Assembly: GCF_026343115.1 (NCBI RefSeq)
Contig: NZ_JAPEMC010000006.1
Span: 1 to 64,000, forward strand
Direction: 5' to 3'
Length of the DNA: 64,000 nucleotides
Source of the DNA: Streptomyces sp. NBC_00102
Lineage (GTDB): Bacteria; Actinomycetota; Actinomycetes; Streptomycetales; Streptomycetaceae
This document shows positions 1-64,000 of the stretch, in pieces. Position 1 is the stretch's first letter, and every line of letters begins with the position of its first letter. Position numbers and translations under genes: made by a program. The notes under the pieces are model-generated. The model was not told where the DNA came from, made no database searches, and saw only the letters and a list, made by a program, of their open reading frames with translations.

Positions 1-60
1 AGATCGAGGTTAAAGCTAGACATGACGAGCGCGGTCGTGGCGGATCAACCGAATCGGTCT

Positions 61-1347
61 TCAAGATTCAGAGGTGTACGCGCGGTCCAGGGCGTGCAGC
101 GCGGCCTCCACCGTGGTGCGGCCGGCGAACAGCAGTTTCATCTGCGCGAAGAGCTCCGTCTGGACGCCGGGGTGGGGCCAGAGCTGGTCCATGAACGGCA
201 CGGTCTTCCCGGCCCGTTGTTGCTCCGCTGTCGCAGCGAGCGCGGGTTTGACGTCGAAGTCGTCGTTCGGGATGGCCGGCAAGGTCGCCCCTGCACGGTT
301 GTAGGCATTTTGCCCCGCTGCTGATCCGAGGAAGTCCGCGAACGCCAGCGCGGCCTTCATGCGCTTGCCTTTCGCATTCAGGCCGTAGGCCGCGGAGATG
401 GCGGCCGGCATGCGGGTGCGTGCAGGCGTGTTCCCGGCCGGCAGGACGAAGATGCCCAGCTCGAGTCCAGGAGAGGCCGCTTGGATCTCGGTCAGGCTGC
501 TTGCGACCTGCACGACGCCGACGGCTCGGTTCTCCGCCACGTCGGCGATGGTGTCCTCGTACGTGGTTCCCAGGGGATCCTCGGAGAAGCAGCCGTCGTC
601 GTTCATCGTCAGGTATTTCTCAAGGGCTGTTTCCCAGCCGGAGGCCGCAAAGGTCGCCTCCCCATCCTGCATTTTCTGGTCGAAGTCCGGGGTAGTTGCG
701 TACACGGTGGTCGCGACGAGGGCGTAGCCGACCAGTTGGGTGACCCAGGGGGTCTCGTTACCCAGCGCCAGCATGGTGGTTCCTTTCGCCCGCGCGAGCC
801 GGCACAGACCGATCAACTCGTCCCAGGTCTTCGGTGTTTCGGCGCCGATCGCGGCGAGGGCTTCCTTGGAGTAAATGACTCCGATGCCGCTGTAGTTGGC
901 TGGTACGGCGAAGGTGTGGTAGCCGACCTGGACGACTGAGGCGGCGTCTTCGGGAAGGTCCACGGCGAACCGGCGTGCACTGAGGTCGTAGAGCCGACCC
1001 TCCGCCTGCAGGCGCTTCACGGAGGCCGGGTTCCCGTTGCCGGGCCATACCGTGAAGACGTCGGGGCCGTCTTCCGAAGCGAGTTGGGCGGGGAGGTTCT
1101 GTTGGAGCTGGTCCGTTTCGGCATAGGTCACGGACACCTTGGTATCCGGATTGAGCCGGCCGAAGGCCGCGACCACCGCGTCCATGGAAACGCGGTCGGT
1201 GACGTTGGCGGTGATCCGCAGGGTGTCGTTGTCCGCACCGACGTCGCCGCCGCACGCGGACAGCGGGCCGATGAGGGCGGCGACGACCGCCGCGGTACGG
1301 CGATGCACAGCGCGTCGTGCGGCTGGGCTTCGTGGTGCTGAGGACAT
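61..1347 (-). CDS. Extracellular solute-binding lipoprotein of a sugar ABC transporter (family 1)
   Basis: Predicted 428-residue lipoprotein that would capture a sugar outside the membrane and pass it to ABC permeases. The N-terminus has an Arg-rich segment, a hydrophobic stretch and a lipobox LSAC with the lipidated Cys at about residue 32, followed by Gly-rich sequence. The body has the usual family-1 features (DVFTVWPGNG, YDLSARRF, a Trp/Tyr-rich C-terminal half). I chose the ATG at 1347 because it directly precedes the signal peptide and has GGAG about 8 bases upstream; the open frame continues far upstream but reads as non-protein. It lies downstream of the GH3 gene on the same strand, which suggests uptake of the released sugar. 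Its permeases are not in the window and could lie past the left edge. Confidence 0.88.
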   Translation of the reverse strand: MSSAPRSPAARRAVHRRTAAVVAALIGPLSACGGDVGADNDTLRITANVTDRVSMDAVVAAFGRLNPDTKVSVTYAETDQLQQNLPAQLASEDGPDVFTVWPGNGNPASVKRLQAEGRLYDLSARRFAVDLPEDAASVVQVGYHTFAVPANYSGIGVIYSKEALAAIGAETPKTWDELIGLCRLARAKGTTMLALGNETPWVTQLVGYALVATTVYATTPDFDQKMQDGEATFAASGWETALEKYLTMNDDGCFSEDPLGTTYEDTIADVAENRAVGVVQVASSLTEIQAASPGLELGIFVLPAGNTPARTRMPAAISAAYGLNAKGKRMKAALAFADFLGSAAGQNAYNRAGATLPAIPNDDFDVKPALAATAEQQRAGKTVPFMDQLWPHPGVQTELFAQMKLLFAGRTTVEAALHALDRAYTSES

Positions 1348-1442
1348 GGGAATGCTCCGTGCCGTGGTCGGATCGAAGGAGGAGAAAAAGGAAGGGTGAG
1401 CGGTGCGGGTGGGGGCATCGGCGGGGAAAGGACACGGCGGAC

Positions 1443-1473
1443 GGGGCGCGGGATGATACGCGTCCCGCGCCCC
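1443..1473 (-). terminator. Stem-loop between the GH3 gene and the solute-binding protein gene
   Basis: A perfect 11-bp inverted repeat (GGGGCGCGGGA at 1443-1453, TCCCGCGCCCC at 1463-1473) with a 9-base loop lies about 115 bases after the GH3 stop on the minus strand. It could terminate the GH3 transcript, or act as a processing or attenuation hairpin before the solute-binding protein gene. It has no T-tract, as is common in Streptomyces. Confidence 0.6.
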
Positions 1474-1586
1474 ACGGCTCGCACGCTCTCGTGGAGGTCG
1501 TGCGAAGCCCTGTTCGGTGACTGGGCACGGAGGGAGGCCGGGGGGCTTCCGTGCGGGGCCGTTCCAGGCATTGGAGTCGGGCGAGG

Positions 1587-4064
1587 TCAGCCGACGGTCA
1601 CGCTTCGCTGTGCTGTCAGGTGGCGGGACGAGCTTGCCGTGGCAAAGGTGTACAGGCCCGGGCCAAGGGTCCAGCCGCTCGACTGCCAGACGGACAGGTC
1701 CTCCTGCGGGATGGTGAAGGTCAGCCGTCGGGAACCCGCTGCGTCGAGCGTGACCTTGCGGAAGGCGACCAGGCGGCGGGGCTCCGCTGCCGCCGCCCCC
1801 GGCAGCGTGGCGTAGATCTGGACGACTTCCGTGCCCTTGCGCGGCCCTGAGTTGGTGACAGTCACGGAGAGGGTGACGTGTCTGTTCGCGCGGTCGTAGG
1901 CGACTTCCAGGGATCCGTGGGCGAAGGATGTGTAGGAGAGGCCGTGGCCGAAGGCGAAGCGTGGTTGCTGACCTGCGGCGTCGTAGTAGCGGTACCCGAC
2001 GGAGATGCCTTCGTCGTAGGTGACCGTGCCGTTCGTGCCCGGGTAGGTTGCGCCGGTGGTGCCGGGTCCCTGGGTCGCGTCGGTGGGGAAGGTGACGGGA
2101 AGGCGGCCGGAGGGGTCGCTGTCGCCGAAGAGGACGGCGGCGAGGGCGGTACCCATGCCTCGGCCCCCGTACCAGAGCTGTATGACGGCTTCCACCTCGT
2201 TCAGCCAGGGTGTGGCCACGGGGCCGTCGGTATTGAGGACGACGATCGTGCGGGGGTTCGCGGCTGCCACGGCGCTGACGAGCTGGTTCTGGTCGCCCGG
2301 CAGGTCGAGTTGTGCGTGGTCCATGGCCTCGCCGGCGATCCGGTTGACGAAGACGACGGCGGCGTCGGCCGCTCGTGCCGCCGTGACGGCTGTGGGGATG
2401 AGCGAGTCGGGCTGCCAGCCCAGGGTCAAGCCGCAGGTGCCGGTTTCGGCGGTGGCGTTGGAATAGGTCAGTTCGATGCTCACAGCGCGGCCCGCGGTGA
2501 GCTGGGCGGTCCCTTGGAGCGGGTAGTCGAACGGTCCGAGGAAGAAACGTCGCATCTGGCGGGTGCCGGAGACCACCGTGGCCCCATTGATCTTCAGCGT
2601 GGCTGTACCGGCGGGCAGCAGGGAGAAGCGGTGAAGGCCGGTGGTGGTCGGTATGAGGGTGCCTGTCCACTTCACTGACCAGACGGCGGGCAGATTCGGA
2701 GCGGGGGTGGTGGTGAAGTCGACCCCCGCGTCGGTCCTCGTCAGCACCGGAGCCCCGCTGGGGTCGGCGCCCGCGAAGTAGGACGCGGTAAGGCCGGGCT
2801 TGCCCGCGTTGTCGCGCAACACGGTCGAGGGGACCGTGGCCAGGGGAAGGTCGCCCTTGGTGCCCTGCGCATGGGTGACCGTGACGGCGCTTCCGGCGCG
2901 GTCACGGATGGCCTGGAGAGGGGTCGTCCAGGTTCCGGGATCGACGTAGCTGGATCCGCCGACTCCGGTCAGGGCGTCGGTGTCGCCGGGGCCGATGACG
3001 GCCAGTGACTTCACCGAGGCGGTCAGCGGAAGGGCCGAGGAACGGTTGGCGAGGAGGACCGCGGAGGAGATCGCGGCCTCGTGGGCGAGGTCCCGGTGGG
3101 CCTGTGTACTGACATCTGCGGCAGGAACAGGGACGGGGCTGTCGAAGAGGCCGTTGGCGAACATCGTGACGAGGATGCGTCGTGCGGCGTCGTCGAGCCG
3201 CGCGGCCGGGATCGCCCCTCCCGTAAGGCCGCCCTCGGGAACCGTCACCGCGCCGGTGCCGAGTCCGGCGAGGTCCATGCCCGCCCGGGCGGCTGCGACC
3301 TGGTCGTCGCCGGCCCAGAAGTCCGGCACCGTGTACCCCTGGAGGCCGAGACCCGTCTTGAGATCGTTGAACAGGGCAGGGTTCTGCGTCGCGAAGACGC
3401 CGTTGACCCTCGGGTAGGCCATCATCACCGACGTGGTCGGTGCGGCGGCGACCACGTGGCGGAAAGGCGCCTCGTAGATCTCGTGCAGGGCACGGTCGGA
3501 CACCTTGGTGTCGGTGAAGAACCGGTTGGTCTCCTGCGTGTAGGCGGCGAAGTGCTTCACGGTGGCGACCACCTGCCGGCTCTGCAAGCCGACCGTGGCA
3601 GCTGCGCCCAGCCGACCGGCGAGCAGGGGGTCTTCTCCCATGCCCTCGGACTGGCGTCCGGAGTGCCAGGTACGCGTCACATCGACGGTCGGGCCCAGTA
3701 CGTTGTTGTAGCCCTTGCCCCTGCCCTCGGCACCGATCGCTTCTCCGATGCGACCGACGAGATCCTCGTCGAAGGTCGCCGCCTGAGCGACGGGGACGGG
3801 AAAGGCCGTCACCCCCTTTTCCCCTCGGAGGCCGGCGGACGCGTCGACCATGGTCAGGGCGGGGATGCCCAGGTGGGCAACGGCCGCGAAGTCGCAGCGT
3901 ACGAGGGCCTCCTTCTCTGCCGCCGTCATCCTGGTCAGCAGGGCGTCGGCCCTTTCTTGCGCGGCGGAGTCCGTCACGCCTGCGGCCTGGCCGCCCATGA
4001 CCGGGACCATGGCAGCGGCCAACGCGGTGAGGGTGGCGGCAGAGAGAAATTGTCTTCTGTTCAC
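1587..4064 (-). CDS. Tat-exported glycoside hydrolase family 3 (beta-glucosidase-like), with PA14 insert
   Basis: Predicted 825-residue secreted glycosidase removing non-reducing sugar residues from oligosaccharides or glycosides. The N-terminus MNRRQFL is a twin-arginine signal followed by an Ala-rich hydrophobic segment. The GH3 N-terminal barrel shows VKH near residues 169-171 and the likely nucleophile Asp at about 248 in TVPDFWAGDD; Phe-Trp replaces the more usual Ser-Asp-Trp surroundings. A PA14-like carbohydrate-binding insert (GLTASYFAGADP onward, about 400-540) interrupts the second domain, and a fibronectin-III-like domain ends the protein. This is the standard bacterial GH3 plus PA14 architecture. 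Substrate is not determinable; the neighbouring rhamnosidase suggests plant glycosides or pectin side chains. Transcribed apart from the rhamnosidase operon, which ends in its own hairpin. Confidence 0.92.
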   Translation of the reverse strand: MNRRQFLSAATLTALAAAMVPVMGGQAAGVTDSAAQERADALLTRMTAAEKEALVRCDFAAVAHLGIPALTMVDASAGLRGEKGVTAFPVPVAQAATFDEDLVGRIGEAIGAEGRGKGYNNVLGPTVDVTRTWHSGRQSEGMGEDPLLAGRLGAAATVGLQSRQVVATVKHFAAYTQETNRFFTDTKVSDRALHEIYEAPFRHVVAAAPTTSVMMAYPRVNGVFATQNPALFNDLKTGLGLQGYTVPDFWAGDDQVAAARAGMDLAGLGTGAVTVPEGGLTGGAIPAARLDDAARRILVTMFANGLFDSPVPVPAADVSTQAHRDLAHEAAISSAVLLANRSSALPLTASVKSLAVIGPGDTDALTGVGGSSYVDPGTWTTPLQAIRDRAGSAVTVTHAQGTKGDLPLATVPSTVLRDNAGKPGLTASYFAGADPSGAPVLTRTDAGVDFTTTPAPNLPAVWSVKWTGTLIPTTTGLHRFSLLPAGTATLKINGATVVSGTRQMRRFFLGPFDYPLQGTAQLTAGRAVSIELTYSNATAETGTCGLTLGWQPDSLIPTAVTAARAADAAVVFVNRIAGEAMDHAQLDLPGDQNQLVSAVAAANPRTIVVLNTDGPVATPWLNEVEAVIQLWYGGRGMGTALAAVLFGDSDPSGRLPVTFPTDATQGPGTTGATYPGTNGTVTYDEGISVGYRYYDAAGQQPRFAFGHGLSYTSFAHGSLEVAYDRANRHVTLSVTVTNSGPRKGTEVVQIYATLPGAAAAEPRRLVAFRKVTLDAAGSRRLTFTIPQEDLSVWQSSGWTLGPGLYTFATASSSRHLTAQRSVTVG

Positions 4065-4179
4065 AGCGGCTCTCCGGATACCTATGGACGGCTGCTCTAT
4101 ATTCCGTCACGGGAAAATGAGGGCCACTCAGGATGTCAGGATCTCGAGTGGCCCCCGGCTGGCGAGAACAGCATGAATT

Positions 4180-4196
4180 CATGCGTCGCACGCATG
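4180..4196. promoter_or_regulatory. Inverted repeat in the GH3 leader, possible operator
   Basis: CATGCGT-CGC-ACGCATG is a perfect 7-bp inverted repeat with a 3-base centre, about 120 bases upstream of the GH3 start and downstream of the proposed promoter. A repressor bound here could block the GH3 transcript. No protein can be assigned; LacI-family regulators are encoded nearby, but the odd-spaced centre is not typical for them. Confidence 0.35.
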
Positions 4197-4306
4197 CACA
4201 TGCATCTTCTTTTCCGCTTCTTTCGAGACATCCCTGCCGCGTCCCACGGCAGTAGATTTCGCACATCTCGGCGCCGACTCGTGAAGCGTCTTGCCCAACA
4301 GACGGA

Positions 4307-4336
4307 AAGCTATTGCCTGTTCACCTTCGGGTCAAC
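4307..4336 (-). promoter_or_regulatory. Candidate promoter of the GH3 gene
   Basis: On the minus strand TTGACC (4336-4331) is followed after 18 bases by TAGCTT (4312-4307), resembling a primary sigma factor promoter. It would give a leader of roughly 235 bases containing the inverted repeat at 4180-4196. The surrounding 4065-4510 interval is clearly more AT-rich than the flanking genes. Confidence 0.4.
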
Positions 4337-4404
4337 CTTCCGACGAGACTTCTTCGGATAAGTCGCTGACCAGCGGATACGAGGTCTCTCTGGATTGAAA
4401 CGGC

Positions 4405-4417
4405 TTGAAAATTTCAA
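4405..4417. promoter_or_regulatory. AT-rich palindrome upstream of the GH3 promoter
   Basis: TTGAAA-A-TTTCAA is a perfect 6-bp inverted repeat inside a wider near-palindrome whose arms include GGATT (4392-4396) and AATCC (4421-4425). It lies about 70 bases upstream of the proposed GH3 -35 box. Such an AT-rich palindrome stands out in this GC-rich context and could be a regulator site. No regulator is assigned. The rest of the gap between the GH3 and rhamnosidase genes holds no supported coding sequence. Confidence 0.35.
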
Positions 4418-4510
4418 TGGAATCCGCCTTGGCATCTCCCTTCATTGTCTTGCTGGATCACAGGCATCCACGATATTTATGCAGGACTCATGAACAGGGC
4501 CCGAAAACGC

Positions 4511-4552
4511 CTGGACTGCCCGGCGCAGAAGCGGTCGCGCCGGGCAGTCCAG
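4511..4552 (-). terminator. Terminator of the rhamnosidase operon
   Basis: A perfect 16-bp stem (4511-4526 with 4537-4552) and a 10-base loop lie 20 bases after the rhamnosidase stop. Read on the minus strand, it is followed within a few bases by TTTT, so it fits an intrinsic terminator for the operon starting near 10462. Confidence 0.85.
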
Positions 4553-4572
4553 GGTTGGTAAATACGTTTCGT

Positions 4573-7170
4573 TCAGGCGGTTTCTCCGGCGATTGCGGCG
4601 GTTTCGAGGACGTGCTCTCCCGGGCCGATGGGAACGGGTGGGCATCCGGGCAACTCGGCGACGGCGCGGGTTCCTTCGGGTACGGTGCAGCGGGCGGTCA
4701 GACCCGAGTCGGTCAGTTCCCAGGAAAGGGCCGCGGTTCCGTACGGGGTCTCGTGGCGGGTGCGGGCCCAGGTGACGCCTCCTCCGGGCCGCGGCCGGAA
4801 GGCGATTTCCCGGTAACCGGGACCCGTGGCGGTGATGCCGCCGACGACCCGGTGCAGCCAGTCCGCGACGGCGCCGAGAGCGTAGTGGTTGAAGGAGGTC
4901 ATCCCGCCCGGGTTGAGGCTGCCGTCGGTGCGCAGGCTGTCCCAGCGCTCCCAGATCGTGGTCGCGCCCTGGGTCACGGTGTACAGCCATGAGGGGCACT
5001 CGGTCTGGAGCAGCAACTGGTAGGCGACGTCCAGGTGGCCGGTGTCGGTGAGTGCGTCGCAGATCAGTGGGGTGCCGACGAAGCCGGTGGCTATACGGGC
5101 GTCGTCCGCGAGGACGAGTTCGGCGAGCCGGTCCCCCGCGTTCCGACGCTGTTCGGGGGTGAGCAGGTCGAAGGCGATTGCCAGGGCGTAGGCGGTGGGA
5201 CTGTCGCTCGTCATGCGGCCGGTCGGCAGGACGTACCGGTGACGGAAGGCTTCCGTCACCTCGGCGGCCAGGGCGGTGTATTGGTCTGAATCCGCGGTCT
5301 TCCCCAGCTCGGCCGCTGCACGTCCGAGATGACGGGTGGAGTGGGCGTAGTAGGCCGTCGCGACGAGGTAGCGGTCGGTGACACCGGCGGCCGGGTCGTC
5401 CGGCGGTGCGGCGGGGTCCAGCCAGTCGCCCAACTGGAAGCCGGTGTCCCACAGGCGCGTCGGGCCGGCCAGTCGCTCCACCAGGTCGACCCACTTCTGG
5501 GCCATGGGGTAGTGGCGCCGGAGAAGACCGATGTCGCCGAAGCGCTGGTGGAGGGTCCAGGGGGTGAGTACGGCGGCGTCTCCCCAGGCCGCCCCGGGGT
5601 GGATCGGCGTCCACATGGGAGCGCCGGGTATGACGGGCACGTACCAGGGGACGGTGCCGTCGGGGAGTTGTTCCAGGCCGACGTCGGTGAGCCAGGAGTC
5701 GAGCATGCCGGCGCAGTCGTAGAGGAAGCTCGCGGTGGGTGCGAAGACCTGTATGTCGCCGGTCCAGCCGAGGCGTTCGTCGCGCTGAGGACAGTCGGTG
5801 GGTATGTCGACGAAGTTGCCGCGCATGCTCCAGAGGACGTTCTCGTGCAGTCGGTTGACCAGGGGATCGCTGCACTCGAACCAGCCGGTGCGGTGCATGT
5901 CCGTGTGGTGGACTCGCGCCTTGACCATGTCGGCGTTCAACTCGCCCGGCCAGCCGTTCACTTCGGCGTAGCGGAAGCCGTGCAGGGTGAAGCGCGGTTC
6001 CCAGGTGAGCGGTCCGTCGCCGGAGAGGATCAGGGTGTCGGTGGCGTACGCCTCGCGCAGCGGTCGGGTTGCCAGTGCGCCGTTCTCCAGTACTTCGGCG
6101 TGCCGCAGGACGATGGTCGTGCCGGCCGGCCCGTCGACGGTGACGCGGAGGCGGCCCACGAGGTTCTGACCGAAGTCGAGGAGGTGCCCGCCCTCGGTGG
6201 GGGTGATGGCGACCGGGGCGATCTCCTGGGTGCAGCGGACCGGTGGTCCCATCGGGGCGACCAGCGTCGCGGGGTCACGGCGGCCCGTCCGGACGGGGCT
6301 CCACATGTCGGAGGCGGTACGCAGGGGCGAAGGTGTGCACCAGTGCGCGTCGTGGAGCCGGGCGTCGAAGATCTCGCCCTCGTAGAGGCCGCTGGTCAGG
6401 ATCGGGCCGGGAGCGGCGTGCCAGGTTCCGTCCGTGGCGATGACGGTGGCGGAGCCGTCGTCGTGCACCACTTCGAGTTGGGCGATGAGCGCTTGGTCGG
6501 TGCCGTAGATGTTGCGGGTGCCGCCGTCGAAGCCGTACTTGCCGCGGTACCAGCCGTCGCCGAGCCAGGCCCCGATGGTGTTGGCGCCCTCGGTGAGGTG
6601 GTCGGTGACGTCGTGGGTGCGGTAGCGCAGCCGGTGCGGGTAGACGGTCCAACCCGGGGCCAGTGTCTCGTCCCCGACGCGGCGGCCGTTGATCTCCGCC
6701 TCGTACAGGCCGTGGGCGGTGACGTACAGGCGGGCGTGGGCCACGGGGCGGTCGAGTCGGAAGTCCTTGCGGACCCGCGCCGGGCGGCGCTCGGCCTCCG
6801 GGTCCTCGTCCCATCCGGCGCCTACGGGCACCGCCTGCCAGTCGGTGGGCGCCAGCAGGCCGGCTTCGACGGTCCGCGGATCGCTCCATCCCGATGGCTC
6901 CGTGGCGTCCGGGGTCCAGACGCGGACCCGGACGAGCGCGCGTTCCCGGGAGGCCAGCGGCTCACCCGGCCAGGGCGCGAGTACGTGGGTGTCGGCGTCG
7001 ACACGCCCGGTGCGACGGACGGCACCGGAGCGGTCGACTTCCAGTTCGTATGCCTGCTGTCGGCCGGATCCCGGCGGCAGCGTCCAGGTGAGCCCGGGGG
7101 CGGCGACTCCGATGCCGAGTCCGTCCGGCAGATGTTCGAAGGACACCGGGGAGGGCTGAGGGGGGAGCAA
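4573..7170 (-). CDS. Alpha-L-rhamnosidase, glycoside hydrolase family 78
   Basis: Predicted 865-residue GH78 enzyme releasing alpha-L-rhamnose from plant glycosides or rhamnogalacturonan fragments. No signal peptide is visible, so it should act in the cytoplasm on imported rhamnosides. The N-terminal region begins SFEHLPDGLGIGVAAP, a typical GH78 opening; DFGQNLVG lies near residue 332; the catalytic signature DCPQRDERLGWTGD spans about 459-472, with Asp459 and general acid Glu465 matching the family pattern. The (alpha/alpha)6 barrel follows, then a C-terminal beta domain. I use the TTG at 7170 because AAAGG lies 8 bases before it; a GTG eight codons further in is the alternative. It is the last gene of the solute-binding protein, permease, permease, rhamnosidase operon, which fits import followed by hydrolysis. 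Confidence 0.93.
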   Translation of the reverse strand: MLPPQPSPVSFEHLPDGLGIGVAAPGLTWTLPPGSGRQQAYELEVDRSGAVRRTGRVDADTHVLAPWPGEPLASRERALVRVRVWTPDATEPSGWSDPRTVEAGLLAPTDWQAVPVGAGWDEDPEAERRPARVRKDFRLDRPVAHARLYVTAHGLYEAEINGRRVGDETLAPGWTVYPHRLRYRTHDVTDHLTEGANTIGAWLGDGWYRGKYGFDGGTRNIYGTDQALIAQLEVVHDDGSATVIATDGTWHAAPGPILTSGLYEGEIFDARLHDAHWCTPSPLRTASDMWSPVRTGRRDPATLVAPMGPPVRCTQEIAPVAITPTEGGHLLDFGQNLVGRLRVTVDGPAGTTIVLRHAEVLENGALATRPLREAYATDTLILSGDGPLTWEPRFTLHGFRYAEVNGWPGELNADMVKARVHHTDMHRTGWFECSDPLVNRLHENVLWSMRGNFVDIPTDCPQRDERLGWTGDIQVFAPTASFLYDCAGMLDSWLTDVGLEQLPDGTVPWYVPVIPGAPMWTPIHPGAAWGDAAVLTPWTLHQRFGDIGLLRRHYPMAQKWVDLVERLAGPTRLWDTGFQLGDWLDPAAPPDDPAAGVTDRYLVATAYYAHSTRHLGRAAAELGKTADSDQYTALAAEVTEAFRHRYVLPTGRMTSDSPTAYALAIAFDLLTPEQRRNAGDRLAELVLADDARIATGFVGTPLICDALTDTGHLDVAYQLLLQTECPSWLYTVTQGATTIWERWDSLRTDGSLNPGGMTSFNHYALGAVADWLHRVVGGITATGPGYREIAFRPRPGGGVTWARTRHETPYGTAALSWELTDSGLTARCTVPEGTRAVAELPGCPPVPIGPGEHVLETAAIAGETA

Positions 7171-7222
7171 AGGGAGGACCTTTCTTGCACGTGCGGGAGC
7201 GAGCGTGGTGGCGGGCGGGTTG

Positions 7223-8134
7223 TCAGCCCTTGACCGCTCCCGAGGTGAGGCCCTTCATGACCTTCTGGTTGAGGAAGAGGTAGATCAGGAGGGTGCCGAA
7301 GACGTTGATGCAGATGGCGGCGAAGAGGGGGCCGTACTGGGTGGCGCCGAAGTCGCCGGTGAAGTTGAGCAGCCCGACCTGGATGGTGCGCAGGTCCTGG
7401 TCGTTGGTGAAGGTGAGGGCTATGAGCAGGTCGTTCCAGATGAAGAAGAACTGCACCAGGCCGACGGTGAGGAGGGCGTTGCGGACCAGGGGGACGCTGA
7501 TGGTCCAGAAGGCGCGCAGTATGCCGGAACCGTCGACGGTGGCCGCCTCGAACAGCTCGCGCGGGACCGTGCGGTAGTAGGTGGCCATCATGAAGACGGT
7601 CAGCGGAAGGCCGGTGCCGGTGTAGGTGAGGATCAGCGGCCACAGCGTGCCGGACAGGCCGGTCTGGAAGTACACGGTGAACAGGGGCAGCAGGATCATC
7701 TGCGGCGGGATCATCATGCCCGCGAGGAAGACGAGCAGGGTGAGGCTGCGGCCCTTCCAGACCATGATCTGGAGGGCGAAGCCGGCGGCGGTGCCCAGCA
7801 GCAGCATCAGGGCGAGGGCGGGGACGACGGCGAGCAGGCTGTTCTGGACGTACAGGCCGATGTGGCCGGTGTTCCACGCTTCGCCGTAGTTGCCCCACTC
7901 CCAGGAAGTGGGCAGGCTCCAGGTGGAGTTGTTCAGGTAGTCGTCGTTGGACTTCAGCGAGGTGAGGAACATCCATATCAGCGGATAGACCTCGACGACC
8001 AGCAGAAGTGCGACGACGATCTTGACCCACAGGCGGCTCCCCCGACGGCCGGTCCGGGGCCGTCGGGCCCGGTCGGGGGTGCGGGCGGACGTTCTCGCGG
8101 GGGTCGTCTTCGGGTGTGTGTCGATGGTGGCCAT
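7223..8134 (-). CDS. Carbohydrate ABC transporter permease, MalG/LacG type
   Basis: Predicted 303-residue membrane permease. After a basic N-terminus rich in Arg, Thr and Pro come about six membrane helices. The cytoplasmic EAA loop that contacts the ATPase reads FEAATVDGSGILRAFWTISV. The usual C-terminal Gly-rich tail (VMKGLTSGAVKG) confirms the MalG-type subunit. The ATG at 8134 has GGAGGG about 10 bases upstream, inside the end of the preceding permease gene. Only 5 bases separate the two permease genes, so they are co-translated partners. No transport ATPase is encoded nearby; Streptomyces sugar importers often share a distant MsiK-type ATPase. Confidence 0.92.
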   Translation of the reverse strand: MATIDTHPKTTPARTSARTPDRARRPRTGRRGSRLWVKIVVALLLVVEVYPLIWMFLTSLKSNDDYLNNSTWSLPTSWEWGNYGEAWNTGHIGLYVQNSLLAVVPALALMLLLGTAAGFALQIMVWKGRSLTLLVFLAGMMIPPQMILLPLFTVYFQTGLSGTLWPLILTYTGTGLPLTVFMMATYYRTVPRELFEAATVDGSGILRAFWTISVPLVRNALLTVGLVQFFFIWNDLLIALTFTNDQDLRTIQVGLLNFTGDFGATQYGPLFAAICINVFGTLLIYLFLNQKVMKGLTSGAVKG

Positions 8135-8139
8135 GGGTC

Positions 8140-9024
8140 TCAGCCCTCCGTGAGGTCGCGGCGCGAGACGCGGTAGACGACCAGGCTCACCAGCAGGCTC
8201 ACGACGGTCAGCAGCAGGGCGATGGTGCTGCCGTAGCCGTAGTCGCTGTAGGTGAACGACGTCTGGAACATGTACAGGGTCAGCGGGGTGGTGCCGTTGC
8301 CCGGGCCGCCGTTGGTGAGGGCGACGATCGAGTCGAAGGCTTTGAGCGTTCCGTTGATGCTGAAGATCAGCGAGGACATCAGGACCGGCAGGGACAGCGG
8401 AAGCACGATGTGGCGCACGAGCCTGAGTCCGGTCGCCCCGTCGAGGCGGGCTGATTCGAGGACTTCGTCGGGGATGTCGACCAGGCCGGCGAAGAGCAGC
8501 ACGGCGTAGAAGCCCATGGACCGCCAGATGTCCATGGCGACCAGGACCCAGAAGGCGCTGCCCGAGCTGCCGAAGAAGTCGATCGAGTCGATGCCGACCG
8601 CGTTGAGCAGCGAGTTGACCGGGCCGGTCTGGGGCGCGACCTGGAAGAACTTCTGGAACAGCAGGCCGACGGCGACGGTGGGCAGGACGACGGGGAAGAA
8701 GACCAGGGTGCGGATGAGCGCCGAGGCCCGCCTGAGGAAAAACACGTAGAGCAGGGCCAGGAGATAGCCGGCGACGACTTGACCGGCCGTGACGACCACG
8801 GCGTATTTCAAGGTGAACCAGAGCGCGTCCCGCACCGCCGGATCGTCGAAGAGGCGCGAGAAGTTGGCGACACCGTTGCCGGTGAAGCCGTCGATGGTGT
8901 TGCCCTTGGTGAAGGAGTAGCCGAGCGACCACACCATGGGGACGAGCATGATCAGCGAGTAGACGAGGAGAGCGGGACCGAGCAGGAGCGCGATCGCCCT
9001 GCGGTCACCGAGTACGCGGTGCAT
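8140..9024 (-). CDS. Carbohydrate ABC transporter permease, MalF/UgpA type
   Basis: Predicted 294-residue inner-membrane permease with six hydrophobic helices starting at AIALLLGPALLVYSL and an EAA loop LESARLDGATGLRLVRHIVL. It pairs with the downstream MalG-type permease to form the channel for the lipoprotein encoded at 9146-10462. The start is uncertain: the ATG at 9024 gives a compact N-terminus, while a GTG at 9108 adds 28 Pro/Arg-rich residues. Neither has a strong Shine-Dalgarno, and 9108 would lie inside the intercistronic hairpin, so I prefer 9024. Confidence 0.9.
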   Translation of the reverse strand: MHRVLGDRRAIALLLGPALLVYSLIMLVPMVWSLGYSFTKGNTIDGFTGNGVANFSRLFDDPAVRDALWFTLKYAVVVTAGQVVAGYLLALLYVFFLRRASALIRTLVFFPVVLPTVAVGLLFQKFFQVAPQTGPVNSLLNAVGIDSIDFFGSSGSAFWVLVAMDIWRSMGFYAVLLFAGLVDIPDEVLESARLDGATGLRLVRHIVLPLSLPVLMSSLIFSINGTLKAFDSIVALTNGGPGNGTTPLTLYMFQTSFTYSDYGYGSTIALLLTVVSLLVSLVVYRVSRRDLTEG

Positions 9025-9089
9025 GGATGGTGTCCGTCTCGTTTCCGTTGGCGGGGCCTGCGGCGGTGCGGGGCGGCTGGGCCGCCGGG

Positions 9090-9141
9090 CCCGGGGCGGC
9101 TCGCGCACGATCGTGCGAGAAGGCGGGCGGGCCGCCCCGGG
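9090..9141 (-). promoter_or_regulatory. Large intercistronic stem-loop after the binding-protein gene
   Basis: An 11-bp perfect outer stem (9090-9100 with 9131-9141) encloses a 30-base loop that itself holds the 14-base palindrome CGCACGATCGTGCG. It begins only five bases after the binding-protein stop. Hairpins in this position in sugar transporter operons commonly stabilise the binding-protein mRNA or partly terminate, so the lipoprotein is made in excess over the permeases. That role is inferred here. Confidence 0.6.
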
Positions 9142-9145
9142 GAGG

Positions 9146-10462
9146 TCACTGGGCGGCGAGTGCGTCCTGGACGGTCTGCATGAACTGCTGGGGGCTCATG
9201 CTCCCCGAGACCAGGCTCGCGGCGTTGGTCTGGCTGATGGTGGTGGCCTTGGTGCTGAACAGGGCCTCGAACCACAGCACGTTCTGCCGGGAGGAGCTGA
9301 CGGTGTCGCGGACCTGGGTGGTGACCGCGTTGGCGTCCTTCACCTCGGTGTTCACCTTGAAGCCGGTGATGGTCCCGTGGTCCTTCAGTGCCGTGGCGCC
9401 GTAGTTCTCGGTGATGCAGGAGACCCAGGCGCCGGTCTTCTTGTCGAAGGACTTCGCGGCCAGGGTGATGCCGAGGCCGACGTTGGACGGGTACTGGTCG
9501 ACCGAGCCCTTGCCTCCGGCGACGGCCGGGAAGGGCATGAAGCCGACGTTCTCGGCGCCGACCTTGTTCTGCGCGGCATCGGAGATGTTCGCCAGCGCCC
9601 AGCTGCCCATGTAGAACATGGCCGCCTTGCCGCTGAGGAACTGGTTCATCGCGGTGTCGTAGTCGATGGAGCCGACACCCTTGCCGAAGTACCCCTTCTT
9701 GCCGAGCGCGGCGACTTCGTCGGCGGCCTTCACGTACTCCGGGTCGGTCAGCTTGGCCTGACCGTCCGCGACCTTCCGCAGCGCGTCGGGGCCGAGGCTG
9801 CGGAAGAGGTAGTCGCTGATCAGGCGAGTCAGCGGCCATCCCTGCTGGCCGGAGGCGGAGAAGGGCTGGACGTCCTTCGCCTCCAGCTTCGCGGCCGCGG
9901 ACACCAGTTCGTCCCACGTGCCGGGCACGGCCAGGCCGTTGTCGGCGAAGATTTTCTTGTTGTAGAAGATCCCCTCGATGTTGTACTCGTACGGCAGTAC
10001 CTCCAGCTTCCCGCCGTACAGGGCCTTGATCGTCGAGACGGCGGCGGGCTCCAGCTGGTCCAGGACGCCGAGCTCCTTGAGCTTCGGCTCCAGGTCAGCG
10101 ACCTTGCCGGACTTCGCGAGCTGCTGGGTGAGGGCGGGGGCGTTGCCGGCGGCGAACTGCACGGGCAGTGCGTTCTGGCCGGCCAAGAGCTGGAGCTTCT
10201 GGTCGAGGCTCGCCTGCGGGACGGTTTCCACCTTGAGCGGCAGTGCGTCGTTCGCCGGCTTGCACACGCCCTTCGACAGCGTGGTGAGAGCGGTCTTCAC
10301 GGTGGTGTTCTCCGTGACGCTGAGGTAGTTGAAGTTGTCGGGTGCGGCGGAGGAGCCGCCCCCGCTGCCGCCGCAGGCTGTGGCGAGCAGTGCCAGCGAA
10401 GCGGTGCCGGCGGTGAACAGACTCAGTCGCGTACGACGGCTACGGGGCATGCGCAGGGACAC
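9146..10462 (-). CDS. Extracellular solute-binding lipoprotein of the rhamnoside transporter
   Basis: Predicted 438-residue lipoprotein, first gene of the transporter-rhamnosidase operon, presumably binding a rhamnose-containing oligosaccharide or glycoside. The N-terminus has RSRR, a hydrophobic segment and the lipobox region LLATAC with Cys at residue 30, then GGSGGGSS. Family-1 traits include WDELVSAAAKLEAKD, GSWALANISDAAQN and PSNVGLGITLAAKSFDKKTG. The GTG at 10462 is chosen because GGGAG lies six bases before it; an in-frame ATG follows four codons later. Substrate is inferred only from the GH78 partner. Regulation is likely by the divergent LacI genes through the operator near 10557-10570. 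Confidence 0.9.
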   Translation of the reverse strand: MSLRMPRSRRTRLSLFTAGTASLALLATACGGSGGGSSAAPDNFNYLSVTENTTVKTALTTLSKGVCKPANDALPLKVETVPQASLDQKLQLLAGQNALPVQFAAGNAPALTQQLAKSGKVADLEPKLKELGVLDQLEPAAVSTIKALYGGKLEVLPYEYNIEGIFYNKKIFADNGLAVPGTWDELVSAAAKLEAKDVQPFSASGQQGWPLTRLISDYLFRSLGPDALRKVADGQAKLTDPEYVKAADEVAALGKKGYFGKGVGSIDYDTAMNQFLSGKAAMFYMGSWALANISDAAQNKVGAENVGFMPFPAVAGGKGSVDQYPSNVGLGITLAAKSFDKKTGAWVSCITENYGATALKDHGTITGFKVNTEVKDANAVTTQVRDTVSSSRQNVLWFEALFSTKATTISQTNAASLVSGSMSPQQFMQTVQDALAAQ

Positions 10463-10554
10463 GGGGAACTCCCAGGGTCATGGAGGAGGACGGAGCAGGA
10501 CGCAGTGGTGCGAGAGCGCCAGGGCGGGGCAGGGCCCGGCAGCACGGAGAAGTT

Positions 10555-10615
10555 TTGTAAAACGTTCTCTACGTCGAGTGGGCAAAACCTTGCACTTCAC
10601 ATCAGGAACCGTCAA
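10555..10615 (-). promoter_or_regulatory. Promoter and LacI-type operator of the transporter-rhamnosidase operon
   Basis: On the minus strand TTGACG (10615-10610) is followed after exactly 17 bases by CAAGGT (10592-10587). Downstream of it, around 10557-10570, the sequence TAAAACGTTCTCTA has the central CG and flanking A/T arms of a LacI-family operator and overlaps a GTTTT-GT-AAAAC repeat. A repressor here would block transcription from this promoter. Confidence 0.55.
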
Positions 10616-10652
10616 GACACATCCCGGTAACAGCATGGCGACACGGAGGGAC

Positions 10653-10683
10653 TTGACAGCTTCCCAGGGCTACCATGTAGACC
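10653..10683 (+). promoter_or_regulatory. Candidate promoter of the first LacI gene
   Basis: TTGACA (10653-10658) and TAGACC (10678-10683) are separated by 19 bases, slightly long, and lie about 36 bases upstream of the LacI start. It would be divergent from the operon promoter, with the operator at about 10560 in between. Confidence 0.4.
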
Positions 10684-10719
10684 GTTGCACGACACCCATC
10701 ACAGAGCAGAGGTAGATCG

Positions 10720-11769
10720 ATGGATCGGGCCGGCGCAGCCAGGCAGAACAAACGCGTGACGATCACCGATGTGGCCCGGCATGCCGGCGTCTCCACCGCG
10801 GCTGTCTCCAAAGTGCTGCGCAACGCCTACGGCGTGAGCGAGAGCATGCGGGAGAAGGTCACGGCGGCCATCACCGAGCTCGACTACCGGCCGCACGCGG
10901 CGGCCCGCGGCATGCGCGGACGGACTTACACGATCGGCGTGCTGCTCGACAACGTGCGCAACGCCTTCTTCGCGGACATCCTCGACGGCATCCAGGACGA
11001 ACTGCGTCAGACCGAGTACACCGTGCTGATCGGCGCGGCCGGATTCGACCCGGAGGACCAGGCGAAGACCATCCGTTCCATGGTCGACCGTCAGATGGAC
11101 GGGCTGGTCCTCATCGCCCCCGGGACCGCACGGGCCGAAGTCCTGGCCACGGCTGCGACGACTCCGACCGCGGTCATCGGCCACCACGACACGGACGACA
11201 CCTACGACTCCGTCGTGGACGCCGACGACACCGGCGCAGGCCTGGTCGTCGACCATCTCGCCGCCCTCGGCCATCGCGACATCGCCCTGGTCTCCGCCGC
11301 GGGTACGAAGGCCAACCAGTGGAAGCGCACACCCGAAGTCGTGCTGCGGGACGGCTATCTGAAGGCCATGGAACGGCACGGCCTGACCGGACACGCCCGC
11401 GTCCACCACACCGCCTACTCCGACGAGGGAGGATTCAAGGCGGGGATGACCCTGTTGACCGCGGCGAACCGGCCGACAGCCGTCATGGCGGGTGCCGACG
11501 TCGCCGCCCTGGGCATCTTCCGCGCCGCCCACGAACTGGGCCTGCGCATCCCCGAGGACCTCTCGCTCGTCGGTTACAACAACACCGCACTCGCCGCACT
11601 CGCCCCCGTCCAGCTCACCAGCGTCGACCAGGCCGGTTACACCATGGGCTCCACCGCCGCCCGCATGCTCGTCGAACGGGTGGAGGGCCGGAGGGACCGG
11701 GCCATGCGGACCACCATGACCCCCCGGCTGGTGGTGCGCGCCACCAGCGCCGCGCCACGGAGCCGGTAG
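10720..11769 (+). CDS. LacI-family transcriptional regulator, likely repressor of the rhamnoside operon
   Basis: Predicted 349-residue regulator. The N-terminal helix-turn-helix and hinge helix read VTITDVARHAGVSTAAVSKVLRN (about residues 13-35) through LDYRPHAAARGMRG; a periplasmic-binding-type effector domain follows (TIGVLLDNVRNAFFADILDGI, LVGYNNTALAALAPVQLTSVDQ). It is divergent from the transporter-rhamnosidase operon and is the natural candidate for the LacI-type site between them. The inducer is probably the imported glycoside or a product, but this is inference. The stop is only three bases before the next LacI gene, so both are probably co-transcribed. Confidence 0.92.
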   Translation: MDRAGAARQNKRVTITDVARHAGVSTAAVSKVLRNAYGVSESMREKVTAAITELDYRPHAAARGMRGRTYTIGVLLDNVRNAFFADILDGIQDELRQTEYTVLIGAAGFDPEDQAKTIRSMVDRQMDGLVLIAPGTARAEVLATAATTPTAVIGHHDTDDTYDSVVDADDTGAGLVVDHLAALGHRDIALVSAAGTKANQWKRTPEVVLRDGYLKAMERHGLTGHARVHHTAYSDEGGFKAGMTLLTAANRPTAVMAGADVAALGIFRAAHELGLRIPEDLSLVGYNNTALAALAPVQLTSVDQAGYTMGSTAARMLVERVEGRRDRAMRTTMTPRLVVRATSAAPRSR

Positions 11770-11772
11770 GCC

Positions 11773-12885
11773 GTGCACCGGCCGACCGCCGCCACACCTG
11801 CGGCACCCTCGGCTCTCCGCCCACCGGGCACCGAGGCACGGGACACGGGGCGGGACAGCAGAGCACGCCCGCGGGTCGGCATCAAGGACGTGGCCAGGGA
11901 GGCCGGTGTCTCGCTCGGCACCGTCTCGAACGTCCTCAACCGGCCAGAGATGGTGGCCGATGCCACCCGTACACGCGTCCTGGAGGTGATCGACTCGCTG
12001 GGCTACGTCCGTGCCGAGGGCGCGCGGCAGCTGCGGGGATGGGCTTCCCGAGTGATCGCCCTGATGGTTCTCGACATCGTCAACCCGTTCTTCACCGCGC
12101 TCGCCGCCGGCGTGGAGCAGGCCGCCCGTGAAGCGGACCTGGGCGTCATGGTCTGCACCGGCGCCCACGATCCGGCGGAAGCGGCACGCTACTTGTCGCT
12201 GATCACCTCGCACCAGGTCCGCGGTGCGGTGATCACCGCGGGCGAGGGCACCGACCGCACGGTCGCGGCCTTCCGCCGCAACGCGGTCCCCTTCGTCGTC
12301 GCCGACCGGAGCGCACCATGGGCCGAGGCCTGCTCGGTCGGCATCGACGACGTCGCCGGAGGCCACGCCGCTGCCCGCCATCTGATCGCCCGGGGCCACC
12401 GGTCCCTCGTCTACGTCGGCGGTCCCGAGACCCTTCCGCAGGTACGGGACCGGCGTCGAGGCGCGCTGCGCGCCCTCGGCCCGGCCGGCCTGCCGGCCAC
12501 CGCCCTGCTCGAACTCCCCTGCCCCGCACTCACCGTGGACGCCGGAAAGGACGCCGGACACCGCATCCTCGGCCTTCCGCAGCGACCGACGGCCGTCTTC
12601 TGCGCCAACGACCTGCTGGCTCTCGGCGTACTGCAAGCGCTGTACGAGGCCGGGCTGAAGGTCCCCGAGGACATCGCCGTGGTGGGCTACGACGACATCG
12701 AGTTCGCCGCCTCCGCCGTCGTACCCCTCACTTCGGTACGCCGGCCGGCCGTCGCGATGGGCCGGCGGGCCGGCCGCCTCCTCATCGAGGACACGGCCGA
12801 CGGTCTTGCTCATGAACACGCGCACATCGTCCTTCAGCCGGAACTCGTCGTGCGCCGGTCGACCATGGCGGTACCGGCTCGCTGA
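11773..12885 (+). CDS. Second LacI-family transcriptional regulator
   Basis: Predicted 370-residue regulator with an unusually long Pro/Arg-rich N-terminal extension of about 35 residues before the helix-turn-helix VGIKDVAREAGVSLGTVSNVLNR. The effector domain shows VIALMVLDIVNPFFTALAAG and VVGYDDIEFAASAVVPLTSVRRP. It begins at a GTG three bases after the first LacI stop, with a weak GGAG 11 bases upstream, suggesting translational coupling. Two adjacent, non-identical LacI genes may control the two sugar loci to the left (transporter-rhamnosidase and GH3 with its binding protein) or respond to different ligands. Confidence 0.9.
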   Translation: MHRPTAATPAAPSALRPPGTEARDTGRDSRARPRVGIKDVAREAGVSLGTVSNVLNRPEMVADATRTRVLEVIDSLGYVRAEGARQLRGWASRVIALMVLDIVNPFFTALAAGVEQAAREADLGVMVCTGAHDPAEAARYLSLITSHQVRGAVITAGEGTDRTVAAFRRNAVPFVVADRSAPWAEACSVGIDDVAGGHAAARHLIARGHRSLVYVGGPETLPQVRDRRRGALRALGPAGLPATALLELPCPALTVDAGKDAGHRILGLPQRPTAVFCANDLLALGVLQALYEAGLKVPEDIAVVGYDDIEFAASAVVPLTSVRRPAVAMGRRAGRLLIEDTADGLAHEHAHIVLQPELVVRRSTMAVPAR

Positions 12886-12942
12886 TCCCCCCGGGTCGCC
12901 GCCGGAAACGTATCCGGACCACAACCGGCTACGGGGGCGCGG

Positions 12943-12958
12943 GTGCGCGGTTGCGCAC
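12943..12958 (+). terminator. Small hairpin after the tandem LacI genes
   Basis: GTGCGC-GGTT-GCGCAC forms a 6-bp stem with a tetraloop about 57 bases after the second LacI stop, in the convergent gap before the LysR gene. It is weak as a terminator. The remaining gap (12886-13086) shows no supported gene. Confidence 0.3.
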
Positions 12959-13086
12959 GACCTGGACCGATGATGCCTCGGGGACGCCCCGCTGCCCACC
13001 GGTGGCACGATCCATGTATCGAATGCCTTCCATCCAGCCGGCGGATGGTCCCGGGCTCTGTGGGCCGGACTTGGTCCGCACCCTGT

Positions 13087-14004
13087 TCACGCCCGCGCCT
13101 CCTCGGCCATCCGGCTGCCGACCCGGGCGGCCGTCTCCCGCAGCCAGATGTGGGCCGCGTCGTGGGTGTGCACGGGGTGCCACCACATCGCCTCCCTGAG
13201 GGGGACGGCCTCGTAGGGCGGTTCGACCACGCGTACGGCGGCCAGCGGCGCGAGGAGCCGGGCGAGTCGGGCCTGGATCAGGGCGATGCGCCGGGTTCCG
13301 CCGACCAGCAGCGGGATGGTCTGGAAGCTGTCGACGGACACCTCGACTCGGGGTTCGACACCCAGCATGCCCAGTTGGCGGACGGCCGGGGCGTCGTAGG
13401 TGCGCTGGTAGGTGACCCAGGGCAGCCGGGCCAGGTCCTCCCGGGTCAGCCGGTCGTCGACGCTCGGGTGGTCCTCGGCGACGAGGAACACCCAGCGGTC
13501 CTGGTAGAGGTCGGTGGCCGGGAAGTCGCTGATCACACCGTGTGGCATGAGCAGGCCGTCAGTGGTGCTCAGCAGGGTCTCGGTGGCGTCCACCACGGTG
13601 GTCGGCGTCTGGGCGAAGCGCAGCCGGATGCCGGGGGCCTCCTGGTGCACGACCCGGGCGAGCTCGGCGCCGAAGACGGCCACGGCGTAGTCGGACGCCA
13701 CCAGCTTGAACTCGCGGTTCTCCTTGGCCGGATCGAAGTGCGCCTGACTCGCGAAGAGGCGTTCCAGCAGGTCGTAGGCGGTGGATGCCCGGTCGAGAAG
13801 GACCTGGCCCAGGGCGGTGAGTTCGTAGTGGCCGCCGACGCGGGCGAGCAGGTCGTCGTCGAAGTGCCGGCGCAGGCGTGAGAGCGCGGCGCTCATGGCG
13901 GGCTGACTGAGGCCGACGCGCTCCCCGGCCCGGGTGACGTTGCGCTCCTCCAGCAGGGCACGCAGGGCGACGACGAGATTGAGGTCGAGGCGACTGAGAT
14001 TCAT
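13087..14004 (-). CDS. LysR-family regulator of the aromatic catabolism cluster
   Basis: Predicted 305-residue LysR-type regulator of the NodD/NahR-like branch. The N-terminal winged helix-turn-helix (MNLSRLDLNLVVALRALLEE, then RVGLSQPAMSAALSRLRRHF) is followed by a substrate-binding domain (KLVASDYAVAVFGAEL, LVGGTRRIALIQARLARLL). It is divergent from the FAH gene at about 14138, with 133 bases between the starts, the classic arrangement for a LysR activator of an aromatic degradation operon. The co-inducer is probably a pathway intermediate. I found no convincing T-N11-A palindrome in the shared gap. Confidence 0.9.
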   Translation of the reverse strand: MNLSRLDLNLVVALRALLEERNVTRAGERVGLSQPAMSAALSRLRRHFDDDLLARVGGHYELTALGQVLLDRASTAYDLLERLFASQAHFDPAKENREFKLVASDYAVAVFGAELARVVHQEAPGIRLRFAQTPTTVVDATETLLSTTDGLLMPHGVISDFPATDLYQDRWVFLVAEDHPSVDDRLTREDLARLPWVTYQRTYDAPAVRQLGMLGVEPRVEVSVDSFQTIPLLVGGTRRIALIQARLARLLAPLAAVRVVEPPYEAVPLREAMWWHPVHTHDAAHIWLRETAARVGSRMAEEARA

Positions 14005-14137
14005 GGCGGTTTTCCTCGCTGTCCGGCGACGACCTGCGGCAATTTGTCAGACGGATGCCGACCATCCACAGAATCGATTTCCGTGATCACTGGTGGCGGG
14101 TCCAGATTAGTGCCACCGCAATCAGGAGGACATGTTC

Positions 14138-15133
14138 GTGAAACCTGAAGCCTCGTCCGCCCTCTTCGCCGGGCCCTTCGCCCTGGCCACACTCTCCGCC
14201 CCCGAGGGGGCGCCCTTCCCCGCTCTCGTCACACCCGACGCGCAGGCGATCGACCTGCGGTCCGCCCTGGGCAACGCCGAGTTGACCGTGCGGGCCGTCC
14301 TGGAGGACTGGGACGCGGTGGAGCCACGGCTCGCCGCGCTGGCCTCCGACGACGGTCCACACCGCCGGGCGCTGGCGGAATTCCGGGTACACGCGCCGGT
14401 CGAGCCGCGCCAGGTCTTCCAGTCCGGGGCCAACTACCGCCAACACGTCATCGATCTGCACGTCGCCCACCGGGCGCCGGGTGACGAGCGGCCGGAGGCG
14501 GAACGGCGCGCCGAGGCGGCGGAGATCATGGACCGGCGGGCAGCCGAGGATCTGCCGTACGTCTTCATCGGTCTGCCGAGCGCGATCACCGGACCGTACG
14601 ACGACGTCGTACTACCGGCCTGGGCCGAGAAGCCCGACTGGGAGCTGGAGCTGACCGCGGTGATCGGCCGCCCCGCCTACCGGGTGTCCGTGGAGGAGGC
14701 CCTGGACCACGTTGCCGGGTACACCATCGCCAACGACCTGACCGACCGGGCGACCGTATTCCGCCGGGACATGCCACAGATAGGCACGGACTGGCTGCGC
14801 AGCAAGAACGCCCCCGGCTTCACCCCGCTCGGCCCCTGGATCGTCCCCGCCACCTCGGTCGCCGACACCGACGACCTGCGCCTCGTCCTGAAGCTCAACG
14901 GCGAGACCATGCAGGACGAGTCCACCAAGGACATGATCTTCGACGTCGCACGCATGGTGTCCTACGCCTCCCAGTCGGCCCGCCTCCTGCCGGGCGACCT
15001 GGTGCTCACCGGCTCCCCCGCCGGCAACGGCATGCACTGGGGCCGACTGCTGCGCGACGGCGACGTCATGGACGGCTCCATCACCGGACTGGGTGCTCAA
15101 CGCACCCGCTGTGTGGCGGAGGAAGCCCGGTGA
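14138..15133 (+). CDS. Fumarylacetoacetate hydrolase (FAH) family protein, first gene of the aromatic cluster
   Basis: Predicted 331-residue FAH-superfamily enzyme, the family that hydrolyses or decarboxylates acylpyruvates after ring cleavage. The metal-binding core includes WELELTAVIGRPAYRVSVEE, the middle holds GYTIANDLTDRA, and the end LLPGDLVLTGSPAGNGMHWG. An extended segment around residues 115-150 resembles larger hydrolase/isomerase members. Two starts compete: ATG at 14132 is only two bases from AGGAGG, while the GTG at 14138 has ideal 8-base spacing, so I use 14138. The stop overlaps the next start in GTGA. One of three FAH paralogues in the cluster; the exact reaction is unknown. 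Confidence 0.9.
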   Translation: MKPEASSALFAGPFALATLSAPEGAPFPALVTPDAQAIDLRSALGNAELTVRAVLEDWDAVEPRLAALASDDGPHRRALAEFRVHAPVEPRQVFQSGANYRQHVIDLHVAHRAPGDERPEAERRAEAAEIMDRRAAEDLPYVFIGLPSAITGPYDDVVLPAWAEKPDWELELTAVIGRPAYRVSVEEALDHVAGYTIANDLTDRATVFRRDMPQIGTDWLRSKNAPGFTPLGPWIVPATSVADTDDLRLVLKLNGETMQDESTKDMIFDVARMVSYASQSARLLPGDLVLTGSPAGNGMHWGRLLRDGDVMDGSITGLGAQRTRCVAEEAR

Positions 15134-16092
15134 CCCCCGACCGCACCGACCCCGAGGGCTCGATCGCGCGGGCCGCGAAAGCGTGCTCCAACTGGAACCG
15201 CTGGGGCGAGAACGACGTACTGGGCACCCTCAACTTCCTCGACGAAGCGAAGCGCCGCGAGGGCGCCGCGCTGGTCCGGCGGGGCGTCAGCTTCTCCCTC
15301 TCCCAGCGCTTCGACATCGACGGCCCGCAGAAGGGCTGGCGCCGGCGCACCAACCCGGTCCACACCATGCTGGACACCGGCACCGACGCGGCCCTCGGCA
15401 ACCAGGGCCTGCCGCACGGCATCGGCGGCGCCGACGACGTGATCGCGATGCCGCTGCAGTGCTCCACGCAGTGGGACGGACTCGGGCACATCTTCGACCA
15501 CGGCAAGGCGTGGAACGGACGCCCGGCCGAGCAGGTCGTCACCTCCGACGGTGACCTGGTCACCGGCATCGAGCACATGGCCCCCTACGTCGCCGGGCGC
15601 GGGGTGCTCCTCGACGTCGGCCGGGTCGTCGGCGAGGACGGTGAGCTGCCCGACGGATTCGCGATCACCGAGGAGCACCTGGCGGCGACGGCCCAGGCGC
15701 ACGGCGTGACCGTGGAACGCGGAGACATCGTGCTGGTACGCACCGGGCAGCTGAGCCGAGTACGCCGCGACGGCTGGGGCGAGTACGCCGGAGGGCCCGC
15801 ACCCGGCCTGTCGTTCACCACGGCCGGCTGGCTGCACCGCACCGAGATCGCCGCGATCGCCACCGACACCTGGGGCTTCGAGGTCCGTCCGAACGAGTTC
15901 GAGCACGCCTTCCAGCCGCTGCACCAGGTCGCCATCCCGAACATCGGCCTGCTCATCGGCGAGATGTGGGACCTCGACGCTCTCGCCGAGGACTGTGCGG
16001 GCGACGGCGCGTACGCCTTCTGGCTCACCGCAGCGCCCCTGCCCATCACCGGCGCGGTCGGCTCGCCGGTCAACCCGATAGCCGTCAAGTAG
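15130..16092 (+). CDS. Cyclase-family metal hydrolase (kynurenine formamidase-like fold)
   Basis: Predicted 320-residue cyclase-family protein (PF04199 type), a metal-dependent fold that includes kynurenine formamidases and other hydrolases. The characteristic metal region reads CSTQWDGLGHIFDHGKAWNG at about residues 111-130; further family signatures are GVLLDVGRVVG, GDIVLVRTGQL and the final NPIAVK. It is longer than true formamidases (about 210 residues), matching the larger uncharacterised branch found in aromatic catabolic clusters. The GTG start overlaps the previous stop by four bases. It could hydrolyse an amide, lactone or ring-cleavage product; the substrate cannot be told. Confidence 0.85.
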   Translation: MTPDRTDPEGSIARAAKACSNWNRWGENDVLGTLNFLDEAKRREGAALVRRGVSFSLSQRFDIDGPQKGWRRRTNPVHTMLDTGTDAALGNQGLPHGIGGADDVIAMPLQCSTQWDGLGHIFDHGKAWNGRPAEQVVTSDGDLVTGIEHMAPYVAGRGVLLDVGRVVGEDGELPDGFAITEEHLAATAQAHGVTVERGDIVLVRTGQLSRVRRDGWGEYAGGPAPGLSFTTAGWLHRTEIAAIATDTWGFEVRPNEFEHAFQPLHQVAIPNIGLLIGEMWDLDALAEDCAGDGAYAFWLTAAPLPITGAVGSPVNPIAVK

Positions 16093-16116
16093 CACCGAGG
16101 AACGAAGGAGTTCCCC

Positions 16117-17247
16117 ATGACCCCATCCCGCACGGTCCTCGTGATCGGCGGCGGCGCGGCCGGCAACGCCGTGACGATCCTGCTGCGCCGCGCCGGGTAC
16201 GCCGTGGACCTCGTCGAGGCCAAGGCCGACTGGAACGCGACCGCCGGCTCCGGCATCACCCTCCAGGGCAACGCCCTGCGCGTCCTGCGCGAACTGGGCG
16301 TCTGGAAGCAGGTGGAGGCGTCCGGTTTCGGCTTCGGCTCGGTCGGCATCACCGCACCCGACGGCACGGTCCTGCACACCCAGGACGACCTGCGCACCGG
16401 CGGCGACGACCTGCCCGCAACCGTGGGCATGCAGCGCCCCCGGCTGCAGCGGATCCTCATCGACGCGGTGCGCGCCAGTGGCGCGACCGTGCGGCTCGGC
16501 ACCACGGCCGAGATCCTGGACCAGGACGCACGCGGCGTCTCGGTACGGCTCTCCGACGGCTCCGAGCACCGCTACGACCTGGTGATCGCAGCCGACGGCC
16601 TCGGTTCCGCCACCCGCGCCGCCATCGGCATCCCCGCCCGACCGGAACCCACCGGCATGGCCATCTGGCGCGTCGCCGCCCCGCGCCCGGCCGGCGTCAC
16701 CCGTACCGACCTCGCCTACGGCGGGCCGGCCTACATCGCCGGCTACTGCCCCACCAGCGACACGACGCTGTACGCGTACGTGGTGGAGGCCAACCGCGAC
16801 CGCGCCGGGATACCGCCCGAGTCGTACGCGGACGAGATGCGCCGCCTGACCCGGCACTACGGCGGGTTCTGGCCGGAGATCACCGAGCACGTCACGGATC
16901 CGGCGAAGGTCAACTACACCTGGTTCGACCGCATGCTGGTCGAGGGGTCCTGGCACCGCGGCCGGGTCGTCCTGGTCGGCGACGCCGCGCACTGCTGCCC
17001 GCCCACCCTCGCCCAGGGCGCCGCCCTCTCGCTGGAGGACGCGTGGGTGCTCGCCCAGATGCTGACCGGGGCCGACGACTGGGACGACTCATTGTTCCAG
17101 TCGTACTACGAGCGGCGGATCGTCCGCGTCCGCCCGGTCGTGGAGGCGTCCGTCCGCATCGGGCAGTGGCAGCTCGACGGTGTGCACGACGCCGACGTGC
17201 CCGGTCTGATGGCCCGCACCATGACCATGCTCCGGGAACTGCCGTGA
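16117..17247 (+). CDS. FAD-dependent aromatic monooxygenase (PHBH fold)
   Basis: Predicted 376-residue single-component flavoprotein hydroxylase. The N-terminal Rossmann motif is VLVIGGGAAGNAV, the middle DG motif lies in DLVIAADGLGSATRAAIG, and the FAD-ribityl GD motif is RVVLVGDAAHCCPPTLAQGA. It should hydroxylate an aromatic ring, probably to make the diol or triol substrate of the extradiol dioxygenase two genes downstream. The ATG at 16117 has AAGGAG six bases upstream. It overlaps the next gene by GTGA. It differs clearly from the second flavin hydroxylase at 22533, so the cluster carries two distinct hydroxylation steps. Confidence 0.9.
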   Translation: MTPSRTVLVIGGGAAGNAVTILLRRAGYAVDLVEAKADWNATAGSGITLQGNALRVLRELGVWKQVEASGFGFGSVGITAPDGTVLHTQDDLRTGGDDLPATVGMQRPRLQRILIDAVRASGATVRLGTTAEILDQDARGVSVRLSDGSEHRYDLVIAADGLGSATRAAIGIPARPEPTGMAIWRVAAPRPAGVTRTDLAYGGPAYIAGYCPTSDTTLYAYVVEANRDRAGIPPESYADEMRRLTRHYGGFWPEITEHVTDPAKVNYTWFDRMLVEGSWHRGRVVLVGDAAHCCPPTLAQGAALSLEDAWVLAQMLTGADDWDDSLFQSYYERRIVRVRPVVEASVRIGQWQLDGVHDADVPGLMARTMTMLRELP

Positions 17248-18263
17248 CCGCGCCGCAGGTTCAGCAGGCCACCCCCACGGTCGACGTACACGCCCACGTC
17301 CTGCTGCCTGAGATCGAGGCACTGGTGGAGGGGCGGCCGGGGCTGGCCGGGGCACGGGCGCTGGACGCCCGCCGCAACGGCCCCGCGGCCCTCGCCGTCA
17401 GCGGTCCCATGATCCGCGAGCGCTTCCCCCGCCTGACCGACGTCACCGTACGGCTGGCGGCGATGGACGCGCAGGGTGTCGACGTCCAGCTGGTCAGCCC
17501 TTCCCCCTCCCACTACCACTACTGGGCGGACGAGGAGACGGCCGGGGAGGTGTACCGGCTGGCCAACGAGGCCACCGCGAAGCACTGTTCGGCCGCGCCG
17601 GACCGGTTGCGCGGTCTGGGCCTCGTACCGCTCCAGCACCCGGAGCGCACCGTCGACGCCCTCGACCACGCTCTCGCGCAGGGCCTGCTCGGCGTCGAGA
17701 TCTCCAGCCACGCGCCCGGCCGCGAACTCTCCGACCCGGCCTACGAACCCTTCTGGACCCGGGCCGAGGAGACGGGCGCGATCCTCTTCCTGCACCCCTT
17801 CGGCTGCACCCTCGACGAGCGCCTCGACCAGTGGTACCTCTCCAACACGGTCGGCCAGCCCACCGAGAACGCCGTCGCACTCTCGCACCTGATCTTCTCC
17901 GGGGTACTCGACCGGCACCCCGGGCTGAAGCTGGTCGCGGCCCACGGCGGCGGCTACCTGCCCACCCACATCGGCCGCTCCGACCACGCCTGGTCCGCCC
18001 GGTCCGACGCGGGAGCCCGCTGCGCCCACCCGCCCAGCACCTACCTGAAGCGGCTGTACTTCGACTCCCTCGTCCACGACCCCCATGTACTGCGGGAACT
18101 GGTCCGTGTCGCCGGGGCCGACCGGGTCCTGCTCGGCTCGGACTTCCCCTTCGACATGGGATCCGAGGACCCGGTGGGCGCCCTGCGCGCCGCCGCCCTG
18201 CCCGAGGCCGACTTCCACGCGATCCGCGGCCGCAACGCGGCCTTCCTCCTCCGGACGGACTGA
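17244..18263 (+). CDS. Amidohydrolase-family decarboxylase/hydrolase (ACMSD-like)
   Basis: Predicted 339-residue amidohydrolase of the group containing 2-amino-3-carboxymuconate-semialdehyde decarboxylase and gamma-resorcylate decarboxylase. Metal and catalytic residues appear in order: HxH in VDVHAHVLL (residues 16 and 18), His in LFLHPFGC, His in LVAAHGGGYLP, and Asp in LLGSDFPFDMGSEDP. Such enzymes remove a carboxylate from an aromatic acid or a ring-cleavage product. The GTG at 17244 overlaps the preceding stop, so it is translated with the monooxygenase. Decarboxylation next to an extradiol dioxygenase suggests an acid-bearing substrate, but the order of steps is inference. Confidence 0.9.
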   Translation: MTAPQVQQATPTVDVHAHVLLPEIEALVEGRPGLAGARALDARRNGPAALAVSGPMIRERFPRLTDVTVRLAAMDAQGVDVQLVSPSPSHYHYWADEETAGEVYRLANEATAKHCSAAPDRLRGLGLVPLQHPERTVDALDHALAQGLLGVEISSHAPGRELSDPAYEPFWTRAEETGAILFLHPFGCTLDERLDQWYLSNTVGQPTENAVALSHLIFSGVLDRHPGLKLVAAHGGGYLPTHIGRSDHAWSARSDAGARCAHPPSTYLKRLYFDSLVHDPHVLRELVRVAGADRVLLGSDFPFDMGSEDPVGALRAAALPEADFHAIRGRNAAFLLRTD

Positions 18264-18267
18264 CACC

Positions 18268-19200
18268 ATGCGCCTGCTCACCCACCTGAGGCACGTCGAC
18301 CTCGCCGTGCCCGACTACGACAAGCAGCTCGACTTCTACGCGGGCGTCTGGGGACTGACCAAGGTCGCCGAGGATTCCGGCATCTCCTTCCTCGCCGCCG
18401 AGGGCTCCCCCGAGCAGTACGTCGTGCGGCTGCGCAAGGCCGACGAGAAGCGACTCGACCTCGTCTCCTACGGCGCCGCGTCCGCAGCCGACGTGGACAC
18501 CCTGGCGGAGCGACTCATAGCCGGAGACGTGCAGTTGATCTCCCGTCCGGGCAGGGTCGACACCCCGGGCGGCGGATACGGCTTCCGCTTCTTCGACGTC
18601 GACGGCCGCACCATCGAGGTGTCCGCCGACGTCGCGGTGCGGCGCCACCGGAAGATCGAGGAGAAGGAGGCCATCCCGGTCAAGCTCTCGCACGTCGTGC
18701 TCAACTCGCCGGACCTGAACCGCACCCGCGAATGGTACGAGCGCCACCTCGGCTTCGCCCTCTCCGACACCCTCAGCTCCCCGCACATGGGCGAGGTCAT
18801 GCACTTCATGCGGATCAGCAACCAGCACCACTCCATGGCCATCGCCCAGGGCCCGCACACCGCCCTGCACCACGTCTCCTTCGAGATGCGCGGCATCGAC
18901 GAGTACATGCGCGGCTCCGGCCGCGTCATGCGAGCAGGTTTCAAGAAGGTCTGGGGCCCCGGCCGGCACCTGGCCGGCGACAACACCTTCACCTACTTCC
19001 TCGACCCGCACGGCAACACCGTCGAGTACACCACCGAGCTGGAGAACCTCGACGAAGACACCTGGCACCCCCACGTCTACGACTTCTCGCAGCCCGAAGT
19101 CACCGACCAGTGGGGCACCGCCAACGCCATGAACGAGATCGTCGCCAAGGAGTCCTTCAACGACCCCGACCGCGGCGTCTTCGTCGCTCCCCCGGTCTGA
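18268..19200 (+). CDS. Two-domain VOC extradiol ring-cleavage dioxygenase
   Basis: Predicted 310-residue type I extradiol dioxygenase made of two vicinal-oxygen-chelate domains (about 1-120 and 135-300). The C-terminal domain holds the metal ligands: His142 in KLSHVVLNSPD, His201 or 202 in ALHHVSFEM, and Glu253 in NTVEYTTELE, spaced as in catechol 2,3-dioxygenases. It should open a catechol-type ring next to the diol. The partners (flavin hydroxylase, FAH hydrolase) resemble trihydroxy-aromatic cleavage routes such as the trihydroxytoluene pathway, but the real substrate is unknown. The ATG is four bases after the previous stop. A 93-base gap follows. Confidence 0.9.
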   Translation: MRLLTHLRHVDLAVPDYDKQLDFYAGVWGLTKVAEDSGISFLAAEGSPEQYVVRLRKADEKRLDLVSYGAASAADVDTLAERLIAGDVQLISRPGRVDTPGGGYGFRFFDVDGRTIEVSADVAVRRHRKIEEKEAIPVKLSHVVLNSPDLNRTREWYERHLGFALSDTLSSPHMGEVMHFMRISNQHHSMAIAQGPHTALHHVSFEMRGIDEYMRGSGRVMRAGFKKVWGPGRHLAGDNTFTYFLDPHGNTVEYTTELENLDEDTWHPHVYDFSQPEVTDQWGTANAMNEIVAKESFNDPDRGVFVAPPV

Positions 19201-19293
19201 TCCCTTCCGCCGAGTCCGGGGGGCGCGGGCCACGGCCCACGCCCCCCGAGGCGCACCCCTACCCGCCCGACCACACTCCGCCGGAGCCGCACC

Positions 19294-20265
19294 ATGCGTT
19301 TCGCCACGTACGAACATCAGGAGCACCGCCGGGTGGCAGTCGTGGAAGAGGACGGCACCCTCTTCCCCCTGCCCGGAGTCACCTCGCTCACCGCACTGAT
19401 CCAGGAGACCTCCGGCCTCCCCGCGCTGCTCGACGCCGGATCGACGGCTCTCGACGGGCCGGCCGGCCCGCACGTCTCCCAGGTCCGTCCGCTTCCCCCG
19501 CTCCAGCCCGCTTCGGTACGGGACTTCGTGACCTTCGAGGAGCACGTGGAGGGGGTGCGCCGGTCCGTGGAAGGCGTCGGCGGCGTCCCCGAACAGTGGT
19601 ACGCGGCCCCGACCTTCTACTTCACCAACCCCCACGCGATCCACGGTCACCTCGACGGCATCCCGGTACCGCCCGGCTCGTCCGTCCTGGACTTCGAGCT
19701 GGAGGTCGGAGCCGTCATCGGCCGCGAGGGCCGTGACCTGACACCACGTCAAGCCCGTGACCACATCATCGGCTACACCGTCTTCAACGACTGGTCCGCA
19801 CGCGACCTCCAGAGCGCGGAGATGAAGATCGGCCTCGGCCCCTGCAAGGGCAAGGACACCGCCACCACCCTGGGCCCGTACCTCGTCACCGCCGACGAAC
19901 TGGAGCCCCACCGCGACGCGGACGGCTTCCTCCGGCTGGCCATGACCGCGGAGATCAACGGCCGGGTGGTCGGCGAGGACCTGCTGTCCCACATGAGCTG
20001 GACCTTCGAGGAGATGACCGCCTACGCCTCCCGCGGCACCCGGGTCGTCCCGGGCGACGTCCTCGGCTCCGGTACCTGTGGCAACGGCGGCTGCCTCGCC
20101 GAACTCTGGGGCCGGCGCGGCGAACAGTCCCCGCCGCCGCTGAAGCCCGGTGACACCGTCACGCTCACCGTCGAGGGCCTCGGCGTCCTCACCAACACCG
20201 TCGTCGCCGGCGCCGCCCCCGTCCCTCTCCCCACCGGGCGCCGCCGCCTCCGGGAGCGGCCGTGA
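19294..20265 (+). CDS. FAH-family hydrolase (fumarylacetoacetase-like), second copy
   Basis: Predicted 323-residue FAH-superfamily protein. It starts MRFATYEHQEHRRVAVVEED and carries the acid-rich metal site in SVLDFELEVGAVIGREGRD, the conserved GYTVFNDWSARDLQ, GPCKGKDTATTLGPYLVT, and SGTCGNGGCLAELWGRRG near the end. The GTCGxGCxxE-like region is that of true fumarylacetoacetase-like hydrolases rather than of the compact fumarylpyruvate hydrolases. It follows the extradiol dioxygenase and probably hydrolyses its product. GGAG lies 8 bases before the ATG. The stop overlaps the GTG of the SDR gene. Confidence 0.9.
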   Translation: MRFATYEHQEHRRVAVVEEDGTLFPLPGVTSLTALIQETSGLPALLDAGSTALDGPAGPHVSQVRPLPPLQPASVRDFVTFEEHVEGVRRSVEGVGGVPEQWYAAPTFYFTNPHAIHGHLDGIPVPPGSSVLDFELEVGAVIGREGRDLTPRQARDHIIGYTVFNDWSARDLQSAEMKIGLGPCKGKDTATTLGPYLVTADELEPHRDADGFLRLAMTAEINGRVVGEDLLSHMSWTFEEMTAYASRGTRVVPGDVLGSGTCGNGGCLAELWGRRGEQSPPPLKPGDTVTLTVEGLGVLTNTVVAGAAPVPLPTGRRRLRERP

Positions 20266-21015
20266 CCGACCCGCACTCCAAGAGGCTGCTCGGAAAGGTC
20301 GTCGTCGTCACCGGCGCGGCCGGCGGACAGGGCGCCGCCGAGGCCCGGCTGCTCACCCTGGAAGGGGGCCCGTGTCATCCCCACCGACGTGACCGGCGCA
20401 CCCGGCTGCCGACGCCTCGACGTCACCAGCGAAACGGCCTGGGCCGAACTCGCGGACGAACTGCGGGAGTCGTACGGGCAGGTGCACGGCCTGGTCAACA
20501 ACGCCGGCATCACCTGGCGGGCCCGACTCGGCGACGTACGCTCGGCGGACATGGCCCGCGTCCACGCGGTCAACGTCACCGGTCCGCTCCTCGGCATGCA
20601 GCATGTGGCGCCGCTCATGCGCCCCGGCTCCTCCATCGTCAACGTCGGATCGTCCGCTGCCCTCACCGCTCACTACCCAGTCGCCTACACCACCAGCAAG
20701 TGGGCACTGCGCGGCCTGTCGAAAACAGCTGCCCTGGAGCTCGGACCGCGCGGCATCCGCGTCAACACGATCCATCCCGGTTACATCGAGACCGGGATGA
20801 CCGCCTCGGCCGCACCCGGGTTCCGCGAGGTCAACGTCCGCGAGACACCACTGGGCCGCACGGGCACCGTCGGCGAAGTCGCGCCGCTGGTGGCGTTCCT
20901 GCTGTCCGACGACGCGTCGTTCATCACCGGTGCGGAGATTCCGGTGGACGGCGGCATGACCGCGCACGGCGGCGTCAAGTCCGTCTCCGACGCACTGCGC
21001 GAGGCCCCCAACTGA
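20262..21015 (+). pseudogene. SDR-family oxidoreductase interrupted by a one-base frameshift
   Basis: The gene starts at a GTG overlapping the previous stop and encodes a normal SDR N-terminus, LLGKVVVVTGAAGGQGAAEA, for about 35 residues. The frame is then lost at a run of five G (20364-20368). The rest of the enzyme continues in another frame to 21015: NNAGI, the catalytic Ser in VNVGSSAAL, the YTTSK motif and the C-terminal GAEIPVDGGM. Deleting one G restores a 250-residue SDR, the usual family length, and a sensible junction (LEGARVIPTDV). So this is either a recent inactivating insertion or a homopolymer sequencing error. As written, no full-length product is made. It would oxidise or reduce a pathway alcohol or ketone. 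Confidence 0.85.
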
Positions 21016-21031
21016 AAGGCACCACGCACCC

Positions 21032-21787
21032 ATGAACAAGGTCCGCGCCGACGCCGCCGAAGCGGTCGCCGACATCCCCGACGGCGCCTCGCTCGCCGTC
21101 GGCGGCTTCGGCCTCAGCGGTGTACCCGAAACCCTGATACGCGCCCTGCACGACCGGGGCACGACCGGTCTGAACGTCGTCTCCAACAACTGCGGTGTCG
21201 ACGGCCGCGGTCTGGGCATCCTGCTCTCCGCCGGCCGCATCGCCCGCGTCACCGGCTCCTACGTCGGCGAGAACAAGGAGTTCGCCCGGCAGTACCTCGG
21301 CGGTGAACTGGAGGTCGAACTCACCCCGCAGGGCACCCTCGCGGAACGGCTGCGCGCGGGCGGTGCGGGCATCCCCGCCTTCTACACCCCGGCCGGCGTC
21401 GGCACCCAGGTGGCGAACGGCGGCCTGCCCTGGCGGTACGCGGCCGACGGCACGGTGGCCGTGGCCTCCCCGCCCAAGGAGACCCGCGACTTCGCCGGCC
21501 GCGCCCACGTCCTGGAGCACGGCATCACCACCGACTTCGCCCTGGTACGGGCCTGGCGCGGCGACCACCACGGCAACCTGCTCTTCCGCCGTGCCGCCGC
21601 CAACTTCAATCCCCTCGCCGCCATGGCCGGCCGCGTCACCGTCGCCGAGGTCGAGGAACTCGTCGAACCGGGCGCACTCCACCCCGAGGACATCCACCTG
21701 CCCGGCATCTACGTCCAGCGGATCGTGGCCCTCACCGCCGAGCAGGCCGCCGACAAGCAGATCGAGAAAAGGACGGTACGCGTCTGA
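21032..21787 (+). CDS. scoA: 3-oxoacid CoA-transferase subunit A (SCOT type)
   Basis: Predicted 251-residue alpha subunit of a succinyl-CoA:3-oxoacid CoA-transferase. It begins with [22 protein letters not shown], the glycine-rich opening of the family, and carries [20 protein letters not shown] and [19 protein letters not shown]. It transfers CoA from succinyl-CoA to an oxoacid such as acetoacetate or 3-oxoadipate so that thiolysis can follow. Its stop and the beta-subunit start share one base (TGATG), so the two subunits are made together. In this cluster it would activate an oxoacid from ring degradation. Confidence 0.92.
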
Positions 21788-22437
21788 TGGCCTGGACCCG
21801 CGACCAGATGGCCGCCCGCGCGGCCGCCGAACTCACCGACGGCTCCTACGTCAACCTCGGCATCGGCCTGCCCACTCTCGTCCCTGGCCACCTCCCGCCC
21901 GGGGTCCACGTCGTCCTGCACTCCGAAAACGGCATCCTCGGCACCGGCCCCTACCCCGTCGAGAGCGAGGTCGACCCCGACCTGGTCAACGCCGGCAAGG
22001 AGACCGTCACCGTGCTGCCAGGAGCCTCCTTCTTCGACTCCGCACTCTCCTTCGGCATGATCCGCGGCGGCCACATCGACACCGCGGTACTGGGCGCCAT
22101 GCAGGTGTCCGAACGCGGCGACCTCGCCAACTGGATGATCCCCGGAAAGATGGTCAAGGGCATGGGCGGCGCGATGGACCTCGTCCACGGGGCCCGCCGC
22201 GTCATCGTCCTCATGGAACACACCGCCAAGGACGGCACTCCCAAGATCCTCGGCGAGTGCACGCTCCCCCTCACCGGCGAGCGGTGCGTCCACCGGATCA
22301 TCACCGACCTCGGAGTCCTCGACGTCACCCCCGACGGGCTCGCCCTGGTCGAGACCGCCCCAGGCGTCACCGTCGAAGACATCACCGCCCGGACCGACGC
22401 CGCCGTGCGCGTGGACGGCGTCTCCGCGGCCTGCTGA
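21787..22437 (+). CDS. scoB: 3-oxoacid CoA-transferase subunit B
   Basis: Predicted 216-residue beta subunit. The catalytic Glu that forms the CoA thioester lies in [13 protein letters not shown] near residue 50; family motifs [28 protein letters not shown] and [17 protein letters not shown] follow. The ATG overlaps the subunit A stop by one base. SCOT subunits act in ketone-body use or in 3-oxoadipate metabolism; the sequence alone does not separate these, so the symbol denotes the family. Confidence 0.92.
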
Positions 22438-22532
22438 GCCCTGCGGCGCCGCTGCCCCTCCAGCCCCCCGGCAACGCACTGCCTGGGAACCGCTCGCACG
22501 CCAGAACACCCCTGCTCACTCACGGAGGCCAG

Positions 22533-23747
22533 ATGCCCGTCACCTCTTCCCCACTCCACATCGCCGTAGTCGGCGGCGGCATCGGCGGACTGGCGGCCGC
22601 ACTGGCGACCGCCCGCGCCGGCCACCGCGTGACGCTCGTGGAACAAGCCAACCGCTTCGGCGAGATAGGCGCCGGCCTGCAACTCGCCCCGAACGCCTCC
22701 CTCGCCCTCGACGAACTCGGCGTACTCGCCGCCGTACGGCACACCGCCGTGGCACCACCCCGGCTGGTGATGATGGACGCCCTCACCGGACACGAGGTCA
22801 CCGCCCTCGACCTCCACGGCGCGGCCTACACCGACCGCTTCGCGCACCCCTACCTCGTCACCCACCGGACCGACCTGCACGCCGCGTTGCTGACCGCCTG
22901 CCAGGAACATCCAGGCGTCACTCTGCGCACGGGGCACACCGTCACCGAGGCGCAGCAGAACGGCTTCGGCGTCCACCTGACCTTCGCCGAGAACCACGCG
23001 GAACTGACCGCCGACGCGGTGGTCGCGGCCGACGGACTGCACTCCCGCCTGCGCCAGTCGTTGGTGAACGACGGAGAACCGGTCTGTTCGCGGTACGTCG
23101 CCTTCCGCGGCGCCCTCCCCACCGGGAAGATGACCGGCCCGATGTCCCGACACGCCGCCTCGGAAGCGGTGATGGTCTGGGCCGGGCCACGCATGCACCT
23201 GGTGCAGTACCCCGTACGCCGCGGCGAGCTCTACAACCAGGTCGCCGTCTTCGAGAGCGACCACTACACCCCGGACTCCGACGACTGGGGCACCGAAGCC
23301 GAACTCGAGGAACGCTTCGCCGGCACCTGCCGGGCCGTGCGGGACGCCCTGCCCCTCGTCTCACGCGACCGGCGCTGGCCCCTCTACGACCGCGCCCCGA
23401 TCGACACCTGGGTGCACGGCCGCATCGCCCTCCTCGGCGACGCCGCCCACCCCATGCTCCAGTACCTCGCACAGGGCGCGTGCCAGGCACTGGAGGACGC
23501 GGTGGCGCTCGGACAGGCTCTCGGCCAGTGCTCGGACCCCGCTGAAGCCTTCGCCGCGTACGCGGACCGGCGCCGCGAACGGGCGGCCCTCATCCAGACC
23601 GGCGCCCGCCGTTTCGGCGAGATCTGCCACCTGGAAGGCATGGGGGCCACCCTGCGCAACAAGCTCCTCTCGTCACGCGGCCCCGAGGAGTTCGACGACA
23701 TCTCCTGGGTGTGGACCCCCACCCCCGCATCTGCTCCCGCCCTGTGA
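22533..23747 (+). CDS. FAD monooxygenase of 3-hydroxybenzoate 6-hydroxylase/salicylate hydroxylase type
   Basis: Predicted 404-residue flavin hydroxylase. The Rossmann motif is IAVVGGGIGGLAAALA, the DG motif lies in ADAVVAADGLHSRLRQSL, and the GD region RIALLGDAAHPMLQYLAQGACQ is the form common to 3-hydroxybenzoate 6-hydroxylases and salicylate hydroxylases. The next gene is a gentisate dioxygenase, so para-hydroxylation of 3-hydroxybenzoate (or a related acid) to gentisate is the best reading. The ATG at 22533 has GGAGG five bases upstream; the frame open further upstream is the shadow of the CoA-transferase genes. About 95 bases separate it from the CoA transferase. Confidence 0.9.
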   Translation: MPVTSSPLHIAVVGGGIGGLAAALATARAGHRVTLVEQANRFGEIGAGLQLAPNASLALDELGVLAAVRHTAVAPPRLVMMDALTGHEVTALDLHGAAYTDRFAHPYLVTHRTDLHAALLTACQEHPGVTLRTGHTVTEAQQNGFGVHLTFAENHAELTADAVVAADGLHSRLRQSLVNDGEPVCSRYVAFRGALPTGKMTGPMSRHAASEAVMVWAGPRMHLVQYPVRRGELYNQVAVFESDHYTPDSDDWGTEAELEERFAGTCRAVRDALPLVSRDRRWPLYDRAPIDTWVHGRIALLGDAAHPMLQYLAQGACQALEDAVALGQALGQCSDPAEAFAAYADRRRERAALIQTGARRFGEICHLEGMGATLRNKLLSSRGPEEFDDISWVWTPTPASAPAL

Positions 23748-23770
23748 ACGGGCTCGCCGAGGAGGACACC

Positions 23771-24811
23771 GTGACGACCGACGACAACGCCTACAAGGCC
23801 CTGGAGAGCCTGGGAGCCGCCCCGTTGTGGCGCTTCTACGGCAACCTCTTCCCCACACAGCCCAAGAGCCGTGCCGTGCCCTACCGCTGGAGCTGGCAGG
23901 AACTGCGGCCGCATCTGCTGCACTTCTCCGAAACGCTCTCGCTGGACGAGGCGGAACGCAGGGTGCTCATGCTGGTGAACCCCGGCCTGACCGATCCACC
24001 CGCCACCGTCAACACCCTGTACGCGGGACTGCAGATCATCCTGCCCGGCGAGACCGCCCAGGCACACAGGCACACGTCCAACGCCTTCCGCTTCGTCCTG
24101 GAGGGCAGCGGTGCGTGGACGACGGTCGACGGCGAGCGTGTCTTCATGTCGCCGGGCGACCTGCTGCTCACCCCCGGCTGGCACTGGCACGACCACACGC
24201 ACGAGGGCGACGCTCCGATGATCTGGCTCGACGCCCTCGACTACCCCCTCGTCAACGCCCTGGAGGCGGGCTTCTACGAGAAGTACCCGCAGCGCCTCCA
24301 GCCCGTGACCCGCCCGGACGACGCCGGCAGCAGGCAATTCCTGCACGGTCGGCTGAACCCGGTCTGGCTCACCCAGGACGGGCCCAACTCCCCTGTGACC
24401 CGCTATACGTGGGAAGAGACCCGACTCGCTCTGGAGGGGATCTCCGACACCGCGGCAGGCAGCGCCGTCGACGGCATCGTCCTCGAATACACCAACCCGT
24501 GGACGGGCGGCCCCGTCATGCCGACCATCGGCTGCCGCGTCCAGCGGCTGCGACCGGGCTTCCGGGGAGCCGGATACCGGCACACCGCCTCCACCATCTT
24601 CACCGTGGTCCGCGGTGAAGGCACCACGATCGTGGACGGCGAGCGGTTGGAGTGGTCCGAGAACGACACCTTCGCCGTGCCCGGCTGGACGCCCTACCGG
24701 CACCTCAACCACTCCGCCTCCGACGACGCCGTCCTGTTCTCCTACAGCAACGAGCCCGTCCTCCGCTCCCTCGGCCTGTACCGCGCCGAAGACGCCGACC
24801 CCGGCGCCTGA
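23771..24811 (+). CDS. Gentisate 1,2-dioxygenase (bicupin)
   Basis: Predicted 346-residue ring-cleaving dioxygenase converting gentisate and oxygen to maleylpyruvate. Iron ligands fit the family: His99 and His101 in TAQAHRHTSNAF and His140 in GWHWHDHTHEG, a 39-residue spacing. The second cupin (GAGYRHTASTIFTVVRGEG) follows, with the usual WSENDTFAVPGWTPYRHLN. The opening MTTDDNAYKALES and RAVPYRWSWQELRPHL are typical. The GTG at 23771 has GGAGG five bases upstream. A GTG at 23744 overlapping the previous stop would add nine residues but has no better ribosome site. It is placed between the hydroxylase and the FAH hydrolase, as expected for a gentisate pathway. Confidence 0.95.
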   Translation: MTTDDNAYKALESLGAAPLWRFYGNLFPTQPKSRAVPYRWSWQELRPHLLHFSETLSLDEAERRVLMLVNPGLTDPPATVNTLYAGLQIILPGETAQAHRHTSNAFRFVLEGSGAWTTVDGERVFMSPGDLLLTPGWHWHDHTHEGDAPMIWLDALDYPLVNALEAGFYEKYPQRLQPVTRPDDAGSRQFLHGRLNPVWLTQDGPNSPVTRYTWEETRLALEGISDTAAGSAVDGIVLEYTNPWTGGPVMPTIGCRVQRLRPGFRGAGYRHTASTIFTVVRGEGTTIVDGERLEWSENDTFAVPGWTPYRHLNHSASDDAVLFSYSNEPVLRSLGLYRAEDADPGA

Positions 24812-24841
24812 ACGAACCGCACCCCACCCGGACGCCCGTAT

Positions 24842-24875
24842 CCGTATCCCGCAATCCGTATCCCGCAATCCGCAA
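24842..24875 (+). repeat. Short tandem repeat in the gap before the fumarylpyruvate hydrolase gene
   Basis: The 14-base unit CCGTATCCCGCAAT occurs twice in a row (24842-24855, 24856-24869) and is followed by a third partial copy (CCGCAA) that runs into the AAGGAGG ribosome site. Slippage could alter spacing here, but the repeat is outside coding sequence. Confidence 0.85.
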
Positions 24876-24885
24876 GGAGGCCCAG

Positions 24886-25752
24886 ATGCGTCTGGCCCTG
24901 TTCAACGACGGGCGACTCGGAGCCGTCGACGGCGACGACCTCGTCGACGTGACCGAGCGACTCATCGGTACCGGCCCGCCCGGCCCGGCCGGAGCGCTGC
25001 ACCGTCACATCGAGACCACGGCCCGTGAGGGAGCTGCCCCGCTGGACCTCTCCGGCCTCACGCGCGTCCCGTTGGCCGAGGCAGTCATGGAGGCGCCACT
25101 GCCCCGTCCCGGCAAGATCATCGGGGCGCCGGTCAACTATCTGGACCACAAGGCCGAGATGGAGTACACCACCTCCATCGCGGACCTGGGCGTCTTCCTC
25201 AAGGCCAACTCGTCGGTCATCGGGCCGGGCCAGGACGTCCTCCTGCCCTACACCGACAAGCGCACCGACCAGGAAGGCGAGCTGGGCGTCGTCATCGGCC
25301 GCACCGCCACCCACGTCGACGCGGCCGACGCGCTGGACCACGTCTTCGGCTACACCTGCGTACTGGACATCACCGTGCGATCCGGCGAAGACCGTTCCAC
25401 ACGCAAGTCGTTCGACACATTCACACCGATCGGGCCCTGGATCGTCACCGCCGACGAGATACCGGACCCCGACTGCCTCGACCTGCGCTGCGACGTCAGC
25501 GGTGGCACCCGGCAGCGAACGAACACCGCGGATCTGATCTTCGGCGTCCGTGAACTGATCGCCTACACGTCGTCCGTCATGACCCTCCACCCAGGTGACG
25601 TGATCGCGACCGGCACACCGGCCGGCGTGGGGCCGCTCAGCCACAGCGACACGATCGTCCTGGACATCGAACGGGTCGGCCGTCTGGAAGTGGGCGTCGA
25701 CGGGACCCGGGCCGTCCCCTACGAGCGGCGCCCTGGGCATCGGGCGCGCTGA
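24886..25752 (+). CDS. Fumarylpyruvate hydrolase-like FAH-family enzyme
   Basis: Predicted 288-residue compact FAH protein. Core motifs are IIGAPVNYLDHKAEME, the acidic metal site DQEGELGVVIGRTA, GYTCVLDITVRSGEDRSTRKSFDTF and HPGDVIATGTPAGVGPL. In the gentisate pathway such enzymes split fumarylpyruvate, or directly maleylpyruvate, into pyruvate and a C4 diacid. The ATG has AAGGAGG six bases upstream; the earlier open frame is the gentisate dioxygenase shadow. It is the last gene of the aromatic cluster and converges on the oxidoreductase at 25874. No maleylpyruvate isomerase accompanies it. Confidence 0.88.
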   Translation: MRLALFNDGRLGAVDGDDLVDVTERLIGTGPPGPAGALHRHIETTAREGAAPLDLSGLTRVPLAEAVMEAPLPRPGKIIGAPVNYLDHKAEMEYTTSIADLGVFLKANSSVIGPGQDVLLPYTDKRTDQEGELGVVIGRTATHVDAADALDHVFGYTCVLDITVRSGEDRSTRKSFDTFTPIGPWIVTADEIPDPDCLDLRCDVSGGTRQRTNTADLIFGVRELIAYTSSVMTLHPGDVIATGTPAGVGPLSHSDTIVLDIERVGRLEVGVDGTRAVPYERRPGHRAR

Positions 25753-25873
25753 GGGGCACCACCTCACATGCACGCGACCAAAACCCGCCCAGGGCAGAAA
25801 ACCTGCCGGTTCCGCCCACGCATCTCCGCTTCCACACGTGAACGCCTCCGTTGTCCAGCCTTGACGGCGGCCG

Positions 25874-27313
25874 CTACCCCCGGTACGTCTCCAGCAGCCG
25901 CAACCACACCTCGCTGATCGTCGGGTACGAGGGGACGGCGTGCCAGAGGCGGGCGATGGGGACCTCTCCCGCCACCGCGACGGTGGCCGAGTGGAGAAGC
26001 TCGCCGACGCCCGGGCCGACGAAGGTGACGCCGAGGAGGATCTCCCGGTCCAGGTCGACGATCATGCGGGCGCGGCCGCGGTAGCCGGAGGCGTAGAGGC
26101 TCGCGCCGGAGACGGAGCCGAGGTCGTAGTCGACGGCCCGGACGCGGAGGCCGGCGTGTTCGGCTTCGGCGAGGGTGAGGCCGACCGAGGCGGCTTCCGG
26201 GTCGGTGAAAACGACCTGGGGTACGGCTGCGTGGTCGGCGGTCGCCGCGTGGGCGCCCCAGGGGCCGGTCTCCGGCGTCGCGGCGCCCCGGGCGCGGGCG
26301 GCGATGGCGGCGCCCGCGATCCGGGCCTGGTACTTGCCCTGGTGGGTGAGAAGGGCGCGGTGGTTGACGTCGCCGACCGCGTAGAGCCAGTCGCTCCCCT
26401 CCACCCGGCAACTGTCGTCCACGGTCAGCCAACCGCCGGGCTTCTGGCCCACGGTCTCCAGGCCGAGGTCGTCGGTGCGGGGGGCGCGTCCGGTGGCGAA
26501 GAGGATCTCGTCGGCCTCGATCCGGTCGCCGTCGTCCAGCTCGACGGTGACCGGTCCGTCGGGGCCGACCCGGTGGAGGGCGGTGGTGGAGACGCCGTAC
26601 CGGATGTGGGCGCCGGCCTCGGTGAGTGCCTCGGCGACCAGTTCGCCGGCGAAGGGTTCCATCTTGGGCAACAGTCCGCCGCCGCGGATCAGCAGCGTCA
26701 CCTGGGCGCCCAGGCCCTGCCAGACGGTGGCCATCTCGACGCCGACGACTCCCCCGCCGACGACGACGAGCCGGCCGGGCACGCTCTTGGCGCTGGTCGC
26801 TTCGCGGCTGGTCCAGGGACGGGCCTCGGCGACTCCGGGCAGGCCGGGGACGACGGCGCGGCTTCCGGTGCAGACGGCCACGGCGTGCCGGGCGGTGAGG
26901 GTGCGGACCGTTCCGTCCGGCGCGGTGACGGAGACCCGCTTCTCGCCGGTCAGCCGCCCCTGGCCGCGGTAGACGTCGGCGCCGACGCTCTCCAGCCACT
27001 CCACCTGCCCGTCGTCCTTCCAGTGGGAGGTGAATCCGTCGCGGTTGGCGAGGACCGCGTCGGCGTCCAGAGGGCCCTGCACGGCGGCTTCGAGCCCCGG
27101 CACCCTGCGTGCCTCGGCGCGGGCGATGACGGGGCGCAGCAGCGCCTTGCTGGGCATGCAGGCCCAGTACGAGCATTCGCCGCCGACGAGTTCGGCCTCC
27201 ACGACGGCGGTGCTCAGGCCCGCCGCCCTGGTCCGGTCGGCCACGTTCTCACCCACCGGTCCGGCTCCGATGATCACGACGTCGTACTCGGTACTGCCCG
27301 CAGCTTCGTTCAT
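25874..27313 (-). CDS. Pyridine nucleotide-disulfide oxidoreductase (dihydrolipoamide dehydrogenase-like)
   Basis: Predicted 479-residue FAD flavoprotein using NAD(P)H. FAD motif VVIIGAGPVGENVAD at about 12-26; the redox-active disulfide is Cys47 and Cys52 in GGECSYWACMPSK (CX4C); the second Rossmann motif is LVVVGGGVVGVEMATVW. The C-terminal interface region reads HAVPSYPTISEVWL, with the His-Glu pair partly kept. It is not clearly lipoamide, mercuric or glutathione reductase. The ATG at 27313 starts the recognisable protein; the frame upstream is unrelated. It is divergent from thioredoxin with 115 bases between starts, so a shared redox response is plausible. Confidence 0.9.
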   Translation of the reverse strand: MNEAAGSTEYDVVIIGAGPVGENVADRTRAAGLSTAVVEAELVGGECSYWACMPSKALLRPVIARAEARRVPGLEAAVQGPLDADAVLANRDGFTSHWKDDGQVEWLESVGADVYRGQGRLTGEKRVSVTAPDGTVRTLTARHAVAVCTGSRAVVPGLPGVAEARPWTSREATSAKSVPGRLVVVGGGVVGVEMATVWQGLGAQVTLLIRGGGLLPKMEPFAGELVAEALTEAGAHIRYGVSTTALHRVGPDGPVTVELDDGDRIEADEILFATGRAPRTDDLGLETVGQKPGGWLTVDDSCRVEGSDWLYAVGDVNHRALLTHQGKYQARIAGAAIAARARGAATPETGPWGAHAATADHAAVPQVVFTDPEAASVGLTLAEAEHAGLRVRAVDYDLGSVSGASLYASGYRGRARMIVDLDREILLGVTFVGPGVGELLHSATVAVAGEVPIARLWHAVPSYPTISEVWLRLLETYRG

Positions 27314-27428
27314 GGTCACAGTCTGGCGGGGCGTGTGCCGGAGGGCCACAGGGGCAGGCGGAATAGTGCACTGATGGTCACGGTTGTGCCGGACAGGTCC
27401 GAACCGGCACAGGAAGAGGTAGCAGAGA

Positions 27429-27800
27429 ATGAGCACCGTAGAGCTCACCAAGGAAAACTTCGACCAGGTCGTGAGTGACAACGAGTTCGTCCTGATCGAC
27501 TTCTGGGCTTCCTGGTGCGGCCCCTGCCGCCAGTTCGCCCCGGTCTACGACTCCGCGTCCGAACGCCACCCCGACCTGGTCTTCGCCAAGGTCGACACCG
27601 AGGCTCAGCAGGAGCTGGCGGCGGCCTTCGACATCCGTTCGATCCCCACGCTCATGATCGTCCGTGACAACGTGGCCGTGTTCGCGCAGCCGGGTGCGCT
27701 GCCGGAGGCCGCTTTGGAGGACGTCATCGGGCAGGCGCGGAAGCTCGACATGGCCGAGGTGCACAAGTCGGTGGAGGAGCAGAAGAAGCAGCAGGCGTAG
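27429..27800 (+). CDS. trxA: Thioredoxin
   Basis: Predicted 123-residue thioredoxin reducing protein disulfides in the cytoplasm. The active site WCGPC places the redox cysteines at residues 30 and 33; the cis-Pro is in FDIRSIPTLMIV. A charged C-terminal tail (HKSVEEQKKQQA) of about 15 residues extends beyond the usual fold. It is followed by a very strong hairpin terminator, so it is probably monocistronic. It lies back-to-back with the disulfide oxidoreductase. Confidence 0.95.
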   Translation: MSTVELTKENFDQVVSDNEFVLIDFWASWCGPCRQFAPVYDSASERHPDLVFAKVDTEAQQELAAAFDIRSIPTLMIVRDNVAVFAQPGALPEAALEDVIGQARKLDMAEVHKSVEEQKKQQA

Positions 27801-27823
27801 CGGTCGTCGCCCGCCCCGTCCTT

Positions 27824-27870
27824 CGAGGCCCCGGCCCGCAGCACTCCACGTGCTGCGGGCCGGGGCCTCG
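27824..27870 (+). terminator. Strong terminator after thioredoxin
   Basis: A perfect 20-bp stem (27824-27843 with 27851-27870), extendable by one more pair into a 5-base loop, lies 24 bases after the thioredoxin stop. It can also serve the convergent gene at 27928-28263. Confidence 0.92.
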
Positions 27871-27927
27871 TGCCTGCCTGCGGGGCGGACCGCCGGACGG
27901 CCTCCGGGCAGTGTCCGGCGGGAGGGT

Positions 27928-28263
27928 TCACCCCGGGGCCGGTTCGTCTCCCGGTGCGGGGGCGCGGTCCGCGACGCGTACCGAGAGGCCGTAGTCGATT
28001 TCGGCGCCGTCGATCAGCAGCGCCTCCACCGTCCGCGTGGCGGGGTCGATGTCCGCCTCGATGCCGTCCCCGGCGTAGCGGGGGTATCCGGACTCGCCGG
28101 TGGCGCCGGTGGCCTCCACGATCCCGGACCGGATGGCGTCACCGGGCTTCGGCGGCTCGTCCCTCTCGTTCTCCCCCTTCTTCACCGGTCCCGGCTTGTC
28201 GGCGCCCGACGCGTCGGCGTACTCGGGTACCAGCAGGATCTCGTAGCTCTGCGGATGGCTCAT
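27928..28263 (-). CDS. Hypothetical acidic protein of 111 residues
   Basis: Not recognised. A small soluble protein starting MSHPQSYEILLVPEYADASG, with a Lys/Glu/Pro-rich middle (about 25-45) and a C-terminal part with alternating polar and hydrophobic residues (TRTVEALLIDGAEIDYGLSV). There is no signal peptide, membrane segment or clear motif. Codon use looks like its neighbours and the ATG is clear. It lies 51 bases after the LacI gene stop on the same strand, so it may be co-transcribed with it, and ends at the shared terminator with thioredoxin. Confidence 0.7.
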   Translation of the reverse strand: MSHPQSYEILLVPEYADASGADKPGPVKKGENERDEPPKPGDAIRSGIVEATGATGESGYPRYAGDGIEADIDPATRTVEALLIDGAEIDYGLSVRVADRAPAPGDEPAPG

Positions 28264-28314
28264 GGGCCGACGCTAAGGGCTGTCCGGCGGTCGCCGGTGG
28301 ACCGGCGCGCACCG

Positions 28315-29337
28315 TCAGGTCGAGTCGCGGGGCACGGCTACGGCCCGGAGCAGTTCGTGGTGCTCCGGGTCACCGCCGGGGTGCTGGACGAGCCGGTCGA
28401 TGAGTTCGGCGAGCGGCTGCCCGGTGGCGAGCGCCATCCGTACGGTGCTCAGCCGGGGGCGGAGCAGTCGTCCGAGCATCAGGTCGTCGGCGCCGATCAC
28501 TGCGACCTCGGCGGGAACCGGGATTCCGGCGTCCTCGAAGGCCCGCATCAGCAGCATCGCGTACTCGTCGTTGTAGGCGAAGACGGAGTCCAGGCCGAGG
28601 GTCCGCCATCGGGCGGCGAGCGCGGCGGCGTCGCCCTCGTCGTATCCCAGGACGAGTTCCTCGATCCGCGCTCCGGCCGGCCGTGCCACCCGGCGTACGC
28701 CTTCGAGTCGCGGGTCCGCGAAGGGGACGGTCGCCTTGTCCCGGGGCATGACCACGCCGATGCGCCGGTAGCCCCGCTCCAGCAGGTGGGACGCCGCGCG
28801 GCTGCCGACCTCGCGTTGGTCGAGCACCAGGCCGTGCGCACCCTCGACCGGGTGCGGGCCGAGGGTGATGACGGCCTTGGCTCCGGAGCGGTGGAGGACG
28901 GCGATGCCGTAGGCGGTGAGTGCCAGCCCGGCCGGTGCTACGACGGCCACGGGGCGGAGTTCCGCCCAGGCCCTGGCGGCTTCGTCGGGGCCGAGGCCGG
29001 CGCTTCCGTACTGGACGACGGTGTAGTCGAGTCCGCGCAGGCCGGCCTGGAGGTCTCGGAGGAAGTCGCGGTAGAGGGGGCCCTCGGGCAAGTGCCCTGT
29101 GGGCAGCAGGACCATCCGGGTGTGTCCGGCGCGCAGGCTCCTCGCCGCGGCGTGCGGCACGTAGCCGAGGTCCCGGGCTGCTTCCCGTACCCGGCGGCGG
29201 GTGGGTTCGCTGATCCGCATGGTGGGGTTGTTGTTGAGTACGTACGACACGGTGGCCCGGGAGACGCCCGCCAGCCGCGCCACGTCGGCGCTCGTGGGGA
29301 CGGGAGATTCCGAGGGCTGCTTGGGTAACTGGCTCAT
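28315..29337 (-). CDS. LacI-family transcriptional regulator (third copy)
   Basis: Predicted 340-residue regulator. The DNA-binding domain reads TSADVARLAGVSRATVSYVLNN through LGYVPHAAARSLRAGHTR. The effector domain shows GLVLDQREVGSRAASHLLER and IGADDLMLGRLLRPRLSTVRMA. The ATG at 29337 directly precedes the helix-turn-helix. No sugar genes adjoin it, so the target is unknown; the small downstream gene at 27928-28263 may share its transcript. The 287-base gap to the PemK/MazF-like gene shows no supported gene. Confidence 0.9.
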   Translation of the reverse strand: MSQLPKQPSESPVPTSADVARLAGVSRATVSYVLNNNPTMRISEPTRRRVREAARDLGYVPHAAARSLRAGHTRMVLLPTGHLPEGPLYRDFLRDLQAGLRGLDYTVVQYGSAGLGPDEAARAWAELRPVAVVAPAGLALTAYGIAVLHRSGAKAVITLGPHPVEGAHGLVLDQREVGSRAASHLLERGYRRIGVVMPRDKATVPFADPRLEGVRRVARPAGARIEELVLGYDEGDAAALAARWRTLGLDSVFAYNDEYAMLLMRAFEDAGIPVPAEVAVIGADDLMLGRLLRPRLSTVRMALATGQPLAELIDRLVQHPGGDPEHHELLRAVAVPRDST

Positions 29338-29624
29338 GGCGACGGGCAGTCTTGCAGACGTACCGGAGTCGGTGGCCGCCCGGGGCACCCCCAGGGGCCT
29401 GTGGTGAGAGTGGCGCCGTCCGCCCGGAGGGCGGGTCGGGCGGGACTTTCCACCCGCCCAGGCGCTCCGTCCGTGTGCGGGAGTGTTCCGGCAAAGGCGC
29501 GCGGAGCCCGCCCGCGACCTCCGCTCGACCGGCGTACGCGCCCCGCACGCCACCTGAGCCCCGCCGTCGGCCGTGGCCTCCGGCCGATGCGGAGCCGGAG
29601 GTGCGACTGTCCTACGGTGTGTTG

Positions 29625-30092
29625 ATGACTTATCAGAACAGCACCTCCGACACCGACTTCTCCTCCGGCCTTCCCGGCCGCACCGGCCCCTCCGCGACCG
29701 TCGAGGCCGACCCGCACGAGGTCGGTCCGGTCCGCACCTCGTACGCCCCCGACCGGGACGGCGACCCCGATCCGGGGGAGATCGTCTGGACCTGGGTGCC
29801 GTTCGAGGAGAACGACGGTCGGGGCAAGGACCGGCCGGTCCTCGTCGTCGCGCGGGAACGGGCCGGCACGCTGCTCGCGGTCCAGCTCTCCAGCAAGCAG
29901 CACGACCTCGACCGCGAGTGGGTGGCACTGGGTGCCGGGCCGTGGGACAGCTCGGGCCGCCCCTCGTGGGTGGACCTGGACCGGGTGCTGAGGGTGCACG
30001 AGGACGGGATGCGGCGCGAGGCCTGCGCACTGGACTTCGAACGGTTCCGGCTCGTGGTGGACCGGCTCCGGGAACGGTACGGCTGGAGCTGA
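29625..30092 (+). CDS. PemK/MazF-family protein (toxin-like fold, no visible antitoxin)
   Basis: Predicted 155-residue protein. The first 50 residues are acidic and low in structure. The rest matches the PemK/MazF beta-barrel: PGEIVWTWVPFEENDGRGKDRPVLVVARE, then LLAVQLSSKQHD and a Trp/Asp-rich segment ending in an Arg-rich helix. MazF toxins cut mRNA and are normally about 110 residues with an adjacent antitoxin. Here the protein is extended and no antitoxin gene lies beside it, so a housekeeping or degenerate role is possible. GTG (29619) and TTG (29622) codons precede the ATG, so the exact start is uncertain. Confidence 0.75.
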   Translation: MTYQNSTSDTDFSSGLPGRTGPSATVEADPHEVGPVRTSYAPDRDGDPDPGEIVWTWVPFEENDGRGKDRPVLVVARERAGTLLAVQLSSKQHDLDREWVALGAGPWDSSGRPSWVDLDRVLRVHEDGMRREACALDFERFRLVVDRLRERYGWS

Positions 30093-30157
30093 GCCGGTCC
30101 GCCCGCACGCGCCCCCGGACGGACGTTGCCCGTGCCGCGCCGGCCGGGGAGGCCTCG

Positions 30158-30982
30158 TCAGCCGGGGAAGCGGGCGGCGAAGGCCGCGCGGGTGGTGGAG
30201 TCGGGCGCGCGGTCGAGGACGCCGAAGACGATCTGCTCGAAATGGCCGGCGAAGCGCCCGCCGCCGGTGAGCAGGCCGCCGAAGGCGTCCGCGACCTGCG
30301 CCGGTTCGTTCTGGAAGACCCCGCAGCCCCAGGCACCCAGGACGAGCCGGCGGTATCCGTGGGCGGCGGCGACCTCCAGCACCCGTTCGGCGCGGCTCGC
30401 CAGGGCCGCCGGAACGCGGTCGGCCTCCTCGGGTGTCTGCCGCCTGATCACGCCCGCGTTGGGTGCCGGCGAGGTGAGGAAGCCGACGAGGTACGGGGTG
30501 TCGAGCAGCGCGCCCCGGTCGTCGCGGAAGACGGGCACGCCGGGCGAGTGGATGACCCGGTCGGTGTAGAAGGCGCTGCGGTTCGCGCGGTGGTGCGCGT
30601 AGTACTCGGGGGCGCGCAGAAGGGTCGCGTGGAGCGCGGAACCGCGGCAGAGGTCCTCTTCCTGCGCCCGTGCGCCGTTCAGGTATCCGCCGCCGGGGTT
30701 CCGGGCCGATGCGTAGCTGAGCACGGCGATCCGGCCCGTCCCCTCCCCGCTCATCCGGCGGGCCGCCCGCAGGCTGCTCTCGCCGGTCACCTCGAAGCCG
30801 GTCGCGCGGTCGGAGTCGAGTACGGGGGTCTCCACCGGGCCCGGTCCGTACAGTGCGGTCCCCGAGAGCGCGGCGGCCACTGCGCTCCCGATGGTGACCT
30901 CGCACCCCGCGGACGTGCGGTACCGGCCCTCGTCGACGATGGTCTCGGTTTCGCGCGCCAGGGCGCGCATCCGTGCGCTCAC
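30158..30982 (-). CDS. TIGR02452-type macrodomain protein, bacterial-type PARG
   Basis: Predicted 274-residue protein of the microbial poly(ADP-ribose) glycohydrolase type, which removes ADP-ribose polymers or units from targets. The catalytic signature GGGYLNGARAQEE (residues 97-109) has the family GGG and QEE elements, preceded by LSYASARNPG and followed by CRGSALHATLL. The C-terminal half has VIHSPGVPVFRDDRG and LGAWGCGVFQNEP, also typical. I use the GTG at 30982, which has GGGGAG five bases upstream; an ATG four codons later is the alternative. Divergent from egtA and convergent with the PemK/MazF-like gene. Confidence 0.88.
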   Translation of the reverse strand: MSARMRALARETETIVDEGRYRTSAGCEVTIGSAVAAALSGTALYGPGPVETPVLDSDRATGFEVTGESSLRAARRMSGEGTGRIAVLSYASARNPGGGYLNGARAQEEDLCRGSALHATLLRAPEYYAHHRANRSAFYTDRVIHSPGVPVFRDDRGALLDTPYLVGFLTSPAPNAGVIRRQTPEEADRVPAALASRAERVLEVAAAHGYRRLVLGAWGCGVFQNEPAQVADAFGGLLTGGGRFAGHFEQIVFGVLDRAPDSTTRAAFAARFPG

Positions 30983-31126
30983 GAGCGCTCCCCCAGGTAG
31001 TACATAGCGCACATGTTCGATGTCAGGTGGATTCCGCGCAACGCCTTTTCGCCTGGCCGGGGCGCCCTTGTGCGATCGGTCGGCAGGGGTTTGGGTGGAA
31101 GGGAGGCATCGGAAGAGGAGGCACGT

Positions 31127-32479
31127 ATGCCCCCGAACGCGACCACCGGAATCGGCACCATCACGCACGGATCGCCCCTCGGCGAGAGTGAGGCGGAGGA
31201 TTTACTGCAGGCCATCTGCTTCAAGACCGGACCGCCCCGCACCGTCGGGGTGGAACTCGAATGGCTCATCCACGACGCCGTCCGTCCCGACCTGCGGGTC
31301 CCCGCCGAGCGCCTGGACGCGTCCTTCGCCGAGGTGCGGACGCTGGCGCTCGACTCGGCGCTGACTTTCGAGCCCGGAGGACAGCTGGAGCTCAGTTCGC
31401 GGCCCGCCGGATCCCTGATGGCGTGCGTCGACGCGGTCGCCGCCGACCTGGCGGCCGTACGCGCCACGCTGGGCCGGTCGGGCCTGGCCCCCACAGGACT
31501 CGGCGTCGACCCGTGGCGGTCGCCCCGGCGGTGGCTCCGGGAGCCGCGCTACGAGGCGATGGAGGCGGCACTGGACCGCTCGGGCACGGCCGGCCGGGCC
31601 ATGATGTGCACCTCCGCGTCCGTGCAGGTCTGCCTGGACGCGGGTGAGGAGGAGCCGGGGCCGCTCGGCTACGGCCGCCGCTGGCAGCTCGTACATCTGC
31701 TGGGCGCGGTGCTCGTCGCGGCGTTCGCCAATTCGCCCTTCCAGCAGCGGGCCCGGACCGGCTGGCGGTCCACCCGTCAGGGCCTGTGGGCCGCGCTCGA
31801 CCCGGACCGCACGCTGGCGCCTCCGGGGCATCTTCCGCCGCGGGAGGCATGGGCCACGCACGTTCTGGACACCAGCGTCATGTGCGTCCGCACCGAAACG
31901 GGCCCCTGGGAGGTGCCGAACGGGCTCACCTTCCGCCAGTGGATCCGGGGCGGTGGCCCCCGGCCGCCCACGCGCGAGGACCTGGAGTACCACATGACCA
32001 CCTGTTTTCCGCCCGCACGGCCGCGCGGGCATCTGGAACTGCGCATGATCGATGCCCAGTCCGGCCCGGACGGCTGGCTGGTGCCGCTCGCCGTCGCCAC
32101 CGCGCTGTTCGACGATCCGGAAGCGGCGGAGACGGTGTACCGCACCGTGAAACCGCTGGCCGAGACGGCGGGCCCGAACGCGGCGCCGCGCAATCCGCTC
32201 TGGCGGGCGGCGGCCCGGGACGGGCTGACCGATCCCGAGCTGCGGGCCGCGGCCGCCGTCTGCTTCGAGGCGGCGCTCGGCGCGCTCCCCCGGATCGGCG
32301 CGAGCACCGCGGTGCTGGACACCGTGGCCGGCTTCACCGAGCGGTACGTCGCCCGTGGGCGATGTCCCGCCGACGACCTGCCCGACCTCCTCTCCCCCGC
32401 GGCGGCCGCCGCGTGGGCCGAGGCGTCGTCGGCGGGCGGCACCCGGACGACATCCTCCGGAAAGGGCTTCCCCGCATGA
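31127..32479 (+). CDS. egtA: EgtA, glutamate-cysteine ligase of ergothioneine biosynthesis
   Basis: Predicted 450-residue GCS2-family ATP-dependent ligase making gamma-glutamylcysteine, the sulfur donor for EgtB. Motifs include RTVGVELEWLIHD near the N-terminus, TFEPGGQLELSSRPA, and HLELRMIDAQSGPDGW in the second half. The ATG at 31127 has GGAGG six bases upstream; the frame open before it lacks a site. First gene of a four-gene operon in which each stop overlaps the next start (ATGA here). It is larger than plain gamma-GCS homologues by a C-terminal helical part. Confidence 0.93.
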   Translation: MPPNATTGIGTITHGSPLGESEAEDLLQAICFKTGPPRTVGVELEWLIHDAVRPDLRVPAERLDASFAEVRTLALDSALTFEPGGQLELSSRPAGSLMACVDAVAADLAAVRATLGRSGLAPTGLGVDPWRSPRRWLREPRYEAMEAALDRSGTAGRAMMCTSASVQVCLDAGEEEPGPLGYGRRWQLVHLLGAVLVAAFANSPFQQRARTGWRSTRQGLWAALDPDRTLAPPGHLPPREAWATHVLDTSVMCVRTETGPWEVPNGLTFRQWIRGGGPRPPTREDLEYHMTTCFPPARPRGHLELRMIDAQSGPDGWLVPLAVATALFDDPEAAETVYRTVKPLAETAGPNAAPRNPLWRAAARDGLTDPELRAAAAVCFEAALGALPRIGASTAVLDTVAGFTERYVARGRCPADDLPDLLSPAAAAAWAEASSAGGTRTTSSGKGFPA

Positions 32480-33822
32480 CCAGCGTCTCCGACACCAACT
32501 TCCACCTCGCGCCCGAGTCCGACGCCGAGGATCTCCGCAACCGGGCCCTCACCGCCCTGCTCGCCGCCAGGGTCCGCACCGCAGTACTGACGGACAGCGT
32601 CGAGGACGGCGAACTCACCGCCCAGCACTCGCCGTTGATGTCTCCACTGGTCTGGGATCTCGCCCACATCGGCAACCAGGAGGAGCAGTGGATCCTGCGG
32701 GCCGTGGGCGGCCGGGACGCGATCCGGCCGGAGATCGACGGCCTCTACGACGCGTTCGAGCACCCCCGGTCCGCCCGCCCGTCCCTGCCGCTGCTGGCAC
32801 CCGCCGAGGCCCGCAACTACGCCTCCGACGTACGCGGCCGGGTGCTGGAGATCCTGGCGGGCGCGCCCCTGCACGGCGGGGGACGCCCGCTGGAGCGGGC
32901 GGGATTCGCCTTCGGCATGATCGCCCAGCACGAACAGCAGCACGACGAGACCATGCTGATTACTCATCAGCTGCGCTCCGGCCCGGCGGCACTCACCGCC
33001 CCCGAGCCGCCCCCGGCGGAGCACTCCGTACGCCTCCCGTCCGAAGTGCTGGTGCCGGGCGGTCCGTTCACCATGGGTACCTCCACCGAGCCCTGGGCCC
33101 TGGACAACGAGCGCCCGGCGCACCGGCGGGAGGTGGACGCCTTCTTCCTGGACACCACGCCGGTCACCTGCGGGGCGTATCAGCGATTCATCGAGGACGG
33201 CGGATACGCGCAGGAACGCTGGTGGGAACCGGCGGGCTGGGCGATGGTCCGTGAACACGGGCTCACCGCTCCGCTGTTCTGGCGTCGCGAGGGCGGGCAG
33301 TGGCTGCGGCGCAGGTTCGGGACGACCGAGCCCGTGCCCGCCGACGAGCCGGTACTGCACGTCAGCTGGTACGAGGCGGACGCCTACGCGCGCTGGGCCG
33401 GACGGCGGTTGCCGACCGAGGCCGAGTGGGAGAAGGCGGCGCGCCACGACGCGGCCTCCGGTCGCTCGCTGCGCTACCCCTGGGGCGACGCCGACCCCAC
33501 CGCGGAGCGGGCCAACCTCGGCCAGCGCCATCTGCGGCCGGCCGCCGCCGGTGCCTATCCCGCCGGTGAGTCGCGCGACGGGGTGCGGCAGCTGATCGGT
33601 GACGTGTGGGAGTGGACGGCCAGCGACTTCCTGCCGTATCCGGGGTTCGTCGCCTTCCCGTACCGCGAGTACTCGGAGGTCTTCTTCGGCCCGGCCCACA
33701 AGGTGCTGCGGGGCGGTTCGTTCGCGGTGGACCCGGTCGCCTGCCGGGGCACGTTCCGCAACTGGGACCTGCCGGTACGGCGCCAGATCTTCTCCGGTTT
33801 CCGTACCGCGAGGGACATCTGA
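32476..33822 (+). CDS. egtB: EgtB, iron-dependent sulfoxide synthase of ergothioneine biosynthesis
   Basis: Predicted 448-residue non-heme iron enzyme joining hercynine and gamma-glutamylcysteine to the sulfoxide. The N-terminal DinB-like domain carries iron ligands His64 (WDLAHIG) and His152/His156 (HEQQHDE); the C-terminal formylglycine-enzyme-like domain shows FTMGTSTEPWALDNERP, LPTEAEWEKAARHD, DVWEWTASDF and VLRGGSFA. The start overlaps the egtA stop (ATGA) and the stop overlaps egtC (TGATG). This order and the motifs match mycobacterial and Streptomyces egt operons. Confidence 0.95.
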   Translation: MTSVSDTNFHLAPESDAEDLRNRALTALLAARVRTAVLTDSVEDGELTAQHSPLMSPLVWDLAHIGNQEEQWILRAVGGRDAIRPEIDGLYDAFEHPRSARPSLPLLAPAEARNYASDVRGRVLEILAGAPLHGGGRPLERAGFAFGMIAQHEQQHDETMLITHQLRSGPAALTAPEPPPAEHSVRLPSEVLVPGGPFTMGTSTEPWALDNERPAHRREVDAFFLDTTPVTCGAYQRFIEDGGYAQERWWEPAGWAMVREHGLTAPLFWRREGGQWLRRRFGTTEPVPADEPVLHVSWYEADAYARWAGRRLPTEAEWEKAARHDAASGRSLRYPWGDADPTAERANLGQRHLRPAAAGAYPAGESRDGVRQLIGDVWEWTASDFLPYPGFVAFPYREYSEVFFGPAHKVLRGGSFAVDPVACRGTFRNWDLPVRRQIFSGFRTARDI

Positions 33823-34577
33823 TGTGCCGTCATCTTGCCTATCTGGGCCCCCCGGTACCGCTGGGCGAGGTGCTGGTGGCTCCGGAGTTCTCGCTCGTAC
33901 GGCAGTCCTGGGCGCCCCGCCGCCAGCGCAACGGCACCGTCAACGCCGACGGGTTCGGTGTGGGCTGGTACGCCGCCGGGGACCCTCTGCCGGGCCGCTA
34001 CCGGCGGGCCGTCCCGGTCTGGGGCGACGAGACCTTCGGGGAGCTCGCCCGGGTGGTGGCCAGCGGGGCGTTCCTCGCGGCCGTGCGGGACGCCACGGAG
34101 TCGGGCGCGGACGGGGAGGCCGCGGCCGCGCCGTTCAAGGCGGGCCCGCTGCTGTTCAGCCACAACGGCGCCGTGCTCGGGTGGCCGGGCTCGCTGGCAC
34201 CGCTCGCGTCCGCGCTGCCCGCGTCCGTCCTGCTCTCGCTGGACGCCCGCAGCGACTCGGCGCTGCTGTGGGCGATGATCCGCCACCGTGTCGACGAGGG
34301 CGACGACCTCCCGCAGGCCGTCGCCGACACCGTCCTGGACGTGGCGCGTTCCGCGCCCGGTTCGCGTCTCAACCTGCTGCTCACGGACGGGACGACCGTC
34401 GTGGCGACCGCCTGGGGCGACAGCCTCTGGTATCTGCACCGGCCCGGCCTCCGCACGGTGGTGGCCTCGGAGCCGTACGACGACGATCCGGCCTGGCACG
34501 AGGTGCCGGACCGCACCCTGCTGGTGGCGACCGTCGGCGAAGTCCTGCCCACCCCGCTCAAGGAGACCCCCCGTTGA
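33822..34577 (+). CDS. egtC: EgtC, class II glutamine amidotransferase of ergothioneine biosynthesis
   Basis: Predicted 251-residue Ntn hydrolase that trims the gamma-glutamyl group from the EgtB product. The nucleophile is Cys2 (MCRHLAYLG), exposed after Met removal; NADGFGVGWYA and the Asn-Gly pair in LLFSHNGAVLGW follow, as in the family. The ATG shares one base with the egtB stop. Four-base overlap with egtD (TTGA). Confidence 0.94.
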   Translation: MCRHLAYLGPPVPLGEVLVAPEFSLVRQSWAPRRQRNGTVNADGFGVGWYAAGDPLPGRYRRAVPVWGDETFGELARVVASGAFLAAVRDATESGADGEAAAAPFKAGPLLFSHNGAVLGWPGSLAPLASALPASVLLSLDARSDSALLWAMIRHRVDEGDDLPQAVADTVLDVARSAPGSRLNLLLTDGTTVVATAWGDSLWYLHRPGLRTVVASEPYDDDPAWHEVPDRTLLVATVGEVLPTPLKETPR

Positions 34578-35536
34578 GTCCCTTCCTGCTGACCCGCACC
34601 CTGCCGGTGGACGCCACGGAGGCGGCGCTCCGCGCCGACGTCCTCGCCGGTCTGTCCCGACGCCCCAAGACGCTGCCGCCGAAGTGGTTCTACGACGCGC
34701 GGGGCAGCGAGCTGTTCGAGGAGATCACCCGGCTGCCGGAGTACTACCCGACCCGTGCGGAGCGGGAGATCCTGGTGGCGCGGGCGGCGGACATCGCCGA
34801 AGCCTCGGGCGCCCGGACCCTGATCGAATTGGGCTCGGGCTCCTCGGAGAAGACCAGGCACCTGCTCGACGCCCTCGACCGGCTGCACAGTTACGTCCCC
34901 GTGGACGTGAGCGAGAGCGCGCTGACCGGGGCTGCCGAGGCCCTGCTCGCCGAGCGGCCCGAGCTGAACGTGCACGCCCTCATCGCGGACTTCACCGGCG
35001 GCCTCGCTCTGCCGGGAACCCCCGGCCCCCGGCTGGTGGCGTTCCTGGGCGGCACGATCGGCAATCTGCTGCCGGAGGAGCGCGCGACCTTCCTGCACTC
35101 GGTCCGCTCGATCCTCTCCCCCGGCGACGCGCTGCTGCTCGGTACGGACCTGGTGAAGGAGCCGGAGACGCTGGTCGCGGCGTACGACGACGCGGCCGGG
35201 GTGACGGCGGCGTTCAACAAGAACGTCCTGGAGGTCGTCAACCGGGAACTGGACGCGGATTTCGACCCCGCGGCGTTCGACCACGTCGCGCGCTGGGACG
35301 CGGACGCCGAGTGGATCGAAATGCGGCTGCGGGCCCGCTCGGTGCTGACGGTGAAGATCCATGAGCTGGATCTGGTGGTGTCGTTCGAGGAGGGCGAGGA
35401 GCTCCGTACGGAGGTGTCGGCGAAGTTCCGGCGGGAACGGGTGCGCGACGAACTGGGTGCGGCGGGGCTGCGGCTCGATCAGTGGTGGACGGACTCGGCG
35501 GACAGGTTCGCGGTGTCGCTGGCCACCGCCGTCTGA
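34574..35536 (+). CDS. egtD: EgtD, histidine N-alpha-trimethyltransferase
   Basis: Predicted 320-residue SAM-dependent enzyme turning histidine into hercynine, the first committed step. The SAM site is TLIELGSGSSEKTRHLL; LPEYYPTRAEREIL and FLGGTIGNLLPEER are family signatures. It begins at a rare TTG that overlaps the egtC stop (TTGA), so translation depends on coupling; no ATG fits. The coding end overlaps the convergent acyltransferase gene by 58 bases. No egtE C-S lyase follows, so that step must be encoded elsewhere. Confidence 0.94.
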   Translation: MSPFLLTRTLPVDATEAALRADVLAGLSRRPKTLPPKWFYDARGSELFEEITRLPEYYPTRAEREILVARAADIAEASGARTLIELGSGSSEKTRHLLDALDRLHSYVPVDVSESALTGAAEALLAERPELNVHALIADFTGGLALPGTPGPRLVAFLGGTIGNLLPEERATFLHSVRSILSPGDALLLGTDLVKEPETLVAAYDDAAGVTAAFNKNVLEVVNRELDADFDPAAFDHVARWDADAEWIEMRLRARSVLTVKIHELDLVVSFEEGEELRTEVSAKFRRERVRDELGAAGLRLDQWWTDSADRFAVSLATAV

Positions 35537-36405
35537 GCGAGACGAGCGAGCGCCCTGCGCTCGCCCGGCGGTGTCCGGCGGTTCACGTCCGGACGCCCGC
35601 CCGTTCCCTGGGCCGCGTCCGGACGCCCGCCCGTTCCCTCGGCCCGGAGCGGCGGGAGGAGGGTGAGCTCGGCGGTCACTCCGGCGGCCCGTACCACCCG
35701 CCACAGCGAGGCGCTGAGCGGGTCGTCGCCGACGAACGCGACCGCGCGGGCGGGGAGTCCGGCATCGCGACCAGGATCCTCGGCAGGTGCTGTCTCCAGG
35801 GTGTAGGTGATACGGGCGGGCCGCACGGTGGCGCCCGCGTCGAGGGCCGCCTGGAAGACCGCGTGGCGGAAGGGGCCCGGCGGCCCGCCGCCGCACCGGG
35901 TGGAGCCCTCCGGGAAGGCCACCACCCGGTCGCCCGCGCGCAGCGCGTCGGCCACGGCGCCCACGGACTCGGGCAGCGCACGCAGGCTCTCCCGGTCGAT
36001 GAAGAGGGTGCCGCCCCGCGCGGCGAGGGTTCCGAGCAGCGGCCACCGGCGTATCTCGGACTTGCCGAGCATCCGCGCGGGGAGGGCGGCAGCGACGAGG
36101 GGTATGTCGAGCCACGAGATGTGGTTGGCGACGACCAGTTCCCCGCCGCCCCTGTCGCCCGGGTTCCCGGTGACCCTCATGCGTACCCCGAAGGTCCGCA
36201 GGACCGCCCGGGACCAGCGGCGGACCAGCAGGTCCCGGGCCGGCTGGGTGAGCGCGGCGGCCAGCGGCGTGCACGCGGCGCCGCCCGTCGCGAGCAGGCA
36301 GCCCGCGACCAGGCGTGCGACCGCGGGCAGCAGGGGGCGCACCGCTCCGTGGTGGCCTGCGCAGGCCTGCGGGGTGCACGGGGAGAGGGGGAACCAGGCG
36401 TTCAC
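35479..36405 (-). CDS. PlsC-family acyltransferase (lyso-ornithine lipid or lysophosphatidate acyltransferase)
   Basis: Predicted 308-residue 1-acyl-glycerol-3-phosphate-acyltransferase-type enzyme with an N-terminal hydrophobic segment, the catalytic NHISWLD (HX4D), and FPEGSTRCGG. The GTG at 36405 overlaps the upstream acyltransferase stop (GTGA), so the two are coupled. An OlsB-like partner points to an OlsA-type O-acylation completing ornithine lipid, though a phospholipid role is possible. The C-terminus carries a duplicated GTGGRPD segment encoded by a 30-base tandem repeat and overlaps the end of egtD, so this tail may be a recent extension. Confidence 0.85.
   Translation of the reverse strand: MNAWFPLSPCTPQACAGHHGAVRPLLPAVARLVAGCLLATGGAACTPLAAALTQPARDLLVRRWSRAVLRTFGVRMRVTGNPGDRGGGELVVANHISWLDIPLVAAALPARMLGKSEIRRWPLLGTLAARGGTLFIDRESLRALPESVGAVADALRAGDRVVAFPEGSTRCGGGPPGPFRHAVFQAALDAGATVRPARITYTLETAPAEDPGRDAGLPARAVAFVGDDPLSASLWRVVRAAGVTAELTLLPPLRAEGTGGRPDAAQGTGGRPDVNRRTPPGERRALARLAQTAVASDTANLSAESVHH
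35586..35639 (-). repeat. 30-base tandem duplication inside the acyltransferase gene
   Basis: Two copies with a 30-base period; 24 bases are identical (35586-35609 and 35616-35639). On the minus strand they encode a repeated GTGGRPD segment in the acyltransferase tail. The period is a multiple of three, so copy number can change without a frameshift. Confidence 0.9.
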
Positions 36406-37238
36406 CGCGGAGGAGCCATGGAGAGGAAGTGCCGCAGGTAGCGGGGGTCGGCGCGGCGCATGGAGAGGAGTATATAGAGGTCGGCACAGTCGAAGTCCGG
36501 GTCGTAGGCAGGCGATCCGCACACCCAGGCTCCGAGGCGGAGGTAGCCGCGGAGCAGCGGCGGCAGGTCGGCGCGGGCGCCGGCCGCCGGCTGCGGACCG
36601 GAGGCACCGGCGGTGCCCGGCCAGAGGCGGTGCGGGGTGACCCGGTACTCCTCGGGAGCGAGGTGCTTGGTGCGTACGGTTTCCCAGCTGCGGGCCGCCT
36701 GGACGCCGCCGTCGCCCAGAGGGAGCGAGCAGCAGCCGGCCAGCCAGTTGTGGCCGGTGCGCTCCATGTAGCGGGCGAGGCCCGCCCAGATGAGGGCGAT
36801 CACGGCGCCGTCGCGGTGGGCGGGGTGGACGCAGGAGCGGCCCACCTCGACGAGGTCGTCGCGCAGGTGGGCGAGCCGGGTGAGGTCGAACTCGCTCTCC
36901 GAGTAGAGGCGGCCGGCGGCGCGGGCGCGCTCGGGAGGCAGCACCCGGTAGGTGGCGACGACGTCGCCGGTGGCGGTCTCCCGGACCAGCAGGTGGTCGC
37001 AGAAGGCGTCGAACTCGTCGCCGTCGAGTCCGGGTTCGGGCCCGTCGAGCCGGGCGCCGAGCTCACCGGCGAAGACCAGGTGCCGCAGGCGCTGGGCGGC
37101 GCGTACGTCCTCGGGGCCGGCGGCGAGGACGAGGTGGTAGGCGGGGGGCTGCGGCGGCCCCGAGGGGGCGGCGGGCCGAACGGGGGCCGGTACGGCGGAG
37201 ACGGGGAGTACCGGTGGAGCGACGGGCAGCGCGGTCAT
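36402..37238 (-). CDS. GNAT-type N-acyltransferase, OlsB-like (ornithine lipid synthesis)
   Basis: Predicted 278-residue acyltransferase of the autoinducer-synthase/OlsB group, which puts a 3-hydroxyacyl chain on ornithine. A Pro/Ala-rich N-terminal 35 residues precede the domain: YHLVLAAGPEDVRAAQRLRHLVF, FDAFCDHLLVRETATGDVVATYRVL, LVEVGRSCVHPAHRDGAVI, LAGCCSLPL, and the C-terminal FDCADLYILLSMRRADPRYLRHF. These are characteristic of OlsB-type proteins. The next gene is a PlsC acyltransferase coupled by GTGA, the olsB-olsA order. Function is inferred from family and pairing. Confidence 0.87.
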   Translation of the reverse strand: MTALPVAPPVLPVSAVPAPVRPAAPSGPPQPPAYHLVLAAGPEDVRAAQRLRHLVFAGELGARLDGPEPGLDGDEFDAFCDHLLVRETATGDVVATYRVLPPERARAAGRLYSESEFDLTRLAHLRDDLVEVGRSCVHPAHRDGAVIALIWAGLARYMERTGHNWLAGCCSLPLGDGGVQAARSWETVRTKHLAPEEYRVTPHRLWPGTAGASGPQPAAGARADLPPLLRGYLRLGAWVCGSPAYDPDFDCADLYILLSMRRADPRYLRHFLSMAPPR

Positions 37239-37452
37239 GGCAGACTCCGGGGACGGATCGGCGAGGGCGGCCGTCGGACCGTCGCGCGGTGGCGAAGGTC
37301 CGGCCCCCTACTTCTTCCGTGACCGGCTGGATTCGACGTGACCGCCATGGAGAGTCGGGATGTGCGACGGCTGAATCCCGGGGGCGGGCCGGTACCGTCT
37401 TTCCCTCACGCCCCGCCCGCCCCCGCGCGCCCGCCCGCGAACCGCCGTGGCG

Positions 37453-38706
37453 TCAGCCGCCCGCCAGAAGGGAACTGATGCGTTCCGAGGCCGACTTCGC
37501 CGCCTTCTCCGGGTCCCCTCCTTCGAGCACCGCGGTCATGTACGGCTTGATCGGGTTCGTTTCCTCGACCTCCGCCCACTGTGCGGAGTTGGGGGTCGCC
37601 CGCCCCTGCGTCGCTCCTTCCGCCATCGCGGCGGTGCCTTCCTGGCTCCCGATGGCGCTCGCGAGTTTCGGTTTGTTGGGGACGTAGCTCATGGCCAGGG
37701 CGAGTTCCCGCTGCCACTTCTCGCTCGCCAGCGCCTTGACCACGTCGATGCCCGCGCTGCGGTGGGGGGCCTTCTCCGGGACGATCAGGTCGGAACCACC
37801 GGTGAACACGGCGCCGGGCTTCTTCGTGGTCTTGCCGGGTATCGGGAAGTAGCCCAGCTTCCCCTTGAGTTCGGGGTTGGCCTGCTCGATGAGCGCGGCG
37901 CTTCCCGGGGTGGAGATGATCTGGGCGACGTTGCCGCGGGCGAACACGTCGGTCTGCGGCGGGTTCTCCTCGTCGGCGTCCTTCGGGCCGGAGCCGAGTG
38001 CCTGGAGCTTCTTGTAGAACTCCATGCCCCTGAGCGCCGCCGGGCTGTCCAGGGAGCCGACCCAGTCCCCGTCCTCCCCGTTCGCGAGCTCTCCGCCCTC
38101 GTCCCAGATGAATCCGGCGAGGACGTACCAGTTCTGGCCCGCGAGGTAGATGCCCTGGTTGCCCTCGGCGTCCAGGCGTTCGGTGTCGGCGATCCACTGT
38201 TCACGGTTCTTCGGCGGGGTGTCGATCCCCGCCTGCGCGAAGAGGTCCTTGTTGTAGATGACCACCCGGTTGGCCGCGTACCAAGGGATGCCGTACTGCA
38301 CTCCGTTGATGCTGCCCGGCTCGGCGAGGCCCGGCAGCCAGTCCTCGCTGCCGAGGTCGCGCATGGACTCCAGGGTGAGATCGCGCAGGCCGCCGCTCTC
38401 CGCGTACTGCGCGACCTGCGTGTTGCCCACCTCGATGACGTCCGGCGAGTTGCCGCCCTTGAGGGCGGACAGCACCTTGGGACCGATTCCGCCCCACTCC
38501 TGAAACTTGAAATTCAGTTCGACAGAGTCGTGTTCGGCCTCGTACGCCGTGGTGAACTTGTCCAGGAACTCGGTGGACGCACTGCCCTTCATCAGCCAGA
38601 TCGTCACGTCCGTGTCGCCCCCTGCGGACGGGGACAGATAGCCGCATCCTCCGAGAGCGACGGACGAGACGAGTGCGATGGCTCCGGCGAGAATCCGGTT
38701 CTTCAC
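37453..38706 (-). CDS. Orphan extracellular solute-binding lipoprotein (possibly chito-oligosaccharide type)
   Basis: Predicted 417-residue sugar-binding lipoprotein with the lipobox LGGC and Cys at residue 21. Sequence features TIWLMKGSASTEFLDKFTTA, SPDVIEVGNTQVAQYAES and GIPWYAANRVVIYNKDLF recall family-1 binding proteins for amino-sugar oligosaccharides such as DasA and NgcE. The GTG at 38706 is favoured because AAGGTGA sits about five bases upstream; a GTG at 38715 lies inside that site. No permease or ATPase adjoins it, so it must share components encoded elsewhere. Its promoter overlaps a TGGT-N4-ACCA operator like those bound by DasR. Confidence 0.88.
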   Translation of the reverse strand: MKNRILAGAIALVSSVALGGCGYLSPSAGGDTDVTIWLMKGSASTEFLDKFTTAYEAEHDSVELNFKFQEWGGIGPKVLSALKGGNSPDVIEVGNTQVAQYAESGGLRDLTLESMRDLGSEDWLPGLAEPGSINGVQYGIPWYAANRVVIYNKDLFAQAGIDTPPKNREQWIADTERLDAEGNQGIYLAGQNWYVLAGFIWDEGGELANGEDGDWVGSLDSPAALRGMEFYKKLQALGSGPKDADEENPPQTDVFARGNVAQIISTPGSAALIEQANPELKGKLGYFPIPGKTTKKPGAVFTGGSDLIVPEKAPHRSAGIDVVKALASEKWQRELALAMSYVPNKPKLASAIGSQEGTAAMAEGATQGRATPNSAQWAEVEETNPIKPYMTAVLEGGDPEKAAKSASERISSLLAGG

Positions 38707-38792
38707 GAGCGTCACCTTCTGCGAAACAGCACGACGGAAACATGACCCGGTGTGGGGGGACGCGGGCGGTGCTCGCACGGGTGTGTGGCTGG

Positions 38793-38821
38793 ATTTTGGT
38801 ATGGACCATTGAGCAGGTCAA
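38793..38821 (-). promoter_or_regulatory. Promoter with a DasR-like operator, orphan binding-protein gene
   Basis: On the minus strand TTGACC (38821-38816) and CAAAAT (38798-38793) are exactly 17 bases apart. Within the spacer, TGGTATGGACCA (38797-38808) is an inverted repeat matching 10 of 12 positions of the DasR site core TGGTCTAGACCA. A bound GntR-family repressor would cover the -10 box. The site assignment is a pattern match only. Confidence 0.55.
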
Positions 38822-38909
38822 GCGCCGTCCGCCACCCGGGCGTGGCCGGTTGTTCTCTCGCGCAACCCCCTGGAGTGAGGCACGGTGGAGACACGAAGGG
38901 AGACATACG

Positions 38910-39125
38910 ATGTCCAATCACACCTATCGGGTCACCGAGATCGTAGGAACCTCCGAGGAGGGCATCGACGCGGCGATCCGCAACGGCATCGCCCGGGCGT
39001 CGGAAACGTTGCGCAATCTCGACTGGTTCGAGATCAAGGAAGCGCGCGGACACATCGAGGACGGCCGGATCGGGCACTACCAGGTGACGCTCAAGGTCGG
39101 CTTCCGCCTCGACGGTGCCTCCTGA
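38910..39125 (+). CDS. Dodecin family flavin-binding protein
   Basis: Predicted 71-residue dodecin, a small dodecameric protein that stores or buffers flavins. The sequence YRVTEIVGTSEEGIDAAIRNG, the flavin-stacking Trp39 in RNLDWFEI and Gln58 in HYQVTLKVGFRLD match the family. The ATG has AAGGGAG seven bases upstream. It is divergent from the orphan binding-protein gene. Confidence 0.94.
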   Translation: MSNHTYRVTEIVGTSEEGIDAAIRNGIARASETLRNLDWFEIKEARGHIEDGRIGHYQVTLKVGFRLDGAS

Positions 39126-39143
39126 CACGGCACGATCCAAGAC

Positions 39144-39173
39144 GGCACGGCACGGCACTGCACGGCACGGCAC
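39144..39173. repeat. Pentanucleotide (GGCAC) microsatellite downstream of dodecin
   Basis: Six consecutive five-base units, five exact GGCAC and one TGCAC, begin 19 bases after the dodecin stop. The non-coding gap 39126-39355 holds nothing else recognisable. Confidence 0.9.
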
Positions 39174-39355
39174 GCCGCAAGGCGAAACGCCCCGCCCCGA
39201 CAAGGCGCGTTCGACAAGACCGCGCGCGACGACGAGGCAGTCCCGCACCCTCGTCCGGTCCGTTCCGGAAATACGCCCCACCCCGGTGCGCCGTCTGCGA
39301 CGATCCGACGCATGATGTTCTCTCCCGCACGGAAGGGCGGCCACCGCCCCGCTCG

Positions 39356-40735
39356 ATGAGGTGGCTCGACGAAGCGGTCATGACCGGCACCGCCGCGATC
39401 GCGGCCCACCCGTCCCGTACCGCGCTCTTCACCGCGGTGGCCGCGGACCGGGCAGGACCGGAGGCCGGACGGCTGCTGCGGCTCGCTCGCGCCGAGGACC
39501 CGGCTGTACGGCGCACGGCGCTGGATCTCCTCGACAGCCTCAGCGGCGGCGAACCCTGGCCCGAAGCCGCGGCGGCTGCCCTGTACGGCCTCGCCGACCC
39601 CGCCGCAGCCGTACGGCTGGTGGCGGCCCCGCTCCTCGTCCGTGCCGGACGCCCCGACCTGGCACTCGGCGCTCTGGACGGCTCGGCCGGCCTGCCGATC
39701 GCCCCCGAGGTCCGCACCGCCCTCGCCCGCGCGCTCCGGGGTTCCGTGGCCGCCAGGCGCACCGACCCCCAGCCGTCCGTCCGCTTCCTGGCCCTTCTGG
39801 AGACCCTGCGGAGGGCGCCCGAGGAGGAATGGCCGCCCCTGGACGCCGCACTGTCGGCGGACGTACGGGAAGCGGCCCCGGACCTGCCCGACCTGGGCAC
39901 CTTGTGGGGCTCGGTGCTGAGGAGGCTGGGACGCGAGCGGCACGCGTACGTCCTCGTCGAACGCCTCCTGGCCGATCCGGGGACCCGGGACGTCGGCGCC
40001 GATCTCGCGCAAGCCGCCTGCCACGCCTGGCGGGCGGCACCGGTCGAACTGGTGCCGTCACTGGCCCGGCACGGCGCGGAACCCCTCTCCCCGGCGTTCT
40101 CGCGAGCCCTGACCACGGCTTCGCTCTCGGAGACGGCCCGGCGCAGGCACGGCGCCCTGCTGTCGGCGCGCGGGTTCCCGCCCCGGGTGAAGTTCTGCCG
40201 CGGCGAGCGGAAGTCGTACACCGCCGAGTCGGCCGCCGAGGCGCTCGCGGCGCTCCCGGTGGGGGTGGGCCGGCTCTCCGCCGCTCCGGAGATCTTCGGC
40301 GCCCTGCTGGACGCCGGTCCGCTCTCCTTCCGGCAGGCGGCGCAGCTCTACAACCTCACGTTCCGGTGGCCGGGGCGCACGCAGGCGGCCTGTGCCCCGC
40401 TGTGGCTGCGCCACGCGGGGCCGTCGGCCGTGTCCCGGCTGCTGGGCATCATGACACCGCTGCTGGACGACTACATCTGCGGTGAGGAGTATCTCGCCGC
40501 GCTCGCCGTGATGGGCGATGCGGCGCGGCCCGCGCTGCCGTCGGTGACCGCCCTGATCGACCGGCGCACCCGCATCCCGGTGAACGACTCCACCCAGGAC
40601 GCGGAGATGGCACGCGACGAGGCCCTCCTCGCGGCGGCACTCGCCACCCGGCATGCTCTCACGTACGCCCCTGACGCTCCTGGGCGTCCTTCAACGCCTG
40701 GGACGACTCGGCCCAGCGGGCCCGCACCACGGTGA
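39356..40735 (+). CDS. HEAT-repeat-like helical protein, function unknown
   Basis: Predicted 459-residue Ala/Leu/Arg-rich protein. Repeated helical pairs such as EDPAVRRTALDLLDSL and ADPAAAVRLVAAPLLVRAG look like HEAT repeats used for protein contacts; the C-terminal part (FPPRVKFCRGERKSYTAESAAEALAALP, then LRHAGPSAVSRLLGIMTPL and MGDAARPALPSVTALID) also repeats helically. There is no signal peptide or membrane segment. The ATG at 39356 lacks a close ribosome site, so the start is uncertain; a later ATG (residue 9) is possible. The last 77 bases overlap the convergent phosphatase gene. Confidence 0.78.
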   Translation: MRWLDEAVMTGTAAIAAHPSRTALFTAVAADRAGPEAGRLLRLARAEDPAVRRTALDLLDSLSGGEPWPEAAAAALYGLADPAAAVRLVAAPLLVRAGRPDLALGALDGSAGLPIAPEVRTALARALRGSVAARRTDPQPSVRFLALLETLRRAPEEEWPPLDAALSADVREAAPDLPDLGTLWGSVLRRLGRERHAYVLVERLLADPGTRDVGADLAQAACHAWRAAPVELVPSLARHGAEPLSPAFSRALTTASLSETARRRHGALLSARGFPPRVKFCRGERKSYTAESAAEALAALPVGVGRLSAAPEIFGALLDAGPLSFRQAAQLYNLTFRWPGRTQAACAPLWLRHAGPSAVSRLLGIMTPLLDDYICGEEYLAALAVMGDAARPALPSVTALIDRRTRIPVNDSTQDAEMARDEALLAAALATRHALTYAPDAPGRPSTPGTTRPSGPAPR

Positions 40736-41147
40736 AACCAGCCGCCTCGGCGTCGTCGCAGACCAACTCGTCGTCGTCCACGAACATCCGGATCCCGCGC
40801 GCCCGGCCCAGCCGCTTCAGCACCTCCAGTTTGGTGCGGCGGGCGGGGCGGCGATCGTCGTTGCGCCGCATGTGCAGCGGCCCTTCGGGGAGCCCGTGCA
40901 GGGAGATCCAGCCGAGGGTGTCCTTGCGGCAGCGCTCCGGGCGCCCGGTCAGGTAGACGACCTCGCATTCGTCGGCGCTCCGCACGGCGAGGCTGATCCC
41001 CTCGGCGAGCGGCGGGTCGTCGACGGCGGCGGCGAAGAACGCGGACCAGTCCTTGCGGGCGCCTTCGAGGAAGTGCTGCCGGTGGGCGCTGTCCGAGAGC
41101 GTGCCGTCGAGGTCGAATACGGCGAGAGGCCTGGCGTCGTCGGTCAT
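40659..41147 (-). CDS. HAD-superfamily phosphatase, polynucleotide 3'-phosphatase-like
   Basis: Predicted 162-residue HAD enzyme. Motif I is AVFDLDGTLSD (Asp12 nucleophile, Asp14). The region VVYLTGRPERCRKDTLGWIS followed by HMRRNDDRRPARRTKLEVLKRL resembles the phosphatase domain of T4-type polynucleotide kinase-phosphatase, which has a GR..R..T..W signature and an MR..D.R element; motif IV is IRMFVDDDELVCDDA. A nucleic-acid 3'-phosphatase role is therefore possible but unproven. The ATG at 41147 begins the conserved part. The C-terminus overlaps the HEAT-like gene end by 77 bases. Confidence 0.82.
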   Translation of the reverse strand: MTDDARPLAVFDLDGTLSDSAHRQHFLEGARKDWSAFFAAAVDDPPLAEGISLAVRSADECEVVYLTGRPERCRKDTLGWISLHGLPEGPLHMRRNDDRRPARRTKLEVLKRLGRARGIRMFVDDDELVCDDAEAAGFTVVRARWAESSQALKDAQERQGRT

Positions 41148-41454
41148 CCGTCCACAGTAGGCCGTGTCCGACCCTGCGCGTCGAGCGGCGGGCGGCGTCC
41201 GGTGCGGTACGTCGCAAGGCGGAGGTCCACCCGCGTCACCGGATGTGCACGGGGTCCGCTCACGGGACGTGCACGGGGCCGACGACGCTGCGAGGGGCGG
41301 CACGCCCGCCCGACGCCCATGACCGGACACACCGCCCGGAGCCTTCCGCCGCGCGGAGCCGAGGCCTGTCGCCCCGTTTCGAGGGCATACGCCGAGGGCC
41401 GGGCCGCACTCGCCGCCCGGATCCGAGAGCACGAGACGGACACGTGGGGGTTCC
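41148..41454. other. Intergenic gap with two GTGCACGGGG direct repeats
   Basis: This 307-base divergent region between the phosphatase and the PAP2-kinase fusion shows no convincing gene. It contains GTGCACGGGG twice (41245-41254 and 41269-41278), 24 bases apart, each with a GTGCAC palindrome. They could form a regulator site for the downstream lipid genes. No clear promoter boxes are seen. Confidence 0.5.
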
Positions 41455-43194
41455 ATGCCGACTGCCCTGCCGGCGAGACGGGCCGGAGTCGACGAAGAGG
41501 CGCGAACGGGCGTAACCCGTCCCGGCCGCTCCCCCGCCCTGACCAGCGGCGCCGGCCGTGCCGCCGTACGCGTCGGCGCGCTGACGGTCTGCCAGGCGGG
41601 ACTGCTGACGGGCCTCGGTCTGCTGATCACCGGCCCGGCGCGGGACTGGTGGCCGCTGACCGTCGAGGACGAGGTGAACGAGGGCTTCGAGCGCATACGT
41701 ACGCACGCGCTCACCTCCGCCTCGTTCGTCGGCTCCGGCGCGGGCAACACCTCGACGGTGGTCGGCATCACCCTGCTGGTCTGCGTGGGGCTGGTCCTCG
41801 TCCCCCGGTTGCCCAGGTGGCGGGAGACCGTCTTCCTCGCGACCGCCGTGTCCCTCCAGGCGCTGGTCTTCCTCGTCATCACGGAGTCCGTCGACCGGAC
41901 CCGCCCGGACGTGGAGCGCCTGGACGCCTCACCACCGACCTCCAGCTACACCTCCGGACACACCGGGGCGGCCACCGCGCTCTACGGCGGGCTCGCCGTG
42001 CTGGTGCTCTCCCGGGTACGCGGCCCCTGGCGGAGGGTCCTGGGCGCCGTGCTGCTGCTGATCCCGCTGCTGGTCGGGGTGGCCCGGCTCTACCGGGGCA
42101 TGCACCATCCCACCGATGTGCTGGGCGGCCTGCTGAACGGCGGGCTCTCCCTGCTGGTCGTGGGCCGGGCCGTCCTCGCGGACGACTACGCGGCGGCCCC
42201 CGTGCCCGCCGCCGCGACCGATGTCGCCGTGGCCGCGGCCGAGTCCCGTACCGAGCGGCCCGACCGGCGGGCCACCGGGCACACCGTCGTCATCGTCAAC
42301 CCCACGGTCACCGGTCCCGCGGTCCGGGACAGCCTGCGGCTCGTCCTGGCCCAGCACGGGCGCGGGGAACCGGTGTTCGCGGAGACGACGGCGGACGATC
42401 CGGGCGCCGGGCAGGCGGCGCAGGCCGTGCGGGAGGGCGCCGGTCTGGTCGTGGTCTGCGGCGGCGACGGCACCGTCCGTACGGTGGCCGACGCCCTGGC
42501 GGGTACGGGCGTCGCGCTGGCGGTGGTCCCCTGCGGCACCGGCAATCTGCTCGCCCGCCACCTCGGCCTGCCGCTCGACCCCGCCAAGGCCCTGCACACG
42601 GCCCTGACCGGCACCCGGCAACGGCTCGACCTGGGCAGGCTGGAGGGAGACGGCTTCCCGGCGACCCACTTCACCGCCATGTCGGGGGCGGGCCTGGACG
42701 CGGCGATGCTGGAGCACACCTCCTCCCGGGCCAAGTCCGCGGTGGGCTGGCCCGCTTACGTGCTGGCGGGGCTGCGGGAGCTGCGCTCGCCCCGGACCCG
42801 GCTGACGGTCTCCCTGGACGGCGGGCCGGTCCTGCACCGGAGCGTCCGGATGGTGCTCCTCGCCAACATCGGTACCGTGCAGGGCGGCGCCGCCCTCGTA
42901 CCCGCCGCCCGGCCGGACGACGGGCTGCTCGACCTCGCCCTCTACGATCCGCGCGGCCCGGCCGGCTGGCTGCGCGCCCTCGGGGTACTGCTGCGCCCGT
43001 CCTCGGCCACGGGCCGCGCGGGCGCCCGGGACGGCGGCCCCGTCGAGTTCCTCACCTTCCGCCGGGCCGAGTTGCGCTTCGCGTCGCCGCAGCCCCGGGA
43101 GATGGACGGCGACCCGGTGGGCGCCGGTCTCCGGCTCACCGCCGAGGTCGTGCCCGGGGCGCTGACCGTACTCGTCCCCGCCGGGGGCGCGTGA
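41455..43194 (+). CDS. PAP2 phosphatase-diacylglycerol kinase fusion protein
   Basis: Predicted 579-residue membrane protein. Residues about 40-245 form a PAP2 lipid phosphatase: several hydrophobic helices, DRTRPDVERLD, SSYTSGHTGAAT (SGH) and RLYRGMHHPTDVLGG. After an Ala-rich linker, about 275-579 form a diacylglycerol/sphingosine kinase domain: VVIVNPTVTG, VVVCGGDGTVRTVADAL, VVPCGTGNLLARHLG and the C-terminal REMDGDPVG. The protein thus joins opposite activities on lipid phosphates (dephosphorylation and phosphorylation), or makes and recycles undecaprenyl or diacylglycerol carriers. The gene shares one base with the next gene, and the two downstream genes are also membrane proteins. Confidence 0.92.
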   Translation: MPTALPARRAGVDEEARTGVTRPGRSPALTSGAGRAAVRVGALTVCQAGLLTGLGLLITGPARDWWPLTVEDEVNEGFERIRTHALTSASFVGSGAGNTSTVVGITLLVCVGLVLVPRLPRWRETVFLATAVSLQALVFLVITESVDRTRPDVERLDASPPTSSYTSGHTGAATALYGGLAVLVLSRVRGPWRRVLGAVLLLIPLLVGVARLYRGMHHPTDVLGGLLNGGLSLLVVGRAVLADDYAAAPVPAAATDVAVAAAESRTERPDRRATGHTVVIVNPTVTGPAVRDSLRLVLAQHGRGEPVFAETTADDPGAGQAAQAVREGAGLVVVCGGDGTVRTVADALAGTGVALAVVPCGTGNLLARHLGLPLDPAKALHTALTGTRQRLDLGRLEGDGFPATHFTAMSGAGLDAAMLEHTSSRAKSAVGWPAYVLAGLRELRSPRTRLTVSLDGGPVLHRSVRMVLLANIGTVQGGAALVPAARPDDGLLDLALYDPRGPAGWLRALGVLLRPSSATGRAGARDGGPVEFLTFRRAELRFASPQPREMDGDPVGAGLRLTAEVVPGALTVLVPAGGA

Positions 43195-44147
43195 TGGGTA
43201 CGGCGACCCGGGTTCCGCAGACCCGTGACATGACGGGCGACGAACTCTCCGCCGACGAGGCGCTGGCGACCCTGCGCCGGTACGGCGGGTGGGCGCTCGT
43301 CCGCGACTCCTTCGTACGCTTCCGCTACTCCGACGGATTCAGCCACTCACGCGCCCTCGCCCTGCAGACGGTGCTCGCGGTGATACCGCTGGTCATCGCG
43401 TTCGTCGGGCTCTCCGCCGAGATGCACACCGAGAACATCGGCAAGCTCGCCGAACTGACGATCCACCGGATCAGCGCCGGCCCCAGCGCCGACGTGGTGG
43501 ACGAGGCGCTGGACCAGAGCCGCCGTCAGACGGGCATCGGGGCCCGTCTGGCCCTCTGGTTCGGACTCGCCTTCTCGATGGTCAACACCACCACCGCGAT
43601 GTGCCAGGTCGAGCGGGGCGCGAACCGGATCTACGGCGTGGAACGCGACCGGGTCTTCCACAAGAAGTACCTGCGCGGGCTCGTCATGTCCCTCAGCGCG
43701 GGCATCCCGCTCGGCCTCGGTTCCCTGCTGATGGTGGCCGGCGGCGACCTCGTGACCGCGGCCACCTCCGTCTATCACCTCGGCGACGGCGCCCGGACCG
43801 CCTGGGACCTGCTGCGGTGGCCGCTGGGGCTGCTGCTCGCGCTGATCTCCGCCAGCGCGATATTCCGCCGGGCGCCCCGGCGCAAGCAACCCGGTTACAC
43901 CTGGCTGGCGTTCGGGGCAGCCGTCTATCTGGTGCTGTGGACCGCGCTGACCTGGCTGCTCAGCAAGTACCTCGCGTTCAGCGGGTCCTTCGACACCGTC
44001 TACGGTCCCCTCAGCGCCTTCATGTCGCTGCTGCTGTGGGCCTACCTGACCTCGATCGCCCTCTTCCTCGGGCTGTCCTTCGCCGCACAGCTCGAAGCCG
44101 TGCGGGCACGACGGCCCGGCCCGATCCAAGCAGACCCGGGAGCCTGA
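43194..44147 (+). CDS. YihY/BrkB-family integral membrane protein
   Basis: Predicted 317-residue protein of the YihY/virulence factor BrkB family with about six membrane helices (LQTVLAVIPLVIAFVGL, LVMSLSAGIPLGLGSLLM, WLAFGAAVYLVLWTALTWLL, FMSLLLWAYLTSIALFLGL). NTTTAMCQVERGANRIYGVERDR and FDTVYGPLSAFMSLLLW are family signatures. The function of the family is not settled. ATG at 43194 overlaps the preceding stop (TGATG), and its stop is immediately followed by the next ATG. Placement between two PAP2 genes suggests a role in envelope lipid handling. Confidence 0.9.
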   Translation: MGTATRVPQTRDMTGDELSADEALATLRRYGGWALVRDSFVRFRYSDGFSHSRALALQTVLAVIPLVIAFVGLSAEMHTENIGKLAELTIHRISAGPSADVVDEALDQSRRQTGIGARLALWFGLAFSMVNTTTAMCQVERGANRIYGVERDRVFHKKYLRGLVMSLSAGIPLGLGSLLMVAGGDLVTAATSVYHLGDGARTAWDLLRWPLGLLLALISASAIFRRAPRRKQPGYTWLAFGAAVYLVLWTALTWLLSKYLAFSGSFDTVYGPLSAFMSLLLWAYLTSIALFLGLSFAAQLEAVRARRPGPIQADPGA

Positions 44148-44921
44148 ATGCCGGTACGCACCACCGCCCGCCGCCTCCGCGACAGCCGCCGCGCGGACCG
44201 GAGATTCGGCGCCCGGCTGCTCGGGGCGGCCGCGGTCGCCGCCGTGGCCGCGGTGCCCTTCGCCCTGGTACTCGTTCTCGTGGAGGGACACTGGCAACCG
44301 CTGCGGCGGCTCGACGCGTCGGCGGCCATGCGACTGCACCGGACCGCCCTCGAACACCCCGCGTGGACGGACACCCTGCGCATCCTCTCCGACTGGGTGT
44401 GGGACCCGGCGGTGCTGCGTTCGCTGGTGGCGGTGCTGACGCTCTGGCTGCTGTGGAAGCGTGCCTGGCGCCTCGCCTGCTGGTCGGCGGTCACGGCTGT
44501 CGCCGGGGCGCTGACCGGCATGCTCGTCAAGTCCGTGGTGGAGCGCGCGAGGCCGTCCCTGGAGGACCCGGTGGCGCATGCTCCGGGCTTCTCGTTCCCC
44601 TCGGGGCACGCGATGACCGCGACGACCTCCTGCGCGGTCCTGCTGCTGGTGCTGCTGCCGATGGTGCCGCGCGCCTGGCGTCCGGTGTGCTGGGGCGTCG
44701 CGGTCCTGTCGGTGCTCGGGGTGGGGTTCACCCGGGTCGCGCTCGGCGTCCACTGGTTCAGCGACGTCGTCGGCGGCTGGCTGCTCGGGGCCGCGGTGGT
44801 AGCGCTCACCGGCTGGGCCTTCGAGGCCTGGCGCACCGACGTGGGACGCCGCCGGACCGAGCTCGGCGAGGGCCTGGAGCCGGAACTGACCGGCGCCGAA
44901 CCGGAGCGCCAGGAAGCCTGA
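44148..44921 (+). CDS. PAP2-family membrane phosphatase
   Basis: Predicted 257-residue PAP2 lipid phosphatase. The phosphatase signature is complete: KSVVERARP (KX6RP), FPSGHAMTA (SGH) and RVALGVHWFSDVVGG (RX5HX3D). Hydrophobic helices surround these. The ATG directly follows the BrkB-like stop with no spacer. A 21-bp hairpin terminator follows, so this ends the three-gene lipid operon. Confidence 0.93.
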   Translation: MPVRTTARRLRDSRRADRRFGARLLGAAAVAAVAAVPFALVLVLVEGHWQPLRRLDASAAMRLHRTALEHPAWTDTLRILSDWVWDPAVLRSLVAVLTLWLLWKRAWRLACWSAVTAVAGALTGMLVKSVVERARPSLEDPVAHAPGFSFPSGHAMTATTSCAVLLLVLLPMVPRAWRPVCWGVAVLSVLGVGFTRVALGVHWFSDVVGGWLLGAAVVALTGWAFEAWRTDVGRRRTELGEGLEPELTGAEPERQEA

Positions 44922-44939
44922 CGCCGCCCTGCCACCCGG

Positions 44940-44989
44940 CCCCGAGAAGCCCGCCACCGGTTCGTCTTCCGGTGGCGGGCTTCTCGGGG
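44940..44989. terminator. Bidirectional terminator between PAP2 and DUF4235 genes
   Basis: A perfect 21-bp stem (44940-44960 with 44969-44989) and 8-base loop lie between convergent genes, 19 bases after the PAP2 stop. Confidence 0.93.
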
Positions 44990-45040
44990 TCGCGGGCCCG
45001 GGACCGTCCGGCGCGAGGGGCGGCCCGGGGACTGCCACCC

Positions 45041-45307
45041 TCAGTCGGGCCAGGTCCCCGTCACGCGTCGTACGGTGATGGCCCCGCCCCGCCCGATCGC
45101 GGCCCGGACAGTGGAGAAGATCGCCCCTTGCAGGGCCGCCGCGGCAAGGATTTCCGGCCAGCCGCGATCACGGTCCGTGGGGCTGGGGGCGTCGCCCTGG
45201 CGGGCGGCCACCTTCCACACCTGACGGAACAGCGCCCCCGCCACGAGTCCGCCCGCCATGCCTGCCGCGAGGCCGATGGGCTTGTAGACGACGGCAGAGG
45301 TCTTCAT
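45041..45307 (-). CDS. DUF4235 small membrane protein
   Basis: Predicted 88-residue protein of the DUF4235 type. Two hydrophobic segments, PIGLAAGMAGGLVAGALFRQVW near the start and EILAAAALQGAIFSTVRAAI later, suggest a two-helix membrane protein. ATG 45307 overlaps the DUF3618 stop (ATGA). DUF3618-DUF4235 pairs recur in actinomycetes; function unknown. Confidence 0.88.
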   Translation of the reverse strand: MKTSAVVYKPIGLAAGMAGGLVAGALFRQVWKVAARQGDAPSPTDRDRGWPEILAAAALQGAIFSTVRAAIGRGGAITVRRVTGTWPD

Positions 45308-45834
45308 CCGCGCCGCCGGTGACGCGCGATCGCCACCATCGCGACCGCCGCCACTCCGCCGGCGACCAACAGGCCCTCCTTGCCGCGCGCGGCGTGGGCG
45401 ACGCGGTCGGCGCCCCTGCGCACCGACTCCGGGGTGTGCTCCTGGAACGTGTCCGCCAGGGAGTGCGCGGCCCCGCCGACCGCGTGCTGGGCCTGCGAAG
45501 CCTTCTCCAGCACCTCGTCCGGGGTCTTCTCACGAGCCCGTGTCCGCACCTCGGCTGCCTTCCGGGCGGCCTGTGCCCGCATCTCACCGGCCTTCTGGGC
45601 CGCCTGCGCCTTTGTCTCGGCGGCCTTGCGGCGGCCGCCCTCCGTCGCGTCCGTCGCCTTCTCCCGAGCCTGGGAGGTCAGCTCGCCGGCCTTGGCGAGG
45701 GCGGTTTCGTCCGCTGTCGCCGCACGTTGCTCCACCGTGCGGCCGAGTTCGTCGCGTGCGGCCCGCGCCTGCGTGCGCAGGTCCTCCGGCGTCGGTGCGG
45801 AAGCGGCCTCGCGGGGGGTCTGGTCATCCGTCAT
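45304..45834 (-). CDS. DUF3618 protein with long helical repeat region and C-terminal membrane helix
   Basis: Predicted 176-residue protein. The N-terminus TPEDLRTQARAARDELGRTVEQ is the DUF3618 element. A long Ala/Lys/Glu/Arg-rich region (about 40-115) with repeated KAGEMRAQAARKAAEVRTRA-like units is probably an extended amphipathic or coiled-coil helix. A C-terminal hydrophobic segment (GLLVAGGVAAVAMVAIARHRRRG) is a likely membrane anchor. The ATG at 45834 has GGAGAG about nine bases upstream. Coupled to DUF4235 by ATGA; together they may form a membrane-bound envelope stress or scaffold unit. Confidence 0.85.
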   Translation of the reverse strand: MTDDQTPREAASAPTPEDLRTQARAARDELGRTVEQRAATADETALAKAGELTSQAREKATDATEGGRRKAAETKAQAAQKAGEMRAQAARKAAEVRTRAREKTPDEVLEKASQAQHAVGGAAHSLADTFQEHTPESVRRGADRVAHAARGKEGLLVAGGVAAVAMVAIARHRRRG

Positions 45835-46004
45835 CGCTCTGCACTCTCCTTCGCGTCGATGGCCGGTCCCGGGCGGGTTTCCGCCCTCGCCGGCCACGGA
45901 TCATCGGCATGCTCCCCGCGTGCCCCGAGGCGGGCGCCCGATGCCTCGGAGAGGAGAGTGCTTAGAATGCAACGATTTGTCCCCGCCGTTCGGAGTCCGC
46001 ACCG

Positions 46005-48428
46005 ATGACCACCCCCCACGATCGTTACGTCCGGGTGCGCGGCGCCCGTGAGCACAACCTCCGGAACGTCGACGTGGACATCCCCCGCGACACGCTGACC
46101 GTGTTCACCGGGGTGTCCGGGTCCGGCAAGTCGTCGCTGGCGTTCGGCACGATCTACGCGGAGGCGCAGCGAAGGTACTTCGAATCGGTGGCCCCGTACG
46201 CCCGCCGACTGATCCACCAGGTCGGCGCCCCGGCGGTCGGTGAGATCACCGGGCTGCCGCCGGCGGTCTCGCTGGAGCAGCGGCGTTCCTCGGCGGGCGA
46301 GCGCTCCTCGGTGGGGACGGTGACCACGCTCTCCAACTCGCTGCGGATGCTGTTCTCCCGGGCCGGCGACTATCCGGAGGGTGCCGAGCGCCTGGACTCC
46401 GACGCGTTCTCGCCCAACACCGCCGCGGGCGCCTGCCCCGAGTGCCACGGGCTCGGCCGGATCCACCGGACCTCGGAGGAACTGCTCGTCCCGGACGCCT
46501 CGTTGTCGATCCGCGAGGGGGCGATCGCGGCCTGGCCGGGGGCATGGCAGGGCAAGAACCTGCGGGACGTGCTCCACGCCCTCGGCCACGACGTCGACCG
46601 TCCCTGGCGTGAACTCCCGGCGGCGGAGCGGGAGTGGATTCTCTTCACCGACGAGCAGCCGGTGGTGACGGTCCATCCGGTACGCGACGCGGGCCGCATC
46701 CAACGCCCCTACCAGGGAACGTACATGAGCGCGCGCCGCTATGTGATGCACACGTTCGCGGACTCCCGGAGCCGGACGCTGCGGGCGCGGGCGGAGCGGT
46801 TCCTGACGAGTGTTCCCTGTCCGGTCTGCGGGGGTGCGCGGCTGCGGCCGGAGGCGCTGGCGGTGACCTTCGTCGGGCACACCGTCGCGGAGTTGGCCGC
46901 GCTGCCGCTGGCGGGTCTGTCCGAGGTGCTGCGCGCCCGGGGCGGGGACGCCACGGCCCGGGTGATGACCACGGATCTGCTGGCCCGTATCGGCACGGTC
47001 ACCGAGCTGGGTCTCGGCTATCTCAGTCTCGACCGGACGGCGCCGACGCTCTCCTCGGGCGAGCTCCAACGGCTGCGGCTGGCGACGCAGTTGCGGTCCG
47101 GGCTTTTCGGGGTGGTGTACGTGCTGGACGAGCCGTCGGCGGGTCTGCACCCGGCCGACACCGCGTCCCTGCTCGCGGTGCTCGGCAGGCTGAAGGAGGC
47201 CGGGAACACGGTCTTCGTGGTGGAGCACCAGCTGGACGTGGTGCGGCAGGCGGACTGGCTGGTGGACGTGGGGCCGCTCGCCGGGGAGCACGGCGGCCGG
47301 GTGCTGCACAGCGGTCCGCCGGCCGGTCTCGCGGAGGTGGCGGAGTCGGCGACCCGGCGCTTCCTCTTCGGCGGGGCGGCGCCCTCCGCCCGTCCGCCGC
47401 GCACCCCCTCGGGCGAACTGCGTCTCGAAGGGGTCCGGCGCCACAACGTGCGGGGCGTCGACGTGACGTTCCCGCTCGGGGTCTTCACCGCCGTCACGGG
47501 TGTCTCGGGTTCGGGCAAGTCGACGCTGGTCGGGCAGGTGCTGGCCGGGGTGCTCGCCGACCGCCAGGCCTCGCCGGTGGCGGACTTGCCGGACGCGCCC
47601 GCCGTCCGCGACTGCGTGTCCGCGCGGGGGCTGGAGGCTGTGGACCGGCTCGTGCAGGTGGATCAGAGGCCCATCGGCCGGACCCCGCGCTCCAACCTGG
47701 CCACGTACACGGGCCTGTTCGACGTCGTGCGCAAGCTGTTCGCGGAGACGGACACCGCGCGGGAGCGCGGCTACCGGGCGGGGCGGTTCTCGTTCAACGT
47801 GGCCGGCGGGCGGTGCGAGACCTGCCAGGGCGAGGGGTTCGTCTCGGTGGAGCTGCTCTTCCTGCCCAGCACGTACGCGCCCTGCCCCGACTGCCACGGG
47901 GCGCGCTACAACCCTCCGACGCTGGAGGTCACCCTGCGCGGGCTCTCCGTCGCCGGGGTGCTGGACCTGACGGTGGAGGCGGCGGCCGGGTTCTTCGCCG
48001 GGGTGCCGGCCGCCGAGCGGAGCCTGCGCACCCTGAACGAGGTGGGGCTCGGCTATCTGCGCCTCGGGCAGCCCGCCACGGAGCTGTCGGGCGGCGAAGC
48101 GCAGCGGATCAAGCTGGCGGCGGAGCTCCAGCGGTCCCGGCGGGGCCACACCCTGTACGTGTTGGACGAGCCGACCACGGGGCTGCACCCGGCCGATGTG
48201 GAGGTGCTGATGCGCCAGCTCCACGGGCTGGTGGACGCGGGTGGCACGGTGGTGGTCGTGGAGCACGACATGGCGGTGGTGGCGGGTGCGGACCATGTGA
48301 TCGACATGGGTCCCGGCGGTGGCGAGGAGGGCGGGCGGATCGTCGCGGCGGGCGCCCCGGCCGAGGTCGCGCGGGCGGCGGGCAGCCGCACGGCCCCGTT
48401 CCTCGCCCGGGCGCTGCGTACGGAGTGA
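46005..48428 (+). CDS. Short UvrA-like ABC ATPase (class II UvrA paralogue)
   Basis: Predicted 807-residue protein, shorter than housekeeping UvrA (about 950-1000). It has two ABC modules: Walker [15 protein letters not shown] (near residue 35) and [14 protein letters not shown], signatures [15 protein letters not shown] and [15 protein letters not shown], plus UvrA-type zinc modules [11 protein letters not shown] and CETCQGEGF...[10 protein letters not shown]. The missing length lies in the N-terminal half where the UvrB-binding and insertion domains normally sit. Such paralogues occur near natural-product and resistance genes and in stress responses. It is divergent from the DUF3618 gene; the ATG is clear. 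Confidence 0.88.
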
Positions 48429-48454
48429 GACGGACGACCCGGCGACCGGAGAAG

Positions 48455-48517
48455 CCGGGAGGGGGCCGCACCCCCTCCCGGTGGGTCCCGCCGCTGCCCA
48501 CGGTGCGGCGGCGGGAC
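48455..48517. terminator. Two adjacent hairpins between uvrA-like and sdhB genes
   Basis: CCGGGAGGGGG (48455-48465) pairs with 48471-48481 around a 5-base loop, and GTCCCGCCGC (48485-48494) pairs with 48508-48517. They lie in the 115-base gap between convergent genes and can end both transcripts. Confidence 0.85.
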
Positions 48518-48543
48518 GGTCGGTGTCGCCCGACGACGGGTCG

Positions 48544-49286
48544 TCAGCGCCGTACCTTGCGGGTGGCGCGCAGCCACTCCTTGTTCATCGCGGCGATCGA
48601 GGGGAGGGGGATCCCCTTCGGGCAGGCGGTGGCGCATTCGCCGGTCAGGGTGCAGCCGCCGAAGCCCTCCTCGTCCATGGTGGCGACCATGTCGAGCACC
48701 CGGGTCTCCCTCTCGGGCGCGCCCTGCGGCAGCACGTTGAGGTGGTTGATCTTCGCCGAAGTGAAGAGCATCGCCGAACCGTTGGGGCAGGCGGCGACGC
48801 AGGCGCCGCAGCCGATGCACTCGGCGTGCTCGAAGGCGAAGTCGGCGTCCGGCTTGGGCACGGGGGTGGCGTGCGCGTCGGGGGCCGTACCGGTGGGGGC
48901 GGAGATGTAACCGCCGGACTGGATGATGCGGTCGAAGGCCGAGCGGTCGACCACCAGGTCCTTGATGACCGGGAACGCGGAGGCGCGCCAGGGCTCGATG
49001 TCGATGGTGTCGCCGTCGTCGAAGGACCGCATGTGGAGTTGGCAGGTGGTGGTGCGCTCGGGGCCGTGCGCGTCTCCGTTGATGACGAGACTGCACGCGC
49101 CGCAGATGCCCTCGCGGCAGTCGTGGTCGAAGGCGACCGGTTCGTCGCCCGCGAGGGTCAGTTCCTCGTTGAGGGTGTCGAGCATTTCGAGGAACGACAT
49201 GTCCTGCGAGATGCCGTCGACTTCGTAGGTGGCCATGGCGCCGGGCGCCTCGGCGTCTCGCTGGCGCCAGACGCGCAGGGTGAGCT

Positions 49287-49290
<4 letters not shown>
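48544..49290 (-). CDS. sdhB: Succinate dehydrogenase/fumarate reductase iron-sulfur subunit
   Basis: Predicted 248-residue electron-transfer subunit. The N-terminal [2Fe-2S] ligands are in [15 protein letters not shown] and the later TTTCQLHM; the C-terminal ferredoxin-like clusters use [12 protein letters not shown] and [16 protein letters not shown]. The ATG overlaps the flavoprotein stop (ATGA). Third gene of the sdhC-sdhA-sdhB operon; there is no sdhD, as in b558-type complexes. Confidence 0.95.
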
Positions 49291-51236
<1,946 letters not shown>

Positions 51237-51237
51237 G

Positions 51238-51945
51238 TCAGCTCACGACTCCGGTCATGACGGCAACGGGTACGGACACGAATCCCGCGGTGAGCACCAC
51301 CGCGATCACGTTGGCCAGGGTTTTCAGGACCCGGTCGCGGGTGGCGCTGCCGACTCCGAGGGTCTGCGCGGCGCTCCAGAATCCGTGCTGGACGTGGAGG
51401 CCGACGGCCAGCACCGCGACGATGTAGATGACGTCGCCGTACCAGGTGGAGAAGGTGTCGACGACGTTCTGGTAGGGGTGCCCGGCCTGGAACCCTCCGC
51501 TGTGCACGGTGCCGGTGGTGAGGTCGAGGATGTGCCAGACGATGAAGAGCGCGAGGATGATGCCGCCCCAGCGCATGGTCCGGGTGGCATAGCTCGCCCG
51601 GGCCCTCTTGTGGACGTAGCCGACGGGGCGCGCCCTGAGGTCGCGCCGGCTGAGCTGGTACGCGGATACGGCGTGCAGCACCACGGCGGCGACGAGCACC
51701 AGCCGGACGATCCAGAGCGCCCACTCGTGGTGGAGGAAGGGCTCGCCCAGGGTACGCAGCCAGTGGGCGTAGTGGTTGAACTCGCCGGGCCCGAAGAAGA
51801 TCTTCAGGTTGCCCAGCATGTGTACGACCAGGTAGCCCAGCATGATCAGGCCGCTCACTGCCATGATCGTTTTCTTGCCGACGGTCGAGTCCCAGAGCGT
51901 GCGCGTCATGGACGGCCGTCGTTCCGCCCGCGTTGCCAATGCCAT
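51238..51945 (-). CDS. sdhC: Succinate dehydrogenase cytochrome b558-type membrane anchor
   Basis: Predicted 235-residue di-heme-type membrane subunit with five hydrophobic helices ([105 protein letters not shown]). His residues in these helices (VVHMLG, LHAVS, WHILD, LHVQHG) are the likely haem ligands. I take the ATG at 51945; a GTG six bases upstream and an ATG at 51909 are alternatives, none with a strong site. First gene of the operon; divergent from a LysR gene. Confidence 0.9.
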
Positions 51946-51983
51946 GGACACGAAGGTAGGGCCGGAGGTCCCCATCGGTCCAA

Positions 51984-52019
51984 GAGATGACCACGCTCAT
52001 CTCCATAGGCATGGCCTAT
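51984..52019. promoter_or_regulatory. Two inverted repeats in the sdhC-lysR gap; LysR operator
   Basis: ATAGGC-ATG-GCCTAT (52005-52019) is a perfect 6-bp inverted repeat with the LysR T-N11-A form. Directly next to it GAGATGA-CCACGC-TCATCTC (51984-52003) is a 7-bp inverted repeat. A strong plus an auxiliary site between divergent genes is the usual LysR regulator layout, so the gene at 52042 probably controls itself and sdhCAB. Confidence 0.75.
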
Positions 52020-52041
52020 GCGACGGGTTTAACCTGCCTTT

Positions 52042-52950
52042 ATGCACTTCCAGCAGCTCTCCTATTTCGTGGCCGTCGCCGAGACTCGGCACTTCACCCG
52101 GGCCGCCGAGGCGGTGCACGTCTCTCAGCCCTCGCTGTCCCAGCAGATCCGGGCCCTGGAGAAGGAGCTGGGCGCGGAACTCTTCAGCCGGGCCCGGGGC
52201 AACATCGCGCTGACCGACGCGGGCGAGGCCCTGCTCCCACTGGCCCGCCGCATCCTCGCCGACGCGGAGACCGCACGCCGCGAGGTGCAGGAGCTGGTAC
52301 TGCTGCGACGCGGGCGCATCCGTCTGGGCGCCACCCCGAGCATCTGTACGGGCCTGCTGCCCGACGTACTGCGCGCGTACCACGACCGGCATCCGGGGAT
52401 CGAACTGCTTCTGGAGGAAGGCGGTTCCCACGACCTCGTACGCCAACTGGCGCGCGGGGCACTCGACATCGCCCTGCTGGTGCTCCCCCTGCCTGCCGGT
52501 TCACCGGCGTTGACCACGGTGGAGCTGCTGCACGAGGACCTGGTCGTGGTGTCGGCCGCCGACGGGCCCGCGCCGGGCCGGGGCAAGTCCGTACGCATCG
52601 CCGATCTCCAGGGCGTACCGCTGGTGATGTTCCGCCACGGCTACGACCTGCGCGAGCTCACCGTCGCCGCCTGCCGGGCGGAGGGCTTCGAGCCCACGTT
52701 CACGGTGCAGGGCGGCGAGATGGACGCGGTGCTCGGCTTCGTACGGGCGGGGCTCGGCATGGCCGTGGTGCCGCGCATGGTGGCGGGCCGGGCCGGCCAG
52801 GGCCTGCGGATGACGCCGCTGGCCCCGCCCGGACTGCGTCGGACCATCGCGCTGGCCCACCGCACGGACGTGGCACCGCCCCGCGCGGCCCGGGAGCTCC
52901 AGCGGATGCTGCTGGAGGCGGACCCGGGCAGCCTCCTCGGCGATGTCTGA
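52042..52950 (+). CDS. LysR-family regulator divergent from sdhCAB
   Basis: Predicted 302-residue LysR regulator. The winged helix-turn-helix reads MHFQQLSYFVAVAETRHFTRAA, then VHVSQPSLSQQIRALEKELG; the effector domain shows RLGATPSICTGLLPDVLRAY and LGFVRAGLGMAVVPRMV. Twenty-two bases upstream lies a perfect T-N11-A palindrome. The likely target is the divergent succinate dehydrogenase operon; the effector could be a C4 acid or related metabolite, which is inference. Ends at a terminator shared with the convergent GGDEF-EAL gene. Confidence 0.92.
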   Translation: MHFQQLSYFVAVAETRHFTRAAEAVHVSQPSLSQQIRALEKELGAELFSRARGNIALTDAGEALLPLARRILADAETARREVQELVLLRRGRIRLGATPSICTGLLPDVLRAYHDRHPGIELLLEEGGSHDLVRQLARGALDIALLVLPLPAGSPALTTVELLHEDLVVVSAADGPAPGRGKSVRIADLQGVPLVMFRHGYDLRELTVAACRAEGFEPTFTVQGGEMDAVLGFVRAGLGMAVVPRMVAGRAGQGLRMTPLAPPGLRRTIALAHRTDVAPPRAARELQRMLLEADPGSLLGDV

Positions 52951-52960
52951 TCCGTTCGTA

Positions 52961-52998
52961 CCGGGCGGGGTGGGTGCCGGGGCCCCACCCCGCCCCGG
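52961..52998. terminator. Bidirectional terminator after the LysR and GGDEF-EAL genes
   Basis: GGGCGGGGTGGG (52963-52974) pairs with 52984-52995 around a 9-base loop; two more C-G pairs extend the stem with one bulged base. It fills the 49-base gap between two convergent genes. Confidence 0.85.
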
Positions 52999-52999
52999 C

Positions 53000-55174
53000 T
53001 CACACCGCGTCGGCCAGCACCAGCGAGTGGATGCGGTCCGGGGCTCCGGGGCGGGCGTAGTACCACCCCTGGGCCGTGTCGCAGCCCAGCTCCCGCAGCT
53101 GATCGGCCTGGGCCGCCGTCTCCACGCCCTCCACCGTCACCGCCAGGTCCAGGCTGTGCGCCAGGGTGACGATCCCCTCCACGATCTTCATGTCGACCGG
53201 GTCCGCCGGGTGCCGCTGCATGCCCCGGGTGAACGACCGGTCGAGCTTGAGCACGCTGACCGGAAGGCGGCGCAGGTTGGCGAGGTTGGAGTAGCCGGTG
53301 CCGAAGTCGTCGAGCGCGATGTCGACGCCCATCTCCGCGAGCTGGCGCAGCGGTTTGAGCAGCCCGTCGTCGGCTCCGATCAGCGCGGACTCGGTGAGCT
53401 CCAGGCAGAGCGCTCCGGGCTCGAGGCCGGAACGTTCCAGCACGTCGACGGTCTCGGCGACGAGCCGGGGGTGGTGGAGCTGGGTGGGCGAGAGATTGAC
53501 GTTGATCCGCAGCGGGCCGCCGTCGGTGTGCCGCTCCTGCCAGTGGTGGGCCTGGCGGACGGACTCCTCCAGCACCCAGCGGCCCAGCGGCACGATGAGG
53601 CCGGTGTGCTCCGCGAGGGGGATGAACTGGTCCGGTCCGAGGATGCCGTGCTGCGGGTGCAACCAGCGCACGAGGGCCTCCGCACCGTGCACGCTGCCGT
53701 CGCCGAGGTGCACCAGCGGCTGGTACTCGATGAAGAACTCACCCCGCTCCAGGGCCGCCGGGAGCGCGGTGGTGAGCCCGTGCCGGGTGATGGCCCGGGC
53801 GTCGGCCTCCTCGTCGGCGTGCTCGAAGCGGTTGCCGCCGGCCGATTTGGCGCGGTACATCGTGATGTCCGCGCTGCGCAGCACCTCGGCGGCGCTGCGG
53901 ATGCCGGAGGGGCCCTCCACGACCCCGATGGAGCCGCGTACCGTCAGCTCCCGGCCCTCGATCCGGATGGGGGTGGAGAGCACGCCCAGGATGCGGCAGG
54001 CGAGGTCGCCCACCTCCCGGGCGGTGTTCGGGCCGGTGGTCAGCGCCACGAACTCGTCGCCGCCGAGGCGGGCCACCATCTCCCCCTGCGCCGTCGCGCA
54101 GCTCTGCAGCCGGTCGGCGACCTCGACGAGCAGTCGGTCGCCCGCCGCGTGGCCGAGGCTGTCGTTGATGGCCTTGAACCCGTCGAGGTCGAGGTAGCAG
54201 AGTCCGAAGCGGGTGCCGCCCTTGGCCGCCACCGCCTTCTCCAGCCGTTCGAAGAAGAGGGTCCGGTTGGGCAGCCCGGTGAGCGCGTCGTGGGTGGCCT
54301 CGTAACGCAGCCTCAGGTTCAGCAGCCTGCGCTCGGTGGTGTCCTCCATGAGCGCGAGCTGGTACTCCGGGCGCCCCTCGGAGTCGCGCAGCAGCGACAC
54401 CGTGAGGTTGGTCCACAGGACCGTACCGTCGTTGCGGAAGTAGGGCTTCTCGACGCGGTAATGGTCGCGTTCGCCGCGGACGAGCTCGTGGTAGTACCGC
54501 CAGACGTGCGGAGTGTCCTCCGGGTGGGCCCAGTCCGTCAGCTTGCGGCTGCGGACGTGGCTGTCGAGACCGCCGAACATCCGGGTGAGGGTGTCGTTGA
54601 GCTCCAGCACGTTGCCGTCGAGGTCGGCGATGGCGATACCGATCGCGGCCTCCGCGAAGACCGCCTGGAAGCGCGCCTGCGTCTCGTGCAGCACCTGCTC
54701 GGCGTGCGAGCGGGCGGTCAGCGCGGAACGGGCGATGGCCTCCTGCTCACCCAGGGTCCGCTCGCGCAGCGCGTGGCTGTACCCCCCGGCCAGCGCGTGC
54801 TGGATGCGCGCGCTGCGGGCCCGGCTGTCCTCGGTCGAGAGCTCGGCGGGGCCGTTGCCGCCGCAGTAGAGCACCAGGTACGAGTCGATGACGCCGAGGG
54901 TGGCGGTGAGGGCGTCGGGGTCGGTGCAGTGCGCGGCGACGAGCGCCGCGCCCACCTGCTGGGCGGGCGCCGCGTCGAACGGGCGGGCGTGCAGGGTCTC
55001 GTTCAGCTCGCGTGCCAGGGGCAGCAGATGCTGTTCGAACTCGGGCCGCGTCAGCGAGGTGGCCGTCGACGGGAAGATGGCCCGGCTCCAGATCGTGGCG
55101 AAGCGCCGGAGCCGGTCCTCGGGGCCGTCCGGTTCCTCGTCGGACGCTCCGGACTTCTGGGCGGGGATGGTCAC
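53000..55174 (-). CDS. PAS-GGDEF-EAL cyclic-di-GMP turnover protein
   Basis: Predicted 724-residue cytoplasmic signalling protein. An N-terminal helical region (1-160) is followed by a PAS domain (AVFAEAAIGIAIADLDGNVLE, about 165-285), a GGDEF domain (GLPNRTLFFERLEKA, LDGFKAINDSLGHAAGD and an intact GGDEF in LGGDEFVAL) and an EAL domain (EALVRWLHPQHG, ELTES, LDDFGTGYSNLANL, KLDRSFTRGM). Both catalytic motifs look complete, so it could make and degrade cyclic di-GMP, like Streptomyces RmdA/RmdB. No membrane helices are seen. The GTG overlaps the methyltransferase stop (GTGA), a direct coupling to that gene. Confidence 0.94.
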   Translation of the reverse strand: MTIPAQKSGASDEEPDGPEDRLRRFATIWSRAIFPSTATSLTRPEFEQHLLPLARELNETLHARPFDAAPAQQVGAALVAAHCTDPDALTATLGVIDSYLVLYCGGNGPAELSTEDSRARSARIQHALAGGYSHALRERTLGEQEAIARSALTARSHAEQVLHETQARFQAVFAEAAIGIAIADLDGNVLELNDTLTRMFGGLDSHVRSRKLTDWAHPEDTPHVWRYYHELVRGERDHYRVEKPYFRNDGTVLWTNLTVSLLRDSEGRPEYQLALMEDTTERRLLNLRLRYEATHDALTGLPNRTLFFERLEKAVAAKGGTRFGLCYLDLDGFKAINDSLGHAAGDRLLVEVADRLQSCATAQGEMVARLGGDEFVALTTGPNTAREVGDLACRILGVLSTPIRIEGRELTVRGSIGVVEGPSGIRSAAEVLRSADITMYRAKSAGGNRFEHADEEADARAITRHGLTTALPAALERGEFFIEYQPLVHLGDGSVHGAEALVRWLHPQHGILGPDQFIPLAEHTGLIVPLGRWVLEESVRQAHHWQERHTDGGPLRINVNLSPTQLHHPRLVAETVDVLERSGLEPGALCLELTESALIGADDGLLKPLRQLAEMGVDIALDDFGTGYSNLANLRRLPVSVLKLDRSFTRGMQRHPADPVDMKIVEGIVTLAHSLDLAVTVEGVETAAQADQLRELGCDTAQGWYYARPGAPDRIHSLVLADAV

Positions 55175-55989
55175 GCCTTGCGCCCCACACCGGCGTACCC
55201 CGAGAAGGCGAAGGGATCTTCGGGCTCACCGGCCGTACCGGGGTCGGGCCGCCAGTCGGGCATCGGCACCAGCCCCGGGTCCACGAGTTCGAACCCCTCG
55301 AAGAAGCGGGCCACCTCGGCGGGCGAGCGCATGATGAGCGGGTTGCGGATGCTGCTGTACACGCCCACGGCACCGCCCGCCTCCTCCCGGGTGAGCGGGA
55401 TGCCCTCGTACGCGGCGTGGGTGACCACGAGCAGACTGCCCGGGGCGAGCGCCTCGCGCAGCTCGGCGACTGCGGCGTACGGATCGTCCGCGTCCTCCAC
55501 GAAGTGGAGCACGGCCACCAGGAGGAGGGCCACCGGCCTTTCCAGATCGAGCAGTTCGCCGATCTCCGCGTTCTTCAGGATCTCCTGCGGACGGCGCAGG
55601 TCGGCGGCGACCACGGTGGTGCGGCTGTCACCGTCGAGAACCGCACGGCTGTGCGCCACCGCGACCGGGTCGTGGTCGACGTAGGCGATGCGCGCGGCGG
55701 GATCGGCCGCGTGGGCGATCTCGTGGACGTTGCCGAAGGTCGGTATGCCCGAGCCGATGTCCAGGAACTGGGTCACGCCCGCGGCCACCGCGTAGCGCAC
55801 CGCCCTGCGCATGAACGCGCGATTGGCCTGCATGATCTTGGGGAGACCCGGCAGGAACTCCATCGCCCTGCGAGCCGCTTCCCGGTCCACCTCGAAATTG
55901 TGCGAGCCGCCCAGATAGAAGTCGTACATGCGGGACACGCTCGGCACCGATATGTCTATGCCTTGCGGTGCCCAGGCGGGACGCTCCAT
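55171..55989 (-). CDS. DUF574-type SAM-dependent methyltransferase
   Basis: Predicted 272-residue protein of the actinobacterial SAM methyltransferase family DUF574 (Methyltransf_19). Signatures: ISVPSVSRMYDFYLGGSHNFEVDREAA at the start, the SAM motif QFLDIGSGIPTFGNVHEIA, and ARIAYVDHDPVAVAHSRAVL. Substrates are unknown and Streptomyces genomes carry many copies. The ATG at 55989 has GGAG about seven bases upstream; an upstream TTG at 56004 is less likely. It is the first gene of a two-gene unit with the GGDEF-EAL protein, which is unusual context for this family. Confidence 0.9.
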   Translation of the reverse strand: MERPAWAPQGIDISVPSVSRMYDFYLGGSHNFEVDREAARRAMEFLPGLPKIMQANRAFMRRAVRYAVAAGVTQFLDIGSGIPTFGNVHEIAHAADPAARIAYVDHDPVAVAHSRAVLDGDSRTTVVAADLRRPQEILKNAEIGELLDLERPVALLLVAVLHFVEDADDPYAAVAELREALAPGSLLVVTHAAYEGIPLTREEAGGAVGVYSSIRNPLIMRSPAEVARFFEGFELVDPGLVPMPDWRPDPGTAGEPEDPFAFSGYAGVGRKA

Positions 55990-56690
55990 CGATGTCTCCA
56001 ACAAGTCGCCACGACGATCCGGCCATGTTCATGGTCAGTGTTGAGCAGAGGCTACTGACCGACCGCCAAGAGAGCGAGTGGAAACGGAAATTCGCGGTCC
56101 GTTATTGGTCACACCCTGGTGACAGGTGTGACCACCGTACGTATCCGCAGGTGAACGCGGAGCGACGGGAGTTCCCGCCGGGCCGACGAGAGACTATCCG
56201 GAACTGGCCAACGAACCAACGGTGTTGCACCGGGCATAGCCAGGACCCCTATATCACATATCGCCACACACGCTCCCCCGGGGGCATCCGCCACTCCCTT
56301 CGTGACATCACCCACCTTTATCCAAAGGCGAGTTGCCCGCCACGCACCGGATACCGACCCCCCGGTAACCGAGGTCCGGCGAACACCGACCACCGCGCGG
56401 CAATTCAGGCCACACCGAATGGCCGGTACGCCTGACGGGGCGGGTTCGCCGACGATCTCCGCCACCGTGCCGGGGCGAACGAACCTCCCGGAAAGGGAAG
56501 TCGACGCTCACGGTCGGTCAATGACCGCTCACCGAAAACAGTCCGCGCGGTCCGGGCCGAGCGCCTGCCCGCGGAGACAACCCGGCGACGACAGAGCACG
56601 CTCCCACCCTTCGATACAGGAAAATCGCCGATTGTCCCACCATCAGGCGAATCACCCGAGTGCGTCGTACGCATCGCGCCGAGGAGGACC
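55990..56690. other. Non-coding region upstream of methyltransferase and proline-rich protein genes
   Basis: About 700 bases with no convincing gene on either strand; base composition is less GC-rich than the flanks and open frames here show no protein-like sequence. The main structure is the inverted repeat at 56107-56133. The right end holds the GAGGAGGACC ribosome site of the gene at 56691. Divergent promoters for both flanking genes are expected here but none is clear. Confidence 0.6.
56107..56133. promoter_or_regulatory. Perfect 9-bp inverted repeat upstream of the methyltransferase-GGDEF unit
   Basis: GGTCACACC (56107-56115) and GGTGTGACC (56125-56133) form a perfect inverted repeat around nine bases, about 120 bases upstream of the methyltransferase start. 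A dimeric regulator site is the simplest reading; a hairpin in a leader RNA is possible. Confidence 0.6.
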
Positions 56691-57275
56691 ATGATCCGGT
56701 TCGTGCACGGATCACGTATCGGACGGCTCACCGCGGCCACCGCACTCCTCTGGCTGATGACCGCGCCCGCCCCGGCGATCGCGGACGCCTGCGCGGTCGT
56801 CGTCATCGGGCAGGACGGCGGAATAACCGCGGTCGCCGTGGCGGGGAGCGGCGTATGCACGCCTCCTCCCACGCCGCCGCCCGCTCCGTCGCCCGAGCCC
56901 TCGCCCCCTCCACCGTCCCCCACTCCTCCGCCTCCGCCGTCTCCGACGCCGGAGCCCTCCCCGACCCCCGAACCCCCGCCGCCACCCCCGAAGCCCCGGC
57001 TGCCGTCGCCACGCGCCCTTCCGCCCCCCGCGCCCCGGCCCACGCCTCCGCCCCCCGCGCCGGCCCCGCCGCGCCCCCGGACCCCGAGCCCGTCACCGAC
57101 CCCCTCGCCCACCCCCTCCGCACGCCCCACGCCCCATGTCGTCGCACTGCCGGCCTACCGCCGGCCCCATCGCCAAGTCCACGACAGCGGAACCTCGTTG
57201 GTGACGCTCTCCCTGATGATCACGGCTCCCGCGGTGTTCGCCGTCGCGGTGCTCCGGCCTCGCTCGTCCCGCTGA
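56691..57275 (+). CDS. Secreted proline-rich protein with C-terminal membrane anchor
   Basis: Predicted 194-residue protein. A signal peptide (RLTAATALLWLMTAPAPAIADA) is followed by about 20 residues, then roughly 100 residues of Pro with Ser, Thr, Glu and Ala, a typical cell-wall-spanning region. The C-terminus has a hydrophobic helix (SLVTLSLMITAPAVFAVAVL) and RPRSSR. Two cysteines flank the mature N-terminal segment. There is no LPxTG or LAxTG motif. AGGAGGACC lies just before the ATG. Function unknown; it probably extends through peptidoglycan from a membrane anchor. It precedes the DUF4239 gene by 16 bases, so the two form a unit. Confidence 0.82.
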   Translation: MIRFVHGSRIGRLTAATALLWLMTAPAPAIADACAVVVIGQDGGITAVAVAGSGVCTPPPTPPPAPSPEPSPPPPSPTPPPPPSPTPEPSPTPEPPPPPPKPRLPSPRALPPPAPRPTPPPPAPAPPRPRTPSPSPTPSPTPSARPTPHVVALPAYRRPHRQVHDSGTSLVTLSLMITAPAVFAVAVLRPRSSR

Positions 57276-57291
57276 CCCGACGGAGGACACC

Positions 57292-58056
57292 TTGTCGGAA
57301 TGGATCGCCCTCTCCATCGCTATGGCATCGGTCTGTGCCGTCGTACTCACCATCGCCGTCCTCAACAACCGCCGCGTGGGCGAGGACGACGACCCCTCCG
57401 AAACGCCCGACGTCATCGAGTACATGACGATGATGATCGGCGTGGTGTACGCCATCGTGCTCGGTCTCGCCATCGCGGGCGTCTGGGAGGGCCGCAGCTC
57501 CGCCCAGGAGTCGGTGCGCCTGGAGGCCCAGGCCCTGCACGAGGTCCACGCGCGCTCGTCCGTCTATCCGGCGGAGGTCCGCGAACGCATCCGCTCGGAC
57601 GTCGACACCTACGTCTCGTACGTGGTGAACGACGAATGGCGGTACATGGAGGACCACGGCTCCCTCACCGAGCACGGCACCCGGCTCATCGACACGATCC
57701 GCGCGGACGTCACGAACTACGTCCCGCGGAACGACCACGAGGGCCAGGCCTACCAGCCTCTCGTGGACCAGGTCGCGGCGGCCGACGACGCGCGCAGCGC
57801 GCGCGGGCAGAACGCCGGAGCCACGATGCCGGGGGTGGTGTGGTTCGGCCTCATCATCGGGGCCCTGGTGACCGTGGGACTGATCTTCACGCTGCAGATC
57901 CGCAGAACCTTCCGCGAACTGCTTCTCGCGGGCCTCTTCAGCGTGCTGATCGCGTTTCTCCTCTTCCTGATCTGGGACTTCGACGCCCCCTTCGGACGGG
58001 GCATCTCCGCGACAGCCGCACCCTTCCTCGACCTCTTCCCGCACGCGGGGGGCTGA
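57292..58056 (+). CDS. DUF4239 (bestrophin-like) membrane protein
   Basis: Predicted 254-residue membrane protein of the DUF4239 type. Membrane helices lie at ALSIAMASVCAVVLTIAVL, YMTMMIGVVYAIVLGLAIAGVW, WFGLIIGALVTVGLIFTLQI and LLLAGLFSVLIAFLLFLIWDF, with a large polar domain between the second and third. A TTG start at 57292 is supported by GGAGG five bases upstream; no ATG fits the conserved N-terminus. Function unknown, with remote channel-like resemblance. Ends at a 20-bp hairpin. Confidence 0.86.
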   Translation: MSEWIALSIAMASVCAVVLTIAVLNNRRVGEDDDPSETPDVIEYMTMMIGVVYAIVLGLAIAGVWEGRSSAQESVRLEAQALHEVHARSSVYPAEVRERIRSDVDTYVSYVVNDEWRYMEDHGSLTEHGTRLIDTIRADVTNYVPRNDHEGQAYQPLVDQVAAADDARSARGQNAGATMPGVVWFGLIIGALVTVGLIFTLQIRRTFRELLLAGLFSVLIAFLLFLIWDFDAPFGRGISATAAPFLDLFPHAGG

Positions 58057-58063
58057 GGTGCCC

Positions 58064-58113
58064 GGGCTGTCCTCCCTCCCGGGCCGCGAGCCGCCCGGGA
58101 GGGAGGACAGCCC
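58064..58113 (+). terminator. Terminator after the DUF4239 gene
   Basis: A perfect 20-bp stem (58064-58083 with 58094-58113) and 10-base loop begin seven bases after the stop codon. Confidence 0.93.
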
Positions 58114-58248
58114 TGCCCCATTCGCCTTACTCCGATCGCGGGATATGTGGGGTGCTCCTAGCGTGTCGGACATCGAGGTGTATTCCCTCATGCTTCACGC
58201 GTCGCGGAAACCGGTTCCGCGGATACGCCTCGGTCCCCGGAGGCTCAC

Positions 58249-58863
58249 ATGCGCGCGATACGTGTCGCACCCCTTGCCCTGTCCGGCGCCACCGTTCTCC
58301 TCCTCGCGTCCCCCGCCGCCCACGCCGCGCAGGACGGGGGGAGCACCTCGCCGTTCACCCCCACCGTCACCCCCTCGGTCATCTCACCCGGCGGCCAGGT
58401 CACGCTGGGCAGCGGGGGGTGCTCGGGCGGGGCGACCGTCACCTCGGGAGTCTTCGACACCGCTCTCATCTCCAGCGGAAGCACCACTGCCGTCGCCACG
58501 GTGGACCGGGACGCCCAGCGGGGTGCCATCTACGCGGTGACGTTCAGATGCGGCTCCAGCGGCGACGCGAGGAACGTGAGCCTCACCGTGACGGGCGGCG
58601 CCACCACGAGCGCGTCCACCACCGCTCCCGCCACCGCCGTCGCCCCCGTCGCCCCCGTCACTCCGGTGATCGGCACCGCCACGGCTCTCGCGACGGCCGG
58701 CCCCACGTCGTCCGCGCCCGCCCCCGCGGGCGTCCAGGGCGGCCTCGGCGGAAGCATCGGTTCGCTCGACCGCGGAGAACTCGCGGCGGGTGCGGCGCTC
58801 GTCCTGGTGGCCGTCGGCTCCACCGTCCTCTTCGCGCGCCGTCGCGGCGCCGGCCGGCACTGA
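58249..58863 (+). CDS. Secreted surface protein with QGGLGGS pre-anchor motif
   Basis: Predicted 204-residue protein. A signal peptide (APLALSGATVLLLASPAAHAAQ) precedes an Ig-like part of about 90 residues: TPSVISPGGQVTLGSGGCSGGATV and a second Cys in TFRCGSSGDARNVSLTV. A Thr/Ala/Pro-rich stalk follows. The C-terminus reads QGGLGGSIGSLDRGELAAGA, then a hydrophobic helix and ARRRGAGRH. This is a sorting-signal-like layout without LPxTG. The gene at 58975 encodes a protein with the same layout and QGGLGGSMG, and a sortase gene lies 1.1 kb away. GGAGG lies five bases before the ATG. Confidence 0.84.
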   Translation: MRAIRVAPLALSGATVLLLASPAAHAAQDGGSTSPFTPTVTPSVISPGGQVTLGSGGCSGGATVTSGVFDTALISSGSTTAVATVDRDAQRGAIYAVTFRCGSSGDARNVSLTVTGGATTSASTTAPATAVAPVAPVTPVIGTATALATAGPTSSAPAPAGVQGGLGGSIGSLDRGELAAGAALVLVAVGSTVLFARRRGAGRH

Positions 58864-58905
58864 ACGGCGCCGGCCCGCCGGACACCGCGCGCACCGCGAA
58901 CGTCG

Positions 58906-58941
58906 GTCGCCCCGGGTCCTTGACGAAGGACCCGGGGCGAC
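58906..58941. terminator. Bidirectional terminator between the two surface-protein genes
   Basis: A 16-bp perfect stem (58906-58921 with 58926-58941) and a GACG tetraloop lie between the convergent genes at 58249 and 58975. Confidence 0.93.
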
Positions 58942-58974
58942 GGGCATATCGGGCCGGGCAGCAGGGACGGCCCC

Positions 58975-59595
<621 letters not shown>

Positions 59596-59800
59596 CGTGT
59601 GAACCTCCAGCGGGACGCGCCCCGGAAGCCTCTCCTCCGGGATCGATCGAACGCGTCCCATGACGAACCCTCACCAGAACCGCGCCGGGTCGCATGTCGG
59701 CACCGCGGCTCCCGGTACGGCGACACGCCGAACGACGTGTGGCGCCACCTGACGGAGCCGCAGGTCATGAACCGTCAGATTTTTTATCCGGCCGTTACTC

Positions 59801-59863
59801 CGACAGGCACCGACAGGCACCGACAGGCACCGACAGGGGCGGGCAGGGACAGGCACCGACAGA
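59801..59863. repeat. Decanucleotide tandem repeat upstream of the sortase gene
   Basis: CGACAGGCAC occurs three times in a row (59801-59830), then in degenerate copies to about 59863, roughly 100 bases before the sortase start. It lies in the 369-base divergent gap 59596-59964 between surface-protein and sortase genes, which holds no supported gene. Just upstream, an AT-rich stretch (TTTTTTA near 59780) stands out. Confidence 0.9.
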
Positions 59864-59964
59864 CGAGGAGGGCGCGCCACCCGTTCGCGCCGCTCCGATC
59901 GCCGTCGTGCCCTCGCGCCCTTAACGTGCCGAGCGTGGCGAGCGCGGCGACGAAAGGGAGAACC

Positions 59965-60624
59965 ATGGGCCGGGACAACTGGAAGGTCCGGCGGACCAGG
60001 CACACTCCCTGGGGGGCCGTCGCCCTGGTCATGCTCACCGGGATCGCCATGATGAGGAACGGCGTCGATGTGCCGGACGGGCCGCCGCAGCCCGTGTCCG
60101 CCGCCCGCGTCGACGGCACGCGGGGCGTCGAGAGCGCCCCTGTGGAGGCGGAGCCGGTGCAGATGCTTCCGTACGCCCCCGCCGCCCGCGTCTCGATCCC
60201 CGCGATCAAGGTGGACGCCCCGATCGTGGACGTGGGCCTCGACCAGGACGGCTGGATCGCGGCGCCCGACCCGCACGACAAGAATCTGGCGGGCTGGTAC
60301 CAGAACGGCATCTCCCCGGGACAGCGGGGCACGTCGGTGGTCGTCGGCCACGTGGACAACATGTCCGGGCCCGCCGTCTTCTATGGACTGGGCTCCCTCA
60401 CCAAGGGCGAACACGTGGAAGTGACCCGCTACGACGGCAGGGTGGCGGTCTTCGAGATCTACGGCGTGGAGGTCTTCTCCAAGGCCGACTTCCCCGGCCC
60501 CCGGGTGTACGGGGACACCGGCTACGCCGAGCTCCGGGTGATCACCTGCGGCGGCGGCTATTCGAAGGCCGGTGGATACGACGGCAACGTGGTCGTCTTC
60601 GCGCGCCTGTCCGAGACCCGCTGA
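59965..60624 (+). CDS. Class F sortase
   Basis: Predicted 219-residue membrane-anchored cysteine transpeptidase. A basic N-terminus (RDNWKVRRTRH) and one membrane helix (WGAVALVMLTGIAMM) precede the sortase barrel. The catalytic triad is visible: His129 in VVVGHVDN, Cys195 in LRVITCGG and Arg214 in VVFARLSE. The ATG at 59965 has GGGAG five bases upstream. Class F sortases of actinobacteria have few known substrates; the two neighbouring secreted proteins with a shared pre-anchor motif are candidates, by inference. Confidence 0.92.
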   Translation: MGRDNWKVRRTRHTPWGAVALVMLTGIAMMRNGVDVPDGPPQPVSAARVDGTRGVESAPVEAEPVQMLPYAPAARVSIPAIKVDAPIVDVGLDQDGWIAAPDPHDKNLAGWYQNGISPGQRGTSVVVGHVDNMSGPAVFYGLGSLTKGEHVEVTRYDGRVAVFEIYGVEVFSKADFPGPRVYGDTGYAELRVITCGGGYSKAGGYDGNVVVFARLSETR

Positions 60625-60648
60625 CCACGGGCCGCCGGCCGCGGACCC

Positions 60649-60674
60649 GCCGGGCGGAAGCGACTCCGCCCGGC
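60649..60674. terminator. Bidirectional terminator between sortase and deacetylase genes
   Basis: GCCGGGCGGA (60649-60658) pairs with TCCGCCCGGC (60665-60674) around AGCGAC, in the 72-base gap between convergent genes. Confidence 0.88.
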
Positions 60675-60696
60675 CCGCGCGCGTCGGGCGCTGCGT

Positions 60697-61554
60697 TCAG
60701 GTGCGGTACGGCACCGTGAGCCGGTATCCCTGGTCGATCAGGCGGGGCAGGTACTGGGGCAGCGCTTCGACGGTCTGCGAGCGGTTGCCGCCGGCGTCGT
60801 GGGAGAGCACGACCACGCCCGGGGCCGCCCCGTCCAGCACCCGGGTGATGATCGAGTCGGTGCCGGGCGTCTCCCAGTCCAGGGTGTCCACCGTCCAGGC
60901 CATCGGCTCCATGTTCAGCTCCGCGCCGATCTCGAAGACGTTGCGGTTCCACGCCCCGTACGGAGCCCGGAACCAGAGCGGCGCGTCCCCGGCCGTCCGC
61001 CGGATCACCTCGCTGGTCCGCTCGATCTCGTCCCTCGCCTCAGCCCGGGTCAGGCCGGTCATCAGGGGGTGCGTCCAGGTGTGGTTGCCGATCACATGGC
61101 CGTCCTCGGCGATGGCACGCACGAGATCCTGGTTGTCGTTCGCCATCTCTCCACAGAGGAAGAACATGGCGTGCACCTGGTGTCGGCGGAGGGTGGCCAG
61201 GATCTGTGGCGTGTAGACCGGATCGGGGCCGTCGTCGAAGGTGAGCACCATCGCGTGCCCGAGGTCCGGCAGCTCCTCGAAGGGCCTGGTGCGTACGGGC
61301 GGCCGTGCCGGCCGCCGCCTGGGAGCGGCCTCCGCCGCCTGGCCGACCATGGGCTGGAGCCGGTAGCCGGCGGGTCTGCGGGGAGCCGCGGCGGGCGGAC
61401 CGGCCGCCACCGGGGTCCGCGGGCCGGCTTGCGGTCCGGTGGTGGGCGCCGCGGCCGGTTCCGCCGCGATCAGGTGCGCGGCAGCCACCGCGCCGAGTCC
61501 GGCAGCGATTTTCAGCAGCGCTCGGCGCCCGGGTGGCTTCTTTTCATACTTCAT
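60697..61554 (-). CDS. Tat-exported polysaccharide deacetylase (NodB/CE4 family)
   Basis: Predicted 285-residue CE4 esterase that would de-N-acetylate chitin, peptidoglycan or another glycan outside the cell. A twin-arginine-like signal (GRRALLKIAAGLGAVAAAHLIA) is followed by a Pro/Arg-rich linker of about 60 residues and the NodB domain: TFDDGPDP (Asp107/108), HVIGNHTWTH (His158, His162), WFRAPYGAWN, DTLDWETPGTD and VVLSHDAGG. All metal and catalytic motifs are present. The start at 61554 is the ATG that precedes the signal; the ribosome site is weak. Its distance from the next divergent gene is 156 bases. Confidence 0.92.
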   Translation of the reverse strand: MKYEKKPPGRRALLKIAAGLGAVAAAHLIAAEPAAAPTTGPQAGPRTPVAAGPPAAAPRRPAGYRLQPMVGQAAEAAPRRRPARPPVRTRPFEELPDLGHAMVLTFDDGPDPVYTPQILATLRRHQVHAMFFLCGEMANDNQDLVRAIAEDGHVIGNHTWTHPLMTGLTRAEARDEIERTSEVIRRTAGDAPLWFRAPYGAWNRNVFEIGAELNMEPMAWTVDTLDWETPGTDSIITRVLDGAAPGVVVLSHDAGGNRSQTVEALPQYLPRLIDQGYRLTVPYRT

Positions 61555-61710
61555 GACCAACTGCTCGCACGAAGATCCTTTTGTCGGACCGTGCGACACG
61601 GAGGCCGTGTGAGGTGTACCCGATGGGAGGACCGCACCTGTGCCGACCGGCCCAGCACCGCACCCCGGCTCCGTTCGGCAGCGCGCACGGGAGCCGCTAG
61701 CCTTCCTGCC

Positions 61711-62172
61711 GTGAGTGAGCAACAGCGACACCAGTTCGAGCGTGGCACTGATGGACCCAAAGTGATCGTCGCGGGCATCGACGGCTCGGAGTCCTCCATG
61801 CGGGCGGCGGCCTACGCCGCCGGGCTCGCACGCAGGCAGAACGCAACGCTGGCCCTGGTCTACGTCCAGCCTCTGATGGTCGCCGGGGCCGCGCTCGGGG
61901 CGCCCGTGTCCGGGACCACCGGCGACGTGGCGGAGAGCCTGATCAACGAGATCCGGACCTCCACGGAGCGGATGAAGGACACCTGGGACGTTCGCTGGGA
62001 GTTCCACACCTTCCCCGGGGATCCGTACAACGGGCTGGTCACCGCCGCGGACGAGCTGAAGGCGGACGCCGTGGTGGTGGGCGCTTCCGAGTCGGCCGGC
62101 CACCGGATCATCGGCTCGGTGGCGGTGCGGCTGGTCAAGGCGGGACGCTGGCCGGTGACGGTGGTGCCGTAG
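61711..62172 (+). CDS. Universal stress protein (UspA family)
   Basis: Predicted 153-residue single-domain Usp. VIVAGIDGSESSMRAAAYAAGLA at the start and AVVVGASESAGHRIIGSVAVRL with the final WPVTVVP are the family nucleotide-binding pattern. The GTG at 61711 follows a Ser-Glu-rich short N-terminus. These proteins help survival under stress and often bind ATP. Standalone gene. Confidence 0.9.
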   Translation: MSEQQRHQFERGTDGPKVIVAGIDGSESSMRAAAYAAGLARRQNATLALVYVQPLMVAGAALGAPVSGTTGDVAESLINEIRTSTERMKDTWDVRWEFHTFPGDPYNGLVTAADELKADAVVVGASESAGHRIIGSVAVRLVKAGRWPVTVVP

Positions 62173-62347
62173 GCGCGCTCCGCAGGGTCAGCCGTCGGGA
62201 AGCCGACCGTTCACCGCACCGCTCGCCGCTCCGTGCGACCGCTCGTCGCACGCCCCGGCCCGCGGCCTGTTCCTCCGCCCGTCGATGCGTTCGTATACGC
62301 CAGGCGGCAACGAGGCCGCCGCGACCTGCGGGAAGGGACGTTCCACG

Positions 62348-62917
62348 ATGTCCACGACGACCACCGACGAACGGGCCCTCGCGCAGTTGCTGCGGGAACA
62401 CGGCCCCGCGCTCCTCCAGTTCCTCCAGGGGCTCACCTACGGCGACAGTCAGCGGGCCGAGGACTTGGTCCAGGAGACGCTGGTGCGCGCCTGGCAACAC
62501 CCCGAGGCCTTCGCCGCACCGTACGAGTCGATGCGGCCGTGGCTCTTCACCGTGGCACGGCGCCTCGCCATCGACGCGCGCCGGTCCCGGCAGGCGCGGC
62601 CCACCGAGGTCAGTGACTCCGTACTGGAGTGCGCCTCCGCGCCGTTGGACACCGCGGATTCGGCGGTCCGTTCCCTCGACGTCCGCGCGGCGGTGCGCGG
62701 GCTGAGCCCCGAACACCGCGCGGTCCTCGTGGAGATCTACTTCCACGGGCTCAGCGTCGGAGAGACGGCCGAGGTGCTCGGCATTCCGCCGGGCACCGTC
62801 AAGTCGCGTTCCTACTACGCGCTGCGGCAGCTCCAGCGCGGCCTTCCCGGCTACTCCAGCAGGTCCTGCTCGGTCAGCAGGGCGAGGAAGCCGGGGGCCT
62901 GTAGCACCTCCGTGTAG
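62348..62917 (+). CDS. ECF-type RNA polymerase sigma factor
   Basis: Predicted 189-residue sigma-70 family factor. Region 2 reads QRAEDLVQETLVRAWQHPEAF and RPWLFTVARRLAIDARRSR; region 4 reads LSPEHRAVLVEIYFHGLSVGETAEVLGIPPGTVKSRSYYAL. The last 20 residues (SRSCSVSRARKPGACSTSV) look unlike a normal sigma C-terminus and are encoded by DNA that also encodes, on the other strand, the end of a zinc-finger anti-sigma protein. The ATG at 62348 has GGAAGGGA about ten bases upstream. Probable autoregulation cannot be checked. Confidence 0.9.
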   Translation: MSTTTTDERALAQLLREHGPALLQFLQGLTYGDSQRAEDLVQETLVRAWQHPEAFAAPYESMRPWLFTVARRLAIDARRSRQARPTEVSDSVLECASAPLDTADSAVRSLDVRAAVRGLSPEHRAVLVEIYFHGLSVGETAEVLGIPPGTVKSRSYYALRQLQRGLPGYSSRSCSVSRARKPGACSTSV

Positions 62918-63048
62918 GCGGCGGCACATGCGTCGCAGCGGAGCAGGTGGCGTGAGACCTCGCCGGCTTCCCGATCGGTCAGCGCGTCGAGTACGTAGGC
63001 ACCGAGCAGAAGGCTCACGTGCGGGTGTTCGGCCGGACCGGCGGTCAT
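62851..63048 (-). CDS. Short zinc-finger (zf-HC2) anti-sigma-like protein, convergent with the sigma gene
   Basis: Predicted 65-residue protein starting MTAGPAEHPHVSLLLGAYVL, with the zinc anti-sigma signature HLLRCDAC (HX3CX2C) and a short helical end LLTEQDLLE. Typical Streptomyces anti-sigma factors of this kind are about 200-260 residues with a membrane helix, so this one lacks the membrane and sensor parts. It is on the opposite strand to the sigma gene and overlaps it by 67 bases, rather than following it. GAGG five bases before the ATG supports translation. It is either a compact soluble anti-sigma factor or a truncated remnant. Confidence 0.78.
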   Translation of the reverse strand: MTAGPAEHPHVSLLLGAYVLDALTDREAGEVSRHLLRCDACAAAYTEVLQAPGFLALLTEQDLLE

Positions 63049-63716
63049 CGCAACCTCGTATCTGCTCAACGACTCCACTCACCCCTGCCCACGTGGATCA
63101 CCGGCCGCCGGTTCAACGGAGCTCGGCGACCGAGGGCTTGCAGATCATTGACACGTCCTCTTGGTCATCCCGTCGGGGGCGCTGCTTCGGTCCTGGAAAG
63201 GTGAGCCGGGGAGGGCGGCCTCGCCGGCTGCCGCCCTCCGGGGCCAGGGCCTGTGTGGGTGTCCAACTGCTCTGGGGACATTCCGGTCAGTGCTGGGTAG
63301 GACAGCTGTGCCTGGTTCCACGTCGGTACGGGTGTCCGAACCCTGTTCGACGCGCGCGTTCCAGCATCGGTTGAGCTACGGCCATCCACCGTGATCCCCT
63401 CGACGGACTCCGCACAGCGTTCGCGGACACCGCGACACACGCACTGTCGCGATGTTCACGTCTACCGACAGCACCACCATGTCCGCGACCGGGAGGAGCA
63501 ACAGCTCCTCAACGGAAGAAAAGCTCATTCACCACCACGAAGTGTCTGCCAGTCACTCGTGCCACGGCTCGCCCAATGTGGACGCCCATGAGATGCTCTG
63601 CGGGCAGCGATCCGGATACGTGTCGACAGCGACGTCCGTGTGGCGCCCCTGGCACTCGTCGGACCGCTTCGGGGCCGTGGGCCCGCCACGAAGGGAGACG
63701 AGACCGGAGGTCGCAC
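63049..63716. other. Long gap with no supported gene
   Basis: About 670 bases between the anti-sigma-like gene and the regulator at 63717. Open frames here look random. A 10-bp hairpin (63210-63219 with 63230-63239) could be a terminator. One minus-strand frame (near 63260-63340) reads YPALTGMSPEQL, reminiscent of a transposase N-terminus, but too little is present to call it. Confidence 0.5.
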
Positions 63717-64000
63717 GTGGAGGGGGACACCTTCGGCCGGTTGCTGCGCGACGCGCGGCAGCGGTCGCTGTTGACGCTGGAGAGCCTGGCCGATGCTTCC
63801 GGGGTGAGTGTGCGGGCCATCAGCGACATGGAGCGTGGCCGCAGTCTGCCCCGGCAGAGCACTCTCGCCGAGCTGCTGGACGCCCTCGCGCCGGACGACG
63901 AGTCGCGTCGGCGGCTGCTGGCCGCGGCCCGGAGCGGTACCAGCCAGGGACCCCGCCAACTCCCGCCCGATCTAGCGGTCTTCCGCGGACGCGACACCGT
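63717..64000 (+). CDS. XRE-family regulator, probably large HTH-NB-ARC protein (5' end only)
   Basis: The first 94 codons run off the right edge. The start GTG is preceded by GGAGG at six bases. The encoded N-terminus (FGRLLRDARQRSLLTLESLA, then SGVSVRAISDMERGRSLPR and STLAELLDAL) is an XRE helix-turn-helix. The next part, PRQLPPDLAVFRGRDTV, matches the linker into the ATPase domain of Streptomyces HTH-NB-ARC-TPR regulators related to AfsR. Most of the protein lies outside the window, so the class is inferred from this linker. Confidence 0.82.
   Translation, partial: MEGDTFGRLLRDARQRSLLTLESLADASGVSVRAISDMERGRSLPRQSTLAELLDALAPDDESRRRLLAAARSGTSQGPRQLPPDLAVFRGRDT

What the first reader, a model, noticed from the sequence alone, without database searches (positions are those of the whole stretch)
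14138..25752. Composite aromatic cluster joining a gentisate route to an uncharacterised extradiol module
Twelve co-oriented genes combine two pathways. The downstream three (flavin hydroxylase, gentisate dioxygenase, FAH hydrolase) are a known gentisate route. The upstream genes (cyclase-family enzyme, a different flavin hydroxylase, ACMSD-like decarboxylase, extradiol VOC dioxygenase, two FAH hydrolases, SDR, CoA transferase) form a combination I cannot match to a described pathway. It may degrade a larger aromatic through decarboxylation and extradiol cleavage, and feed a hydroxybenzoate into the gentisate arm.
Basis: partly seen in the sequence, partly recalled or inferred. Interest (0 to 1): 0.72.

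Follow-up and report, generated by a model that had tools for sequence, protein, structure and literature searches.

The report
Soil actinomycete plant-polyphenol breakdown island
A set of neighbouring genes in a soil actinomycete looks like a machine for stripping sugars off plant flavonoid-type molecules and then taking the ring system apart, a job for which I found genes described only in other groups of bacteria.

Summary
In detail: twelve co-oriented genes (14132-25752) behind a divergent LysR gene, except that the SDR gene is frame-broken near 20,365. The upstream genes are a real, old module: LysR / FAH1-cyclase-FMO1-ACMSD-like-VOC-FAH2 in the same order in all 14 stretches of relatives with VOC identity 83-95% (one further decayed copy aside), in part or rearranged in other actinobacterial families. 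It works like the fde/ifc flavonoid routes of proteobacteria and shares a hydroxylase subfamily, but its dioxygenase is only about 30% identical and its cyclase was not found there. The gentisate trio is optional (4 of 16 genomes, own included). Best reading: an fde-like ring A degradation module for plant polyphenol (flavonoid- or xanthone-type) glycosides, releasing pyruvate, acetoacetate and an aromatic acid. Inferred steps: hydroxylation, extradiol cleavage, acylpyruvate hydrolysis (FAH1), decarboxylation, lactone opening, fumarylacetoacetase-type cleavage (FAH2), acetoacetate activation. Substrate class moderately supported; single steps and exact substrate not shown. New variant of a known kind.

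The parts
1587..4064 (-). GH3 glycosidase (beta-glucosidase-like)
   Evidence: PF00933/PF01915; best NCBIfam model BetGlucosiCelf0468 357 bits, cut-off 1300 not reached; kept next to the core in G052, G019, G056, G053
4573..7170 (-). GH78 alpha-L-rhamnosidase, the only PF17389 match found in the own genome
   Evidence: PF17389 413.5 bits; PDB 6gsz alpha-L-rhamnosidase 793 bits; genome count
7223..8143 (-). sugar ABC permease (second)
   Evidence: by position and by homology to relatives (L197 counterpart is PF00528); not itself scanned with Pfam; 5' end uncertain
8140..9108 (-). sugar ABC permease
   Evidence: PF00528
9146..10462 (-). sugar-binding protein of the ABC transporter
   Evidence: PF01547
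10720..11769 (+). LacI regulator 1
   Evidence: PF00356/PF13377
11773..12885 (+). LacI regulator 2
   Evidence: PF00356/PF13377
13087..14004 (-). divergent LysR regulator
   Evidence: PF00126/PF03466; near the core in 38 of 43 core loci
14005..14131 (.). divergent control region with GGAT-N7-ATCC inverted repeat and ATCnATTTCC block
   Evidence: 18 of 30 and 24 of 30 intergenic regions; base shuffles 0.1% for the first
14132..15133 (+). FAH1, acylpyruvate (2,4-diketo acid) hydrolase-like
   Evidence: PF01557; best PDB match 8gsr L-2,4-diketo-3-deoxyrhamnonate hydrolase, 140 bits
15130..16092 (+). cyclase-family hydrolase, proposed lactone hydrolase
   Evidence: PF04199; only PDB match 5ibz, uncharacterised; Q110, Q114, D116, H120 invariant over 44 loci
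16117..17247 (+). FMO1, flavin hydroxylase, NF005313 subfamily
   Evidence: 450.8 bits, cut-off 372; same subfamily as FdeE-like FMOs
17244..18263 (+). ACMSD-like amidohydrolase, proposed decarboxylase
   Evidence: PF04909; PDB ACMSD 177 bits; H16, H18, H184, H234, D300 invariant over 36 loci
18268..19200 (+). two-domain VOC extradiol dioxygenase
   Evidence: PF00903; PDB 3b59 246 bits, 1mpy 61 bits; H142, H202, E253 align with the metal-ligand columns of catechol 2,3-dioxygenase 1mpy (ligand roles recalled) and are invariant over 45 loci
19294..20265 (+). FAH2, fumarylacetoacetase-type hydrolase
   Evidence: NF053535 82.9 and TIGR01266 69.7 bits, both below cut-off; invariant D77 H84 E135 E137 D166 R170 K187 T261 E270; model ties FAH and YisK
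20262..21035 (+). SDR gene, frame-broken near 20,365
21032..21787 (+). 3-oxoacid CoA-transferase subunit A
   Evidence: TIGR02429 228 bits, over cut-off
21787..22437 (+). 3-oxoacid CoA-transferase subunit B
   Evidence: TIGR02428 338 bits, over cut-off
22533..23747 (+). FMO2, 3-hydroxybenzoate 6-hydroxylase-like
   Evidence: NF006021 403.5 bits, cut-off 459 not reached; aligned over its length to PDB 4bjy
23711..24811 (+). gentisate 1,2-dioxygenase-like bicupin (true start may lie downstream)
   Evidence: TIGR02272 361.8 bits, cut-off 442.1 not reached
24886..25752 (+). FAH3, proposed fumarylpyruvate or maleylpyruvate hydrolase
   Evidence: PF01557; best NCBIfam model NF053535, below cut-off; role from its place after the dioxygenase

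Best explanation
The island takes up and consumes a plant polyphenol (flavonoid-like) rhamnoglucoside. Rhamnosidase and glucosidase strip the sugars. FMO1 adds a hydroxyl next to the 7-OH of ring A; VOC opens that ring so that the ring oxygen becomes a lactone ester (4-hydroxy-2-pyrone with an acylpyruvate side chain); FAH1 removes the side chain as pyruvate; the ACMSD-like enzyme decarboxylates the ring carbon; the cyclase-family enzyme opens the lactone to an aroylacetoacetate; FAH2 splits it, as fumarylacetoacetase splits fumarylacetoacetate, into an aromatic acid and acetoacetate; the CoA transferase activates acetoacetate; the SDR would serve C2-C3-saturated (flavanone) substrates. In this island the aromatic acid may go through FMO2, gentisate dioxygenase and FAH3. 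Shown: gene families, conserved ligand positions, conservation, co-occurrence. Inferred: substrate class, every reaction, their order.
For: GH78 within 15 kb of the VOC gene in 5 of 16 core genomes (own included), in two arrangements; two or more by chance 0.4%. Other sugar modules next to the core: pyranose-oxidase-like genes (TIGR02462, below cut-off; the sequence space that holds C-glycoside-3-oxidases) in L050 and L197, LacI plus sugar ABC in L197, ROK plus sugar ABC in L188, GFO/IDH in L050 and L194; a GH3 gene and a sugar ABC beside a related VOC cluster in Rhizobium L064. A glycoside-3-oxidase of soil bacteria was assayed with mangiferin and lies with C-deglycosidase genes (PMC10646112 passages). 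FMO1 shares NF005313 with three FMOs paired with VOCs in proteobacteria, one in FMO-VOC-Rieske order like fdeECD. ifc route: 8-hydroxylation, VOC, then a 2-hydroxy-5-aryl-4-pyranone, which fits cleavage beside the ring oxygen. FAH1 and ACMSD go together: both 33, neither 8, ACMSD alone 2 of 43 loci. FAH2 keeps fumarylacetoacetase-type residues; an acetoacetate-CoA ligase lies two genes after a FAH2-like gene in L052.
Against: VOC is only ~27-36% identical to the fde-type VOCs and passes E<1e-20 in 3 of 80 such loci; FAH1 in 3, ACMSD in 4, FAH2 and the cyclase in 0 of 80 at that threshold. The cyclase has Gln where metal-binding His are expected from kynurenine formamidase-type enzymes (motif recalled). 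FAH2's best NCBIfam and PDB sequence matches are not fumarylacetoacetases, and its model ties YisK with fumarylacetoacetase. GH78 is not near the core in 11 of 16 genomes; in G013 the flanking glycan genes look pectin- or galactoside-type. 3-hydroxybenzoate is not a usual flavonoid B-ring acid. No Herbaspirillum FdeC sequence was among the loci fetched.
Confidence: 0.52

Rival explanations
1. The module degrades a non-flavonoid bicyclic or acylated phenol whose second ring is a 3-hydroxybenzoyl unit, such as a plant xanthone or benzophenone glycoside; the second ring leaves as 3-hydroxybenzoate or gentisate and enters the gentisate arm directly.
For: Explains why the add-on arm is a 3-hydroxybenzoate/gentisate route and why another gentisate set sits by the core in L186. 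The pyranose/C-glycoside-oxidase-like neighbours suit mangiferin-type xanthones (PMC10646112).
Against: A close gentisate dioxygenase is missing in 12 of 16 core genomes. Rhamnosidase points to flavonoid rhamnoglucosides at least as well. No gene in the core separates the two classes.
Confidence: 0.2
2. Two unrelated pathways happen to be neighbours: a generic 3-hydroxybenzoate/gentisate route and a catabolic module for some monocyclic acylphenol or microbial polyketide; the sugar genes serve plant cell-wall rhamnosides.
For: The gentisate trio is optional; the L186 gentisate set has its own aromatic-acid transporter-like gene. Related VOC clusters with MhpA-like hydroxylases show no glycosidase in the annotated stretch in L052 and L065. 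A VOC of this kind lies near polyketide synthase genes in L059.
Against: Island conserved as a unit in G000, G052, G019, G056; sugar unit and core adjacent in a second arrangement in G053; other kinds of sugar module elsewhere.
Confidence: 0.22
3. The module carries out ordinary protocatechuate- or aminophenol-type meta cleavage, with the ACMSD-like enzyme decarboxylating a carboxy-muconate semialdehyde.
For: The ACMSD-like enzyme matches ACMSD best in the PDB and extradiol plus ACMSD-type decarboxylase occurs in such routes (recalled).
Against: No semialdehyde dehydrogenase, tautomerase or aldolase family among the matches of the twelve genes; acetoacetate-type CoA transferase and fumarylacetoacetase-type FAH2 not needed there.
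Confidence: 0.06

Closest known systems
fde naringenin route of Herbaspirillum seropedicae SmR1
   Same: Naringenin-dependent activator FdeR (abstract in listing; that it is LysR-type is recalled), FAD hydroxylase acting on ring A C8, glyoxalase/VOC-type dioxygenase for ring A (passages of PMC11069340 and PMC8552027). FMO1 is in the NCBIfam subfamily of a Massilia FdeE-like FMO.
   Different: No Rieske gene here; VOC only ~27-36% identical to fde-type VOCs; FAH1 and ACMSD in only 3-4 of 80 fde-type loci, this cyclase in none at E<1e-20; sugar and gentisate genes added. The Marin 2013 and 2016 papers are not held, so the full fde gene list was not compared.
ifc isoflavone cluster of Variovorax sp. 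V35
   Same: 8-hydroxylase (IfcA), VOC (IfcB), pyranone intermediate.
   Different: Continues with cupins IfcD1/D2; here FAH, decarboxylase-like and cyclase genes instead.
Sphingomonad FMO-VOC-FAH clusters (S. yanoikuyae pKN1, Novosphingobium EMRT-2)
   Same: FMO (NF005313), VOC 40-46% identical, FAH; EMRT-2 also FAH1-like 46% and ACMSD-like 45%.
   Different: TonB receptors and other hydrolases; function not known to me.
3-hydroxybenzoate/gentisate pathway of actinomycetes
   Same: FMO2, gentisate dioxygenase-like, FAH3.
   Different: No maleylpyruvate isomerase among the matches of the twelve genes; scores below the NCBIfam equivalog cut-offs.

Membership tests
fde/ifc flavonoid A-ring degradation | FAD hydroxylase of the FdeE/IfcA kind | tested here: met
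   NF005313 over cut-off for FMO1 and for FMOs of L065 (FMO-VOC-Rieske order), L062, L061; L059's FMO is below it. About 32-40% identity to FMOs of fde-type loci, 69 of 80 loci at E<1e-20. FdeE and IfcA themselves were not compared.
fde/ifc flavonoid A-ring degradation | VOC dioxygenase of the FdeC/IfcB subfamily | tested here: not met
   ~27-36% identity to fde-type VOCs, 3 of 80 loci at E<1e-20; same superfamily, another subfamily. Hence not filed as an fde member. FdeC itself was not compared.
fde/ifc flavonoid A-ring degradation | Rieske protein beside hydroxylase and dioxygenase (FdeD) | tested here: not met
   no Rieske family among the matches of the twelve genes
fde/ifc flavonoid A-ring degradation | turnover of flavonoids | not testable with these tools
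   needs enzyme or growth assays
extradiol VOC dioxygenase | two His and one Glu metal ligands | tested here: met
   alignment to 1mpy (ligand roles recalled); H142, H202, E253 invariant over 45 loci
ACMSD-type decarboxylase | HxH, two further His and Asp metal/catalytic residues | tested here: met
   H16, H18, H184, H234, D300 invariant over 36 loci; PDB match; residue roles recalled
ACMSD proper | substrate 2-amino-3-carboxymuconate semialdehyde | not testable with these tools
   no 3-hydroxyanthranilate dioxygenase among the matches of the twelve genes
fumarylacetoacetase (FAH2) | catalytic and metal residues of FAH | tested here: met
   invariant D77 H84 E135 E137 D166 R170 K187 T261 E270 in 33 sequences, alignment to 5ti1 over the core; FAH residue roles and spacing recalled
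fumarylacetoacetase (FAH2) | NCBIfam TIGR01266 cut-off | tested here: not met
   69.7 against 375.3 bits, third behind NF053535 (82.9) and TIGR02303 (78.7), all below cut-off: a relative, not an equivalog
fumarylacetoacetase (FAH2) | fold closer to FAH than to other FAH-family enzymes | tested here: inconclusive
kynurenine formamidase / isatin hydrolase | HxxxHxD metal motif | tested here: not met
   QxxxQxD (Q110, Q114, D116) invariant over 44 loci; motif recalled
3-hydroxybenzoate 6-hydroxylase | NF006021 cut-off | tested here: not met
   403.5 against 459 bits; best of the models
3-hydroxybenzoate 6-hydroxylase | active-site His, Tyr and Gln of the R. jostii enzyme | tested here: met
   the GPR-His-Tyr and His-Pro-Gln-Tyr-Leu-Ala stretches of FMO2 align with those of 4bjy with these residues kept; residue roles and the enzyme's true name recalled (the PDB calls it probable salicylate monooxygenase)
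gentisate 1,2-dioxygenase | TIGR02272 cut-off | tested here: not met
   361.8 against 442.1 bits; still the best model

The most novel reading that the evidence does not exclude
Actinomycetes carry a complete aerobic route, gene by gene in one island, from plant polyphenol rhamnoglucosides to central metabolites, with two steps I have not found described: a cyclase-family enzyme (glutamines in place of the usual metal-site histidines) that opens a 4-hydroxy-2-pyrone, and a fumarylacetoacetase relative that cuts aroylacetoacetate into an aromatic acid and acetoacetate. The same core is coupled in different lineages to O-glycoside, C-glycoside and gentisate add-ons.
Probability: 0.35. Interest if true: 0.75.

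Novelty: new variant of a known kind. Interest (0 to 1): 0.56.

Why it matters
Flavonoids and related polyphenols are common aromatics that plants put into soil (general knowledge). Genes for their aerobic ring cleavage are described in proteobacteria (fde, ifc). In the searches made here (open-licence full texts only, mostly seen as listings) I saw no such cluster described for actinomycetes. A close VOC occurs in 29 of 394 genomes drawn from the class (own included), and 26 of these 29 have the cyclase beside it. If the reading is right, a widespread module gets a function and each step becomes testable.

Tried and rejected
4-Hydroxypyridine-type catabolism (kpi cluster): its ring opener is an amidohydrolase with an alpha/beta hydrolase, and its table as seen lists no VOC or cyclase (passages of PMC7356986); rejected.

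FAH2 as a housekeeping Streptomyces enzyme: the protein search lists many 83-89% relatives, so I checked genomes: orthologues at E<=1e-90 in 15 of 61 genomes of the genus, and all 15 also carry the module's VOC; rejected.

The released acid as 4-hydroxybenzoate, with PobA as the alternative sink: matches at E<=1e-50 in 8 of 10 genomes, none over the family's cut-off; no match in G000 and G056, which have the gentisate arm, but matches in G052 and G019, which have it too; Fisher p 0.13; inconclusive.

Promoter and terminator scan: nothing above shuffles. Herbaspirillum fde locus: not among the 80 loci kept of 396; the Massilia FMO-VOC-Rieske genes stood in for it. A search with the S. yanoikuyae VOC listed only sphingomonads among the rows that name an organism, apart from one unnamed bacterium (120 of 2683 shown). 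Xanthone-degradation genes: nothing useful in the listing. PMC12724307 and PMC10807413 hold none of the cluster terms asked for. A synteny query for the neighbouring flavoprotein at 25874-27481 was cut in the wrong frame in my scripts, so its absence elsewhere says nothing and is not used.

Rows dropped: the co-occurrence count took 55 loci with VOC identity of 55% or more; 43 had the cyclase and were counted, 12 had not (L039-L042, L044-L046, L052, L063, L195, L196, G281d); five of these show none of the other genes at the thresholds used (L039, L042, L044, L045, L052). L050 (VOC 24%) was left out, L197 and G314 fell below the VOC threshold, and the other plasmid loci (L053-L062, L064-L068) were not entered.


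Full report
What is there. The window lies at G000:C6:1-64000 of an 8.6 Mb genome; its nearest named relatives by the VOC protein are Streptomyces. Neighbours overlap or lie within 95 bases, which fits one transcript. The SDR gene is frame-broken near 20,365; three relatives looked at have it whole. On the - strand upstream lie a GH3 glycosidase, a GH78 alpha-L-rhamnosidase and a sugar ABC transporter, and on the + strand two LacI regulators. The rhamnosidase matches PDB 6gsz with 793 bits (from memory a fungal enzyme that acts on flavonoid glycosides).

The module is real. I fetched 23 stretches from relatives whose VOC is 59% or more identical. All 14 with 83-95% identity (L024-L037, from 13 genomes) have LysR / FAH1-cyclase-FMO1-ACMSD-VOC-FAH2 in this order; L046 (second locus of G026) is a decayed partial copy; L038 has a reduced set, L043 a rearranged one, and L039-L042, L044 and L045 have a VOC with few or none of the others. 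A draw of 394 genomes of the class gave 29 with a VOC at E<=1e-90, own included; 26 of these 29 have the cyclase beside it. Of 30 loci fetched from that draw, 15 have the full set in order (in L179 the LysR gene lies elsewhere), 7 a reduced set without FAH1 and ACMSD, 4 a rearranged set, 4 no cyclase. Over 43 loci with VOC (55% or more) and cyclase, window included, FMO1 is present in 41, FAH2 in 42, LysR in 38, ACMSD in 35, FAH1 in 33, SDR in 26, CoA transferase A and B in 14 and 17 (dropped rows are told under Tried and rejected). FAH1 and ACMSD are both present in 33, both absent in 8, ACMSD alone in 2; related genomes are not independent, but the reduced set spans eight genera (handles), so the two genes behave as a pair.

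Control region. The 127 bases between LysR and FAH1 hold an inverted repeat GGAT-N7-ATCC, found in 18 of 30 such regions, and a block ATCnATTTCC in 24 of 30; base-shuffled regions hold the first in 0.1%. This fits a LysR operator.

The gentisate arm is an add-on. A gentisate dioxygenase of 84-90% identity lies beside the core in G052, G019 and G056; of the other 12 core genomes searched, two have a 38-40% relative elsewhere, two a weak fragment and eight nothing. In L186, from another family, a separate set (FMO2-like 48%, FAH3-like 63%, dioxygenase 38%) with an aromatic-acid transporter-like gene adjoins a reduced core. FMO2 keeps the active-site context of the R. jostii 3-hydroxybenzoate 6-hydroxylase structure (roles recalled) but misses the NCBIfam cut-off.

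The sugar side. GH78 occurs 1 to 5 times per genome in the 16 core genomes searched, and once in the own genome, in this window. It lies within 15 kb of the VOC gene in 5 of 16: upstream in G000, G052, G019 and G056, downstream in G053. Counting two independent arrangements, chance of two or more is 0.4%. Elsewhere other sugar modules adjoin the core: pyranose-oxidase-like genes (below cut-off) in L050 and L197, a LacI gene and sugar ABC genes in L197, ROK and sugar ABC genes in L188, GFO/IDH oxidoreductases in L050 and L194. L050 has the core but a different VOC (24%). Pyranose oxidases and C-glycoside-3-oxidases share one sequence space (abstracts in the listing), and one such soil enzyme, assayed with mangiferin, lies with C-deglycosidase genes (PMC10646112 passages). 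In Rhizobium L064 a GH3 gene and a sugar ABC lie beside a related amidohydrolase-VOC-hydroxylase-FAH set. Against: 11 of 16 genomes have no GH78 near the core, and in G013 the flanking glycan genes are of a pectin or galactoside type.

Parallel with flavonoid routes. In fde and ifc a flavin enzyme hydroxylates C8 of ring A and a VOC enzyme acts on the resulting catechol (PMC11069340 passages and sections 16 and 17; PMC8552027 and PMC11303751 passages). FMO1 belongs to NF005313, as do a Massilia FMO in FMO-VOC-Rieske order and two sphingomonad FMOs paired with VOCs. In 80 named loci found with the Massilia VOC, an FMO1 relative is present in 69, FAH1 in 3 and ACMSD in 4 (42-51% identity), this cyclase and FAH2 in none, and the window VOC matches in 3, all at E<1e-20. 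Weaker FAH2 relatives with a GS/TGTxSN...E motif are common in these loci (38 of the 40 ORFs printed). Pseudomonas thivervalensis, one of the species hit, is reported to hold genes like the naringenin genes (PMC8515041 passage on strain SC5). So the two systems work alike; the window is not a member of fde.

Which substrate. Rhamnoglucosides of flavones or flavanones fit the sugar genes; a 3-hydroxybenzoate/gentisate sink fits xanthones or 3'-hydroxylated benzophenones better. The sequence does not decide.

Noticed in passing
window 20262-21035: SDR gene frame-broken while three relatives are whole; the rest of the operon stays in frame.
   Followed up: partly
L186:6413-7582: 389-aa protein without a Pfam match at E<1e-8 lies between SDR and cyclase in a core that lacks FAH1 and ACMSD; a gap of similar size lies there in L193 and L194; it may replace those two steps.
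   Followed up: partly
L064, L065, L068: Recurring proteobacterial set of amidohydrolase, VOC, FAH and MhpA-like hydroxylase (Rhizobium, Massilia, Novosphingobium), another extradiol route that I cannot name; in L064 beside GH3 and sugar ABC genes.
   Followed up: no
L203, L206, L208, L210 (G281): One genome carries three complete cores and two further VOC genes; G049 carries two cores, one with a stop inside FAH2, and G026 a second, partial core copy with a stop in VOC.
   Followed up: no
L059:4610-9927: FMO and VOC of this kind next to two styrene/indole-monooxygenase-type genes and near polyketide synthase genes in Streptomyces angustmyceticus; possible biosynthetic use.
   Followed up: no
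window 25874-27481: Dihydrolipoyl dehydrogenase/MerA-like flavoprotein, convergent with the operon; its conservation was not properly tested.
   Followed up: no
window 37453-38778 and 53000-55174: A second sugar-binding protein gene and a PAS-GGDEF-EAL protein; no link to the finding seen.
   Followed up: no
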